Positions 1 through 64,000 of a stretch of 64,000 nt of DNA are shown in pieces. Location of the stretch: contig NZ_FOPY01000010.1 in the NCBI RefSeq assembly GCF_900113605.1, positions 62,001 through 126,000 of the forward strand. The letters are read 5' to 3'. Made by a program: the position numbers and the translations under genes. Every line of letters starts with the position of its first letter. The first letter of the stretch is position 1. Origin of the DNA: Modicisalibacter xianhensis (GTDB taxonomy: Bacteria; Pseudomonadota; Gammaproteobacteria; Pseudomonadales; Halomonadaceae). The notes under the pieces are model-generated. The model saw only the letters and a list, made by a program, of their open reading frames with translations, was not told where the DNA came from and searched no databases.

Positions 1-2508
1 GCGATCCGCTCGACGCTGAACTATCGCTCCGTCGCCGAGCTGCCGGAGGTTCCCGACCTGGCGGTGATTAGTACACCGCCGGCGACTGTGCCTGAGTTGA
101 TCAAGGAGCTCGGAGAGCGCGGCTGCCGTGCCGCCGTGGTGATCACGGCCGGGTTCGGCGAAGGCGACCGGGAGGAGGGCAAGCGGCTCAAGCAGGCCAT
201 GCTGGAGGCGGCCAGGCCTTACCTGATGCGTATCGTGGGACCGAACTGCCTGGGTATCATGGCGCCACATGCCGGGGTGAATGCCAGCTTCGGGCATGTC
301 GCGCCACGCCAAGGGCACGTGGCTTTCGTCACCCAGTCGGGGGCAGTGGCGACCTCGATCCTGGACTGGGCCGATAGCCGGGGGATCGGTTTCTCGCACG
401 TGGTATCGCTGGGGGGCATGAGTGATGTCGATTTCGGTGACATGCTCGATTACCTGGCGCTCGATCCCAAGACCCATGCCATCCTGCTTTATGTCGAAGC
501 CGTCAGCCAGGCTCGCAAGTTCCTCTCTGCTGCCCGAATGGCGTCACGCAACAAGCCGGTCATCGTGGTCAAGGCAGGGCGCAGCGACGCCGGGGCCAAG
601 GCGGCCCTGTCGCATACCGGGGCCCTGGCCGGTTCGGATGCCGTCTATGATGCCGCTTTCCGGCGTGCCGGCATGCTGCGGGTCAAGACGCTCGACGAGC
701 TGTTCCAGGCGGTGGGCACGCTGGCCACTGGGATAAGGGTCAAGGGCGACCGATTGGCGATCCTGACCAATGGCGGGGGTATCGGGGTCTTGGCCGTCGA
801 CGAACTGGCCGAGGGCCATGGCCAGTTGGCCGCGCTGTCGGAAACGAGCGTTGCGCGTCTCAACGAGGTGCTGCCCGCCGCCTGGTCTCGGGGAAATCCG
901 GTCGATATCCTCGGCGATGCGCCGGGCAAGCGCTATACCGATGCCCTCGAGATACTGCTGGATGAACCGGCTGCCGATGCGCTGCTGGTCATCAATTGTC
1001 CGACAGCCGTCGCGGATAGCCTGGATGCAGCGCGGTCGGTCACCCAAGCCATTGGCTCACGCCGCGTTCCCGTATTGAACTGCTGGCTGGGCGAAGCGGC
1101 CGGAGAGCAGGCAAGACATCTGTTCGCCACACACGGACTGCCATCGTATGAAACGCCGGAGCAGGCCGTGCGGGCTTTCGCACACCTCTGGCAGTATCGG
1201 CACAACCAGCAATTGCTGATGCAGACACCGCCCGCGCTCGCCGGGCTGGAATTCGATCAGGCGCGTGCCGAGGCCATCATCGATGCCGTGCTGGCGGATG
1301 AGCGCAGCTTGCTCACCGAGCCCGAGGCGACAGCGCTGCTGGCAGCATATGGCATTCCTACGGCACCGGCCAGGACGGCGCGCGACCCAGCCGATGCGGC
1401 GGCCGCAGCCAAGGAACTGGGTGGGTCGGTCGTGCTCAAGATCGTGTCGCGCGATATTTCCCACAAGTCGGATGTCGGTGGGGTGGCATTGAATCTGACA
1501 ACGCCCGAGGCGGTACACGATGCGGCCGAAGCCATGCTCGAGCGAGTGCGTAAGGTTGCTCCCGAGGCGCGCATCGACGGGTTCAATGTTCAGAAGATGA
1601 TTCGTCGTCCCGAGGCCCACGAGTTGATTGTCGGCGTGGCCGAGGATCGTGTCTTCGGTCCGATGATCCTCTTCGGACAAGGTGGCACGGCAGTCGAGGT
1701 AGTCGGCGACCGGATGATGGGGCTACCGCCGCTCAACCCGCTGCTGGCGCGCGAAATGATCGACGGGACACGAGTTGCTCGTCTGTTGCACGGCTATCGC
1801 AACCGTCAGGCGGTCGACCTCGAGGCGTTGACACTGACGCTGGTGCGCGTATCGCAACTCGTCACGACACTGGATCGTGTCGTGGAACTCGATATCAATC
1901 CGCTGCTGGCGGATGCCTCGGGAGTCATTGCCCTGGATGCGCGGGTCGTGGTTCGCCGGGACCGCAAGCCACTGGCGATCCGGCCTTATCCACAATCGCT
2001 TGAACGCCATGTCACGACCCGTTCGGGGCAGCAATATTGCCTGCGGCCGATCCGCCCGGAAGACGAGCCGGCCCTGGTCGAGATGCTGCGCCGATCGTCT
2101 CCGGAAGACCTCAGGTTACGTTTCTTTGCTGCCATCAAATCCTTCGATCATGCCTTCGCCGCCCGGCTGAGTCAGATCGACTATGACCGCGAGATGGCGT
2201 TGGTTGCGTTCGCACCGGGTGGGCAGGAAATCTGTGGTGTGGTGCGGCTGATCGCCGACCCTGACAAGGACAGCGCGGAATATGCCGTCATGGTCCGGTC
2301 GGACATCAAGCACACCGGGTTGGGTTATCGCCTGATGAGCGAAATTCTCGCTTACGCCAGGGAAGCCGGGATACGCCGTGTCTTTGCCGACGTGTTGGCA
2401 GAAAACGAACCCATGCTGAAGATGGCGCGTGAGTTGGGGTTTTTTGTCAGTCACAAGCTTCAGGGCGACGATACAGTGACTGTCGAGATCGACCTGAACA
2501 CGCGATGA
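1..2508 (+). CDS. NDP-forming acyl-CoA synthetase / GNAT acetyltransferase fusion (5' partial)
   Basis: The reading frame is open from base 1, so the N-terminus lies outside the window; about 836 residues are visible and perhaps 50-60 are missing. The order is the end of a CoA-binding Rossmann domain, a succinyl-CoA-ligase-like domain, an ATP-grasp domain (about 1290-1960) and a C-terminal GNAT domain (about 2010-2500). This is the architecture of Pat/YfiQ-type protein lysine acetyltransferases, which acetylate acetyl-CoA synthetase and other proteins. The ligase part keeps an SHTGA motif with His encoded at 613-615, the position of the phosphohistidine in ADP-forming acyl-CoA synthetases. 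From memory, this His is replaced in enterobacterial Pat. The synthetase half may therefore still be active; that is inference. Family assignment is firm, physiological role is not. Confidence 0.88.
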   Translation, partial: AIRSTLNYRSVAELPEVPDLAVISTPPATVPELIKELGERGCRAAVVITAGFGEGDREEGKRLKQAMLEAARPYLMRIVGPNCLGIMAPHAGVNASFGHVAPRQGHVAFVTQSGAVATSILDWADSRGIGFSHVVSLGGMSDVDFGDMLDYLALDPKTHAILLYVEAVSQARKFLSAARMASRNKPVIVVKAGRSDAGAKAALSHTGALAGSDAVYDAAFRRAGMLRVKTLDELFQAVGTLATGIRVKGDRLAILTNGGGIGVLAVDELAEGHGQLAALSETSVARLNEVLPAAWSRGNPVDILGDAPGKRYTDALEILLDEPAADALLVINCPTAVADSLDAARSVTQAIGSRRVPVLNCWLGEAAGEQARHLFATHGLPSYETPEQAVRAFAHLWQYRHNQQLLMQTPPALAGLEFDQARAEAIIDAVLADERSLLTEPEATALLAAYGIPTAPARTARDPADAAAAAKELGGSVVLKIVSRDISHKSDVGGVALNLTTPEAVHDAAEAMLERVRKVAPEARIDGFNVQKMIRRPEAHELIVGVAEDRVFGPMILFGQGGTAVEVVGDRMMGLPPLNPLLAREMIDGTRVARLLHGYRNRQAVDLEALTLTLVRVSQLVTTLDRVVELDINPLLADASGVIALDARVVVRRDRKPLAIRPYPQSLERHVTTRSGQQYCLRPIRPEDEPALVEMLRRSSPEDLRLRFFAAIKSFDHAFAARLSQIDYDREMALVAFAPGGQEICGVVRLIADPDKDSAEYAVMVRSDIKHTGLGYRLMSEILAYAREAGIRRVFADVLAENEPMLKMARELGFFVSHKLQGDDTVTVEIDLNTR

Positions 2509-2676
2509 AACGCTCGAAATCGCCTAGTCAAGCTATCTTGATAATAGGGTGAGGAATCAGTCAGAAGAGAATGGCTAACGTAACTTTGGGTTTGATGTGT
2601 GCGGCGAAAAAATAGAGTTTAAAAATAAACGTTATTTGTCTCACTGTTAATACTTGATTTCTAAATCCTCATATTG

Positions 2677-2705
2677 GCGATTGGTAATTAGTTAATATCA
2701 ATCGC
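2677..2705. repeat. Imperfect 29-bp inverted repeat in the AT-rich gap
   Basis: The arms GCGATTG and CAATCGC are perfect complements. Pairing continues inward through a G-T wobble and two A-T pairs, giving about 10 bp around an AT-rich centre. No T-run follows, so it looks more like a protein-binding site than an intrinsic terminator. It lies about 170 bases past the acyl-CoA synthetase stop codon and 575 bases before opgG. Confidence 0.4.
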
Positions 2706-3218
2706 TGATTTCTCTGGTGTTGCTGCATACTTTCGGCGCTATCGGTAGTGTGGCCAAGCAAGCTGGGCGGCATGCTGCAAGGCCCGGCGACGGGAGGCGG
2801 GCGGAAGTTGCTTGCACAGCATAAGGGAAGTTGCCTCTCGGTAAGTGAATGTTCTTTTTTGATCGACCCCGCGTTGAGCACTATGCTTCAGGTCAGCGGT
2901 AGACACAGACAGAAACGGTCATGCCACACCTGACCGAGACCAACCGAAGATAGCTTCGTCTTCATTCTTCTATGTCCTGCCGTTTTACCACAAGAAAACG
3001 CGATCTGACTCGTTCGAGTGTGTGGCCGGGCGCACCTTACCGGCACTTGTCGTTCCCGTATCACCTCATGGTCCGAGGCACGAGGCCATCGACGTACGTC
3101 TACGACATAGGTATGGTAAGACATCGGTAACCGAGCGCCGAGGATAACAACGTCAAGGGTAATGGCAGCAGTCCCGTTACCGGCAGGCGTATACACAATT
3201 GCAACGCGCCGAAGAAGA

Positions 3219-3234
3219 AGCAACTCGAGTTGCT
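3219..3234. promoter_or_regulatory. Perfect 16-bp palindrome in the opgG leader
   Basis: AGCAACTCGAGTTGCT is a perfect self-complementary 16-mer that ends 45 bases before the opgG start codon. Being loopless, it is more likely a dimeric-protein operator than an RNA hairpin, although an mRNA stem is possible. No known regulator site is recognised. Confidence 0.4.
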
Positions 3235-3279
3235 CAGGGACGAGGGGTCGCCTAATGAATATGGAAATGAGGAAGGCGC

Positions 3280-4989
3280 ATGAAGGTGTGGCAATGCATC
3301 GTTGTGTCAGGGTTGGCCTGTGTGCTGACCGTTGCGCAAGCTCAGGAGACATCCACTCCTCCCAAGGACGGCTCGCAAGCGGCCGAGGCCCAGCCCTCCG
3401 AGGCTGAGCAGGACAACACCAACCCGCAGTCGGCAGAGTCCGCCCCCAGCGAGCAGGAAACAGCCCAGCAGGCCGATAACGGCTCCGCCCCCAAGCAGGA
3501 CTGGACTCCAGACGCTTTGTTCGAGCATGTAGTGGGGCGTGCAAAAGAAATGGCCGGCTCGTCCTATGTGGCACCAGAGTCGTCGCTTCCCGACGAACTG
3601 GCCAACATGGAATACCATGATTTCCGCAACATCCGCTTTCGGCGCGATGCCGCCCTGTGGCGCAACGAGCGGCTGTTCGAGGTACAACTCTTTCACCCCG
3701 GTTTTCTCTACGACACGCCCGTCGATATCCACGTGCTGCGTGGCGGCCGCATCGACGAGGTTGCGTTCGACAGCAATATGTTCGAATACGAAGGCCAGAC
3801 CGGGCACATCCGCGATATCGTACAAGGCATGAAGCCGGAAAATCTGGGCTTCGCTGGCTTCCGCCTGCACTTCCCCCTGAACACCCCTCAGTACAAGGAT
3901 GAGTTTCTGGTCTTTCTGGGCGCGTCGTATTTCCGCATGATCGGGCGTGACCAGACCTATGGCATCTCTGCGCGCGGCCTGGCAGTGAATACCGCGACCC
4001 AGGGCGGTGAGGAGTTTCCTGCGTTCCGGGAATTCTGGCTGATTCCACCGGAGCCAGACTCGTCGCGAATTACGGTATTCGCCCTGCTCGACAGCCCGTC
4101 GGTAACGGGTGCCTATCGCTTCGATATCGAGGCGGCCAACAATACCGTCATCAATGTGGATTCTCGCCTGTTTGCCCGCAACGATGTGGCCAAGCTGGGT
4201 GTGGCGCCGCTGACCAGCATGTTCCTGTATGGTGAGAACAGCGTTCAGCATTACGATGATTTCCGCCCCGAGGTCCACGATTCGGATGGCATGCTGATGC
4301 ATACCTCAGGCAATCAGTGGATCTGGCGTCCGCTTTCCAATCCGCCGTCGCTCAACGTCACTCAGTTGCGTGATAACACACCGCAGGGCTTCGGCCTGAT
4401 GCAGCGCGATCGGGATTTCGAGCACTACCTGGATACCGCACTCAATTACGAGGAGCGCCCAAGCCTGTGGGTCGAAACGCTGGGCGGCGACTGGGGCGAG
4501 GGCGGTGTGGAACTCGTCGAGATTCCTGCAGATTCCGAAACCTACGACAATATTGTTGCCTACTGGGTCCCCGATGACGATTTCCGGGCCGGCGATGAGC
4601 GCCATTACCAATATAGGCTGACCACCTATGACGAGCCGATTCCCCATAGGGAATTTGCCCGTGTCATTCGTACCCGCCAGGGATGGGGGGCGCAGCCGGG
4701 CGAATCGAACGGACCGCCGCGCAGCCTGCGCCGTTTCGTGGTCGACTTCAAGGGAGGCGAATTACCGTCTCTGTCCGCTTCCCAGCCGGTCGAGGCCCAG
4801 TTGACGACCTCCAAGGGTGAGACCAGCGAACTCCATGTCAGGAAGATGCCGGACGGCGAGACCTGGCGGGCCATGTTCAAGCTGTCGCCGCAGGACGATG
4901 AGCCGGCTGACATGCAACTGAAGCTGACGTTGCGTGGCAAGCCGCTTACCGAAACCTGGAGCTACATATGGGATCCCAATGACTTATGA
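3280..4989 (+). CDS. opgG: Periplasmic glucan biosynthesis protein OpgG
   Basis: OpgG (MdoG) is a periplasmic protein needed to make osmoregulated periplasmic glucans, probably by releasing or modifying the beta-glucan backbone delivered by OpgH. The 569-residue product starts with a signal peptide (cleavage probably after AQA, about residue 22). A Glu/Gln/Pro/Ser-rich low-complexity stretch follows to about residue 70, then the full OpgG domain with the typical start ALFEHVVGRAKEMA. The start is supported by GAGGAAGG about 5 bases upstream. It is longer than the roughly 510 residues of E. coli OpgG because of the low-complexity linker. OpgG rather than OpgD is preferred because opgH follows and overlaps it. 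Confidence 0.93.
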   Translation: MKVWQCIVVSGLACVLTVAQAQETSTPPKDGSQAAEAQPSEAEQDNTNPQSAESAPSEQETAQQADNGSAPKQDWTPDALFEHVVGRAKEMAGSSYVAPESSLPDELANMEYHDFRNIRFRRDAALWRNERLFEVQLFHPGFLYDTPVDIHVLRGGRIDEVAFDSNMFEYEGQTGHIRDIVQGMKPENLGFAGFRLHFPLNTPQYKDEFLVFLGASYFRMIGRDQTYGISARGLAVNTATQGGEEFPAFREFWLIPPEPDSSRITVFALLDSPSVTGAYRFDIEAANNTVINVDSRLFARNDVAKLGVAPLTSMFLYGENSVQHYDDFRPEVHDSDGMLMHTSGNQWIWRPLSNPPSLNVTQLRDNTPQGFGLMQRDRDFEHYLDTALNYEERPSLWVETLGGDWGEGGVELVEIPADSETYDNIVAYWVPDDDFRAGDERHYQYRLTTYDEPIPHREFARVIRTRQGWGAQPGESNGPPRSLRRFVVDFKGGELPSLSASQPVEAQLTTSKGETSELHVRKMPDGETWRAMFKLSPQDDEPADMQLKLTLRGKPLTETWSYIWDPNDL

Positions 4990-7030
4990 CAATCAAAGTC
5001 GTGGATACGGTATGAGCGAGCAGGAATTGAGTCCCGATCATACCGAGCGTGTCATATCTCCGCCGAGGCAGGCCGAACACACGGCCGACCCCGAGACCTC
5101 CACGCGCAAGACTACGCAGGCACCGCCCCGTTCGAAAATGCAGCGTATTCCGCTGCTGGGACTGCGGCGCCTGGTCTTTTTCACACTGTCGCTGCTCACC
5201 GCCATCCAGGGCGGCTACATGATGTTCGACATCCTGCGTGCCAATGGCATGAACATGCTGGAAATGTCGATCTGGCTGCTGTTCGTGGTCATGTTCGCTT
5301 GGCTGTCGGTCTCGTTCTGGACGGGCATCGCCGGCTTTCTGGTTGTCGCCTTCAAGCGCAACCCGCTGACCCTGAAGCGGGACAGGCCGCTCGAGCAGAC
5401 GCTCGATCCCGAGCGCCGCGTTGCCTTGGTGATGCCGGTCTACAACGAGGACACCGAGCGGGTCATTGCCGGCCTGGAGGCCACATGTCGCTCGCTGATC
5501 GCGACCGGACAGGCCGCGGCCTTCGATGTCTTCCTGCTCAGCGACACGACCGACGAGACCATGGCAGTTGCCGAAAAGCAGGCGGCCTACGCGCTTCGCC
5601 AGCGGCTGGGTGACGACCTGACGCTGTACTACCGGCGCCGTGAACGCAACATCGGGCGCAAGGTCGGCAACCTCTCGGATTTCTGCTGCCGCTGGGGGCA
5701 GGACTACGAGAGCATGCTAGTGCTCGATGCCGACAGTGTCATGGGCGGTCGCACCATGGTCGGCATGGCGGCAACCATGCAAGCCAATCCGCGTCTGGCC
5801 CTGCTGCAGACCGTGCCGCTGCCGGTGCGTTCGAGCACACTGTTCGGACGTTTTCTGCAGTTTGCGGCAACACTTTATAGCCCGATGCTGGCGGCGGGGC
5901 AGAGTGTCTGGCAGGGCGACACCGCGAACTACTGGGGACACAATGCGATCATTCGCATTGCCGCCTTCGTCGATACCTGTGGCTTGCCATCGCTACCCGG
6001 CAAGGCCCCGATGGGCGGGGAGATCCTCAGTCACGACTTCGTCGAGGCGGCCATGCTGCGTCGCGCCGGCTGGGAAGTGCGCCTGCATGCCGGTGTCGAG
6101 GACAGCTACGAGGAGTTGCCGGGCAGCATCATCGAGTACGCCAAGCGCGATCGCCGCTGGTGCCAGGGCAACATGCAGCACCTGCGCCTGCTGTTTTCCA
6201 GCGGGCTGCACTGGGTCAACCGGCTGCACTTCCTGCTGGGTGCACTGGCTTACATGGCCTCGCTGCTGTGGCTGGTCATGCTGGCGTTGAGCACCGTGGA
6301 CGCGGTGACGCGTGCCGTGGTCAAGGTACGCTTCTTCAGCCAGGACTATCAGCTGTTTCCCGAGTGGCCGGAGTCGCGCGTGGCGATGATCGCCTCGTTG
6401 CTGGTGATAACCGTCATCATGCTGGTCGTGCCCAAGCTACTGGGGCTGGCCGTGGCCTTGGTCCAGCGGCGCAAGGAGTTCGGCGGCGGACTCAAGCTGA
6501 CGTTCAGCGCCTTGCTGGAAATCGTCTTCTCGATCCTGATCGCACCGCTGATGATGGCGTTCCATGCCTGGTTCGTGATCAGCGTGCTCTCGGGTCGGAC
6601 CGTCTCGTGGAGCACCCAGGCGCGTGGTGGGCGATTGATCCCCTGGCGTGAAGCATGGCGGCGGAGTTGGGCAATGACCTTGGCCGGCCTGGTCTGGGGA
6701 ACGGTCAGTTACTACTATTCACCGCTGTTCTTCTGGTGGCTCTCGCCGGTACTGCTGGGCATGGTGACGTCCGTGTTCATCATCCGTTTCACGAGCAGCA
6801 TACGGGCCGGTGAGTGGCTGCAGCGCCATGGTCTTTTGTGCATTCCGGCCGAGGTGCGGTTACCGGAGGTGCTCGAGCGGTTGGAAGCGCACGAGGAAGC
6901 GGCACCGGCCATGCACGATGTCAAACTCGACGACCATATGCTGTTACCCGGCAGGGAGCGTCGTCAGGACATGCCGGTGCAATCGCTGCGTGCCCCCTTC
7001 GGACTGGGTGGGGCGCAAACGCCAGTTTGA
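4979..7030 (+). CDS. opgH: Glucans biosynthesis glucosyltransferase OpgH
   Basis: Inner-membrane family 2 glycosyltransferase that polymerises UDP-glucose into the beta-glucan backbone and moves it to the periplasm. The product has N-terminal membrane segments (residues about 45-110), a GT2 domain with VMPVYNED, DADSVMGG and the RRWCQGN (QxxRW-type) motif, then several C-terminal membrane helices. The ATG at 4979 overlaps the opgG stop codon by 11 bases, fitting translational coupling. A second in-frame ATG at 5012 is possible because neither has a strong Shine-Dalgarno. At about 683 residues it is clearly shorter than E. coli OpgH (about 847); most of the difference is in the termini. Confidence 0.93.
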   Translation: MTYDNQSRGYGMSEQELSPDHTERVISPPRQAEHTADPETSTRKTTQAPPRSKMQRIPLLGLRRLVFFTLSLLTAIQGGYMMFDILRANGMNMLEMSIWLLFVVMFAWLSVSFWTGIAGFLVVAFKRNPLTLKRDRPLEQTLDPERRVALVMPVYNEDTERVIAGLEATCRSLIATGQAAAFDVFLLSDTTDETMAVAEKQAAYALRQRLGDDLTLYYRRRERNIGRKVGNLSDFCCRWGQDYESMLVLDADSVMGGRTMVGMAATMQANPRLALLQTVPLPVRSSTLFGRFLQFAATLYSPMLAAGQSVWQGDTANYWGHNAIIRIAAFVDTCGLPSLPGKAPMGGEILSHDFVEAAMLRRAGWEVRLHAGVEDSYEELPGSIIEYAKRDRRWCQGNMQHLRLLFSSGLHWVNRLHFLLGALAYMASLLWLVMLALSTVDAVTRAVVKVRFFSQDYQLFPEWPESRVAMIASLLVITVIMLVVPKLLGLAVALVQRRKEFGGGLKLTFSALLEIVFSILIAPLMMAFHAWFVISVLSGRTVSWSTQARGGRLIPWREAWRRSWAMTLAGLVWGTVSYYYSPLFFWWLSPVLLGMVTSVFIIRFTSSIRAGEWLQRHGLLCIPAEVRLPEVLERLEAHEEAAPAMHDVKLDDHMLLPGRERRQDMPVQSLRAPFGLGGAQTPV

Positions 7031-7082
7031 TATGTCTATTTCGTCTAGGCAAATTTCCACAAATAACTTCCAGGCATAAAGC

Positions 7083-7133
7083 GTGGCGGTCAGAATGCGG
7101 GCAGATTCACTGACTGTATTGATGGACCGCCAC
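7083..7133 (+). promoter_or_regulatory. Inverted repeat that would cover the RBS of the SLC13 gene
   Basis: GTGGCGGTC at 7083-7091 is perfectly complementary to GACCGCCAC at 7125-7133, which lies immediately before the ATG at 7135 and includes the weak GGA ribosome-binding bases. A TCAG/CTGA pair inside the 33-base loop could extend the structure. If formed in mRNA it would sequester the translation start. No riboswitch family is recognised. Confidence 0.4.
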
Positions 7134-7134
7134 C

Positions 7135-8904
7135 ATGCCTTGGGATGCCTGGATTACGTTGGCCACGACATTGGCTGCGTTCGTACTGATGGCCACGACA
7201 CGTATCGGCCCCGACATGATTCTGCTGGGGGCCGTGGTGTGGCTGTTGACGCTGGGTATTCTCGACACGTCCCAGGCGCTGGCCGGATTCTCGAACAGTG
7301 GCCTGTTCACCGTCGCGTTCATGTACGTGCTGGTCGCGTGCATTCGCGAAACCGGTGGCATCGACCTGATCATTCGCTACGTGCTCGGGCGGCCGCGCAC
7401 CGAGACGGGGGCCCAGGTTCGGCTGCTGTTTCCCGTCTCCGCGATCAGCGCGTTTCTCAACAATACCCCGGTGGTGGCAACCTACATTCCTGCCGTGATG
7501 AGCTGGAGCCGCCGGCTGGGCCTGTCGTCGCACCGCTTCCTCATGCCGCTGAGCTTTGCCTCGATCCTGGGCGGTACCTGCTCGCTGCTGGGGACCAGCA
7601 CCAACCTGGTCGTCAATGGCCTGCTTGAGGATCGCTATCCGGAGCTCTCTCTGGGCCTGTTCGATATCGCCTGGGTGGGCGTACCGGTCGCTGTCCTGGG
7701 GCTGGCCTACCTGCTGCTGGCCGGGCGCTTCCTGCTGCCCGAGCGTGCCGGCACTGCACAACTCTTCGACAATCCGCGTGAGTTCACCATTGAGATGGAG
7801 GTCGCGCCTGACGGTCCTATCGTCGACAGGACGGTCGAGGAAGCGGGCCTGCGCCATCTCGAGGGCTTGTTTCTGGTCGAGATCGAGCGCAGCGGTAACG
7901 TGGTCAGCGTGGTCGGGCCGGGCGAGAAGCTGAAGGGCGGGGACCGTCTGGTCTTTGCAGGCACCACAGAGGCAGCCGTCGAACTGCAGCAGATACGTGG
8001 GCTGCGACCATCGATCCAGGGCGAATCCAGCCTGCAGAAGGACTATCGCGAGCGCCGCCTGGTCGAGGCCGTCGTCTCGGATCAGTGCCAGTTCATCGGC
8101 CGGCGCATTCGTGAGGGGCACTTTCGAACACTCTATGGTGCCGCCGTGCTGGCCGTGTGTCGTCATGGCGAGCGAGTCGCCGGCAACCTTGGGCAGATTC
8201 GACTTCAGCCGGCCGATGTCCTGCTGCTCGAGGCGCGGCCGCCCTTCATCGAGCGTCACCGCCAGTCCAAGGATTTCCTGCTGATCAGCCGGGTCAATGG
8301 CCAGGCTCGCCCCATCCACGAAAAGGCCTGGCTGGCCTGGAGCATACTCGCCGGTGTCGTGGCCCTGGCTTCGTTCGGCGCACTGAGCATGCTCAACGCG
8401 GCAATGCTGGGCGCAGCACTCGCCGTGCTCACCGGCTGCTGCTCGATCAGTGCTGCCAAGCGCGGCCTGGACACGCAGGTGCTGCTGACCATTGCCGCGT
8501 CCTTCGGGCTGGGGCTTGCCCTGGAAAGTTCCGGTGCTGCGGCCAGCCTGGCCAGCCATGCCCTGGCGCTGGCCGGTGGTAATCCGTATCTGCTGCTCAT
8601 CGGTGCGTATATCCTGGTGGCGCTGTTGACGGAGGTGGTAACCAACAATGCCGCTGCCGTGATTGCCTTTCCCATCGTGACCGCGAGTGCCGAGAGTCTG
8701 GGTGTCAATGTGCTGCCCTATGCTATCGCCGTCATGTTTGCCGCATCGTCGAGCTTCCTGACCCCGATCGGCTACCAGACCAATCTTATGGTGTATGGGC
8801 CAGGGGGCTATCGCTTCAGCGATTTCCTGCGTGTCGGCGGCGTACTCAATATTCTGGTGGGTGTAGTGGCGCTAATCCTGATACCGCGGATCTGGCCCTT
8901 CTAG
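7135..8904 (+). CDS. SLC13-family (DASS/CitT-type) transporter with two RCK_C domains
   Basis: A 589-residue inner-membrane permease. An N-terminal block of membrane helices contains the hallmark segments FLNNTPVVA and LLGTSTNLVVNG. Two successive TrkA-C/RCK_C-like soluble domains follow (residues about 205-290 and 300-390), then a second set of helices with the paired signature VVTNNAAA and LTPIGYQTNL. Proteins of this form move dicarboxylates, sulfate or related anions with sodium; the substrate cannot be read from the sequence. It lies 104 bases after opgH, with an unusual inverted repeat over its start region. Confidence 0.88.
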   Translation: MPWDAWITLATTLAAFVLMATTRIGPDMILLGAVVWLLTLGILDTSQALAGFSNSGLFTVAFMYVLVACIRETGGIDLIIRYVLGRPRTETGAQVRLLFPVSAISAFLNNTPVVATYIPAVMSWSRRLGLSSHRFLMPLSFASILGGTCSLLGTSTNLVVNGLLEDRYPELSLGLFDIAWVGVPVAVLGLAYLLLAGRFLLPERAGTAQLFDNPREFTIEMEVAPDGPIVDRTVEEAGLRHLEGLFLVEIERSGNVVSVVGPGEKLKGGDRLVFAGTTEAAVELQQIRGLRPSIQGESSLQKDYRERRLVEAVVSDQCQFIGRRIREGHFRTLYGAAVLAVCRHGERVAGNLGQIRLQPADVLLLEARPPFIERHRQSKDFLLISRVNGQARPIHEKAWLAWSILAGVVALASFGALSMLNAAMLGAALAVLTGCCSISAAKRGLDTQVLLTIAASFGLGLALESSGAAASLASHALALAGGNPYLLLIGAYILVALLTEVVTNNAAAVIAFPIVTASAESLGVNVLPYAIAVMFAASSSFLTPIGYQTNLMVYGPGGYRFSDFLRVGGVLNILVGVVALILIPRIWPF

Positions 8905-8977
8905 GGCGGCTTGCCGGGTTCGTCGGAAATGGGGCTGTCGGGTTACAGTAAGGGCATCGTTCTCAAAGGAATGCCTC

Positions 8978-9643
8978 ATGCCTGAATCCAAGCCGCTCAT
9001 CATCGAACCCGACCAGGGCCGCCAGGCCGATGCCGCCGTCATCATCCTGCATGGCCTGGGCGCAGACGGTCACGACTTCGCACCGCTGATTCCTGCCTTG
9101 AACGTGCCCGGCAAGCCAGCTATCCGCTACGTGCTGCCGCACGCTCCCAGTCGGCCGGTGACCATCAATGGAGGCATGCGCATGCCGGCCTGGTACGACA
9201 TTCTGGACATGAACCTGGGGCGGCGAATCGATGAAATCCAGCTCAAGGCGTCCGCCAAGCAGGTCCAGGGCCTGATCGACGAGCAGCGTCGTTTGGGGAT
9301 CGACAGCGAACGGATCATCGTTGCCGGCTTCTCTCAGGGGGGCGCAGTCGCCTACGAGGCGGCGTTGAGCTATCCCGAGCCGCTGGGCGGCCTGCTGGCG
9401 CTGTCGACCTATTTCGCTACCGGTGACAGTATCGAATTGGCCGAGGCCAACCGTCACCTGGCGACCGAGGTGCATCATGGCACCTTCGATCCGGTCGTGC
9501 CGGAGTCGCTGGGGCGGGCCGGTTTCGAACGTCTCAGGGCCCTGGGCATCCCGGCGGAATACCGCACCTATCCCATGGCGCATGCGCTCTGCCCCCAGCA
9601 GACCGTGGATATCGGCAACTGGCTGGGCCATTGCCTGGGCTGA
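8978..9643 (+). CDS. Phospholipase/carboxylesterase family esterase
   Basis: A 221-residue alpha/beta hydrolase of the acyl-protein-thioesterase/carboxylesterase family, close to Pseudomonas EstB-like enzymes. It has the oxyanion motif HGLGADG, nucleophile Ser119 in GFSQGG, acid Asp171 (HGTFDPVVP) and His202 (MAHALCPQQ). There is no signal peptide, so it is cytoplasmic. AAAGGA precedes the ATG by about 8 bases. The natural substrate is unknown; short-chain esters are typical of the family. Confidence 0.9.
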   Translation: MPESKPLIIEPDQGRQADAAVIILHGLGADGHDFAPLIPALNVPGKPAIRYVLPHAPSRPVTINGGMRMPAWYDILDMNLGRRIDEIQLKASAKQVQGLIDEQRRLGIDSERIIVAGFSQGGAVAYEAALSYPEPLGGLLALSTYFATGDSIELAEANRHLATEVHHGTFDPVVPESLGRAGFERLRALGIPAEYRTYPMAHALCPQQTVDIGNWLGHCLG

Positions 9644-9652
9644 ACACGAGAG

Positions 9653-10597
9653 TTGACTGACGGAGTGAAGAACGACGCTTCCCGGCGCATGCGCTGGCAG
9701 GCCTGCCTGCACGCGACACGTCCGCCATTTCTGCTGTTGGCGCCGCTGTGTGTGCTGATCGGTGTCGGCGCCGCGCGGGTAGAGGGCCTGCCGTTGACCT
9801 GGCGGGATGTCTGGTTGGCCCTGTTGGGTAGCCTGACGGCACATGCCGCGGTCAATCTGCTCAACGAGTACCATGACTTTCGCAGCGGGCTCGATGCCAT
9901 GACGCGACGGACGCCATTCTCGGGCGGTAGCGGTGCCCTACCGGCCTGCCCCCGGGCGGCGCCCCTCGTGGCTCTGGCTGGTGCGGCCTGCTTGACCGCC
10001 ACCGTGCTCGTTGGCGGCTATTTCCTGATGCAGCGCGGTGTGCCGATGCTGGTCTTCGGTGTCGCCGGGCTGGCCCTGGTCTGGGGCTACACTGGTTGGA
10101 TCGTGCGTCGCCCCTGGTTGTGTCTGCTGGCGCCTGGCGTGGGGTTCGGCGTGCTGATGGTACTGGGCAGCCACTGGGCGGTCAGTGGCCGGCTGAGCGG
10201 TACTGTGCTGACGGCAGCGCCGATACCCACACTGCTGGTGAGCGCCTTGTTGCTGGTCAACCAGTTGCCGGATATCGACGCCGACCGGCAAGTCGGGCGT
10301 CGCCATCTGGCGATCGTTCTGGGGCTGCGCCGGGCGGCGCGGGTGGCGGCCTGGCTAAATACCGCAGCCTTTGCCTGGCTGGCATTGGCGCTCATGGCGG
10401 GCGGGTTGCCTGAGGATACCTGGCCGGCGCTGCTGCCTGGGTTGGCGGCGGGATGGCTATGCCTGGGGTTATATCGGCTCGAGGAGTGCGCAGGCGACGG
10501 TGAGCGTCGCCAGTTACTGCCATTGTTGGCGGCCCAGGTCGGCATCCTGCTCGTCACACTGGCTGTGCTCGACCTGGGGCTGTGGTGGGCTGGCTGA
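9653..10597 (+). CDS. UbiA-family prenyltransferase, MenA-like
   Basis: A 314-residue integral membrane protein with eight or nine predicted helices. The two Asp-rich UbiA motifs are present: NEYHDFRSGLDAMTRR and, later, DIDADRQVGRRHLA. The extended first motif resembles MenA, the 1,4-dihydroxy-2-naphthoate prenyltransferase of menaquinone synthesis, more than UbiA. No other menaquinone gene is nearby, so the substrate is uncertain. The start is either TTG at 9653 or GTG at 9665; neither has a strong ribosome binding site. Its stop is only 3 bases from the convergent sugar kinase gene. Confidence 0.82.
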   Translation: MTDGVKNDASRRMRWQACLHATRPPFLLLAPLCVLIGVGAARVEGLPLTWRDVWLALLGSLTAHAAVNLLNEYHDFRSGLDAMTRRTPFSGGSGALPACPRAAPLVALAGAACLTATVLVGGYFLMQRGVPMLVFGVAGLALVWGYTGWIVRRPWLCLLAPGVGFGVLMVLGSHWAVSGRLSGTVLTAAPIPTLLVSALLLVNQLPDIDADRQVGRRHLAIVLGLRRAARVAAWLNTAAFAWLALALMAGGLPEDTWPALLPGLAAGWLCLGLYRLEECAGDGERRQLLPLLAAQVGILLVTLAVLDLGLWWAG

Positions 10598-10600
10598 GTG

Positions 10601-11568
10601 TCAGTGCCCGAGCATGGCGTCGAGGTCTTCGCGTGAGGGCAGGGCGGCATAGGCGCCGGGGCGTGTCACTGCATGCGCGCCGCAGCGGCAGGCGGTCTCC
10701 ACTGCGCGGACCAGGCGTTCGTCGTCATCGCTCCAGTCAGCAAAGCCGGCGGCATCCACATCGGCCTCGGCCAGTAGGGCCAACAAACCGCCAATGAAGG
10801 CGTCGCCACCGGCCGTGGTGTCGACGGCCCGAACCTGTGGCGGCAACACCTCCAGGCGACGGCCGAGCCGATGGATCTCCACGGGGCGCGGACCGTCGGT
10901 AATCACGATCAGCTTCACGCCGGCGGCGAGCCGCCGGTTGAGCCAGGCGTCTTCCGGGTGATCGCCACGCAGCTTGTCGACCTCCTCGCGGGACAGCTTG
11001 AGCAGGTGCGCCCGGTCGAGGAGCGAGGTGGCCAGGCCGATATCCACCTTGCCCTCCGGCCACAGGTTATCGCGCAGGTTGGCGTCGACACTCACCAGAC
11101 TGCCCGAGCGCTTGGCGATGTCGGCCAATGCCAGGGTCGTCTCGGCGATGCTTTCCTCGGTCAGGCTATTGCTGCACAGGTGCACGATGGCCGGCTCGCT
11201 GAAGATGCCGGCAGGCAGGTGCTCGAGCCGGTAGAGCAGGTCGGCGGCCGGCGGGCGATAGAAGTCGAAGGTGCGCTCGCCCTCGGCATCCCGCGAGACG
11301 AAGGCCAGTGCCGTGCGGGCCTGCCGGGTGGTCACCACGCCCGAGGTGTCGACGCCGTGACTGGCCATTTCCGTGGTCAGGAAACGCCCGAAACGGTCGT
11401 CGCCGACCATGCCCAGGAATCGGCTGGGTACGCCGAGCCGTGCACAGGCGACGGCGACATTGGCTGGCGCGCCGCCGGCATAGGGCGTGAAGGTTTCCGG
11501 TCCGCTGCCATTCCCCAGGCGGCTCGATAGCATGTCGACGAGGGCTTCGCCGAAGGCGATGACGGGAA

Positions 11569-11572
<4 letters not shown>
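10601..11572 (-). CDS. PfkB-family sugar kinase, probable fructokinase
   Basis: A 323-residue ribokinase-family kinase. It starts MIPVIAFGEALVDML, has GGAPANVAVACARLG for sugar binding, and ends with DTTAGGDAFIGG, the PfkB anion hole and catalytic-base signature. The ATG overlaps the pgi stop by 4 bases, so the two are translated together. Next to pgi, a fructokinase that makes fructose 6-phosphate for isomerisation to glucose 6-phosphate and entry into the Entner-Doudoroff route makes sense. The sugar is inferred from context. Confidence 0.87.
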
Positions 11573-13239
<1,667 letters not shown>

Positions 13240-13341
13240 GAGCGTGTCCTTTGTTGTTTTGAAGTCGATGAATCGTGTCACCTTGGCGCCTGGCACGGTA
13301 CCACGCTTTCGATTGTCGGTCAGCGTCACAGGCCGAACGCG

Positions 13342-14211
13342 TCAGCCGACTCGCTGGCTGCGCGCTTCCTCGAGCAGTGCAAACCAGGTCGGGCGGTCCA
13401 GGTCGACCCGCCCCTCGCGGGCGAGCTCGTGTATCCGGTTGTCCTTGAGTGTGCCAATCACCGGCACCGGTTGGCCGGGCAGGCGGCGCAGCCAGGCCAG
13501 GGCCAGGCCGGCGTGACTGATTTGCAATTCCTTGGCCATGCGTTCGATGGCGGTCCCCAGCACGTCCTCGAACACCGACCCACCACCCAGTGACGAGCGG
13601 GCGATCGGTTGATGCCCATCGCTGAGCACCGCGTCGTACAAGCCATTGAACAGCGAAGCGGGGTGGGCCAACGACAGCTCCAGTTGATTCACCACGAGGG
13701 GGCTGGTCATGGCTTGCTGCAGGCGCCGCCACTGCTCGGGCAGGAAATTCGATACCCCGACGGCGCCGACCTTGCCGGCGGCGATGGCGGTGTCCAGCAC
13801 GTGTGCGGTCGCGCTCACGTCCATCAGCGGGTCGGGGCGTTGCACGAGGAAGTGGTCGAGATGCTCCACGCCCAGCCGCGACAGGATGCCGTCGATCGCC
13901 TGGCCGAGATAGGCCGGAGAGGTATTATAATGCTTGACCCCGAAGCGTGAGGTATCGCGTCCGGGCAGCACGACACCGGCCTTGGCGACAGTGTGAATCC
14001 GCGACTTCAGAGCGGGGCGCAGTGCCAGGGCTTCACCGAACAGGGCTTCGCAACGGCGGTCGCCATAGGTGTCGGCATGGTCGAACCATGTCAGGCCCTC
14101 GTCGAGCCGGGCTTCGATCCAGTCCGCCAGTGTCCTGGGGTCACTCAACGACGGAGAATCGCTCAGGCGCATCATGCCCAGCAGGAAGGGAGCATCGAAG
14201 CCGGAGGTCAT
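13342..14211 (-). CDS. Aldo/keto reductase with catalytic His replaced by Gln
   Basis: A 289-residue NADPH-type aldo/keto reductase similar to the E. coli YdhF group. The barrel carries the expected Asp44 and Tyr49 (FDHADTYG) and Lys78 (VAKAG). The segment that normally reads HRPDPLM reads QRPDPLM, so the usual catalytic His is Gln124; the codon CAA is unambiguous. The C-terminal cofactor-binding region (SLGGGSVFED, PVIGT) is intact. It lies 2 bases after the mutarotase gene. The substrate is unknown; a sugar or sugar-derived aldehyde would suit the operon. Activity may be altered. Confidence 0.85.
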   Translation of the reverse strand: MTSGFDAPFLLGMMRLSDSPSLSDPRTLADWIEARLDEGLTWFDHADTYGDRRCEALFGEALALRPALKSRIHTVAKAGVVLPGRDTSRFGVKHYNTSPAYLGQAIDGILSRLGVEHLDHFLVQRPDPLMDVSATAHVLDTAIAAGKVGAVGVSNFLPEQWRRLQQAMTSPLVVNQLELSLAHPASLFNGLYDAVLSDGHQPIARSSLGGGSVFEDVLGTAIERMAKELQISHAGLALAWLRRLPGQPVPVIGTLKDNRIHELAREGRVDLDRPTWFALLEEARSQRVG

Positions 14212-14213
14212 GG

Positions 14214-15077
14214 CTAGGACTCTCGTGACAAGGTGGTGGCGAGCAGGTGCTGAGCGCCGGGAACCAGCCACACTGGATCGACACGCGTACAGGCAGCCTC
14301 GACACACAGGAAACGACGCGCCACGTCGGCTGGCGTGTCCGAGGGCAGTTCGGTGTCGGGATGCCAGACCACGGTGGAGTCGCTGCCTTGCTTGGCGATA
14401 CGCAGTCGACGCTGGCCGTCATCGAGCACCACTTCACGATTGGACTGATAAATACGATCGATGGCGCCACGGATGCCCGGTTCGCCCTGCTGGACGTCTT
14501 CGGCGAAGCCCTTGAGCTTGTCCAGATAGCGGGACCCGGCCAGCCCCTCGATACGGCACTGGTGAGTGTCGCCCACGCTGAAGTAAGTGTGCAGGGCGCC
14601 GGTATACTTGACCGGCGTCTCACCGCGGTGTTCGGTGATGAGCTCGACATGCAGGCGCTGGGCATTGGCCTGGATCACCGCGCGCGGCACCAACTGGTCG
14701 TGCAGCCGCGTTTCGGGTGACAGGTGCAGCTCGACTCCCTGCTCATGTTCGTCGACGGCGTCGAGCCGCCACTGGGCCTTGCGCGCCGTGCCATGCATCG
14801 GCCCCTGGCCATCCGGCGACTCATCGGCGAACCAGGGCCAGCACAACGGGATGCCACCACGAATCGCACCGGGCATGGCCTGGGGTGTCGTGGTGACCCA
14901 CAGCCAGCCGGCGCTGTCATCGCCGTCCGGTCGGAAATGCAGTACCTGAGCGCCTTGCAGCGACACGGCCAGCTCTCCCCAAGCCTCGCGGGCCAGCCAC
15001 ACGCGCCGGCCCTCCCAGTCGGCCTGGCGCTGTCCGTCGGTAGCGTCGAGTAGCTCGCGCAGGGATTGAGGAATCAT
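14214..15077 (-). CDS. D-hexose-6-phosphate mutarotase (YeaD-like)
   Basis: A 287-residue aldose-1-epimerase-superfamily protein of the glucose-6-phosphate 1-epimerase type. It contains GGIPLCWPWF and ALHTYFSVGD, typical of this group, and a conserved Glu-rich C-terminal part. It equilibrates the alpha and beta anomers of hexose 6-phosphates, which helps glucokinase product reach glucose-6-phosphate dehydrogenase. A strong AAGGAGGTGG lies just upstream and the ATG overlaps the glk stop by 4 bases. Confidence 0.9.
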   Translation of the reverse strand: MIPQSLRELLDATDGQRQADWEGRRVWLAREAWGELAVSLQGAQVLHFRPDGDDSAGWLWVTTTPQAMPGAIRGGIPLCWPWFADESPDGQGPMHGTARKAQWRLDAVDEHEQGVELHLSPETRLHDQLVPRAVIQANAQRLHVELITEHRGETPVKYTGALHTYFSVGDTHQCRIEGLAGSRYLDKLKGFAEDVQQGEPGIRGAIDRIYQSNREVVLDDGQRRLRIAKQGSDSTVVWHPDTELPSDTPADVARRFLCVEAACTRVDPVWLVPGAQHLLATTLSRES

Positions 15078-16038
15078 TCCACCTCCTTGTTGTGCAATGC
15101 TTCGGCGGCCCCCAGCAGCCCGGTCCAGGGCGCGGTGACCACCCAGATAGGAATGCTGTCATTGTACTCGCGCATGCGACCCTTGTTGATGAAGGCTTCC
15201 TGAAATCGGCTGTGCTGCAGCCAATCGATCAGCCGCGGCATGATACCGCCGCATAGGTAGACGCCGCCCCGCGCACCGAGGGAAAGTGCCGCGTCGCCGC
15301 ACACATCGCCCATGATCTTGAGAAAGCGCTTGAGGGTCTCGACAGACACGCTGTCGCCGGCGCGGGCCGCGCCGGTGACTTCGGCCGGGGTATTGTAGCG
15401 CGGTGCCGCCCGGTGCAGCTCCGCATGGGCGCGGTATAGGTCGAGTAGCCCCTGGCCGCACAGTAGGCGCTCCACCGAGACGCGGCCATACCGACTGATG
15501 AAGTAACCGGCCAGCGCCAGTTCCTGTTCATCGGTGGGGGCGAAGGTGACGTGCCCCCCCTCGGTGGTCAGGGGAATCCAGGCCTCGCTTCCCGGAAACA
15601 GACCGGCAACACCCAGCCCGGTCCCGGGCCCCATGATCAATCGGGCCCGGTTCTGTTCGGCATGGCCTGGCTTGACCTGGATCCGTTCCTCATCGCCGAT
15701 GTGAGGCACGCCCAACGCCTGGGCGGTGAAGTCATTGATGACCTTGAACAGGTCTAGTCCGAGAGACTGTTTCACCTCGCGCTTGGAAAAGCGCCAATGG
15801 TTATTGGTCATACTGACGATGTCGTCATGCACCGGGCAGGCGAAGGCCAGGCAGGCTTCCACTGGCGCGTTCGCCCCGGTCGCTCCCACCCGTTCCAGAT
15901 AGTCGCGCACGGCATCGACCAGATGGGGGTAATCCACGCAGGGCAGCGTCTGGATGTCGCGCAGGTCGAACGTCTCCGGCGTCACCAGGGCGAAACGCGC
16001 ATTGGTGCCGCCGATATCACCGATCAGTGCCGCTCGGG

Positions 16039-16042
<4 letters not shown>
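15074..16042 (-). CDS. glk: Glucokinase
   Basis: Phosphorylates glucose with ATP to glucose 6-phosphate. The 322-residue protein is of the E. coli Glk type (not ROK): it opens with the phosphate-binding [12 protein letters not shown], has the glucose-binding NDFTAQA and the second nucleotide motif [11 protein letters not shown]. Length matches the family. The ATG overlaps the edd stop by 4 bases. Clustering with edd fits a route from free glucose into the Entner-Doudoroff pathway; zwf, pgl and eda are not in this window. Confidence 0.96.
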
Positions 16043-17895
<1,853 letters not shown>

Positions 17896-17962
17896 GGGGA
17901 CCTCTCTTCACGGTCGAGTAAAGGATTTTTCGTAAACTTACCAAAACAATGCTTGAATGTCG

Positions 17963-17978
17963 TGACCCTTTTGGGTCA
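17963..17978. promoter_or_regulatory. Inverted repeat between edd and gap, candidate operator
   Basis: TGACCC and GGGTCA flank a TTTT spacer, giving a 16-bp inverted repeat 67 bases from the edd start and 117 bases from the gap start. Its position suits control of both divergent transcripts. I looked for the Pseudomonas HexR motif (TTGT-N7/8-ACAA) and the enterobacterial/Shewanella HexR palindrome here and found neither. The cognate regulator is unknown. Confidence 0.45.
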
Positions 17979-18095
17979 GATTATGGTCTAAAGCGTAGGA
18001 TTGTTTCATCGTGACTGCCTCCTGACCGCTGCCGGCGGCAGGCGAGCGTGGTCACCCGAGATTCACGCCACCACTTGTTGCAGTGAGGAGGTCAC

Positions 18096-19097
18096 ATGAC
18101 GCTGCGTATCGCTATCAACGGCTTCGGGCGCATCGGGCGTAACGTGTTGCGTGCCCTTTACGAAAACGGCTACCGCGATCGGGTTCAGGTCGTCGCCATC
18201 AACGACCTGGGCGATCCGGCGCTGAATGCGCATCTGCTCAGGCACGATAGTGTCCATGGGCACTTTAGTCATTCCGTCGACCATGATGAAGAAGCGCTGG
18301 TGGTGGACGGGGATCGTATCCTGACCTTCGCCCAGCGCGATCCGGCCCAACTGCCCTGGGACAAGTTGCAGGTCGACCTGGTCATGGAATGTACCGGGCT
18401 GTTCACCAAGCGGGCCGATGCCGCCAAGCATCTGGAGGCCGGCGCAGGCCGCGTGCTGATATCGACGGCGACCTCGGACGCCGATGCCACGGTGGTCTAC
18501 GGTGTCAACGAGCAGGTACTCAAGCCGGAACACCGTGTCGTCTCCAATGCATCCTGCACCACCAATTGCCTCGCGCCGCTGGCCAAGGCGCTCAACGATG
18601 CCATCGGTATCGACAACGGGCTGATGACGACGGTGCACGCCTACACGAATGACCAGAATCTGTCAGATGTCTATCACAAGGACCCCTACCGTGCGCGCAG
18701 CGCCACCCAATCGATGATTCCGACCAAGACCGGGGCGGCAGCGGCGGTCGGCCTGGTGCTGCCCGAGCTGCAAGGCAAGTTCGACGGCCTGGCCGTGCGT
18801 GTGCCGGTGATCAACGTGTCCTTGGTCGATCTTGTGTTCACCGCCAGCCGCGACACCAGCAGGGAAGAGGTCAATGCCGTGGTCGAGAAGGCCGCCGCCC
18901 AGTCCGCCGTGCTGGACGTGAATGCCCAGCCGCTGGTGTCGGTGGACTTCAACCATAACGCGCATTCGTCTATCTTTGACGCCAACCATACCCGCGTGAA
19001 CGGTCGCTTGGTCAAGGTCATGGCCTGGTACGACAACGAATGGGGCTTCTCCAATCGGATGCTGGACACGGCGTTGGCCATGCAAGCTACGGCCTGA
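18096..19097 (+). CDS. gap: Glyceraldehyde-3-phosphate dehydrogenase, type I
   Basis: Oxidises glyceraldehyde 3-phosphate to 1,3-bisphosphoglycerate with NAD(P). The 333-residue product starts with the nucleotide-binding [14 protein letters not shown] and has the active-site SNASCTTN with Cys154, followed by [11 protein letters not shown] near the end. A strong GAGGAGGT precedes the ATG. Divergent placement from edd-glk matches many pseudomonads, where this gene is induced with the Entner-Doudoroff genes. Confidence 0.96.
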
Positions 19098-19152
19098 GTG
19101 AGGAAAGACCCCCAGGTCCTGGCATTGACGAGCCGGGTCTCTAGGAAGAAAT

Positions 19153-19175
19153 AGGGTGCTTCGGCGCCCTTTTTT
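19153..19175 (+). terminator. Rho-independent terminator of gap
   Basis: AGGGTGC and GCGCCCT pair over 7 bp (one G-U) around a TTCG tetraloop, followed by six T residues. It lies 55 bases after the gap stop. An A-rich run upstream could make it weakly bidirectional. Confidence 0.9.
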
Positions 19176-19354
19176 CTTGGCGTTTCGGTGCGCCGGGAGT
19201 GCGGCAATGTGGTTGGCACTTCATGCAGCCATGGTGATATGTCGCGCCTAGCGTTAAAGTGGGGTTTGCTAGCCGCAGCTGGCGCGCCTTGCCGTGGCTG
19301 ATGTGTTAGCTTTAAGTAAAGTTAAGGACCAACGTTTTACAGACTGCATTGCAC

Positions 19355-19717
19355 ATGAATGATAGCGTTACCCAAGCACAGCGGTTGATCGGGGCGCGTC
19401 TACGCGATCCCCGGCGTCGGCGCCAGGGATGCATCATAGGCATCGACCAGAATCGCGGTCAGCCGGCATTGCTGATTGTCTGGGAGGGGCAGGGGCAGGC
19501 CGAGCGCGTACCGCTGACGGCCCAGGAGTTGCGTACCCTGGTCCAGGCCTGTGATACCGTCCCCCCGAGCCGGAGAGTCTGGGGCAACGGCCATCAAAGC
19601 GCATGCCTGCAGGCCAGTATGCCTCGCTTGCCTGCACCGCCCATGGGGTTGGTCAAGGAGGAGTCGCATACGGCCATTGATGGGCCGCGCTTCGCGTTTG
19701 CACAAGGATCGTCATAA
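19355..19717 (+). CDS. Small hypothetical protein upstream of the GGDEF gene
   Basis: A 120-residue frame with codon use like its neighbours. The N-terminal 65 residues look like a compact basic then beta-rich domain (ARLRDPRRRRQG, QPALLIVWEG, VPLTAQELRTLV); the C-terminal half is less ordered. I do not recognise the family. The start codon has no obvious Shine-Dalgarno. It ends 7 bases before the GGDEF gene, so the two probably share a transcript. It is a plausible real gene, but a leader region is not excluded. Confidence 0.5.
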   Translation: MNDSVTQAQRLIGARLRDPRRRRQGCIIGIDQNRGQPALLIVWEGQGQAERVPLTAQELRTLVQACDTVPPSRRVWGNGHQSACLQASMPRLPAPPMGLVKEESHTAIDGPRFAFAQGSS

Positions 19718-19724
19718 AGGAACC

Positions 19725-21404
19725 ATGAACATGCCGGCAACGTTGCAGCTGCTGCCCCGATTCCTCGATGCACTGCTTTGCGCGTCTCCGGCAGTGGTTT
19801 ATGCCACGGATTCCCAATGGTGGCTGGGAAAGCTTCATTATTTGGGCGTCAACGTCAAGACGCTATGCGGTATCGATCGTGACTGGCTGCGGGAATCCCC
19901 CTCGCGTTGGCTGGATCTGCTGCCAGCGGCATCACGAGACGAGGTGCTGGCGCGGCTGGAGCAAGCCTGCACAAGCGGGGACAATCAGGTTTCCCTTCAC
20001 TATACCCTGCGCCACCACGATGGTTCATTGCACCATCTTCAGGACGATGTCGTGATTCATCGCGATAACGATGGGACCGTGAGCGAACTGGTGGGTGCGC
20101 TGGTCGACATCACCGAGCGCCAGAACCTGCTCCAGCGTTTCGAGAAGCTCAGTGACCAATTGCCGGGCACCTTGTATCAGTGCCGCATGACAAAGGATGG
20201 CCAGTTATCCTTTCCCCTGGTGAGTTCGGGCGTGCTGCGCATGTTCGGAATTTCGCCCAGCGAGGTGACCGACTGCGCCGACGCGGCGTTGTCTCGTGTA
20301 CACCCGCAGGACATCGAAGGGGTCTGGCGCAGTATTCGGCGTAGTGCCGCGCGCCTGAGTACCTGGCGTCACGAGTTCCGCTGCCTGCATCCCGATGGAC
20401 GTGAGCTGTGGGTCTGCGGTCAGGCCTCGCCGGAGCGCGAGGCGGATGGCGGCATCCTGTGGCATGGGTTCTGCGAGGACGTCACCCTGCGCAAGCAGGC
20501 CCAGCAGGCGCTGGCCGAAAGCGAACGTCGCTATCGCTTCATCGTCGAGCACGTCAGCGACCTCATCATGCTGATCGATGCCGATGGGATCTGCCGCTAT
20601 GCATCGCCTTCGGTCGGCAATGTGCTGGGCTACGTTCCCGAGGATCTCACGGCACGCGCGTTGATCGAATTGCTGCCGCCCGACGATGCGCCTCGCATCC
20701 AGCGCCGGATTCACGAATCGTCGCGAATGGGGCGCAACCTGCAGCTTGAATTGCGGGTGCGCCATTGCCAGGGCCATTATCTCTGGCTGGAAACCAGCTG
20801 CTCCCCCTACATCAACCCCTACAATGGCCGTTACGAATGGGTGCTCGCCGTCGGTCGCGACGTCACCGACCGCAAGCTGCGCGAGATGAAGCTGCATGAG
20901 CTCTCGACCACCGACAGCCTGACAGGGGCGCTCAACCGGGGTGCCTTCCTGGGTTGCCTGAAAACCTCGATCGAGGCGGCCGAGAGCATGCCGTCGCGCC
21001 TGTCGCTAATGATCTTCGACATCGACCATTTCAAGGCCATCAACGATACCTGGGGTCATGCCGCCGGTGATCTGGTGCTGGCCAGCCTGGGCGAAATCTG
21101 TCGCAGCACGTTGCGCTCTCACGATATCTTTGGCCGTATCGGGGGAGAGGAGTTCGCCCTGGTACTCACCGGGCGCTCACTGAGCGAGTCGGCAATGCTT
21201 GCCGAGCGCCTGCGCAAGAAGTTCGAGGGCGTTCGCGTAGAGTTCCATGGCCAATGGCTCAATTTCACCGTCAGCTTTGGCATTGCCGAGCGCCGTGATG
21301 GCGAGACCCTGGACGATCTCATGCATCGGGCCGACATGGGGCTCTACGTGGCCAAGCGAGAAGGACGCAACCGCGTGCATCAGGCCCTTTACACCGAATC
21401 GTGA
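19725..21404 (+). CDS. PAS-domain diguanylate cyclase
   Basis: A 559-residue signalling protein predicted to make cyclic di-GMP from GTP. Three PAS-like sensor segments (about 1-135, 140-270, 270-395) precede a GGDEF domain. The active site reads GGEEF at residues 473-477. An RxxD inhibitory site (Arg464-Asp467) lies five residues upstream, so product feedback is expected. No transmembrane segment or EAL domain is visible, so it should be cytosolic. The start is the first ATG of ATGAACATG, with AAAGGA upstream. The sensed signal is unknown. Confidence 0.92.
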   Translation: MNMPATLQLLPRFLDALLCASPAVVYATDSQWWLGKLHYLGVNVKTLCGIDRDWLRESPSRWLDLLPAASRDEVLARLEQACTSGDNQVSLHYTLRHHDGSLHHLQDDVVIHRDNDGTVSELVGALVDITERQNLLQRFEKLSDQLPGTLYQCRMTKDGQLSFPLVSSGVLRMFGISPSEVTDCADAALSRVHPQDIEGVWRSIRRSAARLSTWRHEFRCLHPDGRELWVCGQASPEREADGGILWHGFCEDVTLRKQAQQALAESERRYRFIVEHVSDLIMLIDADGICRYASPSVGNVLGYVPEDLTARALIELLPPDDAPRIQRRIHESSRMGRNLQLELRVRHCQGHYLWLETSCSPYINPYNGRYEWVLAVGRDVTDRKLREMKLHELSTTDSLTGALNRGAFLGCLKTSIEAAESMPSRLSLMIFDIDHFKAINDTWGHAAGDLVLASLGEICRSTLRSHDIFGRIGGEEFALVLTGRSLSESAMLAERLRKKFEGVRVEFHGQWLNFTVSFGIAERRDGETLDDLMHRADMGLYVAKREGRNRVHQALYTES

Positions 21405-21468
21405 GCGTCGCCCAACGGCTTGTGTCATTGGCTGGAGCTTTCGAACAACGAGAAACAAGGAGATTGCC

Positions 21469-22323
21469 ATGAAAGCGCGCTTCACGTGGTTGTGTCTTTT
21501 GCCGCTGCTGTTGGCGGCGGCGGTGGCGCAGGCCCAGATCCAGACCAACCCTGTCCAGGCCGATGATACCCAGATCAATGTCGTCCAGGGCCCCCAGGTC
21601 AAGGGCGAGATATTTGAGTACTCGACGGGCGGCGAGACCTACCAGGGCTATCTGGCACGCAACGTCAGTGACAAGACGCCGCGTCCCGCCGTGCTGGTCG
21701 TGCATGAATGGTGGGGACTCAACGATTACGCCAGGACCCGCGCCGATCAGCTGGCTGCGCTGGGATTCGTGGCGCTGGCCGTCGACATGTATGGCCAGGG
21801 GCAGGTCGCGACGCATCCCGATGAAGCCGGTGCCTTCTCGAGACAGGTCATGCAGGACTGGCCCGCCGCGCGTGCGCGTCTCGAGGCCGCCATGACCAAG
21901 CTGAGCGAGCATCCGGCCGTGGCGGATACCGGCATGGCCGCCATCGGCTATTGTTTTGGTGGTGGCATCGTCATGAACATGGCGCTGTCAGGGATGCCCA
22001 TCGAGGCAGCAATTAGTTTTCATGGCTCCCCGACCCAGGCCGTGAAGAATCCGCAGCCCTTCGAGGGGATCGTACAGATTCATAATGGCGCTGAGGATCC
22101 CTTGGTCAAGCGCGAGGCTTTGATGGGCATGGCCAGGGCGCTAGAGGCCCAGGGCGCCGAGGTGAAGGTGGTCAACTATCCGGGGGCCACTCACGGTTTT
22201 ACCAGTCCCGAATCCGGCGAGGCTGCCGCAGAGTTTGGCCTGCCGTTGGGCTATGACGCGGCAGCCGATGCCGCGTCCTGGCAGGCAGCGTTGCTGGCGC
22301 TGGACGAGGCGCTGAATGACTGA
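21469..22323 (+). CDS. Exported dienelactone hydrolase family protein
   Basis: A 284-residue alpha/beta hydrolase of the DLH family with a clear signal peptide (LLPLLLAAAVAQAQ, cleavage about residue 23), unusual for a DLH protein but common in gammaproteobacterial paralogues. The catalytic triad is Cys162 (IGYCFGG), Asp210 (GAEDPLV) and His242 (GATHGF), with Glu80 (VVHEWWG) as in chloromuconate-pathway enzymes. The start has AAGGAG upstream. The substrate is unknown; no aromatic-degradation genes are nearby. Confidence 0.9.
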   Translation: MKARFTWLCLLPLLLAAAVAQAQIQTNPVQADDTQINVVQGPQVKGEIFEYSTGGETYQGYLARNVSDKTPRPAVLVVHEWWGLNDYARTRADQLAALGFVALAVDMYGQGQVATHPDEAGAFSRQVMQDWPAARARLEAAMTKLSEHPAVADTGMAAIGYCFGGGIVMNMALSGMPIEAAISFHGSPTQAVKNPQPFEGIVQIHNGAEDPLVKREALMGMARALEAQGAEVKVVNYPGATHGFTSPESGEAAAEFGLPLGYDAAADAASWQAALLALDEALND

Positions 22324-22329
22324 TGGCCG

Positions 22330-23751
22330 TCAGATGAGGCGTAGCAGCTTGAGCAGCCAGCGCCGATAGGGTGGCTGCATAAGCCAGGCAGTGTTGCGAC
22401 GCGCCTGCTGGAAGACGCTGCGCTCATGACTGAAAGTGACGAAGCCGTGCTCGCCGTGATAGGCGCCAATACCGCTCTGGCCGACGCCGCCGAAGGGGAG
22501 GGCGTCCTGGGCGGCCTGGAGCATTGTGTCGTTGAAGGCCATGCCGCCGGAGTGCGTGCCGGCGATCAGGCGCCCACGGTAGGCCGCATCGCGGGTAAAG
22601 GCATACAGTGCCAGAGGACGCGGGCGTCGGATGACATGGTCGATGGCCGCCTCGTCATCCTTGACCCCGATGATCGGCAGCAGCGGGCCGAAGATCTCTT
22701 CCTGCATTAGTCTCAGTTCATCGTGCGGATTGATGATGAGCGTCGGGGGCAACTTGCCGCTGGCCTCCAGTTGTTCGGCGCTGGCTACCAACTCCATCAC
22801 GCGACAGCCCCGGTCTTCCGCTTCGTTCCTCAGGTCGACGAGACGTTGCCGGTATTGCCGATTGATGATGGCCGTGTAATCGTCATTGTCAGCCAGACGG
22901 GAATAGAACTGGCTGACAGTACGCTCGAGCGCCTTGACCAGTCCGTTGAGTCGACGCTCCGATACCAGGACATAATCCGGCGCGATGCAGGTCTGTCCTG
23001 CGTTGAACCACTTGCCGAAGGCGATGCGCCGGGCGGCCTCGTCGAGGTCGGCATCGTCGGCGACGATGGCGGGTGACTTGCCACCGAGCTCCAGCGTGAC
23101 CGGTGTCAGGTTGGCTGCCGCCGCCTGGGCAACTTGTCGACCGACCTGGGTGGAGCCGGTAAAGAACAGATGGTCGAAGGGCAGTCTGGCGAAAGCCTGG
23201 CCCGTCTCCCGGTCACCGGGCACGACATGCAGCTCATCCGCTGCAAAGTAATGCTCGGCAAGCTCTGCCATCAGGCGCGAGGTGGCCGGTGTCAGCTCGC
23301 TGGGGTTGATCATGACACGATTGCCGGCAGCCAGGGCGCTGACTGCAGGCATCATGGCCAGTTGCCAGGGATAATTCCACGGTGAAATGATGCCCACCAC
23401 GCCCAGAGGCTGGCGGTGGATCTCGCCGCGTGCCGGCAGGAAGCGCCAGTTGAGCGCCACACGCCGCGGGCGCATCCAGTACTTGAGATGCCGACGTGTG
23501 TGGCGTAGCGCCAGTTGTAGCGTGGTGATTTCGGCCAGGCGTGTCTCGACCGAGGAGCGGTGGCCGTAGTCCTGGCGAATGGCGCGCTCGATCTCATCGA
23601 CATGCTGCCGTGTCATGCTTTCCAGCCGGGCCAGGCGTTCGCGACGGACCGCCAGGCTTGGGTAGGGCGCCTGGCGAAATGCGGCTTGCTGTTGTGCAAA
23701 GTGACGTTGCAGCGAAGTGGCGCGGGCGGGGGCAGTCTGCGTTGTCGTCAT
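22330..23751 (-). CDS. Class 3-like aldehyde dehydrogenase (coniferyl aldehyde dehydrogenase group)
   Basis: A 473-residue NAD(P)-dependent aldehyde dehydrogenase. It has the Rossmann region ISPWNYPW, general base Glu221 (VTLELGGKSP) and nucleophile Cys255 (NAGQTCIAPDY). The compact N-terminus and C-terminal hydrophobic tail resemble class 3 and coniferyl-aldehyde dehydrogenases acting on aromatic or long-chain aldehydes. It is convergent with the DLH-like gene (6-bp gap) and starts 13 bases after the small DUF4190 gene, with AGAGGA as ribosome binding site. Confidence 0.9.
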   Translation of the reverse strand: MTTTQTAPARATSLQRHFAQQQAAFRQAPYPSLAVRRERLARLESMTRQHVDEIERAIRQDYGHRSSVETRLAEITTLQLALRHTRRHLKYWMRPRRVALNWRFLPARGEIHRQPLGVVGIISPWNYPWQLAMMPAVSALAAGNRVMINPSELTPATSRLMAELAEHYFAADELHVVPGDRETGQAFARLPFDHLFFTGSTQVGRQVAQAAAANLTPVTLELGGKSPAIVADDADLDEAARRIAFGKWFNAGQTCIAPDYVLVSERRLNGLVKALERTVSQFYSRLADNDDYTAIINRQYRQRLVDLRNEAEDRGCRVMELVASAEQLEASGKLPPTLIINPHDELRLMQEEIFGPLLPIIGVKDDEAAIDHVIRRPRPLALYAFTRDAAYRGRLIAGTHSGGMAFNDTMLQAAQDALPFGGVGQSGIGAYHGEHGFVTFSHERSVFQQARRNTAWLMQPPYRRWLLKLLRLI

Positions 23752-23764
23752 GCGCGAGTGTCCT

Positions 23765-24064
23765 CTAGATAGTGAATGCCATGATGCCGAACAGCGTCAG
23801 CACGAAGCCACCGAACAGCAGCAGGCCCGCCAACGAAAGCAAGATGAGCAGATAACCCAGGATCAATGCAGCCAGCGCCCAAGCGTCTCCCTGTTCACCA
23901 TTGCGGCGAATCTGGTGCCTGGCGATGTGTCCGCATACCACGCCGCCCAAGGCCGCCGGGGCGACGAACACTGCCAGCACGCTTAGCCCGAAGGCGACCA
24001 AGGCCATCAGATTGGTGCCGGCACCCGGGGGCGACGGGGGAGGGAACGAAGGATACTCGGCCAT
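23765..24064 (-). CDS. Small DUF4190 membrane protein
   Basis: A 99-residue protein with a Pro-rich N-terminus and two membrane helices separated by the short polar segment HIARHQIRRNGEQGD. This is the usual layout of DUF4190 proteins (GHIA-x-I-x-R..G..G..A core). Function is unknown. It probably heads a two-gene operon with the aldehyde dehydrogenase. Confidence 0.75.
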   Translation of the reverse strand: MAEYPSFPPPSPPGAGTNLMALVAFGLSVLAVFVAPAALGGVVCGHIARHQIRRNGEQGDAWALAALILGYLLILLSLAGLLLFGGFVLTLFGIMAFTI

Positions 24065-24201
24065 GTCTGTCTCTCTGTTTGTACCGCCTGGCTCTTGGAG
24101 AGCACCGATTGGTTGTCGTGTCGGTGCCCTGCTTAGACAGTAACCCAACCGGAAGGCTATCGTGAACGCACCCGGCCTTCCATGTCATGACGGGAGACGA
24201 G

Positions 24202-25353
24202 ATGCGCCACGAGGTAACCACGATCGATGCCATCGAGGCAGTGCCCGCCGATCTCTGGAATGCACTGGTCGGCGACGACCAGCCCTTCCTGCGTCATGAG
24301 TTCCTGCATGCCTTGGAGGCGACGGGCGCCGTGACGCCCGAGAAAGGTTGGTCGCCGCGTCACCTGCTGGTGTGGTGGAAAAGCAAGTTGGTTGCCGCGA
24401 TGCCACGCTATGCCAAGATGCATTCCTACGGCGAGTACGTCTTCGATTGGGCCTGGGCGGATGCCTGGGAGCGCGCAGGTGGCGACTACTATCCCAAGGG
24501 ATTGACGGCCATTCCCTTCACGCCGGTGCCTGGCCCGCGGGTGATCCTGGCGCGGCAGGCAGAAAGGCAGGAGGTGCTGCGCGCCTTGGCTGAGCAGTGC
24601 TGCAACGAGGAGCAATCGAGCTGGCACCTGCTGTTTGCCGAGGACAGCGAAGTGGATGCCTGGTTGCAGGTGCGCCCGCAGCTCATCGAGCGTCATGCCG
24701 TACAGTTTCAATGGCAGGATCAGCATTTCGGCGACTTCGATGGCTTTCTGTCGGCGATGACCTCGAAACGCCGCAAGGAGATCCGGCGCGAGCGGCGGCG
24801 TATCGCCGAGCAGGGGCTGGTCATGCACCGCCTGACCGGCGACGCCATTGACGACAAGGCATTGGCGCATTTCTACCGCTGCTACCAGATCACCTACATG
24901 GAGCGCGGTCAGCATCCCTACCTGCCGCGCGCCTTCTTCCAGCGGCTGCGAGACCGGATGCCCGAATCGCTGTTGCTGGTGCAGGCGCGCCTGGCCGATC
25001 AGCCAGTGGCGTCGGCACTCTGCCTGCAAGGAGATCAGACCCTGTACGGGCGCTATTGGGGCAGCGAGGTGGAGGCCGACTTTCTGCACTTCGAAACCTG
25101 TTACTACCAAGGCATCGAGCACTGCCTGGCTCATGGCCTGGTGCGTTTCGATCCCGGTACCCAGGGTGAGCACAAGCTGGTGCGCGGCTTCGTTCCTCGT
25201 CGTCTGCGTTCGCTGCATCATATCGCCGATCCCGGTTTTCACCACGCGGTGGCACGCTTCTGTCGCGAGGAGCGCGACTATATCGAGGCCTACCATCGCC
25301 AGGCACTGACACGGCTACCGTTTCGTCAGGCCGAGAATCAACAGGAACGCTAG
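24202..25353 (+). CDS. FemAB-like GNAT family protein (DUF482)
   Basis: A protein of about 383 residues in the PF04339 group (DUF482, FemAB-like acyltransferases). Features are the aromatic-rich N-terminal half (YGEYVFDWAWADA, YYPKGLTAIPFTPVPGPR) and a C-terminal GNAT-like half with RRKEIRRERRR, YMERGQHPYL and FDPGTQGEHK. The ATG at 24202 is preferred because GGGAG lies just upstream; an earlier in-frame ATG at 24187 lacks one. The substrate is unknown. It is followed by the Kef-type gene after 19 bases. Confidence 0.85.
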   Translation: MRHEVTTIDAIEAVPADLWNALVGDDQPFLRHEFLHALEATGAVTPEKGWSPRHLLVWWKSKLVAAMPRYAKMHSYGEYVFDWAWADAWERAGGDYYPKGLTAIPFTPVPGPRVILARQAERQEVLRALAEQCCNEEQSSWHLLFAEDSEVDAWLQVRPQLIERHAVQFQWQDQHFGDFDGFLSAMTSKRRKEIRRERRRIAEQGLVMHRLTGDAIDDKALAHFYRCYQITYMERGQHPYLPRAFFQRLRDRMPESLLLVQARLADQPVASALCLQGDQTLYGRYWGSEVEADFLHFETCYYQGIEHCLAHGLVRFDPGTQGEHKLVRGFVPRRLRSLHHIADPGFHHAVARFCREERDYIEAYHRQALTRLPFRQAENQQER

Positions 25354-25372
25354 ATAAGGAAGCTCCGGTCAC

Positions 25373-27187
25373 ATGCACTTTCTCTATGAAGCGGCGGTAC
25401 TGCTGGGGGCGGCAATCATCATCGTGCCCCTGTTTCAGCGTCTGGGCCTCGGCTCGATTCTTGGCTATCTGACCGCCGGGCTGTTGCTCGGCCCGTCGGT
25501 GACTGGCTTCGTCGCCGAACCCGAGACGGTGTTGCACTTCGCCGAGTTCGGCGTGGTCATGCTGCTGTTCATCATCGGGCTGGAACTGGAGCCCTCCCGG
25601 CTGTGGGCAATGCGCAAGCGCCTGCTTGGCCTCGGTTCCCTGCAGTTGCTGGGCTGTGCCGCGCTATTGATGCCGCTGGGTCTGACCCTGGGGCTGACCA
25701 TCGAGGTCTCGGTCCTACTGGGATTGATCCTGGCCCTGTCGTCGACGGCCTTTGCCCTGCAGGTTCTCAACGAACATCACCAGTTGCCGTCGCCGCACGG
25801 TCAGGCTGCCTTCGCCATCCTGCTGTTCCAGGACCTGGCGGTGATACCGTTGCTGGCATTGCTCCCGCTGTTTGCCGGAGACATTGCCGTGACCTCGGAA
25901 GATTCCTGGCTGGCCGTGCTGCGTGGCGTGGGCTGCGTGGTGGCCGCCATCGTTTTCGGACGGCTGGTATTCCCGCGGGTGCTGGCTATTGTCGCGCGCA
26001 GTGCAGTGCATGAGGTGTTCACCGCCTCGGCCCTGTTCATGGTGCTGGGCATGGCACTGGTCATGGAGTGGGCCGGGCTGTCGATGGCCCTGGGTGCGTT
26101 CCTGGGAGGGGTGATGCTGGCCGATACCGTCTACCGGCACGAGCTCGAGGCCAATATCGAGCCCTTCAAGGGGCTGCTGCTGGGCCTGTTCTTCATTGCC
26201 GTGGGCATGTCGGTGGACTTGTCGCTGGTGTTCGACAACCTGCTTTGGGTGCTGGGCATTACCTTCGGACTGCTGCTCGCCAAGACGGCCATCATTGCCG
26301 CGGTAGGAGTGGTAGCGAGGCTGCCGAAGACCGAGCTGCCGCGTCTGGCCACGGTGATTTCCCAAGGCGGCGAATTTGCCTTTGTACTGCTGACCGCGGC
26401 GGTGAGTGCCGGGGTGTTCGATCAGCGTGTCGCCAGCCTGTGCATCGCTGCAGTCACGCTGTCGATGGCACTGACGCCGTTTCTCTATCGCGCCGGAGAA
26501 CGTTTCGGAGCGCGTTTCCGCGAGACGCGGCCCTACGATGGCGACTTCGTTGATGACTCTCCGCCGGTGCTGATCGCCGGGCTGGGGCGCTTCGGCCAGA
26601 TGGTGGCGCGCATGCTCAAGACCCAGGACATCAACTTCACCGCGCTTGATCCCAATATCCGCCAGGTGGAGTTCATTCGCCGGTTCGGGTCGCGCATCTA
26701 CTATGCTGATGCCACGCGGCTGGACCTGCTCCGGGCGGCCGGTGCCGAGCAGGCGCGGGTGCTGGTGATTGCGGTCGACAACGCCGAGACCGCCAATACC
26801 ATCGCCCGATTGGCGAAGATGCATTTTCCCCAGATCAAGATCTATGCCCGGGCACGCAATCGTCATCATGCCTGGCAACTGATGGAAATCGGTGTCGAGG
26901 CGGTGGTCCGCGAGACATTCCCGGCAAGCCTGGAGATGAGTGCCGAAGTGCTCAAGGGGTTGGGCTACCCGAGTTCCAACGCCATGGATGCGGTGCGTAC
27001 CTTCCGTGATTTCGACATCCAGCTATTCCAGGATTCCTACGAGCATCGCCACGACGAGGAAATGCTGGTCGCCAACGAGAAGGCGGCCATGGCCGAGCTA
27101 CAATCCCTGTTTCAGAAGGAATTGAACGGTCGGCCATTGCGCGACGAGACGCCAGGGGTTGAACGTACCGAGCCGGAAGTGCCTTAG
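25373..27187 (+). CDS. CPA2 monovalent cation:proton antiporter (KefB/KefC-like)
   Basis: A 604-residue inner-membrane protein. About 12 helices form a Na+/H+-exchanger domain (to residue about 385), followed by a cytosolic TrkA-N (RCK_N) domain opening with IAGLGRFGQ and containing the acidic end-of-strand residue for nucleotide binding. This is the KefB/KefC layout, glutathione-gated K+ efflux in E. coli. No KefF/KefG-type ancillary subunit is adjacent. The gene lies in a rightward trio with the GNAT-like and fructosamine-kinase-like genes. Confidence 0.9.
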   Translation: MHFLYEAAVLLGAAIIIVPLFQRLGLGSILGYLTAGLLLGPSVTGFVAEPETVLHFAEFGVVMLLFIIGLELEPSRLWAMRKRLLGLGSLQLLGCAALLMPLGLTLGLTIEVSVLLGLILALSSTAFALQVLNEHHQLPSPHGQAAFAILLFQDLAVIPLLALLPLFAGDIAVTSEDSWLAVLRGVGCVVAAIVFGRLVFPRVLAIVARSAVHEVFTASALFMVLGMALVMEWAGLSMALGAFLGGVMLADTVYRHELEANIEPFKGLLLGLFFIAVGMSVDLSLVFDNLLWVLGITFGLLLAKTAIIAAVGVVARLPKTELPRLATVISQGGEFAFVLLTAAVSAGVFDQRVASLCIAAVTLSMALTPFLYRAGERFGARFRETRPYDGDFVDDSPPVLIAGLGRFGQMVARMLKTQDINFTALDPNIRQVEFIRRFGSRIYYADATRLDLLRAAGAEQARVLVIAVDNAETANTIARLAKMHFPQIKIYARARNRHHAWQLMEIGVEAVVRETFPASLEMSAEVLKGLGYPSSNAMDAVRTFRDFDIQLFQDSYEHRHDEEMLVANEKAAMAELQSLFQKELNGRPLRDETPGVERTEPEVP

Positions 27188-27235
27188 ACCAGGCCCCAGA
27201 AGCGAGGCCGACACGACGATTCAAGGGAGAAAGCC

Positions 27236-28066
27236 ATGGCACCCAGAGACTGGCAACAGCGCCTGGAGGGGCTGGATATCATTCCCCAGGGCAATCCGAC
27301 CCCGCTTACTGGAGGCGACATTGCCGCCGTGTGGCGCCTGGAAACCACCCAGGGCCCGGTGATCCTCAAGCAGGACGATGCCCAGCGTCTGGCCGGCGAA
27401 GCTGACGGGTTGCGGGCCTTGCAGTCAGCCAGGACGTCACTGGTGGTGCCCGGGATCCTGGGGCTCGATGACGACCTGCTGGTCATGGAGGCGCTGGAAA
27501 CCGGCGGACGGCGCAACGAGCAGGCCCTGGGTGAAGGGTTGCGCGAGCTGCATGCGGTGACGGGCGAGACGCATGGCTGGGAACGAGACAATGCCTGTGG
27601 TCTGACGCCACAGCCCAATACGCCCTGTGACGACGGCCGCACCTTCCAGCGCGATTACCGGCTGCTGCCACTGGGCCGCGCCTGTCACGACAAGGGGCTG
27701 CTGGACAAGGCGACCCTGAACTCGCTGGACAGTATTGCCGAGCGACTCGAGGAGTGGCTGCCCGATACCCGGCCCCGCCTGCTGCATGGCGACCTGTGGT
27801 CGGGGAACGTGCTGTGTACCACACGGGGTCCGGCGATCATCGATCCGGCCGTCTACCGGCACTATCCCGAGGTGGACCTGGCCATGCTGACCCTGTTCGG
27901 GTCGCCTTCGACCGCATTCTTCGAGGCCTACTGGGACGGGCCGGCACCGGACGACTGGTCACGCCGGCAGACCCTGTTCCAGCTCTATCCGCTACTCAAC
28001 CACCTGCTGTTGTTCGGCAGCGGCTATCGTGGCGCGGTGGCGCGCGCCATCGCAGAGTTGTTATAG
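27236..28066 (+). CDS. Fructosamine kinase family protein
   Basis: A 276-residue protein-kinase-like fold of the fructosamine-3-kinase family (YniA-like). It has the ATP-binding Lys in VILKQD, the catalytic loop HGDLWSGN, the metal-binding IIDPAVY and a C-terminal YPLLNHLLLFG motif typical of the family. Bacterial members phosphorylate ribulosamines or erythrulosamines in deglycation of proteins. AGGGAGAAAG precedes the ATG. It ends the rightward trio. Confidence 0.9.
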   Translation: MAPRDWQQRLEGLDIIPQGNPTPLTGGDIAAVWRLETTQGPVILKQDDAQRLAGEADGLRALQSARTSLVVPGILGLDDDLLVMEALETGGRRNEQALGEGLRELHAVTGETHGWERDNACGLTPQPNTPCDDGRTFQRDYRLLPLGRACHDKGLLDKATLNSLDSIAERLEEWLPDTRPRLLHGDLWSGNVLCTTRGPAIIDPAVYRHYPEVDLAMLTLFGSPSTAFFEAYWDGPAPDDWSRRQTLFQLYPLLNHLLLFGSGYRGAVARAIAELL

Positions 28067-28138
28067 CGCCGGCAACTCCGAGGTCAGCGCGTCGCCCAAT
28101 GGGCCATAGGGGCGTTGCATACCGAGATGGGGCTGAGC

Positions 28139-29059
28139 TCAGCTTGGGCCGCGATTCGTGGCCAGCCTGTGCCTGAGGCGTTGCCACCAGCCAGCCGGGC
28201 GGGACGAGTGGCTGCTGGTACTGCCAGATCGTTCCAGAAACTCCCGTATCGGGGTGACCTGTTCGGCACGGTCCAACAGCGGGGCATGACCACAGCCCTT
28301 GGCGGTCACGGCGGCCATGTCGGGGTGGATCCTGCCCATGCGTTTGACTGTCGCTTCGCTGAGCAGCGGCGAGAACTCGCCGCGCACGACCATCAACGGG
28401 CAGCGGATAGCGCGCCACTCCGCCCACATGTCGCGGGGCGTATCATGGACGAATTGCTCGGCGATGCGTGGATCGTAGTGGAACGTCCAGGTACCGTCGG
28501 GCATGCGCCTCGCACTGTCTAGCGCAAGGCGGCGCCAAGTCCCCTCATCGTCGATGCCGAACCCGGTGTAGTGCGCCTTGAGTTCGTTCAGCAGGGCGCC
28601 GAAGGTGGGGAAATAATGCGGCACCCCGAAATAACTGGCCAGGTCGGCCAGGCCTTCCTGCTCGATCTCGGGGCCAACGTCATTGATGACCAGTCGTTCG
28701 ATTCGACGGTGCCCCAACTCGGACGCGGCCAGCAACATGCCCAGCAGGCCCCCCATCGAAGTACCCAGCCAGGCTACACTGGTCAGCCGATAATGATCGA
28801 GCAATGCCAGGGCAACCTGCATGTAGCGTTCATAGAGATAATCGTGTGCGGGAAACAGCGGCCAGCTCGACAGGCCACGCCCGGGCGTGTCGGGGGCAAT
28901 CACGCGCCAGCCGGGGCCGAGTTCGCGTGCCAGTCCTTCGAAGTCACCACCATGACGGGCCAGGCCATGCCAGGCGATCAGGGTGCGAGGAGCCCGGGGG
29001 TTCCAGATACGCACCGCAATTTCCTGAGCCTTGATTTCCACCAGTTCCAGGGCGTCCAT
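28139..29059 (-). CDS. Alpha/beta hydrolase
   Basis: A 306-residue cytosolic alpha/beta hydrolase with oxyanion region WHGLARHGGDF, nucleophile Ser101 in GTSMGGLLG, and a late His in GCGHAPLLD. It keeps a basic, Ser/Arg-rich tail past the usual fold end. The closest general group is the epoxide hydrolase/haloperoxidase-like superfamily. The substrate is unknown. It lies just downstream of tetR on the same strand, but a terminator separates them. Confidence 0.85.
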   Translation of the reverse strand: MDALELVEIKAQEIAVRIWNPRAPRTLIAWHGLARHGGDFEGLARELGPGWRVIAPDTPGRGLSSWPLFPAHDYLYERYMQVALALLDHYRLTSVAWLGTSMGGLLGMLLAASELGHRRIERLVINDVGPEIEQEGLADLASYFGVPHYFPTFGALLNELKAHYTGFGIDDEGTWRRLALDSARRMPDGTWTFHYDPRIAEQFVHDTPRDMWAEWRAIRCPLMVVRGEFSPLLSEATVKRMGRIHPDMAAVTAKGCGHAPLLDRAEQVTPIREFLERSGSTSSHSSRPAGWWQRLRHRLATNRGPS

Positions 29060-29084
29060 GGTTCTTCCCGTATCGCTATGCGTA

Positions 29085-29111
29085 AAAGCAGTGTAGCGAC
29101 TACGCTGCTTT
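29085..29111 (-). terminator. Rho-independent terminator of the tetR gene
   Basis: A 12-bp stem (one wobble) with a 3-base CGA loop lies 15 bases after the TetR stop. On the minus strand the stem is followed by a short T-run. It also lies just upstream of the alpha/beta hydrolase start, so the hydrolase needs its own promoter in a very short space or is read through. Confidence 0.7.
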
Positions 29112-29126
29112 GCAACATGCGAATTC

Positions 29127-29744
29127 TCAGGGCTCGTATCGCATGAGCCGGAAAAGCGTGTTGACTACCTCGCGGCCTTCTTCCTGCAGTGAAAAGCGCT
29201 CGGGATTGCGCAACCAGTCGTGGATGAGACCACCCAGGGTCGCCTGCAACAAGCGGGATGCCGTGTCAGGCGACAAGTGCGGCTTCAGCAGACCCAGTTC
29301 GTGAGCGTAGCGAAACTGCTCGCGCATGCCGGCCTGGCATTCTTCCACCAGGCGATTCTGCATTTCCAGCGGATTGATATCGCTGAAGAATTCACAGCGG
29401 TGCAGGAGGATGGCATGGATACGCCGGGACTTGGGCTGCTCGATACGCGTCAGGCCATTGAGACAGGCCAGGCGCAGGGTTTCCAGGGGGGAGTCGACAT
29501 CCGTGGTGTCCCGCACCTCGTCCATCATCTCCTCGAAAGGCATGCGCACCCGGTCGAGCAGGGCATGGAACAGGTCGGCCTTGTTCTTGAAGTGCCAATA
29601 GACAGCGCCGCGTGTCATGCCGGCATGCCGCGCAATCTGCTCCAAGGAGGTACGTGCCACACCGTTGTCGTAGAACACCTCCTCGGCAGCATCGAGCAGG
29701 GCCTCGCGGGTTGCTTCGGCTTCGGCTTTGGTTCGTCTGGGCAT
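29127..29744 (-). CDS. acrR: TetR-family repressor of the RND pump (AcrR/TtgR type)
   Basis: A 205-residue TetR-family protein starting MPRRTKAEAEATREALLDAA. The helix-turn-helix is at residues about 30-55 (TSLEQIARHAGMTRGAVYWHF), the form seen in AcrR, MtrR and TtgR. The C-terminal ligand domain matches that subgroup in length. It is divergent from acrAB across a 143-bp region with a palindromic site, so it most likely represses both itself and the pump and is released by pump substrates. Confidence 0.9.
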   Translation of the reverse strand: MPRRTKAEAEATREALLDAAEEVFYDNGVARTSLEQIARHAGMTRGAVYWHFKNKADLFHALLDRVRMPFEEMMDEVRDTTDVDSPLETLRLACLNGLTRIEQPKSRRIHAILLHRCEFFSDINPLEMQNRLVEECQAGMREQFRYAHELGLLKPHLSPDTASRLLQATLGGLIHDWLRNPERFSLQEEGREVVNTLFRLMRYEP

Positions 29745-29824
29745 GGTCGGGCCCCCGCTGTTTCGGTCGTACCGGAAAATGTGACAAGTCGATGGCAAGC
29801 ATCTTAACGCAACCTTCTGCAGTT

Positions 29825-29840
29825 TACATTCATGTATGTA
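29825..29840. promoter_or_regulatory. Palindromic operator between tetR and acrA
   Basis: TACATTCATGTATGTA is palindromic at 7 of 8 base pairs, and outer TTACA/TGTAA arms (29824-29849) extend the symmetry. The core resembles the TACATACATT-type half sites bound by AcrR and TtgR. It lies 48 bases before acrA and 81 bases from the tetR start, where a repressor would block both promoters. Confidence 0.7.
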
Positions 29841-29887
29841 TGCTTGTAAGCTCGCGCGATTCCATCGCATATCCAAGGTGACCAGGC

Positions 29888-31168
29888 ATGCGTCTGACAA
29901 CGATACATCGTAGGTTTGCCGCCATTGCTGCGCCGTTGCTGGCTCTCATGCTTTCGGCATGTGGCAGCGAGAGCGAGCAACAGGCCCAGCAGGGCGGCGG
30001 TCAGCAACAGCAGAAGCCGCCCAGGCCGGCGCAGGTCATGACGGTCGAACTCCGCGATCTGCAGCTCGACAAGAGCTATCCCGCCCTGCTGCGCAGTGAG
30101 CAGCAAGTCACCGTGGTGGCGCGCGTCTCCGGGGTGCTTCAGGAGCGCCATTACGAAGAAGGTGAACAGGTCGACGAGGGCGAGTTGCTGTTCACCATCG
30201 AACAGGCACAGTACGAGGCTGCCGTTCGCCAGCAGCGCGCCGATCTGCAAAGTGCTCGCGCCGAGTTGAATCAGGCGCAGCGCAACCTTGACCGCTACCA
30301 GCGCCTTTACCAGCAGAACTCGGTGAGCCAGCAGCAGCTCGACGAGGCCAGGGCAACTCAGGAAACCGCCCAGGCTGCCGTGGCGCAGGCCCAGGCAGCG
30401 CTCGACCAGGCCCAGCTCGATCTCGACTACACCACCGTGGAAGCCCCGGTGACGGGACAGATCAGCCTGAGTGAAGTCGATGTCGGCAATTACGTTCAGG
30501 AACAGCAGACACTGGCGACCATCACGCCGCTTCAGGTTGTCGAGGCGCGCTTCTCGCTCCCCGAGGACGATGCCGTCGCCTTGCGCTATCAGCGTCGCCA
30601 ACCGGACGCACCCGAAGTGAGCGCCTGGCTACGCGCGCCCACGCTGGCACCGAGCCTGCCGAGCCTGGCCAATCAGGGCATTCGCGGCACCATCGATTAC
30701 CTGGGAGCCAGTGTCGATACCAGCACCAGTACGGTGCAGGCCGAGGCGGTGTTCGATAACCCCGACCAACTCTTCTTGCCGGGCCAGTTCGTGCGTGTGG
30801 CCCTAGAGGGGCTGCAACGGTTCCAGGTGCTGGCCGTGCCTGAAGTCGCCGTGACCGAAGGGCTCAAGGGACCGCAGGTCTACGTGCTCGACGACAACCA
30901 GACCGTCACCAGCCGTTTCGTCGATCTCGGCGAACAGGCCGGAGACTGGCAGATCATCACCGCCAACCTGAAGCCGGGTGAGCGTGTGGTGGTCAGTGCC
31001 ATCGGCAGTCTCAGCCCTGGTGACAAGGTCAAGCCGCAGCCGTTCGATGGTGATCCCGAAGTGACTCAGGAAGCGGACTCGGGACAGGTGCAGGCCGCGA
31101 CTTCGCAAGGCGAGGGTGCGGCACAGGGCGTAAGCACGGCGCAAGGCAGCCAGGGCGACCAAGGATAA
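29888..31168 (+). CDS. acrA: RND efflux periplasmic adaptor subunit (AcrA-like)
   Basis: A 426-residue membrane-fusion protein. The lipoprotein signal ends in LSAC with Cys25 as acylated residue. A Gln-rich linker, the lipoyl half-motifs, a long alpha-helical hairpin (about residues 100-175) and the beta-barrel and membrane-proximal domains follow. It links the inner-membrane pump to an outer-membrane channel. The last 40 residues are a Gln/Ala/Gly-rich disordered tail. acrB follows after 15 bases. Confidence 0.94.
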   Translation: MRLTTIHRRFAAIAAPLLALMLSACGSESEQQAQQGGGQQQQKPPRPAQVMTVELRDLQLDKSYPALLRSEQQVTVVARVSGVLQERHYEEGEQVDEGELLFTIEQAQYEAAVRQQRADLQSARAELNQAQRNLDRYQRLYQQNSVSQQQLDEARATQETAQAAVAQAQAALDQAQLDLDYTTVEAPVTGQISLSEVDVGNYVQEQQTLATITPLQVVEARFSLPEDDAVALRYQRRQPDAPEVSAWLRAPTLAPSLPSLANQGIRGTIDYLGASVDTSTSTVQAEAVFDNPDQLFLPGQFVRVALEGLQRFQVLAVPEVAVTEGLKGPQVYVLDDNQTVTSRFVDLGEQAGDWQIITANLKPGERVVVSAIGSLSPGDKVKPQPFDGDPEVTQEADSGQVQAATSQGEGAAQGVSTAQGSQGDQG

Positions 31169-31183
31169 CGGCGGAGCACACGG

Positions 31184-34100
31184 ATGAACTTTTCCAGCGT
31201 ATTCATCAGGCGCCCGATATTCGCCACGGTCCTCTCGGTGATCATCACCCTGATCGGCCTGATGGCGGCCCGGAGCCTTCCGATCGAACAGTATCCGCAG
31301 GTCGTGCCGCCCAGCGTCAGCATCTCGGCGACCTACCCGGGGGCCGATGCCCAGACCGTATCGGATACCGTGGCGGCGACATTGTCCGAGGAGGTCAACG
31401 GCGTCGACGATATGATCTATCTGACGTCGACCAGTTCCGACGCCGGCACGATGTCGATGCAGGTGTACTTTGCCATCGGCACCGATCCCCAGGTTGCCAC
31501 CATCAACGTCAACAACCGCGTGCAGCGGGCCATGTCGCAGCTGCCCAGCGAAGTGCAGGCCCAGGGCGTCACGGTGGAACAGCGCTCCAATAGCGTCTTG
31601 CTGTTCATTGCCATGACCTCGGAGTCCGGCGAGTACGATTCGCTGTACATCAACAATTACACCAACCTCAATGTCATCGACGAACTCAATCAGTTACCCG
31701 GGGTCGGCCAGGCCCAGGTGCTGGGCAATCAGGAGTTCGCCATGCGGGTCTGGCTCGACCCGGAAAAGCTGTCGTTGTACGACCTGACGCCGGCCGAGGT
31801 CACTTCGGCGATTCGCGCCCAGAACAGCGTCGTTGCCGCCGGCAAGCTGGGGGCCGAGCCGCAGAGCGATCCTACGCCGTATACCTACACGCTGACATCG
31901 CAGGGGCGCTTCGAGGGCGTCGACGAGTTCCGCAACATCCTGTTGCGTACCGACGACGAAGGCGCGTCGCTGCGCCTGAGTGACGTGGCTCGCGTCGAAC
32001 TTGGCCAGAACAGCTATGGTGTGCAGGGTTACGTCAACAATGCCCCTATCGCACCTGTAGCCATCTACCTGCAGCCTGGTGCCAACGCCCTGGAGGTCGC
32101 TGCGGAAGTCAAACAGGCCATGCAGGACCTGAAGGAGCGCTTCCCGGCGGGCCTGGATTACGTGATTCCGTATGACACCACGCTGTTCATCGATGCTTCG
32201 ATCCAGGCGGTGGAGCATACCTTCATCGAGGCGTTGCTGCTGGTCGCGGTGATCGTCTTCCTGTTCCTGCAGAGCTGGCGCTCGACCCTGGTCGCGATGT
32301 CGGTGGTGCCGATTTCGGTGATCGGGACGTTTGCGGGCATGTACTTGCTGGATTTCTCGATCAACCTGCTGTCGCTGTTCGGGATGATTCTGGCCATCGG
32401 CATCGTGGTCGATGACGCCATCGTGGTCATCGAGAACATCGAGCGTATCCTCGACGAGGACGAGAACGCCACGCCGCTGCAGGCCGCCTTTGAGGCCATG
32501 CGCGAGGTGTCCGGGGCGGTCATCGCCACATCGCTGATCATGGCGGCGGTATTCATTCCGGTCGGCTTCATGGGGGGGCTGACAGGGCAGATGTATCAGC
32601 AGTTCGCGATCACCATCGCCATGTCGGTCGCCATCTCGGCCGTCGTGGCGCTCTCCTTCACGCCGGCGATCAGCGCGATCTTTCTCAAGAACAAGTCGCG
32701 CATGCATCAGTCGCGTGTGGTACGTGCCATCAAGAAGCCTTTCGACTGGTTCAACAAGGGCTTCGAGAAGGTGACCGACTTCTTCATGGCGGTGACGAAT
32801 TTCCTGATTCGCCACCTGATGATCATGCTGGCCCTGTTCGTGGCGACTTGCGTGGCATCCTGGTGGGTCTATGAGCGCCTTCCCGGTGGTCTGATTCCTG
32901 CCACTGACCAGGGCGTGGCCATCGCCTCGATCAACCTGCCCGCGGGCGCTTCGCTGGCGCGCACGGATGAGTACGTGCACGAACTGACCGAACTCATCCA
33001 GGCTGAGATCCCGGCGGTGGAATACGTGACCGGGATCGCCGGTTTCGACCTGTTGTCCGGCGCGGCAAACACCGCCAAGGCAACCATGTTCATCACCATG
33101 AAGCCCTGGGAGCAACGCGACATTTCGGTGGATGACCTGACTGGCAAGATCATGCAGCTCGGGGCTCAGGTGCCGGGAGGCAAGGCCATGGCCTTCAACG
33201 TGCCGCCGATCCAAGGACTGTCGCCGACCGGCGGGTTCACCGGCTATTTGCAGTCGTTCGGGGGCGATTCGCCACAGGAGCTTTACCAGGCCTCGCTCAA
33301 GGTCATGCAGGCAGCCAACCAGCGTCCCGAGCTTGCCCAGGTGTTCACCACGCTCAATGTCAGCGTGCCGACCTACCGGCTGACGGTGGACGAGGACAAG
33401 GTACGCAGTCTGGGCGTGAGTCTCAGCGATTTGAACACCACGCTGTCGAGCACGTTCGGTAATGCCTTCGTCAACTACTTCACACGCTTTAGCCGCAATT
33501 TCCAGGTCTATGTCCAGTCCGAGGACGAATTCCGGCGTTCTCCGGATGATCTGGCCAACGTCTACGTGCGGGGTGGCGACGGGCAGCGGATACCGCTGTC
33601 AGCCCTGGTGTCGATCGAGCGCGATCATGCGCCCTCGGTACTCAACCGCTATAACGTCTACCCGGCGGCCCAGTTCCAGGGCAGCCCAGCGCCGGGATAC
33701 AGCTCTGGCGAGGCGGTCGAGGCGATGCAGCAGGTCGTCCAGGAAACGCTTGGTGGTCAATACGCCATGGGCTGGACGGGCGAGGCTTATCAGCAGCTCA
33801 ATGTGGGAACGGCCGCGACCCTGGCGCTGACCTTCGGCATCGTGATGATGTTCCTGATCCTGGCAGCCCAGTACGAGAGCTGGACGTTGCCACTGGCAGT
33901 GGTAACCGCGACGCCATTCGCTTTCCTGGGTGCCATCCTGGCGGTTTTTCTGCGCGACATGTCGACCAGTGTCTACCTGCAGATCGGATTGCTGGTGGTG
34001 GTCGGCCTGGCGGCCAAGAATGCCATCCTGATCGTCGAGTTCGCCGAGCAGCAGCGAGCCCAGGCCGGCAAATCGATCATCGAGGCGGCACAGATTGCAG

Positions 34101-34384
34101 CCCGTCAGCGCTTCCGCCCGATCGTCATGACGTCGCTGGCCTTCATCGGTGGTACCTTGCCACTGGCGCTGGCCACCGGAGCGAGCGCGGCGAGCCGTAA
34201 CCAGATCGGGACTCCCGTGGTGGGCGGCATGATCACGATAACAGTACTGGCCAGCGTCTTCGTGCCGGCGGCCTATGTACTGATCATGCAGGTCCAGGGC
34301 TGGCTGTCCGCCAAGCTGGGAGGGGACAAGCGTCGTCGCGAAGGCGAAAGAGAAGAGAGCGAACCCCAACAGTCGGCTGGCTGA
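31184..34384 (+). CDS. acrB: RND multidrug efflux pump, HAE-1 family (AcrB-like)
   Basis: A 1066-residue inner-membrane proton-driven drug exporter. It starts with the hallmark FIRRPIFATVLSVIITLIG. The proton-relay residues are Asp410-Asp411 (GIVVDDAIVVIEN) and Lys945 (AAKNAILIVEF), matching D407/D408/K940 of E. coli AcrB. Length and the two large periplasmic loops are normal. No outer-membrane channel gene follows, so the pump must use a TolC-like protein encoded elsewhere. Confidence 0.96.
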   Translation: MNFSSVFIRRPIFATVLSVIITLIGLMAARSLPIEQYPQVVPPSVSISATYPGADAQTVSDTVAATLSEEVNGVDDMIYLTSTSSDAGTMSMQVYFAIGTDPQVATINVNNRVQRAMSQLPSEVQAQGVTVEQRSNSVLLFIAMTSESGEYDSLYINNYTNLNVIDELNQLPGVGQAQVLGNQEFAMRVWLDPEKLSLYDLTPAEVTSAIRAQNSVVAAGKLGAEPQSDPTPYTYTLTSQGRFEGVDEFRNILLRTDDEGASLRLSDVARVELGQNSYGVQGYVNNAPIAPVAIYLQPGANALEVAAEVKQAMQDLKERFPAGLDYVIPYDTTLFIDASIQAVEHTFIEALLLVAVIVFLFLQSWRSTLVAMSVVPISVIGTFAGMYLLDFSINLLSLFGMILAIGIVVDDAIVVIENIERILDEDENATPLQAAFEAMREVSGAVIATSLIMAAVFIPVGFMGGLTGQMYQQFAITIAMSVAISAVVALSFTPAISAIFLKNKSRMHQSRVVRAIKKPFDWFNKGFEKVTDFFMAVTNFLIRHLMIMLALFVATCVASWWVYERLPGGLIPATDQGVAIASINLPAGASLARTDEYVHELTELIQAEIPAVEYVTGIAGFDLLSGAANTAKATMFITMKPWEQRDISVDDLTGKIMQLGAQVPGGKAMAFNVPPIQGLSPTGGFTGYLQSFGGDSPQELYQASLKVMQAANQRPELAQVFTTLNVSVPTYRLTVDEDKVRSLGVSLSDLNTTLSSTFGNAFVNYFTRFSRNFQVYVQSEDEFRRSPDDLANVYVRGGDGQRIPLSALVSIERDHAPSVLNRYNVYPAAQFQGSPAPGYSSGEAVEAMQQVVQETLGGQYAMGWTGEAYQQLNVGTAATLALTFGIVMMFLILAAQYESWTLPLAVVTATPFAFLGAILAVFLRDMSTSVYLQIGLLVVVGLAAKNAILIVEFAEQQRAQAGKSIIEAAQIAARQRFRPIVMTSLAFIGGTLPLALATGASAASRNQIGTPVVGGMITITVLASVFVPAAYVLIMQVQGWLSAKLGGDKRRREGEREESEPQQSAG

Positions 34385-34422
34385 TTTCCGGGGCTAGTTT
34401 TTGCCTGCTTTTCCTTGCCTGC

Positions 34423-34453
34423 AGCGCCGCCACGTTTGTGGCGGCGCTTTGCG
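34423..34453 (+). terminator. Rho-independent terminator of acrAB
   Basis: An 11-bp perfect GC-rich stem (34423-34433 with 34438-34448) closes a GTTT loop and is followed by TTTGCGTTT. It is 38 bases downstream of the acrB stop. Confidence 0.85.
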
Positions 34454-34969
34454 TTTGCCCGGCTGGTGGCCTGGATGAGCCTTCTCGGTCTTTTGGCATG
34501 GGAGGGGGATTCCTTGACCATCCCTTGACCATCGTCAAGGTAGGTATTTTTAACGAAGCATATGAACTTCCCCACAGACGAAAGTCTGCCGTAGTCTATG
34601 CTTGGTCAGGAAATGAAAGCGCTAGATGTTACTGAACGGTTAATCGCACACTGTCTTTTATTACAGATGAATCCATTTCGTTAGGTGCTTTGACCGCAGG
34701 GCGATGTGTGACTTATACATCCTTCAGTGATAGTGGTTTATGGTGGGTTCGCCTGCGAGCCGTGAATGACCGGATAGTGTTGGCGGAAGATTGAGTTCGG
34801 TTTGCTGAAACAAAATATATAAATAAGAAAAGCAAGATTTGGCACGCGCAGCATTCGCCTTCCAGGGACAAGGAGGACGAATAAAGGATTGCTTGAGGGT
34901 AGTGCGGAACAATTATCGAACCCTGATTCCAGGGTTCATCACCATGTGAATCGAGCAGGGAGGTCGAAC
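34454..34969. other. Gene-free leader/promoter interval of the glucan-trehalose operon
   Basis: This 516-bp interval contains no convincing gene. Its right part (about 34590-34880) is AT-rich compared with the flanking genes, with an AAATATATAAATAAG run at 34813-34827. It holds the 34512-34553 repeat/promoter cluster described separately. A second possible promoter uses TTGAGT at 34791-34796 with the AT-rich run as -10 region, but its spacing (19 or more) is long. It separates the acrAB terminator from glgA and should contain the operon's main promoter. Confidence 0.5.
34512..34553 (+). promoter_or_regulatory. Tandem and inverted TTGAC repeats with a possible promoter
   Basis: The 11-mer CCTTGACCATC occurs twice in direct tandem (34512-34522, 34523-34533) and is followed at once by GTCAAGG, which forms a perfect 7-bp inverted repeat with the second copy. 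The second TTGACC could act as a -35 box with TTTTAA at 34548-34553 as -10 after 17 bp. This may be a promoter with overlapping regulator sites, or a weak hairpin terminator before ATTTTTAA. Confidence 0.4.
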
Positions 34970-36553
34970 ATGGGAAGTGTGGCATTGCATGGTGTTTCTT
35001 CGACTCAGGGTATGACTCCGGTCCGATACGTCTCGGACAAGGTCGTTCCTCACTTGCGTCCAGCAGGGAACGACCCGGTTGCCAGGGATGGCGACGATAG
35101 CTTTCGTATCCTTTTCGTGACGCCCGAAATCGCTGACTTCGTCAAGGTCGGCGGGCTGGGCGACGTGTCGTCGGCCCTGCCGAGGGCGCTGGCGTCGCGG
35201 CACGACGTACGGATCCTGATTCCCGCCTACCGGGAAATGATCGCCTCCGATCACGAGATCGAGATCCTGGGCAAGTTGCCCGGCCATGCCGAGATTCCCG
35301 CCTGCGAACTGGGCAAGATCACCTGCAGCGACGGTCTGGTCATCTATCTGCTGGTCTGTCCCGAGCTCTTCGAGCGCGAGGGCAATCCCTACTGCGACGA
35401 GACCGGTATCGGCTGGGAAGACAACGACATTCGCTTTGCGCGCCTGTCGCTGGCTGCCGCCCAGCTTGCCAGCGGTCGGGCCGGTCTCGACTGGCAGCCC
35501 GAACTGCTGCATCTCAACGACTGGACCTGTGGCCTGGCCGCCGGTTACCTGCATTGGTGGGGCATCGAGGTGCCCAGTATCTTCACCATTCATAACCTGG
35601 CCTATCAGGGGCTGTACGACATGTCGCGCTGCCAAGCGCTGGGCGTGCCGGCCTCGGCCTTCAACATGCATGAAGTCGAGTACTTCGGCCAGCTGTCGTT
35701 CATGAAGGCCGGCCTGGTGTATGGCTCGCATATCACCACGGTGAGCGCCACCTATGCCCGCGAGATCACCACGCCCCAGTTCGGTTGCGGCCTCAATGGC
35801 CTGCTGGATCAGCGTGCCGCCAAGGGCGAGTTGAGCGGCATTCCCAACGGCATCGACGACTCCTGGGATCCGCGTACCGACACCCATCTTGCCCAGGCCT
35901 TCGCCATGAACGACTGGCGCGGCAAGCGGGCCAATGCCGAGCACGTGCGTCGCCTGTTCGGGTTGGGTGTGAGCAGCGGCCCGCTGTTTGCGGTGGTCTC
36001 GCGCCTGGTTCACCAGAAGGGGCTGGACCTGACCATCGGGGCTGCGGAATCCATCGTGCGCGCCGGCGGACAGATCGTGTTCATCGGACGCGGCGAGATG
36101 CCGGTGGAAAAGGCGCTGCGCAACCTGGCGGCCCGGTTCCCGGGGGCCATAGGCGTCAACATCGGCTTCGACGAGGGCGAGGCGCGTTGCATGTACGCCG
36201 GCAGCGACTTCCTGCTCATGCCTTCGCGCTTCGAGCCGTGCGGGCTGAGTCAGATGTACGCCCAGCGCTTCGGGTCGTTGCCGATCGCTCACCGTACCGG
36301 CGGCCTGGCCGACACCATCGAGGATGGCGTCACCGGTTTCCTGTTCGACGAGATGACGCTGGAGAGCTACATCCACGCCATCCAGCGTGCCATCACCGTA
36401 TTCCGTGCCACCGACCTGTTCTATGCCATGCGCCGCGCGGCCATGGCCGGGCGTTACCACTGGCGACAGTCGATCGAGCCCTACAGCCAATTGTACCGCA
36501 CGGTTGTGCGCGGCAGTGAGACCCCGCACGCCGCTCTCGCTGCCGCGCGTTGA
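34970..36553 (+). CDS. glgA: Glycogen synthase GlgA
   Basis: Transfers glucose from ADP-glucose to the growing alpha-1,4-glucan (GT5 family). The 527-residue product has KVGGLGDV near the N-terminus, IHNLAYQG, and the C-terminal SRFEPCGLSQMYAQRFG and RTGGLADT motifs. The ATG is chosen for AGGGAGGT 7 bases upstream. It adds about 42 residues before the point where GlgA proteins normally start (ILFVTPE). It is the first gene of the operon. No glgC (ADP-glucose pyrophosphorylase) is present in this window. Confidence 0.95.
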   Translation: MGSVALHGVSSTQGMTPVRYVSDKVVPHLRPAGNDPVARDGDDSFRILFVTPEIADFVKVGGLGDVSSALPRALASRHDVRILIPAYREMIASDHEIEILGKLPGHAEIPACELGKITCSDGLVIYLLVCPELFEREGNPYCDETGIGWEDNDIRFARLSLAAAQLASGRAGLDWQPELLHLNDWTCGLAAGYLHWWGIEVPSIFTIHNLAYQGLYDMSRCQALGVPASAFNMHEVEYFGQLSFMKAGLVYGSHITTVSATYAREITTPQFGCGLNGLLDQRAAKGELSGIPNGIDDSWDPRTDTHLAQAFAMNDWRGKRANAEHVRRLFGLGVSSGPLFAVVSRLVHQKGLDLTIGAAESIVRAGGQIVFIGRGEMPVEKALRNLAARFPGAIGVNIGFDEGEARCMYAGSDFLLMPSRFEPCGLSQMYAQRFGSLPIAHRTGGLADTIEDGVTGFLFDEMTLESYIHAIQRAITVFRATDLFYAMRRAAMAGRYHWRQSIEPYSQLYRTVVRGSETPHAALAAAR

Positions 36554-36582
36554 CTTGGCCGGTTCGGGCCGCTCCCGTCTGC

Positions 36583-36606
36583 CATGCCGGGTGACGGCCC
36601 GGCATG
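36583..36606 (+). other. Intercistronic hairpin between glgA and the pseudoenzyme gene
   Basis: CATGCCGGG (36583-36591) and CCCGGCATG (36598-36606) form a perfect 9-bp stem with a 6-base loop in the 77-bp gap. There is no T-run, so it is more likely an mRNA processing or stability element or partial attenuator than a full terminator. Confidence 0.55.
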
Positions 36607-36630
36607 CTTCACATGACAAGGATGGTAACC

Positions 36631-38058
36631 ATGACCAGCCATTTTTCCCTCCGGTCGCCGTTGCCGTCTTCCGGAGCGACGCTGCAGGACACGGTCAGTG
36701 CGTGGTGGACCGCCCTGGAAGGGCATGTCGCCAGCGAGCATGCGCAGATGCACGAGGGGCAGCGAGGCGCCTGGCAGGGCTGCCTGGCCTCGCACCGTTG
36801 GCAAGATGCCGTGTGGATGCGGCAACGTCGCCGCGAGGACCCGTTGCTCTATCCCCTGTCGATCTATCGGCTCGATCCGCACGCCTGGCGTCATGACACA
36901 GCGGGAAACCCGTTGGGCTGGGAAGCCCTGGCCTCCCGGCTGGTGCCCTATGCCGCCGACCTGGGGTTTACGCATGTCGAGGTCAGGCATGTGGCCGAGG
37001 CGGATGCCGGCGTAGCCTTCGCCCGGTTCGTCGAGGCCTGCCATGTCGGCGGTCTCGGCGTGATCGTCGAATGGCCACTGGCCTTTCCGCAGGCGGATCT
37101 GGACGCGCCGACCTCGCTTGCGTTGGCGCATGACTGGCTCGAATTGCTGCATATCGATGGGTTGCGCCTCAAGCCGGCCTCGCCTGAGAGTGATGGCGCC
37201 GCTCTGGGGCGTTTCATGGACGCCCTGGTGGCCCAGGTCCCGGACGTCCTGCTGTTCGTCGACGATCACGATGCCGACGCGGCACCGGTCGCGGCGCGCG
37301 CCCTGGCGCTCAACACCCATTGGTCGCGGGCCACGCAGGCCTACCTGAGCGAGCCGCCCGAGGTGCGCGGTCACCATCATCATCGCCTGGTCGAGGGTCT
37401 GGCCAGCGCCTTCGAATCGCATTTCGTGCTGCCGCTGATCGACGAGCAGTCCGATGATGGCGATGCAACCTGGCTGGGACGCATGGCCGGCGATACTTGG
37501 CAGCGCTTTGCCAACCTGCGTGCCGGGCTCGGCTTCATGTGGGCGCATCCGGGCAAGAAGCTGGTCGGCATGGGCACCGAGTTCGCGCATGGCCAGGGCT
37601 GGCGCCCGGCCGGCGAGCTCGACTGGTCGCTGCTCGACGATCCCTGCCATGCCGGCATGTTGCGCCTGGTCGCCGATCTCAACCGCCTCTATGGCAACGA
37701 ACCGGCCCTGCATTACTTCGACTGCCAGCCGGAAGGCTTCGCCTGGGTCGTCGGTGACGACAGCGCCAACAGCGTGATCGCCTTCCTGCGCTACGGGCCC
37801 GAGGGCACGGCACCACTGCTGGCGATTGCCAATTTCACGCCCCATGTCCTGTCCGGCTACCGCCTGGGGGTGCCGGCGCTGGGGACATGGTACGAGGTGC
37901 TCAATACCGATAGTACATTCTATGGTGGCTCGAACGTCGGCAATGCGCATGGCGTCAGGGCGCAATTGTCGCCCAGCCATGGCTATCCGGCCTCGCTGGA
38001 GTTGACCTTGCCGCCATTGGCCACACTGCTGCTGAGACAAGGAGACTGGCCCGCATGA
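36631..38058 (+). CDS. GlgB-derived pseudoenzyme, catalytic residues lost
   Basis: A 475-residue protein clearly related to the GlgB of the same operon (53307-55535). Shared segments include [79 protein letters not shown] and the full beta-sandwich end. The CBM48 part of GlgB is missing and the barrel is shortened. Against GlgB D422, E475 and the H542-D543 pair, it has Lys181, Asp211 and Asp271-Glu272, so it should not branch or hydrolyse glucan. The frame is intact with normal codon use and overlaps treZ by 4 bases, so it is not a decaying pseudogene. The start has AAGGA upstream. A structural or regulatory role is inferred. Confidence 0.85.
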   Translation: MTSHFSLRSPLPSSGATLQDTVSAWWTALEGHVASEHAQMHEGQRGAWQGCLASHRWQDAVWMRQRRREDPLLYPLSIYRLDPHAWRHDTAGNPLGWEALASRLVPYAADLGFTHVEVRHVAEADAGVAFARFVEACHVGGLGVIVEWPLAFPQADLDAPTSLALAHDWLELLHIDGLRLKPASPESDGAALGRFMDALVAQVPDVLLFVDDHDADAAPVAARALALNTHWSRATQAYLSEPPEVRGHHHHRLVEGLASAFESHFVLPLIDEQSDDGDATWLGRMAGDTWQRFANLRAGLGFMWAHPGKKLVGMGTEFAHGQGWRPAGELDWSLLDDPCHAGMLRLVADLNRLYGNEPALHYFDCQPEGFAWVVGDDSANSVIAFLRYGPEGTAPLLAIANFTPHVLSGYRLGVPALGTWYEVLNTDSTFYGGSNVGNAHGVRAQLSPSHGYPASLELTLPPLATLLLRQGDWPA

Positions 38059-39875
38059 AGGACGAAACACGACAGGCCATCTTCACGCCGACCTACGGCG
38101 CCCACCTGCTGGATACCGAACGTACCCATTTCGTGTTCTGGGCACCCAGCGCCCATGCCGTGCATGTCGAAGTGGAGGGACACGGTAGCCAGCCAATGCA
38201 GCCAACCACCGAAGGGCATTACGAAGCCGAGGTGGCCTGCGGGCATGGCGCACGCTACCGCTACCGTGTGTTCGCGTCGGACGACGACGAGGGGACATTG
38301 GTACCCGACCCCGCCTCGCGGGCCCAGGAGGGTGATATCGACGGGCCTAGCCTGGTCATCGACCCGCAGCGCTATCAATGGCGCCATACCGCGTGGAAAG
38401 GTCGCCCATGGCACGAGACTGTGCTCTATGAGCTGCATGTCGGCACGCTGGGCGGCCTGGCCGGTGTTCGCGAGAAACTGCCCTACCTGGCCGAACTCGG
38501 TATCACCGCCATCGAACTGATGCCCGTCTCCGAGTTTCCCGGCGGGCGCAACTGGGGGTACGACGGCGTGTTGCCCTACGCCGTGGAAGCCTCCTACGGT
38601 AGCCCGGACGACATGAAGGCGCTGATCGACGAGGCCCATGCCCATGGGTTGATGGTCTTCCTCGACGTGGTCTACAACCACTTCGGCCCGGACGGCAACT
38701 ACCTGGCGACCTACGCCGATGCCTTCTTTCGTGAGGACCTGCAGACGCCCTGGGGGCCGTCCATCGATTTTCGCGAGCCGCATGTGCGCCGCTACTTCAT
38801 CGACAATGCCCTGATGTGGCTGCAGGAGTACCGCTTCGACGGACTGCGTTTCGATGCCGTACATGCCATCAGCGAGCGCGACTTCCTGGTCGAGATGGCC
38901 CAGGAGATTCGACGCCACGTCGATCCGCAGCGTCACGTTCACCTGGTTCTTGAGAACGAAGGCAACAACGCCAGCCTGCTCGATGCCGATCACTATACCG
39001 CCCAGTGGAGCGACGACTGGCACAACGTCATGCACGTGTTGCTTACCGGGGAGCATGAGGGCTACTACTCGGATTTCGTCGAGGATGCCACAGCCAAGCT
39101 GGTGCGCTGCCTGAGCGAAGGGTTCATCTACCAGGGCGAGCGTTCGCGTCATGGGCATACGCGCGGCGAGCCCAGTGCGCACCTGCCGACCAGCGCGTTC
39201 GTGATCTTCCTACAGAACCATGACCAGACCGGCAATCGTGCCCTCGGCGAACGCCTGAGTGTACTGGCCGATCCCGATGCACTCGTCGCCGCCAGCGTGC
39301 TGTTGCTGCTGTCGCCGATGGTGCCGTTGCTGTTCATGGGCGAGGAGTGGGGCTCAACGCGCCCCTTCCTGTTCTTCACCGAACATCACGATGAACTGGC
39401 CGATGCCGTGCGCGAGGGACGACGCGCCGAATTCGCCGATTTCAGTGTGTTCCGGGATGAGGCAACGCGCAGTCGCATTCCCGATCCCAATGCGCCGCAG
39501 ACGTTCGAGGATTCGGTCCCCGACTACCAGTTGCGTGAGACGCCCCCGCACGACGATTGGCTGGACCGCACCCGAACCCTGCTGCGCCTGCGCCACCACG
39601 ACATCGTGCCGCGGCTGCCGGGTACCCGGTCGTTGGGCGCTCAAGCGCTGGGCGACAAGGCCGTGGTAGCGCGCTGGCGCATGAACGACGGCAGCCGGTT
39701 GACCATTGCCCTCAACCTCAGCGGCAGCGAGGTGCCGGTACAAGGGATTGGCAATGGGCGCTGTCTGTTCGAGTCGCGTCCCGGTGTAGCCGGCGGCGTG
39801 ACGGAAGGGCGCCTTGTGTCGCACGGCGCTGCCGCCTGGCTGGATAGCGAAGACACCAACGAGGTTACTGCATGA
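38055..39875 (+). CDS. treZ: Malto-oligosyltrehalose trehalohydrolase
   Basis: Releases trehalose from maltooligosyl-trehalose made by TreY. The 606-residue GH13 protein has an N-terminal CBM48-like domain (THFVFWAPSAHAVHVEVEG), the TreZ-specific YELHVGTLGG, and catalytic residues nucleophile Asp267 (LRFDAVHA), acid Glu300 and Asp390 (LQNHDQTGNRA). The C-terminal DUF3459-type domain is present. It overlaps both neighbours by 4 bases. Confidence 0.95.
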   Translation: MKDETRQAIFTPTYGAHLLDTERTHFVFWAPSAHAVHVEVEGHGSQPMQPTTEGHYEAEVACGHGARYRYRVFASDDDEGTLVPDPASRAQEGDIDGPSLVIDPQRYQWRHTAWKGRPWHETVLYELHVGTLGGLAGVREKLPYLAELGITAIELMPVSEFPGGRNWGYDGVLPYAVEASYGSPDDMKALIDEAHAHGLMVFLDVVYNHFGPDGNYLATYADAFFREDLQTPWGPSIDFREPHVRRYFIDNALMWLQEYRFDGLRFDAVHAISERDFLVEMAQEIRRHVDPQRHVHLVLENEGNNASLLDADHYTAQWSDDWHNVMHVLLTGEHEGYYSDFVEDATAKLVRCLSEGFIYQGERSRHGHTRGEPSAHLPTSAFVIFLQNHDQTGNRALGERLSVLADPDALVAASVLLLLSPMVPLLFMGEEWGSTRPFLFFTEHHDELADAVREGRRAEFADFSVFRDEATRSRIPDPNAPQTFEDSVPDYQLRETPPHDDWLDRTRTLLRLRHHDIVPRLPGTRSLGAQALGDKAVVARWRMNDGSRLTIALNLSGSEVPVQGIGNGRCLFESRPGVAGGVTEGRLVSHGAAAWLDSEDTNEVTA

Positions 39876-42004
39876 GCGACGATCGCCTCAGGGAACTTGC
39901 CGACGCCGCCGGCCTGCTCGTCGAGTGGGAAAACAGCGACAGCGAACCCTGCGAACTCTCGCCCGACACGCAGCGCACCCTGCTTGGCGTGCTGGGCTTC
40001 CCTGCCGATGACGAGGCGGCGATCGAGGCCAGCCTCACGCGCCTGGAACAATGGCGTCACCCCGGGGAGCCTGCACAGTGGCCACCGTTGATTACGGCCG
40101 ACTGCGAGTCGCCGGTCGCCTTGCCCGGTGCGGTCTCCCCGGGCACGACTTACTGGCTGACGCTGGAAGGCGGCGACGAGCAGCGTGGCGAAATCGGGGT
40201 GGATGGCCGGCTGCCACCTATTGCCGAGATGGGGTATCACCGTCTACGTATTGCGGGTACCGAACTGACCGTGGCCGTCGCACCGCAGCAGTGCTTCGGT
40301 CCGGCGGATGCCAGTGGTCAGCCGGCGCCCCGGCTATGGGGGATGGCCGTACAGCTCTATGCGCTGCGTCGTCCCGGCGATGGCGGCATCGGCGATACCC
40401 TGGCGCTGGCGCACTTTGCCCGCCGGGCGGCCGAGCAGGGCGCCGCCACGCTGGCCATCAGCCCGACTCATGCCATGTTCAGTGCCGATCCCGAGCGCTA
40501 CAGCCCTTATTCGCCGTCCAGCCGGCTGCTCAGCAATGCGCTGTACGGTGCCCCCGAGCGGTTGTTGGGCGAGCAGGCCGTCGCCCGTGCCACCGCCGTC
40601 TGCGGGCTGGATGACGACCTGCGTCGGCTCGAAGCCGACGATGATCTCGATTGGCCCGCCGCGGGGCGTGCCAAGCTGACCTGGCTGCGCAGGCTCTACG
40701 ATGATCTTCTGGTGCGCGACGACGACGAGGCGCTCGCGTTGCGCCGTCGGTTGGCCGAGTTCCGTGAAGCCGGGGGTAGCTCGCTCGAGGATCACTGCCG
40801 TTTCGAGGCCTTGCAGGCCGTGCGCGGTGCCGGCTACTGGCGGGACTGGCCGGCGCCCCTGCAGGACCCGGCCAGTCCCGAGGTTGCGCGCTTTGCCGAA
40901 GAGCATGCTCACGAGGTGGGCTTCCATGCCTTCCTGCAGTGGCAGGTGACGGAAGGCCTGGCCGACGCCCAGGCCGTGGCGCGCGAAGCCGGCATGTCGA
41001 TCGGTCTGATCGCCGATCTGGCGGTGGGTACCGATGACGCCGGCAGCCAGTCCTGGAGCCGGCAGGGCGAGATGCTCGAAGGCGTGTCGGTCGGTGCGCC
41101 GCCCGATGCCTTTAACGCCCAGGGCCAGGACTGGGGGTTGGCGGCCTTCTCTCCGCATGGCCTGGTGCGCTCCGGCTTTCGCACCTTCATCGACATGCTG
41201 CGCGCCAGTTTCCGGCATGCCGGCGGGCTGCGCATCGATCACATTCTCGGGTTGATGCGCCTGTGGCTGGTGCCACATGGCGCTCCGCCGACGCAAGGTG
41301 GCTACGTGAGCTATCCGCTGGACGACATGCTGCGGCTGGTGGCGCTGGAATCCTGGCGTCATCGCGGCATTGTCATCGGCGAGGATCTGGGCACCGTGGC
41401 GCCCGGCTTTCGCGACAAGCTTGCCGAGCGCGGCATCCTCGGCATGCAGGTGCTGTGGTTCGAGGAGGATGACAACGGTGGTTTCCTGCCCGCCACACAG
41501 TGGTCGAACACCGCCATGGCGACTACCTCGACCCATGACCTGCCCACCGTGGCCGGCTGGTGGGCCGGGCGCGACATCGACTGGCGAAGCCGGCTGGACA
41601 TGCTTGGCGAGGATCAGGATGCCGATAGCGAGCGTCAGGCACGCGGCAAGGCACGGGCCAGCCTGGCAGGCACACTGGAACTGCTTGGTCACGCATCCCC
41701 ACGCCCCGCGACATTGCAGGCCTCGGACCTGTCGGCGTCGCAGGTGCTGGATGCCTGTGCCCGGCATATAGGGCACACGCCGTCACCGCTGGCGATCCTG
41801 CCAGTAGAAGACGTGCTGGGGCTCGAGGAGCAGGCCAACCTGCCCGGTACGCTCGATGAGCATCCCAACTGGCGGCGGCGCTGGATGAGCGAGGCCGATA
41901 CGCTGCTGGCGCCCGATGAAGTGCGTCATCGCCTGGGCGAGTTGCAGCGCACCCGAGACATTTCGCGACAGGTCGCACACGCGCCTCTGGAGCCCAAGTC
42001 ATGA
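39872..42004 (+). CDS. malQ: 4-alpha-glucanotransferase (amylomaltase)
   Basis: A 710-residue GH77 disproportionating enzyme that transfers alpha-1,4-glucan segments between chains, releasing glucose. An N-terminal extension of about 150 residues of the bacterial MalQ type is followed by the barrel. Catalytic residues are Asp456 (LRIDHILGLMRLW), Glu504 (IGEDLGTV) and Asp556 (TSTHDLPTVAGWW). It lies between treZ and treY, as in pseudomonads, and likely recycles short maltodextrins left by the debranching and trehalose-forming steps. Confidence 0.95.
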   Translation: MSDDRLRELADAAGLLVEWENSDSEPCELSPDTQRTLLGVLGFPADDEAAIEASLTRLEQWRHPGEPAQWPPLITADCESPVALPGAVSPGTTYWLTLEGGDEQRGEIGVDGRLPPIAEMGYHRLRIAGTELTVAVAPQQCFGPADASGQPAPRLWGMAVQLYALRRPGDGGIGDTLALAHFARRAAEQGAATLAISPTHAMFSADPERYSPYSPSSRLLSNALYGAPERLLGEQAVARATAVCGLDDDLRRLEADDDLDWPAAGRAKLTWLRRLYDDLLVRDDDEALALRRRLAEFREAGGSSLEDHCRFEALQAVRGAGYWRDWPAPLQDPASPEVARFAEEHAHEVGFHAFLQWQVTEGLADAQAVAREAGMSIGLIADLAVGTDDAGSQSWSRQGEMLEGVSVGAPPDAFNAQGQDWGLAAFSPHGLVRSGFRTFIDMLRASFRHAGGLRIDHILGLMRLWLVPHGAPPTQGGYVSYPLDDMLRLVALESWRHRGIVIGEDLGTVAPGFRDKLAERGILGMQVLWFEEDDNGGFLPATQWSNTAMATTSTHDLPTVAGWWAGRDIDWRSRLDMLGEDQDADSERQARGKARASLAGTLELLGHASPRPATLQASDLSASQVLDACARHIGHTPSPLAILPVEDVLGLEEQANLPGTLDEHPNWRRRWMSEADTLLAPDEVRHRLGELQRTRDISRQVAHAPLEPKS

Positions 42005-44793
42005 AGGACATTCGTGCGACCGTACGACTGCAGTTTCATGCCGATTTTACCCTCGACGATGCTGCACAGTGGGTCGACTATTTTGCCGAGCTTGGTGTGA
42101 GTCATGCCTATGCCTCGCCGCTACTGGCCTCCCGGGCCGGCTCGACGCATGGTTATGACGGCATCGACCCGACCCGCATCGATCCGGAAATCGGTGGCGA
42201 AGCGGCACTCGAGCGGCTGGTGGAGCAGTTGCGCTCGCGAGGCATGGGACTGATCCTGGATATCGTGCCCAACCATGTTGCGGTGGGCGGCTCGGAAAAT
42301 CCCTGGTGGCAGGAAGTCCTGGCCTGGGGGCGCGACAGTCCGTACGCCGATTTCTTCGACATCGACTGGCAATCGCCCGATCCGCTGCTCAAGGGGCGTC
42401 TGTTGGTACCGTTTCTGGGGGCGCCCTACGATGAAGTGCTGACCTCGGGCCTGCTCAAGCTGGCCTATGTCCCCGAGTCGGCGAGTTTCACCCTCGAATA
42501 CCACGAACATCGTTTTCCCATCGATCCGCGCCGCTATGGCGATATCCTGCGTCATGCCGAGCATGAGGCATTGCACGAACTCGCGGTGCAGTTCGACGGG
42601 TTGCAGACGCGTCTCGATGCCTATACCAGCGTCGGTGAGTTGCGGCGTCAGTTGCGCCACGCACTCGAGGACGAGATGGCCCGAGGTGCATTGTCCCGTG
42701 CACTGGAACATTTCGCAGGCAATTCACCGGCCGGGGCCGAGCGATTGCATGCCCTGCTCGAGCGACAGAATTACCGGCTGGCCTGGTGGCGCACCGCCTC
42801 CGACGAGATCAATTGGCGGCGCTTTTTCGACATTACCGAACTGGGCGGCCTGCGTGTCGAGCTGCCCGAGGTCTTCGAGGCAACACACCCCTTGATCCTG
42901 CGTCTCGTCGAGGCGGGCTGGGTGGATGGCCTGCGTGTCGATCATGTCGATGGGCTGGCCGACCCGCGGGGCTATTGCCTGCGCCTGCGTGAACGCCTCG
43001 ACCTGCTGCAGGACAAGCGGCCCGCCGACGTGCCTGGTCGGGCTGCGCTGTATGTGGAGAAGATCCTCGCTGAAGGCGAGCACCTGCATACCGATTGGGG
43101 TGTGGACGGCACTACCGGCTATGAATTCATGAACGAGGTGTCCGGGGTCCAGCATGATCCCGACGGGGCGGTGCCGTTGCGTGGGTTGTGGCGCGAGATC
43201 AGCGGGCGTGAAGACGATTTCCTGGCCGAGGTTCGCCAGGCGCGAGCGGAAATGCTCGACACCGTGCTGGCCAGCGAATTCGAGGCCTGCGGCCTGGCCC
43301 TGCACAGGGTGGCCCGGGCCAGCCGCGAGACGCGGGACATTACGCTGGGCGCGATCAAGCGCGCCTTGAAGGCCTTGGTTGTGCACTTCCCGGTCTATCG
43401 CACCTATGCTGATGAGCACGGGCGCCCCAGGCAGGACGAGCCGTTCTTTCAGCAGGCAATGACCGGGGCGCGAGATGCGCTGAATCCCCCCGATGTGGCG
43501 GTGCTTGAGCAACTGGAGCGCTGGTTGGGCGGCGAAGCGCCCCGCGACTGCCAGGATGACGATGTGCGTAGCCTGCGCCTGCGTGCCATGACCCGCTTCC
43601 AGCAACTGACGTCACCGGCGGCGGCCAAGGCGGTGGAGGACACCGCCGGGTATCGCAGTACCGTACTCATATCGCGTAACGATGTGGGCTTCGACCCGCA
43701 GAACTTCTGTGTCGCTCCTGCGGAATTCCACACTGCCAGCGCGTTTCGCCATCACCATTTTCCGCACTCGCTGGTCACTACGGCAACCCACGACCACAAG
43801 CGTGGCGAAGACGTGCGAGCGCGCCTGGCGGTGTTGAGCGAACGGGCCGAGGCGTTCGCCGAGCGTGTGCGCGAGTGGCGTAGCCAGGCCAGCCCGTTGC
43901 GTCGCGACGTGCCCAGCGGCATGGCACCCTCACCGGGCGACGAGTTGATTCTCTACCAGATGCTGCTGGGGGCCTGGCCGCCATCTCTCGAGGCAGACGA
44001 CGACGAGGCCATGGGCGAATTTACCGAGCGCCTTGCCCAGTGGCAGATGAAGGCGTTGCGTGAGGCCAAGCTGCGCAGCCATTGGCTGTGGCCTGACGAA
44101 GGCTACGAACAGGCGTGCCGGGCATTCCTCGAAGGGTGGCTCGCCGAGCCGGGCCGTCGTCTCGCCCTGCGTACCGCTGCCCGGGAGCTGGACCTGCCCG
44201 GCGCCATCAATGGCCTGGTTCAGGTAGCGCTGCGCATGACCGTGCCCGGCGTGCCCGACCTCTATCAGGGCACCGAATACTGGGACTTCAGTCTCGTCGA
44301 TCCGGACAATCGCCGTCCCGTCGATTATGCGGCCCGCCAAGCCTCGCTGGGGCGGGGCGAATCGCCGGCCGAGGCCATGGCGCACTGGCACGATGGTCAG
44401 GTCAAGCAGGCGGTGGTGCATCGCCTGCTGATGTTGCGCCGCCACTCTCCGACCCTGTTTGCCGAAGGCGATTATCAACCGCTGCATGTCGCTGGCGACA
44501 AGGCCAGTCATGTGCTGGGCTTCATGCGTGAGCATGACGCACAGGCGGTAATGGTCGTGGTGCCGCGCATGCCCGCAAAACTGCTGGAAGGGACTACGCT
44601 ACCCCATATACCGGCGGAAAACTGGGGCGATACCCAACTTCAGGTCATGCCAGCGATGCAGGGAGAGTGGCGCGATGTGCTGTCGGATTCCACGCTTCGG
44701 CTACGCGAAGGGACGATTCCGGTCGGTGAGTTGCTGGGTGCGTTCCCGGTCGCTGTCCTGGCCAGGGACGATGGGGCTGCGCGCGATGGCTAG
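42001..44793 (+). CDS. treY: Malto-oligosyltrehalose synthase
   Basis: Rearranges the reducing-end glucose of alpha-1,4-glucans into an alpha,alpha-1,1 link, giving maltooligosyl-trehalose for TreZ. The 930-residue GH13 protein opens with the typical TVRLQFHADFTLDDA and YASPLLASRAGSTHGYDGID. Catalytic residues are Asp314 (LRVDHVDGLADP), Glu353 (YVEKIL) and Asp598 (TATHDHKRGED). It overlaps malQ by 4 bases. After it comes a 90-bp gap with a hairpin. Confidence 0.95.
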   Translation: MKDIRATVRLQFHADFTLDDAAQWVDYFAELGVSHAYASPLLASRAGSTHGYDGIDPTRIDPEIGGEAALERLVEQLRSRGMGLILDIVPNHVAVGGSENPWWQEVLAWGRDSPYADFFDIDWQSPDPLLKGRLLVPFLGAPYDEVLTSGLLKLAYVPESASFTLEYHEHRFPIDPRRYGDILRHAEHEALHELAVQFDGLQTRLDAYTSVGELRRQLRHALEDEMARGALSRALEHFAGNSPAGAERLHALLERQNYRLAWWRTASDEINWRRFFDITELGGLRVELPEVFEATHPLILRLVEAGWVDGLRVDHVDGLADPRGYCLRLRERLDLLQDKRPADVPGRAALYVEKILAEGEHLHTDWGVDGTTGYEFMNEVSGVQHDPDGAVPLRGLWREISGREDDFLAEVRQARAEMLDTVLASEFEACGLALHRVARASRETRDITLGAIKRALKALVVHFPVYRTYADEHGRPRQDEPFFQQAMTGARDALNPPDVAVLEQLERWLGGEAPRDCQDDDVRSLRLRAMTRFQQLTSPAAAKAVEDTAGYRSTVLISRNDVGFDPQNFCVAPAEFHTASAFRHHHFPHSLVTTATHDHKRGEDVRARLAVLSERAEAFAERVREWRSQASPLRRDVPSGMAPSPGDELILYQMLLGAWPPSLEADDDEAMGEFTERLAQWQMKALREAKLRSHWLWPDEGYEQACRAFLEGWLAEPGRRLALRTAARELDLPGAINGLVQVALRMTVPGVPDLYQGTEYWDFSLVDPDNRRPVDYAARQASLGRGESPAEAMAHWHDGQVKQAVVHRLLMLRRHSPTLFAEGDYQPLHVAGDKASHVLGFMREHDAQAVMVVVPRMPAKLLEGTTLPHIPAENWGDTQLQVMPAMQGEWRDVLSDSTLRLREGTIPVGELLGAFPVAVLARDDGAARDG

Positions 44794-44831
44794 AGATATA
44801 TGGACTTCAATGAGGCACACATAAGCCGCCG

Positions 44832-44862
44832 GGTCATGCTCGCGTGCTGACGTCTCATGACC
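44832..44862 (+). other. Intercistronic inverted repeat between treY and the DUF2934 gene
   Basis: GGTCATG (44832-44838) and CATGACC (44856-44862) form a perfect 7-bp stem with a 17-base loop. No T-run follows. It is one of four such elements found in the long gaps of this operon. Confidence 0.45.
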
Positions 44863-44883
44863 AGGGCTAAGGGGAGCTAGAGG

Positions 44884-45549
44884 ATGGCAGACGACGAACT
44901 GCGGATACGCCAGTTGGCCTATCGCATCTGGGAATCCGAGGGACGCCCCGACGGGCAGGAACAACGTCACTGGGAAATGGCGCGCAAGATCGTCGCGGCT
45001 GAGCATGAGTCGGGACGCGAGGCGCATCCGGATGTCGAAATCGAACCCGACGATACAGACCCGGATCTGCCCGTACGCGATGACGACCTCGGTGTGGACC
45101 AGGATGACTTGGGCCTGGGGTCGTCCACGGACCCGGAGGCGGATGCGCTCGCCGACGAGGCCCCGGATCGCAATCTGGGCCGTGAGCGGGAGGGGGTGCC
45201 GGTAACGCGGAGCGATGCGGCCAGTGCTGAAACGCCATTGCCTGAGGAATCCGCCACGGTGAAGCGTGCGCGCAAACCCCGTCGCACCGAAGACACTGTT
45301 TCCCAACCCAATGCCACCGATACCTCGTCGCCAGGCAGAAGTGCCACCACGCGCTCACGGGCCGGGGCGACCAAGGCGACCAGCACCAAGTCGGCCAAGG
45401 CAAGTACCGCGTCGAAAGCCAAGTCGGGCGGCAAGGCGGCCGGAACATCGACCCGGTCGCGGTCGGCGACAGGCACCAAGAGCGAGACGCCCGAGAAGGG
45501 CGAGAAGAAGACCAAGACCAGCGACACGGCGCGCAAGAACAAAAAATGA
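44884..45549 (+). CDS. DUF2934 protein with acidic linker and Lys/Ala-rich tail
   Basis: A 221-residue protein in three parts: a DUF2934 domain (residues 1-42; IRQLAYRIWESEGRPDGQEQ then HWEMARKIV), a strongly acidic Asp-rich linker (about 45-100), and a Lys/Ala/Thr/Ser/Arg-rich tail (about 120-221) recalling histone H1-like or AlgP-like proteins. DUF2934 is a short helical motif often found beside glgX, treY or branching enzymes, and its function is not established. GGGGAG lies 9 bases upstream of the ATG. The charge pattern suggests binding to nucleic acid or an acidic partner, which is inference. Confidence 0.85.
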   Translation: MADDELRIRQLAYRIWESEGRPDGQEQRHWEMARKIVAAEHESGREAHPDVEIEPDDTDPDLPVRDDDLGVDQDDLGLGSSTDPEADALADEAPDRNLGREREGVPVTRSDAASAETPLPEESATVKRARKPRRTEDTVSQPNATDTSSPGRSATTRSRAGATKATSTKSAKASTASKAKSGGKAAGTSTRSRSATGTKSETPEKGEKKTKTSDTARKNKK

Positions 45550-45583
45550 CGCCGGACAGTTGAGTAACCCCTGCGACATGATG

Positions 45584-45623
45584 TCGGGCAGGCGATCGGG
45601 AAGGGTCTCGTTGGCCTGCCTGA
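45584..45623 (+). other. Intercistronic inverted repeat between the DUF2934 gene and glgX
   Basis: TCGGGCAGGC (45584-45593) and GCCTGCCTGA (45614-45623) can pair over 10 bp with one wobble and a 20-base loop. The right arm ends 16 bases before the glgX ATG, so it could affect access to the ribosome binding site. Confidence 0.45.
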
Positions 45624-45639
45624 CCCAAGGATGTAAGGA

Positions 45640-47826
<2,187 letters not shown>

Positions 47827-47838
47827 CCTTGAAGTCGC

Positions 47839-47871
47839 GGCCGTGTGATGCCCGTAAGGGGCAGCACGGCC
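47839..47871 (+). other. Intercistronic two-part hairpin between glgX and glgE
   Basis: GGCCGTG/CACGGCC (outer, 7 bp) and TGCCC/GGGCA (inner, 5 bp) nest around a 5-base loop, giving a strong interrupted hairpin 12 bases after the glgX stop. There is no T-run. A role in transcript stability or partial termination is likely. Confidence 0.6.
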
Positions 47872-47918
47872 ATGCCGCACAGACCGCAACTCCGCCCCAG
47901 GGACGGAAGGAGACGCCA

Positions 47919-49952
47919 ATGACAACGAGTTCATCCGTACACCTGACTCCGGACACGATGGCTGCGTCATCGCCGGGAGATGACAGTGTCCAGGCAGCGG
48001 CGCAATCGCCGCGTATCGCCATCGAGTCCGTTCAGCCGTCGCTCGAGCATGGGCGGTTTGCCGCCAAGGCGATCGCCGGCGAGCCGGTCACCGTCTCCGC
48101 AGTGATCTTTGCCGACGGCCATGACGTGCTGGCGGCCGCCGTTAACTGGTGCGACGACCAGGACCAGTGCCGGCGCGAGCCGATGCATCTGGTGCGGCCG
48201 CTGGGCAAGGATATCTGGGAGACGACCTTCATTCCGCACCGGGTCGGTCGGCATACCTTCGTGATCGAGGCGTGGTGGGATGTGTTCGGCACCTACCGCG
48301 ACGAACTGTTCAAGAAGCATCAGGCAGGCGTGCCGGTCTCGCTCGAGCTCGAGGAAGGGCGTCGCCTGGTGACGGCCGCCGCCGAGCGCTCGGAAGGGGA
48401 GTTGCGCGACACCCTGGAAGAAATCCACGAACGCTTCCAGGCCTGCCACAGCGATGGCGAGCGCGTCGGCGTCATGCTCGATACCCGCACCGCCCAGGCG
48501 ATGCATGCCGCCGATGCACGACCGCACCTGGCGCGCAGCGAGGCGGCCTATCCACTCGAGGTCGAGCGCCGCGCGGCCCAGTTCGGTAGCTGGTACGAGC
48601 TGTTCCCGCGCTCTGAAACCGACGACCCCAATCGGCATGGCACCTTCGACGATGTTCACAAGCGCTTGCCGATGATCCGCGACATGGGCTTCGACGTGCT
48701 CTATTTTCCACCGATCCACCCGGTGGGGCGGGCCCACCGCAAGGGGCGCAACAATACGCTGCAGGCCGGCCCGGATGATCCTGGCAGCCCGTATGCCATC
48801 GGTAGTGAAGAGGGCGGCCATGACGCGATCCATCCCGAACTCGGCACGCGCGAGGATTTTCGCAACCTGGTCAAGGCTGCCGCCGAACACGGCCTGGAGA
48901 TCGCCCTGGACTTCGCCATCCAGTGCTCGCCGGATCACCCCTGGCTCAAGGAGCATCCCGGCTGGTTTTCCTGGCGGCCCGACGGGTCGCTGCGCTACGC
49001 CGAGAACCCGCCAAAGAAATACCAGGACATCGTCAACGTCGACTTCTATGCCGAGGATTCCGTGCCCTCGCTGTGGCTGACGCTGCGCGACGTGGTGCAG
49101 GGCTGGGTGGACGAAGGCGTGAAGATCTTCCGCGTCGACAATCCGCATACCAAGCCGCTGCCGTTCTGGGAATGGCTGATCGCTGACATCCGCTCGCGTG
49201 ATCCGGGCGTATTGTTCCTGGCCGAAGCCTTCACCCGGCCGGCGATGATGAAGCGCCTGGGCAAGATCGGCTTCAACATGAGCTATACCTACTTCACCTG
49301 GCGTAACACCAAGGGCGAGTTGACCGAGTATCTGACCGAGCTCAACGAGTCGCCGATGCGCGAGTGCTACCGGCCCAATTTCTTCGTCAATACGCCGGAC
49401 ATCAATCCCTATTTCCTGCAGTCCTCGGGGCGCCCCGGCTTCCTGATCCGTGCCGCACTGGCCACCATGGGCTCCGGGCTGTGGGGCATGTATTCCGGGT
49501 TCGAGCTTTGCGAAGGCGAGCCGGTGCCGGGCAAGGAGGAGTACCTCGACTCCGAGAAGTACGAGATCAAGCCACGCGACTACACCGCACCCGGCAACAT
49601 CACCTACGAGATTACCCAGCTCAATCGCATCCGCCGCGAGAATCGGGCGCTGCAGACTCATCTAGGGATCGCTTTCTATCCCGTGCACAACGATCGGTTG
49701 CTGTACTTCGGCAAGCGTACCGATGACCTGGGCAACTTCATTCTGGTGATGGTCAACCTCGATCCGTTCGAGGCCCAGGAAGGCCCCTTCGAACTACCGC
49801 TGTGGGAGTTCGACCTGCCCGATGACGCAGCGCTGCACGTGGAAGACTTGATGTCCGGTCATCGCTGGACATGGCATGGCAAATGGCAGTCGATGCGATT
49901 GGAGCCGTGGCATTTGCCGTTCGCCATCTGGCGCATCCACCCGGTGCGCTGA
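47919..49952 (+). CDS. glgE: Alpha-1,4-glucan:maltose-1-phosphate maltosyltransferase
   Basis: Adds maltosyl units from maltose 1-phosphate to the non-reducing end of alpha-1,4-glucan (GH13_3). The 677-residue product has the N-terminal GlgE domain (ETTFIPHRVGRHTFVIEAWWD), YFPPIHPVGRAHRKGRNNTL, and catalytic residues nucleophile Asp407 (FRVDNPHTKPLPFWEW), acid Glu436 (FLAEAFTRP) and Asp494 (NTPDINPY). Their spacing closely follows Streptomyces coelicolor GlgE (394/423/480). AAGGAG lies 6 bases before the ATG. The substrate is supplied by the next gene. Confidence 0.96.
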   Translation: MTTSSSVHLTPDTMAASSPGDDSVQAAAQSPRIAIESVQPSLEHGRFAAKAIAGEPVTVSAVIFADGHDVLAAAVNWCDDQDQCRREPMHLVRPLGKDIWETTFIPHRVGRHTFVIEAWWDVFGTYRDELFKKHQAGVPVSLELEEGRRLVTAAAERSEGELRDTLEEIHERFQACHSDGERVGVMLDTRTAQAMHAADARPHLARSEAAYPLEVERRAAQFGSWYELFPRSETDDPNRHGTFDDVHKRLPMIRDMGFDVLYFPPIHPVGRAHRKGRNNTLQAGPDDPGSPYAIGSEEGGHDAIHPELGTREDFRNLVKAAAEHGLEIALDFAIQCSPDHPWLKEHPGWFSWRPDGSLRYAENPPKKYQDIVNVDFYAEDSVPSLWLTLRDVVQGWVDEGVKIFRVDNPHTKPLPFWEWLIADIRSRDPGVLFLAEAFTRPAMMKRLGKIGFNMSYTYFTWRNTKGELTEYLTELNESPMRECYRPNFFVNTPDINPYFLQSSGRPGFLIRAALATMGSGLWGMYSGFELCEGEPVPGKEEYLDSEKYEIKPRDYTAPGNITYEITQLNRIRRENRALQTHLGIAFYPVHNDRLLYFGKRTDDLGNFILVMVNLDPFEAQEGPFELPLWEFDLPDDAALHVEDLMSGHRWTWHGKWQSMRLEPWHLPFAIWRIHPVR

Positions 49953-49975
49953 TCAGCCAAGGAGGAAATAGCACC

Positions 49976-52900
49976 ATGATGGATGCCAGCAGCGAGTCGC
50001 ACGCCGTCGAGACCATCGATTTTCTCGACGATCCGCTATGGTACAAGGACGCCGTCATCTACCAGGTGCACGTCAAGTCGTTCTTCGATGCCAACGATGA
50101 CGGCATCGGGGACTTCAGGGGGCTGATCGAGAAGCTGGATTACATTGTCAGCCTGGGCGTGAACACCATCTGGATTCTGCCGTTCTACCCGTCGCCGAGG
50201 CGCGATGACGGCTACGATATTGCCGAATATACCGGCGTCAGCCCCGACTATGGCACGCTCGAGGACGCCCAGCGCTTCATCGCGGAAGCACACAAGCGTG
50301 GCCTGCGCGTGATCACCGAACTGGTCATCAACCACACCTCGGATCAGCACGAGTGGTTCCAGCGCGCGCGCCGCGCGCCGCCGGGTTCGCCGGAGCGCGA
50401 CTTCTACGTGTGGTCGGACAGCGACCAGAAGTATCCCGGCACGCGCATCATCTTCCTGGATACCGAGTCGTCCAACTGGACCTGGGATCCGGTCGCCAAT
50501 GCCTACTTCTGGCACCGCTTCTATTCCCACCAGCCGGATCTGAACTTCGACAACCCCCAGGTGCTCGACGAAGTGCTCAAGGTCATGGAGTACTGGCTGG
50601 ACATGGGGGTCGACGGGCTGCGCCTGGATGCGATTCCCTACCTGGTCGAGCGCGAGGGCACCAATAACGAGAACCTGCCCGAGACGCACGACGTACTCAA
50701 GAAGATCCGCACGGTGATCGACGAGCGCTATCCGGACCGCATGTTACTGGCCGAGGCCAATCAGTGGCCGGAGGATACGCGGCCCTATTTCGGCGATGGC
50801 GACGAATGCCACATGGCGTTTCATTTTCCGCTGATGCCACGGATGTACATGGCGCTGGCCCAGGAAGACCGGTTCCCGATCACCGATATCCTGCGGCAGA
50901 CGCCGGAGATCCCGCCGACCTGCCAGTGGGCGATCTTCCTGCGCAACCATGACGAACTGACCCTGGAGATGGTCACCGACAAGGAGCGTGACTATCTCTG
51001 GAATCATTACGCCGCCGACCGCCGTGCACGTATCAATCTGGGCATCCGGCGTCGCCTGGCACCGCTGCTCGAGCGCGACCGGCGCCGCGTCGAATTGCTC
51101 AACAGCCTGCTGCTGTCGATGCCGGGCACGCCGGTGCTCTACTACGGTGACGAGATCGGCATGGGCGATAACATCTACCTGGGCGACCGCGATGGCGTGC
51201 GCACCCCGATGCAGTGGTCGATGGACCGCAACGGCGGTTTCTCGAAGGCCGACCCTGCCAAGCTCGTGCTGCCGGCCATCATGGATCCGCTGTACGGTTA
51301 TCAATCGATCAACGTCGAGGCGCAGGCCCGCGATCCCCACTCGCTGCTCAACAACATGCGCCGGCTGCTGGTGGTGCGTAGCCAGCATCGCGCGTTCAGT
51401 CGTGGCACCATGCGTCCGCTGTATCCCCGTAACCGGCACATCCTCGCTTACCTGCGCGAGATGACCCTGGACAATGGCGAGAGCGAGGTGCTGCTGTGCG
51501 TGGCCAACGTGGCACGCAACGCCCAGGCGGTGGAACTCGACCTGTCGGCCTTTGCCGGACAGGTGCCGGTGGAAATGGTCGGCGGCAGCGCCTTTCCGCC
51601 GATAGGCAACTTGCCCTACCTGCTGACCTTGCCACCCTACGGCTTCTACTGGTTCCTGCTGGCGCCCGAGACCGCCATGCCCGAGTGGCACGTGCCGGCC
51701 CCCGAGCCCATGCCGGATTACGTCACGCTGATCATCAAGCGCCATCTGGAGGAGATTCTCGACACGCCGTCACGCGGCATGCTGGAGAACGAGGCCCTGC
51801 CCAAGTACCTGCCCAAGCGGCGCTGGTTCGCTGCCAAGCAGGCACGTATCCAGCGGGTCCGTATCCCCTATGCGGTACGCATCGAGGATGCTCAGCACAC
51901 CATGTTGCTCAGTGAACTCGAGGTTGAGCATTCCCAGGGTACCGAGCGCTACCAGTTGCCGCTGGGCTTTTTGGGCGAGGACGAGCGTGGCGGGGCCATG
52001 GCCCAGCAATTGGCGCTGGCACGGGTTCGTCGCGGGCGCGACGTTGGCCTGCTGACCGATGCACTGGGGCTGGACGCCTTTGCCCTGCGCATCCTCGACC
52101 TGCTGCGCACCGGGGTCAGCCTGCCCTGTGACGAAGGCGAGATACGCTTCGTGCCAACGCAGGCGCTGAGCGAACTGGAACTGCCCGAGGACGTCGATGT
52201 TGCCCATAACAACGTCGAGCAGTCCAACAGTTCGGTGATCATCGGCCACAAGGTGGTGCTCAAGCTGTTCCGGCGTCTGGAGCCGGGGCTGCATCCCGAA
52301 GCCGAGATCGGCCATTACCTGAGCGAGCACGGCTTCGCCAACGTGCCGCCGCTCTACGGTGAGGTGGCGCGTCGCAACGTTGACGGCGAGTCGCAGACCC
52401 TGATGCTCGTACAGGGCTTCATCGCCAACCAGGGGGATGCCTGGTCATGGACGCGCAACGCCCTCGAGCGTGCGATTCGCGAGGCGAGCGAGGACACCGA
52501 GGCCAACCCCGAGGAGGGGGGCTACGGGGCACTCGACGAACTCGAGGTGTTCGCGACGACCCTTGGGCAGCGACTCGGCGAACTGCATCGGGTGCTGGCG
52601 TCGCCGAGTGAAAATCCTGACTTTGCTCCGGAACAGGCCGGTGACGCGCACGTGGCTGCGTGGTCGCAGCGGGTTCGAGAACAGGTCGATAAGGCCCTGG
52701 GTCTGCTCGAACGGCACAAGAGCAGTGCCGGAGAGGCCGACCAGGCGCTGGCCGAGCGGGTGCTGGCCGAGCGCGATGTCCTGCTGGCTGCCATCGACCC
52801 CTTGGCGCAGCAGGCCAAGGGCAGTCTGCTGACCCGCATCCATGGCGACCTGCATCTCGGTCAGGTGCTGGTGGCACACGACGACGCCTACATCATCGAC

Positions 52901-53314
52901 TTCGAGGGTGAGCCAGCGCGCTCGCTGGAAGAACGGCGCGCCAAGGACTGCCCGCTACGCGACGTGGCCGGCATGTTGCGTTCCTTCGATTATGCCGGTG
53001 CCAAGCTGGACGAGGCGGCCGCCGGCAAGGCCAGCGACGAAAGCGCGGTCGAAGTGGCGCATGGCGTCGCCGAGCGTTACCTACTGACGAGCCGTCGTGC
53101 CTTCCTGACAGCCTACTGGCAGAGTGCCAGCAATATCGCTCACCGCTGGACGGCCAGTGAAGGCGCCAACGCGGCACTGGAATTGTTCGTGCTGGAAAAG
53201 ACGGCTTATGAAATCGCCTACGAGGCTGCCAATCGCCCCGCCTGGCTGGGTGTGCCGCTGCGCGGACTGGCAGCCATCGTCGACCAACTGTCTACGCGAG
53301 GGGCACATGACTGA
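49976..53314 (+). CDS. treS: Trehalose synthase / maltokinase fusion (TreS-Mak)
   Basis: A 1112-residue fusion. Residues 1 to about 560 are the trehalose synthase (maltose-trehalose isomerase) GH13_16 domain with Asp218 (LRLDAIPYL), Glu260 (LAEANQWP) and Asp326 ([10 protein letters not shown]). Residues about 600-1112 are a maltokinase (Pep2) domain with N-terminal [10 protein letters not shown] and the kinase loop [11 protein letters not shown] (Asp958) plus [16 protein letters not shown]. It turns trehalose into maltose and then maltose 1-phosphate for GlgE. AAGGAGGA precedes the ATG by 9 bases. Such fusions are frequent in proteobacterial glgE clusters. Confidence 0.95.
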
Positions 53315-55535
53315 TCTGAACGTCAATATCATCAAGGACGATGCCCTGTGGTTGTCCCCTGACGACGCCGAAGCGCTGGCGCGAGGCACGCACGGCAACC
53401 CGTTCGCCCTGCTCGGCGTGCACGCCTGCGGCGATGAGGATGCAGAAAGCTGCCTGCTGCGGGTCTATCTGCCGGGGGCCCTGGGTGTCGACGTGCTCGA
53501 CCGCGATACCGGCGAGCGTCGCTGCAGCCTGACCGGTATACAGATCCCGGGGCTGTTTGCCGGGCGGTTACCGCATGTGGCGCCCTACCGGCTGCGTATC
53601 CGCTGGCCGGGGGGCGAGCAGGAAACCGAGGATCCCTATTCATTCGGACTACTACTCGGCGAGATGGATCTCTACCTGATCGGCGAGGGCAACCACCGCA
53701 ATCTCGGCCACTGTCTGGGCGCGCAGCCCATGGAGGTGGATGGCGTCTCCGGGGTGCGTTTCGCCGTCTGGGCACCGAATGCCCGGCGCGTCTCGGTGGT
53801 CGGGAAATTCAACGCCTGGGATGGGCGGCGTCATGTGATGCGCCTGCGCCACCCCGCTGGTGTCTGGGAGCTATTCGTGCCCCGGCTGGGGCCGGGCGAG
53901 GTCTACAAGTACGAGATTCTCGATGCCCACGGCACCCTCGCCCTCAAGGCCGATCCGGTGGCCTTGGCCACCGAGACGCCACCGCACACGTCCTCGGTGG
54001 TCGCCGATACCACGCCGTTCGCCTGGCACGATGCCGAGTGGATTGCCCAGCGTGGCGAGCACCAGGCGCCCGATCGGCCGATGAGCATCTATGAGGTACA
54101 TGCCGCCTCATGGCGCAAGCACGGCGGGCACGACGGCGTGACCTACAGCTGGCGCGATCTGGCCGAGCACCTGATTCCCTATGTGCTCGACATGGGTTTC
54201 ACGCATGTCGAATTACTGCCGATCATGGAGCATCCGTTCGGTGGTTCCTGGGGCTATCAGCCGTTGGGTCAGTTCGCGCCCAGTGGGCGCTTCGGCAAGC
54301 CCGAGGATTTCGCCTATTTCGTGGATGCCTGCCACCAGGCCGGACTGGGGGTCATCCTCGACTGGGTACCGGCGCACTTTCCCACCGACCCGCACGGGCT
54401 GGCGCGCTTCGATGGCACGGCACTCTACGAGTACGAGCATCCCTACGAGGGGTTTCACCAGGATTGGAACACCTACATCTATAACCTGGGCCGGCGTGAG
54501 GTGCATGGCTTCATGCTGGCCTCGGCACTGCACTGGTTGCGGCACTTCCATATCGATGCGCTGCGTGTGGACGCCGTTGCCTCGATGCTCTACCGCAACT
54601 ACTCCCGTAACGAGGGAGAGTGGATTCCCAACAGGTACGGTGGCCAGGAAAACCTGGAGGCGATCGAATTTCTGCGCCATCTCAATGAGGTGGTCCACGA
54701 GGAAGTGCCGGGGGCCTCGGTGATCGCCGAGGAGTCCACGGCCTGGCCGGGGGTTACCCAGCCGACCCACGATGGCGGCCTGGGATTCGCCTACAAGTGG
54801 AACATGGGCTGGATGCACGACACGCTGGAATACATCTCGAAGGACCCGGTCTATCGCTCGTATGCCCATAACGAGCTGACCTTCCCGATGGTCTACGCGT
54901 TTTCCGAGAAGTACGTGCTGCCCATCTCCCACGATGAGGTGGTTCATGGCAAGGGCTCGCTGATTGGCAAGATGCCCGGCGACGAGTGGCAGCAGTTCGC
55001 CAACCTGCGAGCCTATCTCTCGACCATGTGGACCCAACCCGGCAAGAAACTGCTGTTCATGGGCTGCGAGTTCGGTCAGTGGCGCGAATGGAGTCATGAT
55101 CGTGAACTCGACTGGTCGCTGCTCGGCGAGCCGCACCATGCTGGCATCCAACGCCTGGTCGGCGATCTTAACCGGTTATACCAGGAGGAGACGCCGCTGC
55201 ATGAGCGCGACACTGAGCCGGAAGGTTTTGCCTGGGTGGTCGGCGATGACAGTGCCAACAGCGTCTTTGCCTGGCTGCGCTGGAACCTGATCGGCGAGCC
55301 GGTACTGGTGGTGGCCAACATGACACCGGTTCCCCGCTACGATTATCGTCTCGGCGTGCCCACCATGGGTCCTTGGGAAGAGATCTTCAACAGCGATGCG
55401 GAGCGCTATGGCGGGACCAACCTCGGCAACATGGGACAGATACAGGCCCAGGACACTCCGCTGCATGGGCAGACGGCCAGCGTGTCGTTGACGTTGCCCC
55501 CGCTTGGCGTACTGGTGCTTCGCCCCGCAAGCTGA
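53307..55535 (+). CDS. glgB: 1,4-alpha-glucan branching enzyme
   Basis: Introduces alpha-1,6 branches into the linear glucan. The 742-residue GH13_9 protein has two N-terminal CBM48-like domains ([30 protein letters not shown]), the barrel with Asp422 ([10 protein letters not shown]), Glu475 (VIAEEST) and Asp543 ([13 protein letters not shown]), and the C-terminal beta-sandwich. The length agrees with E. coli GlgB (728). The start overlaps the end of treS by 8 bases. It is the last gene of the operon and the in-window relative of the pseudoenzyme at 36631-38058. Confidence 0.97.
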
Positions 55536-55544
55536 TCGAAACCA

Positions 55545-55574
55545 CGCGCCACCGGCAGGTATACCGGTGGCGCG
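55545..55574 (+). terminator. Hairpin at the end of the glucan-trehalose operon
   Basis: A perfect 11-bp GC-rich stem (55545-55555 with 55564-55574) with an 8-base loop begins 9 bases after the glgB stop. No T-run follows, so it may terminate inefficiently or protect the 3' end of the transcript. Confidence 0.6.
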
Positions 55575-55664
55575 CGTCCCGGCCCGTGCGCCGTTGCGGC
55601 CTTGGATTTTCCCCCCTCACACGGCACCCTTGCGGGTAGGACAACGATTGCCGCAGGAGGTGGC

Positions 55665-57974
55665 ATGCCGCTCTCACGAAGGATGGTTCGGACGTGGCCG
55701 GTCGCGTTTATGCTGGTCGCGAGTGTATTACTGGTATTGGCATCGAGCCTGCCGGCCCAGGCCCAGGGGGTGTCGTTATCCGGACTCGCTGGGGGCGGCG
55801 GGGGAGGTGACGGCGAGCAGCAGACCCAGGTCGACCCCCAGGCGCTGCAAGCCTCGCTCGACCAGGTCATCGCCACGCTGGAAAGCGACGCCCAGCGGGG
55901 GGAGCTGCTTGCCAGGCTCAAGGAACTGCGCCAGGCCACCGATACGGTGGCGAGCGGCACGGGAGAGAGCCAGGCGGGGCAAGGAGGGCTGCTCGGTGCC
56001 TTGGCCGACTCCTTTACGGAATATGGCGATCAGGCCCAGGCCGGGCAGGCGCCGCTGGATATCTGGACACAGCGGACCTTGCGTGCCGGCGAGGACCTGG
56101 AATCGCTGTTTTCCTCCATCAGCCGTGAGGAATTGCTGCGCGTTCTGGCCGAGGCGGCGGTTCTGCTGGGAATTTGGGTTGGCTTGCTGGTCGCGTTGAT
56201 CGGGGCGGGACGCCTGCTGGCTCGGCGTCATGACTGGCCTAGGATCTTGCCACCCGAGCCACGCGGCTGGATGCTGGTCATGCATTTCCTGCGCAAGGCG
56301 TTGCCCTGGATGCTGGCGTTCGCCGTCATGCTGGCCGCGTTGAACTGGCTCGACGTCTCGCAGGCCGCGCGTACCATCGTGCTGGTGGTAGCTTATATCA
56401 CCATGTGCGGCCGGCTGCTGTCGACGGTGTTCGACGTGGTGATTTCGCTGTTCACACGCGGGCACCGCCGGGTGGCGGTGGCTATCCTCCGCCAGGGGGC
56501 GCTGGGCAGATTGTTCCTCATCGGTGCACTGGCCGCCCTGGGCGATGCGGCCAGCAGTGAACGCCTCAGCGAGCAGATGGGGGATGAGCTGGCTGGCTGG
56601 GTCTCGGTAACCTGCAACGTGCTTGCAGCTATCATCAGTGGTGGCCTAGTGATCCGCTATCGGCGTCCGGTCAAGCATCTGATCAGCAACCGGCCCTACC
56701 CGCAACGCCGTGAGAAGACCACCAGTCAGGAAGTCATCAATGTCATCGGCCGGCTCTGGCATGTACCGGCACTGCTGCTGATCGGCGCCTCGCTGCTGGC
56801 AATCTTCTTTTCCGCCGGGGAGGCCGATGGCACCTTCACTCGGGCCATCGTGTGCGCAGCGCTGCTGGTACTGACGCTGGTGATCAATGGCGTCATCCAG
56901 CGCCACAGCGAAAAGGCCACGCATCGGCGCCGCAAGTCTCAATACCGGCGTCGCCTGGAGCGCTTTGGCTATACCCTGCTGTATTTCGTGTTCTGGGCGA
57001 TCTTTGCCGAGCTGTCACTGCGCGTCTGGGGGCTGTCGTTCCTGGGCATTGGTGAAGAAGGCGCAATCAGTGCACGTATCGGTCAAGCACTGCTGGGTGT
57101 CGGGACAACGGTACTGCTGGCCTGGCTGGCCTGGATCTTTGCCGACACCGCGATCCAGCGTGCCTTGAACGCTTCGGCACGTTCGCGGGGGCGTCGCGTG
57201 CACAGTGCCCGGGCCCAGACCATCACGCCGATGATCCGCAACGCGATCTTCATCACCATCGTGGTGATCGCCTTGATCGTGGGGCTGGCCAACCTTGGCG
57301 TCAACGTCACGCCGCTGCTGGCCGGTGCCGGGGTGATCGGCCTGGCCATCGGTTTCGGGGCGCAGACGCTGGTGCAGGACCTGATCACCGGCCTGTTCAT
57401 TCTCATTGAGGACTCGCTGACCATTGATGATTTCGTCGACGTCGGCGGCCACATGGGGACGGTAGAGCGCCTGAGCCTGCGCACGGTGCGCCTGCGCGAC
57501 CTGGATGGCATCGTGCACATCATCCCGTTCAGCCAGATCAAGGGGATACAGAACTTCTCGCGTGAATTCGGCATTGCACTGATGCGCATTCATATCCCCC
57601 ATGACATGAAGATCGATGAAGCCATCGAGCTGATGCGCTCGGTGGCAGATGACCTGCGCAAGGACCCGATGATGCGTCACTACGTCTGGTCGCCATTGGA
57701 GGTACAGGGCGTCCAGGCCTTCGAACAAGGGACGGCATTGCTGCGCATCCGCATGCGCACGGCCCCGGTCATGCAGTGGGATGTGGCGCGCGCCTTCAAC
57801 CTGCGGCTCAAGCAGCGTCTCGACGAGCTGGGGCAGAGCCTGGCCGTGCCTCGCATGAGTGTCACCATGGAAAACGCCGAGCCGGGCGGCGAGTTCCACG
57901 AGACCCGGGACGATGCCAGCCAGGGTCCGGTCACACCGCGACGGCATGCATCGATGCAGGGGGCTCAGGGATAG
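55665..57974 (+). CDS. MscS-family mechanosensitive channel, YbiO-like
   Basis: A 769-residue inner-membrane protein with a signal peptide (to about residue 34, PAQAQG), a Gly-rich then helical periplasmic region, several membrane helices, and the C-terminal MscS core. The pore-lining helix is GVIGLAIGFGAQTLVQDLITGLFILIE split over the usual kink, followed by the beta domain TIDDFVDVGGHMGTVE. Size and layout resemble E. coli YbiO. It should relieve turgor after osmotic downshock. CAGGAGGTG gives a strong start. It follows the glucan operon after a hairpin. Confidence 0.92.
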   Translation: MPLSRRMVRTWPVAFMLVASVLLVLASSLPAQAQGVSLSGLAGGGGGGDGEQQTQVDPQALQASLDQVIATLESDAQRGELLARLKELRQATDTVASGTGESQAGQGGLLGALADSFTEYGDQAQAGQAPLDIWTQRTLRAGEDLESLFSSISREELLRVLAEAAVLLGIWVGLLVALIGAGRLLARRHDWPRILPPEPRGWMLVMHFLRKALPWMLAFAVMLAALNWLDVSQAARTIVLVVAYITMCGRLLSTVFDVVISLFTRGHRRVAVAILRQGALGRLFLIGALAALGDAASSERLSEQMGDELAGWVSVTCNVLAAIISGGLVIRYRRPVKHLISNRPYPQRREKTTSQEVINVIGRLWHVPALLLIGASLLAIFFSAGEADGTFTRAIVCAALLVLTLVINGVIQRHSEKATHRRRKSQYRRRLERFGYTLLYFVFWAIFAELSLRVWGLSFLGIGEEGAISARIGQALLGVGTTVLLAWLAWIFADTAIQRALNASARSRGRRVHSARAQTITPMIRNAIFITIVVIALIVGLANLGVNVTPLLAGAGVIGLAIGFGAQTLVQDLITGLFILIEDSLTIDDFVDVGGHMGTVERLSLRTVRLRDLDGIVHIIPFSQIKGIQNFSREFGIALMRIHIPHDMKIDEAIELMRSVADDLRKDPMMRHYVWSPLEVQGVQAFEQGTALLRIRMRTAPVMQWDVARAFNLRLKQRLDELGQSLAVPRMSVTMENAEPGGEFHETRDDASQGPVTPRRHASMQGAQG

Positions 57975-58019
57975 CTTGGCATCATGTTCGTGCCCTGTAC
58001 CGGGCTAGTGCTTGTGTGC

Positions 58020-58439
58020 TCAGCCGGCAACAAAGCCCACGGCGAGGGTCGCCGTGGTGATGAGTGCAAACCCGCCCGCGACGATCCACGGAGCATAGCG
58101 GCGCCAACGCAGGAAAGTGTCATGCAGCGCCACGGCCTGTGTGACCTTGTGAACCAGGGCTTCGTGACGCGAGTGATCGTTATCCGGGGACATCGAAAAG
58201 TCGTTGGCGGCGTTGTCCAGCCAATACTGGCCGTGGGAAAGGCCGAGGCGAGCCCGCAAGCGACCGATATCGCACAGCAGCGCGTGCAGGCGGTCGTACT
58301 CCTCGCGGCGTGATTTCACGCCCAGCACGACACTGGCTTCGGCCTTCAAGGCGGTATGCTGGCAAGCCTCGATGGCTGCGGAGATTTCCGTGTCGGAGGC
58401 GGCCGGGCTGATGCCCAGGCGTTTATATAAATCGCGCAT
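58020..58439 (-). CDS. Membrane-anchored J-like protein lacking HPD
   Basis: A 139-residue protein. Its N-terminus (DLYKRLGISPAASDTEISAAIEAC) and the later REEYDRLHALL look like helices I and IV of a J-domain, but the HPD tripeptide needed to stimulate DnaK is absent. The C-terminal 25 residues form a single membrane helix. It starts inside the end of the upstream J-protein gene (17-base overlap), so translation is probably coupled. Function is unknown; a non-stimulating partner of the adjacent J protein is possible. Confidence 0.7.
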   Translation of the reverse strand: MRDLYKRLGISPAASDTEISAAIEACQHTALKAEASVVLGVKSRREEYDRLHALLCDIGRLRARLGLSHGQYWLDNAANDFSMSPDNDHSRHEALVHKVTQAVALHDTFLRWRRYAPWIVAGGFALITTATLAVGFVAG

Positions 58440-59208
58440 CTTGCATCAAGTATTCGTAGGCTTTCTGAATCTTCTGGAATCGCATCGATGCCGAGGCGAC
58501 ATCCCGCTCGCCGAGTGCGAAGAAGCGGTCCGGATGGTGGCTCTGCGCCAGGCGCCGGTAGGCTTTCTTGATCTCGCTGCGCGTAGCCGTGGCGTCGAGC
58601 CCCAGGATGTCCAGGGCGCGCAAGGCCTTGTCACCATGCGGCCGCTCGTGGCCTTGCCGGGAGCTACCGTGGCTGCGCTCCTGCTGCGAGTGTCGCTGAC
58701 GCTGTTCGGATTGCGAGCGCTGCTGTTGTCGGGCATGCTCACGCGCCTGCCAGTAGGTCTCGCGGCTGGGGTCGTCTGGACTTTCGAAGGGCTTGCCGGT
58801 CACCTCGCGGTACAACTGGGCGAACGGCTGCGGGGCAGTGCCCAGCAGGTCGGCCAGAAAACGCAGGATGTGGTTGGTGGCCGCGGCCAGGGTGCCTTCG
58901 GTCACGGCGACCTCGATCGCCTGTCTTAGAAACGGCGAAGCCTGAGCACCCCAACGATCCTTCTGCAACACTTCGGCAGCTAGCTGGATGGCGTCCAGGT
59001 CCTGTCGGGCGCCGATGTCGATAATTGCCTGGCAGTCGTGTCCGTGACGCATGCTGGCCGACATGGCGGCGATTCGGTGCCGGTCTGTCTCTGACAGGCT
59101 GCCCTTGCTGGCAGCCACCCAGGTCAGCAGGAGCAGGGCAGCCGTATCCGTCTGGTTCCTGCTTTTCAGCAGCAGCAGCTCGAACGGTGAAAAGCGGGTT
59201 GTCGCCAT
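58423..59208 (-). CDS. J-domain protein with TerB-like N-terminal region
   Basis: A 261-residue co-chaperone-like protein. Residues about 1-150 are helical and resemble the TerB-like region of DjlA. A Gln/Arg/His/Ser-rich low-complexity linker (about 155-195) leads to a C-terminal J-domain (about 196-257) with HPD at 225-227 (SHHPDRF). Unlike DjlA there is no N-terminal membrane helix; the membrane anchor is on the next gene's product instead. GGAGTC lies upstream of the ATG. It is expected to recruit DnaK to an unknown client. Confidence 0.85.
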   Translation of the reverse strand: MATTRFSPFELLLLKSRNQTDTAALLLLTWVAASKGSLSETDRHRIAAMSASMRHGHDCQAIIDIGARQDLDAIQLAAEVLQKDRWGAQASPFLRQAIEVAVTEGTLAAATNHILRFLADLLGTAPQPFAQLYREVTGKPFESPDDPSRETYWQAREHARQQQRSQSEQRQRHSQQERSHGSSRQGHERPHGDKALRALDILGLDATATRSEIKKAYRRLAQSHHPDRFFALGERDVASASMRFQKIQKAYEYLMQDARFI

Positions 59209-59363
59209 GCCTGACTCCGGCAGATTCCAACGTGTTGTTATGCTCAAGGACGCTGAAGTATACCCAATGCCCATGGCATTTGTCGGCAGCCGCTCTTGTG
59301 AGAAAAGCGCAACGAAAAGTGCTCGCCAGGGGCTCATTTTCGGCCAATGGCCTTCTATGGCCG

Positions 59364-60755
59364 ATGGCAGGATCATCTACCACTTCTATCGATTCGGGGA
59401 CCGCCAACAGGGTGATAAGCGTCGAGAAAAAAGATGGCTTCAACGTCAAGATATCGCGGCGACTGCGTGAGGCAACGTCGCACAAGCTGGATATCTACCT
59501 TTTCGTGCCCGGCGAACTGGGCCTGAATACCCATGTCGTGCCGGAAAGCGAGTTCTATCACAATGCCATTCACGTCAAGCGTACCTATTACAGCGATACG
59601 CATCACCTGCCGCTGGTGCATAGCCGTCTGGCCAGCCGCGGCAAGCTGTCCAGCGAGCAGTACCGTTTGAGCCTCAGCCTGTATGCCTACCAGTACGTGG
59701 TCGCCCTGGAAACCTCGACGCGTGAGGTGCTGAACGGCGATGAGGAAACCCGACTCGAGCAGCTCCAGGAACTGGTCGACCTGGCCCTGGGTATCCTCAA
59801 GCGGCTGCGGCGTAACACGCCCAGCGACGATGGCATGCTGCAGTACTATGTTAACATCGACAATTACCTCTCGTGGGCTACCGAGCAGCGTCTGTTGTCA
59901 TTGATCGTCAGCCTGCCGCCCGGCGAGGAGTACCAGTCGGTTCGCGAGCGGTTGCGCGAGATCTGCGAGGCGGAAAGTGCCTACCGCGATGACCAGAACT
60001 ACAACTCCAGTCATGCCATCCAGGATCCCGAGCGCATGTCCAACAAGATGCGCCTGTTGCGTCGGCTCATCGAGCATCCGGTCACTCTCGGCGCCCAGGT
60101 GCAGGAACTCGGCAAGGGCGAAGAGAAGCTGGTCAAGGGTACGGCCACGGCGATCGTCATGATCTTCGTCACGTTGCTGGTGTTGCAGGCGAATCATGTG
60201 CTCAGTCACCTGACTACCCTGTTCGTGCTCGTGCTGGCGGTCATCTACGCGCTGCGTGAGGTGTTCAAGGACGACCTGCGCAACACCTTGTGGCGGTGGT
60301 TGCGCAAGGGGCGGCCCAAGTGGCGGCGTCACTACTTCGATGCCAATAGTGGCAAGCTTGTCGGCCGTCAGCTCGAGTGGTTCGACTATCAGCGGGTGCA
60401 TAAGCTCGATGAAGACATCCTCGCGGTGCGACGGGCCAACGTGACCCAGCGCGAGGAGATCGTGCTGCACTACGGCAGCAGTTCACGCATGTCCCCGACC
60501 CGCTATTTGAGCGGTTACGAAGAAGTCCGTGAAACCCTGCTGCTCGACCTCGACGTGCTGTCCAGGCTCATGGACAAGGGCGCGCACGATGTCTATCGGC
60601 TGGTCGAAGGCGAAGTGGCATGTGAAACGGTCGAGAAGCGCTATCTGGTCAACCTGGTGACCCGACAGGCGCAAGGGGAGCGCCAGGCCACGATCCAGCG
60701 CTGGAAGATCATCATGAACCGCTCACGGATCATCGAGATCGAAGCGGTAACCTAG
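59364..60755 (+). CDS. Uncharacterised membrane protein
   Basis: A protein of about 463 residues divergent from the J-protein genes. Its soluble N-terminal half is rich in charged and helical segments (REATSHKLDIYLFVPGELGLN, YYVNIDNYLSW). Two membrane helices follow near residues 255-295 (TAIVMIFVTLLVLQAN and LTTLFVLVLAVIYAL), then a long charged cytosolic C-terminal half. I recognise no family. ATG at 59364 lacks a clear ribosome binding site; GTG at 59412 is an alternative. Codon use is like the other genes, so it is real. Confidence 0.75.
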   Translation: MAGSSTTSIDSGTANRVISVEKKDGFNVKISRRLREATSHKLDIYLFVPGELGLNTHVVPESEFYHNAIHVKRTYYSDTHHLPLVHSRLASRGKLSSEQYRLSLSLYAYQYVVALETSTREVLNGDEETRLEQLQELVDLALGILKRLRRNTPSDDGMLQYYVNIDNYLSWATEQRLLSLIVSLPPGEEYQSVRERLREICEAESAYRDDQNYNSSHAIQDPERMSNKMRLLRRLIEHPVTLGAQVQELGKGEEKLVKGTATAIVMIFVTLLVLQANHVLSHLTTLFVLVLAVIYALREVFKDDLRNTLWRWLRKGRPKWRRHYFDANSGKLVGRQLEWFDYQRVHKLDEDILAVRRANVTQREEIVLHYGSSSRMSPTRYLSGYEEVRETLLLDLDVLSRLMDKGAHDVYRLVEGEVACETVEKRYLVNLVTRQAQGERQATIQRWKIIMNRSRIIEIEAVT

Positions 60756-60786
60756 GCCCGCCCGGCGCCCGTAGGCCATGGCGTGC

Positions 60787-60813
60787 TTGACACACGCTCA
60801 CACCTGCTACGCT
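60787..60813 (+). promoter_or_regulatory. Possible promoter of the csbD-like gene
   Basis: TTGACA at 60787-60792 and TACGCT at 60808-60813 are separated by 15 bp, shorter than ideal. The extended CTACGCT is close to the sigma-S type -10 sequence CTAYACT, which would suit a stress gene. It lies 58 bases before the ATG. Confidence 0.4.
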
Positions 60814-60871
60814 GACAAGAGCGAGCGGATTTCTTTTCCTCGCTCAGCCTAACAGACCAAGGAGGTGTCTC

Positions 60872-61090
60872 ATGAAGGACTCCAAATCGGACAAGACCGA
60901 AGGCATGATCGACCGCGCCGCCGGCAAGGCCAAGGAAGCGCTCGGCAAGGCGGGCAAGGATCGTGATACCGAAGCCAAGGGCCAGGCTCAGGCCTCGAAA
61001 GGCCATGCCAAGCAGGCCAAGGGGGACTTGAAGGATACCCTGAAGTCAGGCAGCCAGGCCGGTCGGACAGACGATCCGAATCGCAGGTAA
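60872..61090 (+). CDS. CsbD family stress protein
   Basis: A 72-residue, very hydrophilic Lys/Ala/Gly/Asp-rich protein with the CsbD core (EGMIDRAAGKAKEALGKA, then QAKGDLKDT). CsbD-like proteins are abundant under general stress, sigma-B in Bacillus or sigma-S in enterics (YjbJ), and their role is unknown. AAGGAGGTG gives a strong ribosome binding site. Confidence 0.92.
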   Translation: MKDSKSDKTEGMIDRAAGKAKEALGKAGKDRDTEAKGQAQASKGHAKQAKGDLKDTLKSGSQAGRTDDPNRR

Positions 61091-61124
61091 AACGTTCGAA
61101 CGGCGACGGTAACGGCATCGAGCA

Positions 61125-61150
61125 GGGCAGGGCAAGTTGCCCCTGCCCTT
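61125..61150 (+). terminator. Probable terminator between csbD-like and glutaredoxin genes
   Basis: GGGCAGGG and CCCTGCCC form a perfect 8-bp stem around an 8-base loop, 34 bases after the csbD-like stop. Only two T residues follow. It also lies in the leader of the glutaredoxin gene, ending about 20 bases before its ATG. Confidence 0.45.
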
Positions 61151-61169
61151 GGCAAGGATGGAAAAGCTC

Positions 61170-61490
61170 ATGTTTGGACATAAGGCGAAGGAGCGCTCAC
61201 CCGAGCAGCAGGCCGAGTTGGACAGGCAGTGTCAGGGCTTGGCGCTTTATCAGACACAATCCTGCCCGTTCTGCGTCAAGGTACGCCGGGAAATCGACCG
61301 GCTGAAGTTGCCTATCGAGTTACGCGACGTGGCTCGCAATCCCGAGTATCGCAGGGAGCAGATCGATAGCACCGGACGCGGCACGGTACCTTGCCTGAAA
61401 ATTACCGACGAGCAGGGCAAGGCAACGTGGATGTACGAGTCCGAGGATATCAATCGGTATCTGCGGCGTCGTTTCGAATCAACGGATTGA
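61170..61490 (+). CDS. Glutaredoxin-like thioredoxin-fold protein
   Basis: A 106-residue protein with the glutaredoxin active site CPFC (Cys32, Cys35), the cis-proline region TVPCLKI and a C-terminal helix ending RYLRRRF. It is expected to reduce disulfides or glutathione mixed disulfides in the cytosol. Starts at 61158 or 61170 are possible; 61170 is preferred because AAGGA lies 11 bases upstream, whereas it abuts 61158. Confidence 0.88.
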   Translation: MFGHKAKERSPEQQAELDRQCQGLALYQTQSCPFCVKVRREIDRLKLPIELRDVARNPEYRREQIDSTGRGTVPCLKITDEQGKATWMYESEDINRYLRRRFESTD

Positions 61491-61496
61491 GATAGG

Positions 61497-61524
61497 CTTG
61501 GCCATCGGGCAGGCGATGGTCAAG
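61497..61524 (+). terminator. Hairpin after the glutaredoxin gene
   Basis: CTTGGCCATCG and CGATGGTCAAG pair over 11 bp with one wobble around a GGCAGG loop, 6 bases after the stop codon, and the stem extends one more pair outward. No T-run follows, so termination strength is uncertain. Confidence 0.55.
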
Positions 61525-61593
61525 CTGCATGGGTTGAACTGCAGCCCACTGAAAGTCAATAGCTTCCCTCCCTTTCAGGTCTTTGTTTGACCT

Positions 61594-61635
61594 GCGACAA
61601 AACGCCCCTTTTTGTGTCGCACCGATTACGCGACA
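61594..61635. promoter_or_regulatory. GCGACA repeat cluster upstream of cyoA
   Basis: Three copies of GCGACA occur in alternating orientation: GCGACA at 61594-61599, TGTCGC at 61615-61620 and GCGACA at 61630-61635. The last two form a 21-bp inverted repeat with a 9-bp spacer. The cluster is about 200 bases before cyoA, a plausible place for a redox-responsive regulator. No FNR/ANR box (TTGAT-N4-ATCAA) is visible in the 340-bp interval. Confidence 0.35.
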
Positions 61636-61784
61636 ATTCGCCGCTCTCTCGATTTGGCGGCCTCATCCCTTCTTCTCATGACGAAGCGGGCCGCTCAAAA
61701 GGCGTGTTCACGTGTCGGGACGCGTCACTCGAGTGAACTCTCGTACGGGTGTCGCCAGGAAGGCGGAACAGCATCCGATCCCTG

Positions 61785-61798
61785 ATAAGTCAACTTAT
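61785..61798. promoter_or_regulatory. Short inverted repeat near the cyoA start
   Basis: ATAAGT and ACTTAT flank CA, forming a 14-bp inverted repeat 32 bases before the cyoA ATG, next to AT-rich sequence that could contain the -10 region. The regulator is unknown. Confidence 0.35.
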
Positions 61799-61830
61799 TA
61801 TCCTGCTATTCATTAGCCTGGGTGTATTAG

Positions 61831-62826
61831 ATGGCCACTTCCATGCCTGAACGAAGCCGTAGGGTGAGGATAAGAAACCTCATTTTTTTCAAAGCGTTGC
61901 CATTGTTGATCCTGCCGCTGCTGTTGAGTGGCTGCAGCATGGCGTTGATGGATCCCAAAGGGGAAGTTGGCAGTGAGATCAAGTCGCTGATCATCACTGC
62001 CTTCTGGCTGATGATGATCGTGGTCGTCCCGGTCATCGTGATGACTTTCCTGTTCGCCTGGCGTTACCGCAACACCAACTACAAGGCCAAGTACACACCG
62101 AACTGGGCCCACTCCAACGTCATCGAGGCGATCGTCTGGTTCGTGCCGCTGGTGATCATTGCCTTCCTGGCGCTCATCACCTGGCAGACCTCCCACTCGC
62201 TCAATCCCAATGTGCCGATCGAGGCCGAAGAGGGTGTCGAGCCGATGGAAATCGACGTGGTCGCGCTCGATTGGAAATGGCTGTTCATCTATCCCGACCT
62301 GGGTATTGCCAGCGTCAATGAAGTCGCGTTCCCGGTCGACACGCCGGTGAACTTCAATATCACCTCGGGTACGGTGATGAACTCGTTCATGATTCCGCGC
62401 CTGGGCAGTCAGCTCTACGCCATGGCCGGCATGGACAACGATCTTAACCTGATCGCCGGAGAAGAGGGCGTTTATCCCGGTCGTTCCACCAACTACAGCG
62501 GTGCCGGCTTCTCGGAGATGATCTTCAAGGCGCATGTCACCTCGCAGGATGAGTTCGAAGCCTGGGTCGAGAAGGTGCGTCAGGCGCCTGAGACGCTCTC
62601 CTTCGAGCAAGGCTATGAGGAACTCGCCGCACCGACCATCGACCATCCGGTCGAGTATTTCTCGAGCGTACCGGCCGAGCTCTACGACAACATCGTTCAG
62701 AGCTTCAAGAACGGCACGGCCGTCCAGCCGGGACATACCGGCGGTCATGGCGGACAGCATGCGGCGGAAAGTGCCGGACATGATGAAGGGCATGACGTAG
62801 CCATGAGCGCAGAGGTAGCGGAGTAA
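61831..62826 (+). CDS. cyoA: Cytochrome bo3 quinol oxidase subunit II
   Basis: Subunit II of the proton-pumping terminal oxidase that takes electrons from ubiquinol. The 331-residue product has a lipoprotein signal with acylation site Cys35 (LLLSGCSM), two membrane helices and the cupredoxin domain. It lacks the CuA-binding Cys-x3-Cys and instead has [17 protein letters not shown], as in quinol oxidases. The C-terminus ends in a His/Gly-rich stretch. No strong ribosome binding site is seen; a second in-frame ATG lies at 61843. cyoB follows after 5 bases. Confidence 0.95.
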
Positions 62827-62831
62827 CAGTT

Positions 62832-64000
62832 ATGTTCGGAAAATTAAATTGGGATGTGATCCCTTACCATGATCCCATCATCATGGTAGTGGTCGCGGGT
62901 ATGGCCGTGATCATTGCCGGGCTCGTCGGTTGGATCACCTACAGCAAGAACTGGGGCTACTTGTGGAAGGAGTGGATCACCTCCGTCGATCACAAGAAGC
63001 TCGGTATCATGTATTTCCTCGTCGCTCTGGTGATGCTGATCCGTGGCTTTGCCGATGCGCTCATGATGCGATCTCAGCAGGCGGCCATGGCTGTCGGCAG
63101 CCCGGAAGGCTATCTGCCGCCCGAGCACTATGACCAGATCTTCACCGCCCATGGCGTGATCATGATCTTCTTCGTGGCCATGCCCATGGTCATAGGCCTG
63201 ATGAACCTGGTCGTGCCGCTGCAGATCGGTGCACGCGACGTGGCCTACCCGTTCTTGAACAACCTGAGCTTCTGGCTGTTCGCTGCGGGTGTCATCCTGA
63301 TCAACGTTTCCCTGTTCGTCGGTGAGTTCGCCAAAACCGGCTGGCTGGCCTATGCGCCGCTGTCGGGTATCGATTACAGTCCGGGCGTGGGTGTCGATTA
63401 CTGGATATGGGCACTACAGATATCGGGGATAGGTACGACCCTGACCGGTATCAACTTCTTCGTGACGATCCTCAAGATGCGCACCAAGGGCATGACCCTG
63501 TTCCGCATGCCGATCTTCACCTGGACCTCGTTCTGCGCCAACATCCTGATCATCGCCTCGTTTCCGATTCTCACGGCAACCATCGCGCTGCTGACGCTGG
63601 ATCGTTACCTGGGCACGCACTTCTTCACCAATGATCTGGGCGGCAACCAGATGATGTACGTCAACCTCATCTGGGCCTGGGGCCATCCCGAGGTGTACAT
63701 CCTGATCCTGCCGGCATTCGGCGTGTTCTCCGAGGTCATCGCGACCTTCGCCAAGAAGCGCCTGTTCGGCTACCACACCATGGTGTGGGCGACGATGGCG
63801 ATCTCTTTCCTGGCCTTCATCGTCTGGCTGCACCACTTCTTCACCATGGGCGCGGGTGCCAACGTCAATGCCTTCTTCGGCATCGCGACGATGATCATCG
63901 CCATTCCCACCGGGGTTAAGATCTTCAACTGGCTGTTCACCATGTATCGTGGCCGTCTGGAGTTCACCTCGCCGGTGCTGTGGACGCTGGGCTTTATCAT
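62832..64000 (+). CDS. cyoB: Cytochrome bo3 quinol oxidase subunit I (3' partial)
   Basis: Catalytic heme-copper subunit of the oxidase. The frame is open to the end of the window, so only the first 389 codons are present (about 60 percent of the usual 660). It has [17 protein letters not shown], heme-ligand His in [11 protein letters not shown], the CuB/Tyr motif [17 protein letters not shown] and the His-His pair in [11 protein letters not shown]. The order cyoA-cyoB implies cyoC and cyoD just outside the window. Confidence 0.96.

Follow-up and report, generated by a model that had tools for sequence, protein, structure and literature searches.

What is a gene for a branching-enzyme homolog that lacks the branching-enzyme active site doing between glgA and treZ? 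The question is posed by the window, the whole stretch of 64,000 nucleotides of Modicisalibacter xianhensis DNA that we analyzed, in which an open frame at 36631–38058 encodes a protein of 475 residues (P0001) that we consider a slot-1 pseudo-branching enzyme, from its open frame, GlgB homology, clade, tree and dN/dS. We use slot 1 for the glgA-treZ interval and slot 2 for the position of glgB after treS. All genes of the operon lie on the forward strand, as do all features given below, in the order glgA (34889–36553; glycogen synthase, Pfam Glyco_transf_5, start codon uncertain), the P0001 gene, treZ (38055–39875; Alpha-amylase and DUF3459), malQ (39872–42004; Glyco_hydro_77), treY (42001–44793; Alpha-amylase), a gene for a DUF2934 protein (44884–45549), glgX (45640–47826; CBM_48 and Alpha-amylase), glgE (47829–49952; GlgE_dom_N_S and GLGE_C, start uncertain), a treS-maltokinase fusion (49871–53314; Alpha-amylase and Mak_N_cap, start uncertain) and the slot-2 glgB (53307–55535), whose product keeps the GH13 catalytic residues; the domains are those found by Pfam. 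We take 38055–39875 and 42001–44793 to be treZ and treY from gene order, and 45640–47826 is presumably glgX. The first-pass annotation described the P0001 frame as open and translationally coupled to treZ; indeed, its 475 codons run into treZ through an ATGA overlap at 38055, a junction present in 36 of 38 slot-1 genes, full-length and truncated, with two genomes of genus g9 as the exceptions.

We examined how much of GlgB remains in P0001. The sole Pfam match was Alpha-amylase_C (residues 372–469, E 1.6e-22), and searches for PF00128, the GH13 catalytic domain, and for CBM_48 returned no match in P0001, in agreement with the earlier claim that the CBM48 region is gone. Likewise, in a Pfam scan of 23 truncated relatives, Alpha-amylase_C was found in all 23 and the GH13 catalytic domain in none, and the only other match was a weak one to DUF3806 in a single member. 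The best NCBIfam GlgB model reached E 7.6e-97 on P0001, with 325 bits against a cut-off of 1270, and all six models listed scored below their own cut-offs; matches among PDB sequences (E up to 0.01) were branching enzymes, 17 distinct sequences in all. At the N-terminus, about 196 residues of GlgB are gone or unalignable, and the N1 and CBM48 domains are missing.

To compare residues, we aligned 29 truncated proteins (12 from halomonads outside Salinicola, 16 from Salinicola and that of genome G618) with 46 catalytic GlgB proteins (36 slot-2, 10 full-length slot-1). In this alignment, Asp422, Glu475, His542 and Asp543 of the operon GlgB correspond to Lys181, Asp211, Asp271 and Glu272 of P0001, just as had been proposed. 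Thus, the GH13 nucleophile Asp is replaced by Lys181 (37171–37173), the acid/base Glu by Asp211 (37261–37263) and the His-Asp pair that stabilizes the transition state by Asp271-Glu272 (37441–37446). The nucleophile and acid/base occur together in 0 of the 29 truncated proteins and the catalytic His in 0 of 29, so that the complete catalytic set is found in none of the homologs; the G618 protein (L128) has Glu at both 181 and 211. The ungapped block that was noted as 33 residues is ungapped but considerably longer, since E. coli GlgB aligns without gaps over P0001 residues 228 to 336. From these replacements we consider P0001 almost certainly dead as a GH13 enzyme.

The AlphaFold2 model of P0001 shows a barrel and C-domain of the GlgB type. 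An N-terminal tail (residues 1–38; 36631–36744) is variable and predicted to be disordered (pLDDT < 50), and mean identity is 9% over residues 1–55. It is followed by an eight-stranded (beta/alpha)8 barrel (beta1–beta8 by DSSP on the model, residues 77–313; 36859–37569) and by the C-terminal beta-sandwich (Alpha-amylase_C, residues 372–469; 37744–38037), the best conserved part by Pfam, identity and dN/dS. Branching enzymes and other GH13 proteins were among the matches listed for the model with VIA-align and Foldseek; homology and predicted fold both place P0001, by descent, with proteins that have a GH13 barrel and an all-beta C-domain. The claim that alignment with GlgB extends over most of the barrel therefore stands for the eight strands, all of which are predicted, but not for the catalytic-face loops, which are cut: the shrunken links are all on that face (beta-alpha loops from 30 to 10, 52 to 16 and 34 to 11 residues, and the beta5–beta6 link from 19 to 12). 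Simple loop shaving does not fit two members, G618, with 38 residues unrelated to GlgB in beta2–alpha2 and 41 in beta3–alpha3, and G170, with 22 and 32 residues of unrelated sequence at the same places.

Conservation is distributed unevenly over this predicted fold. Comparing truncated proteins from six genomes with GlgB2 from five, identity was 68% versus 66% in the C-domain, 67% versus 82% in beta8–alpha8 and 22% versus 85% in alpha4–beta5. In a barrel, the better-kept elements (beta7, beta8, beta1 and the C-domain) adjoin one another, and erosion is on the beta3–beta6 side. The truncated clade has also gained conserved residues, Trp281, Asn356 and Leu225; 28 of 29 truncated proteins have Trp281 (37471–37473) at a position that is Leu or Met in the 46 catalytic GlgB rows.

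The rebuilding of the catalytic face, which goes beyond mutation, led us to weigh whether P0001 has acquired a new active site and become an enzyme of another kind. Of the 13 truncated proteins from outside Salinicola, 10 have an acidic residue at each of positions 211, 271 and 272, as a new enzyme might require, but the 16 Salinicola members of the clade all lack this set, and the beta3–beta6 sector is the least conserved part of the truncated protein apart from the N-tail; we regard a new enzyme as very improbable. The view that no alternative acidic residues occupy the old site thus holds for Salinicola but fails for most of the others. Outside Salinicola, these acidic residues are, in our reading, probably remnants of the former site or residues that serve binding, and in that subgroup they could possibly mark a remodeled active site.

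Next to the loss of catalysis stands the question of decay. Whole-gene dN/dS of the truncated gene was 0.096–0.236 in 15 close pairs and 0.30 in a distant pair whose synonymous sites are close to saturation, compared to 0.046–0.118 for GlgB2 and 0.093–0.195 for treZ in the same 16 pairs; in 16 of 16 pairs the truncated gene had the higher value than GlgB2. The signal differs along the gene, with 0.14–0.47 before the last 245 codons. The C-domain had values of 0.018–0.139; for 11 of 13 pairs these were below those of the live GlgB2 C-domain, but the intervals overlap. The C-domain is by this measure about as constrained as in live GlgB. Selection had originally been argued from the intact frame; purifying selection is borne out by dN/dS, although an open frame alone does not prove it. 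The pattern of dN/dS, regional identity and Trp281 suggests that the role has changed, not that the gene is decaying.

We find it extremely improbable that the P0001 gene is a decaying pseudogene. Among the 17 Salinicola copies, that of G189 (S. tamaricis) carries a frameshift, the N-terminal part evolves fast and dN/dS exceeds that of GlgB2 in every pair, as decay would predict. However, 28 of 29 family copies are without internal stop or frameshift in the available sequence (that of G145 is cut by contig ends), the close-pair dN/dS and the constrained C-domain argue against decay, and in G189 malQ-treY is also out of frame and completeness is 93%, such that assembly errors are likely. The G189 assembly, in which malQ and treY form one frame of 1500 aa, looks error-prone. 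Thus, P0001 combines GlgB homology, loss of the catalytic residues and purifying selection, as a pseudoenzyme does, and selection for a non-catalytic role is very probable.

We surveyed a family sample of 275 genomes, 77 of which had treZ at E 1e-120. In these 77 halomonad genomes the glgA-treZ slot held the truncated protein in 29 and a full GlgB in 16, and gave no slot-1 match in 32. The truncated protein was distributed over genera g1 (8, including Modicisalibacter luteus and several Halomonas sp.), g8 (2, H. jincaotanensis and H. korlensis), g18 (1), g21 (1) and g20, Salinicola (17, one frameshifted), and the full-length slot-1 GlgB next to treZ over g9 (2), g10 (10), g11 (3) and g17 (1); ten of these 16 full-length loci were read and six were judged from coordinates. 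All 32 genomes without a match were read: the glgA-treZ gap is -14 to +72 bases in 31, and 553 bases in G266 (74% complete, with the treZ frame cut). Wherever both flanks were seen, the truncated protein was found only between glgA and treZ. Concerns that homologs would prove rare, neutral or frameshifted were borne out in one respect, the single frameshifted copy; the protein is not rare (29/77), and no pair measured evolves neutrally.

Outside the halomonads, the operon with the truncated protein was found in a single genome, G618, which belongs to another family. Apart from G618, no truncated slot-1 protein was found outside the family in an order-level sample of 390 genomes, nor was there another in 163 genomes of the G618 family. 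Two short matches in the order-level sample (G363 and G296) are pieces of GlgB; one lies at the end of a contig and the other is split between two frames. A class-level sample of 369 genomes likewise had none among the matches listed, four short frames aside (G839, G851, G998 and G1102; 249–268 bits). In a scan of genome contigs, 20 of 25 loci were truncated slot-1 proteins; candidate L111 is instead a GlgB of about 640 aa, and the remaining four, Lachnospiraceae matches of 23–25% identity, lie outside the truncated count. We also note that in G145 (Modicisalibacter luteus; end of L033, L143 and L144) three contigs end inside slot-1 sequence, and that 64 residues on one contig are 100% identical to P0001, compared to 91% for the copy beside treZ; this fragment is possibly a second copy or contamination.

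Where did the truncated protein come from? In a tree of the C-terminal part, the split between the 29 truncated rows and the full slot-1 and slot-2 GlgBs had support of 100/100, and a tree uniting the non-Salinicola truncated rows with full slot-1 GlgBs was rejected (p-AU 0.007). Seven residues (D110, A348, F385, A394, S428, S449 and W473) are common to slot-1 proteins, full and truncated, each occurring in at most 2 of 36 slot-2 rows, and the slot-1 rows fall on one side of the C-terminal-part tree with support of 88/82, which is not strong; in a larger tree the full slot-1 rows are not one group. Given these shared residues and the slot-1 grouping, we reject descent from the operon's own slot-2 GlgB. 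The in-operon GlgB, to which P0001 had initially been aligned, is homologous, but the closest non-truncated relatives are slot-1 GlgBs of other halomonads. With moderate tree support, then, P0001 appears to descend from a slot-1 GlgB rather than from the operon's second GlgB. The simplest history would be a single loss of the active site in one slot-1 GlgB, followed by inheritance of the altered form, with a probable transfer of the truncated gene to or from G618. A separate truncation in Salinicola is disfavored by the tree, although the long branch (0.79 changes per column) brings some risk of long-branch artifact. As a side observation, six loci of g17 and g10 (L044, L047, L048, L052, L070 and L071) carry two full-length GlgBs per operon, one in slot 1 and one after treS; catalytic residues are kept in both, and several of the slot-2 copies are partial at the end of the stretch.

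The operon holds both a glgA-treZ-malQ-treY set and a GlgE part, and the first-pass annotation had tied the protein to GlgE loci. This tie did not survive: 12 of 17 Salinicola carriers, including that of the frameshifted copy, have no glgE match genome-wide (E 1e-30), which rules out a GlgE-specific function, and treS is absent at the locus in the same 12. In the other five Salinicola loci (L058, L060, L064, L065 and L066), glgE, treS and glgB are 85–92% identical to those of the window; their GlgB is 90–92% identical to the window's, compared to 66–69% in the other twelve, and groups with genus g1 in the larger tree (as GlgB2). For glgA, the pseudoenzyme, treZ, malQ, treY and glgX, these five loci are no closer to the window than other Salinicola are. 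From these identities, the glgE-treS-glgB block of the five looks transferred and the native pseudoenzyme retained. Since the GlgE block is absent in 12 and foreign in five while the pseudoenzyme stays, the pseudoenzyme goes with glgA-treZ-malQ-treY, and it probably serves the side of GlgA, TreYZ and MalQ, not that of GlgE. In P. aeruginosa, linear glucan made by GlgA is converted to trehalose through the glgA-treZ-malQ-treY set, and the polymeric store comes mostly from GlgE (PMC8084333). Next to GlgA and TreY, a branching activity could be of doubtful use, and a dead relative that holds chains could be useful.

The same loci bear on the idea that P0001 is a heteromeric, non-catalytic partner of the operon's catalytic GlgB that tunes the branch pattern, as ISA2 does with ISA1. 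Every truncated locus that was read also has a slot-2 glgB downstream (split in two frames in G186), and the pairing of a dead GH13 paralog with a live one has a documented example in ISA1/ISA2 (PMC12510319). However, in the five Salinicola GlgB is foreign while the pseudoenzyme is native and under constraint (dN/dS 0.12 and 0.15 for the two measured pairs), GlgB works without the pseudoenzyme in the 32 empty-slot genomes, and the pseudoenzyme gene is at the opposite end of the operon, adjoining glgA. Since the foreign GlgB resembles that of pseudoenzyme-carrying genomes, the swap is weak evidence against a partnership. The data fit a role on the GlgA-TreYZ side better than a dedicated partnership with GlgB, which we consider rather unlikely. 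Separately, the catalytic GlgB of Salinicola G186 (L066, 1–2435) lies in two adjacent frames of 402 and 408 aa, through a frameshift, a stop or a sequencing error.

We considered whether the retained parts of P0001 could still bind glucan. Twelve surface glucan sites, with one named residue each, are known for E. coli GlgB, and their authors regard site I as a whole as conserved only in enterobacteria (PMC10254366). By alignment to that site table, Trp332 (37624–37626) corresponds to E. coli Trp586, the named residue of site I, and is kept in 29 of 29 truncated proteins; Trp372 (37744–37746) corresponds to Trp628 of site VI (29 of 29) and Trp290 (37498–37500) to Trp544 of site V (26 of 29). 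Trp332 and Trp372 are also conserved in live GlgBs, and Trp290 occurs in 35 of 36 slot-2 and 5 of 10 full slot-1 rows, so that all three may be structural. All 29 truncated proteins have lost the tyrosine of site VIII, which 36 of 36 slot-2 rows contain, and the named residues of sites II, VII and X are kept neither in truncated proteins nor in slot-2 GlgBs; site IV lay inside the lost CBM48, sites III and XII fall in changed or cut stretches (placed by hand), and site XI is Glu. Thus, the kept tryptophans permit glucan binding by P0001, and binding has, to judge from the alignment, a slightly better than even chance of being part of the mechanism.

If P0001 binds glucan, it might act simply as a competitor that covers the growing chain and shields it from GlgB or phosphorylase, docking to no enzyme. 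The near-complete retention of the site I, V and VI tryptophans is consistent with this, as is the linear glucan named as the TreY substrate (PMC8084333); against it, two of the three tryptophans are general in live GlgBs and site VIII is lost. We think such a competitor quite improbable.

We return to the reading that we prefer, partly inferred from sequence and with a probability of about 0.43: the dead descendant of a slot-1 GlgB would be a non-catalytic glucan-binding or docking subunit of the branch that leads from GlgA to trehalose. The sequences show that the N-terminal domains, most catalytic-face loops and the GH13 residues were lost, that the C-terminal sandwich and, by prediction, the barrel were kept, and that purifying selection acts on the gene in several genera. 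The kept face (beta7-beta8-beta1 and the C-domain), where the counterparts of three E. coli surface-site tryptophans lie, would bind linear glucan made by GlgA and, alternatively or in addition, dock GlgA or TreZ/TreY/MalQ, and chains would reach TreY and TreZ unbranched. The full tether or docking mechanism has, on this evidence, somewhat less than an even chance. Of the earlier proposal that the protein acts without catalysis, the pseudoenzyme status by sequence, conservation and selection hold and the specificity for GlgE loci does not; the particular roles then suggested (a glucan scaffold, an adaptor for GlgA/GlgB/TreZ or an allosteric subunit) are ones that could only be inferred. The absence of the gene from 32 of 77 halomonads with treZ indicates that the role is dispensable. 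A more specific form, a family of "anti-branching" glucan chaperones that hold the nascent linear chain of GlgA and hand it over to MalQ, TreY and TreZ, is unlikely; if true, one operon would separate linear glucan for trehalose from branched glucan for storage, by means of a non-catalytic subunit dedicated to alpha-glucan metabolism in bacteria, of a type undescribed among the literature matches listed.

Recruitment to an unrelated task has a precedent in MKIP1, a dead plant branching enzyme that acts in plastid splicing in a role independent of its own CBM tryptophans (PMC13172542), and the newly conserved Trp281, Asn356 and Leu225 could reflect such a change. However, none of the samples searched gave a pseudoenzyme away from the glgA-treZ slot, and its gene is ATGA-coupled to treZ, which points to this pathway; we consider an unrelated task, like that of MKIP1 in intron splicing, distinctly improbable.

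Other GH13-like proteins have lost catalysis. The animal amino-acid transporter membrane glycoproteins 4F2hc and rBAT have non-catalytic GH13-like barrels and act as partner subunits. Compared to bacterial GlgB (E. coli, M. tuberculosis and Rhodothermus structures), P0001 has the same barrel and C-domain fold by prediction and a putative descent from a slot-1 GlgB, but is without N1/CBM48, the catalytic residues and much of the catalytic-face loops. Dead branching enzymes are already known in plants. Plant ISA2 is, like P0001, a dead GH13 paralog of a glucan enzyme, under selection and in a glucan pathway, but it is a debranching-enzyme paralog with changed residues, while P0001 has also lost whole loops and CBM48 (PMC12510319). 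Similarly, MKIP1, or class III branching enzyme, is dead with a new non-catalytic role, but it keeps the CBM, has gained a new domain and binds MatK, whereas P0001 is without the CBM and is still encoded in a glucan operon (PMC13172542). In the Waddlia GlgA-GlgB fusion, branching activity of the GlgB part was not detected, and the genome has a GlgE-operon GlgB2; this is a fusion that may be disappearing according to its authors, unlike the separate, loop-shaved and selected P0001 (PMC7935935). For some archaeal species, a GH13 isoform is tabulated as inactive (PMC11046441). Among the matches listed in the open-access literature, we found no description of a dead GlgB homolog encoded between glgA and treZ, nor of a free-standing dead GlgB in bacteria.

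With a selected, apparently non-catalytic GlgB derivative in hand, the separation of trehalose and branched-glucan streams becomes testable. The full slot-1 GlgB, the truncated form and the further trimmed Salinicola form provide a series for the change from an enzyme to something else, and a GlgB-like match in the glgA-treZ slot is not necessarily a branching enzyme, a caution for annotation.

Two further features of the operon emerged. The DUF2934 gene, between treY and glgX in the window, is found in most loci of the operon, and its product has a conserved short N-terminal domain (residues 5–39) followed by a long low-complexity tail rich in K, S and T. Finally, a sub-clade of genus g1 (L036, L037, L038 and L039, from G147, G153, G152 and G149) carries a MalQ-TreY fusion in a single frame of 1686–1695 aa, with both parts nearly full-length and a linker of ~40–50 residues.
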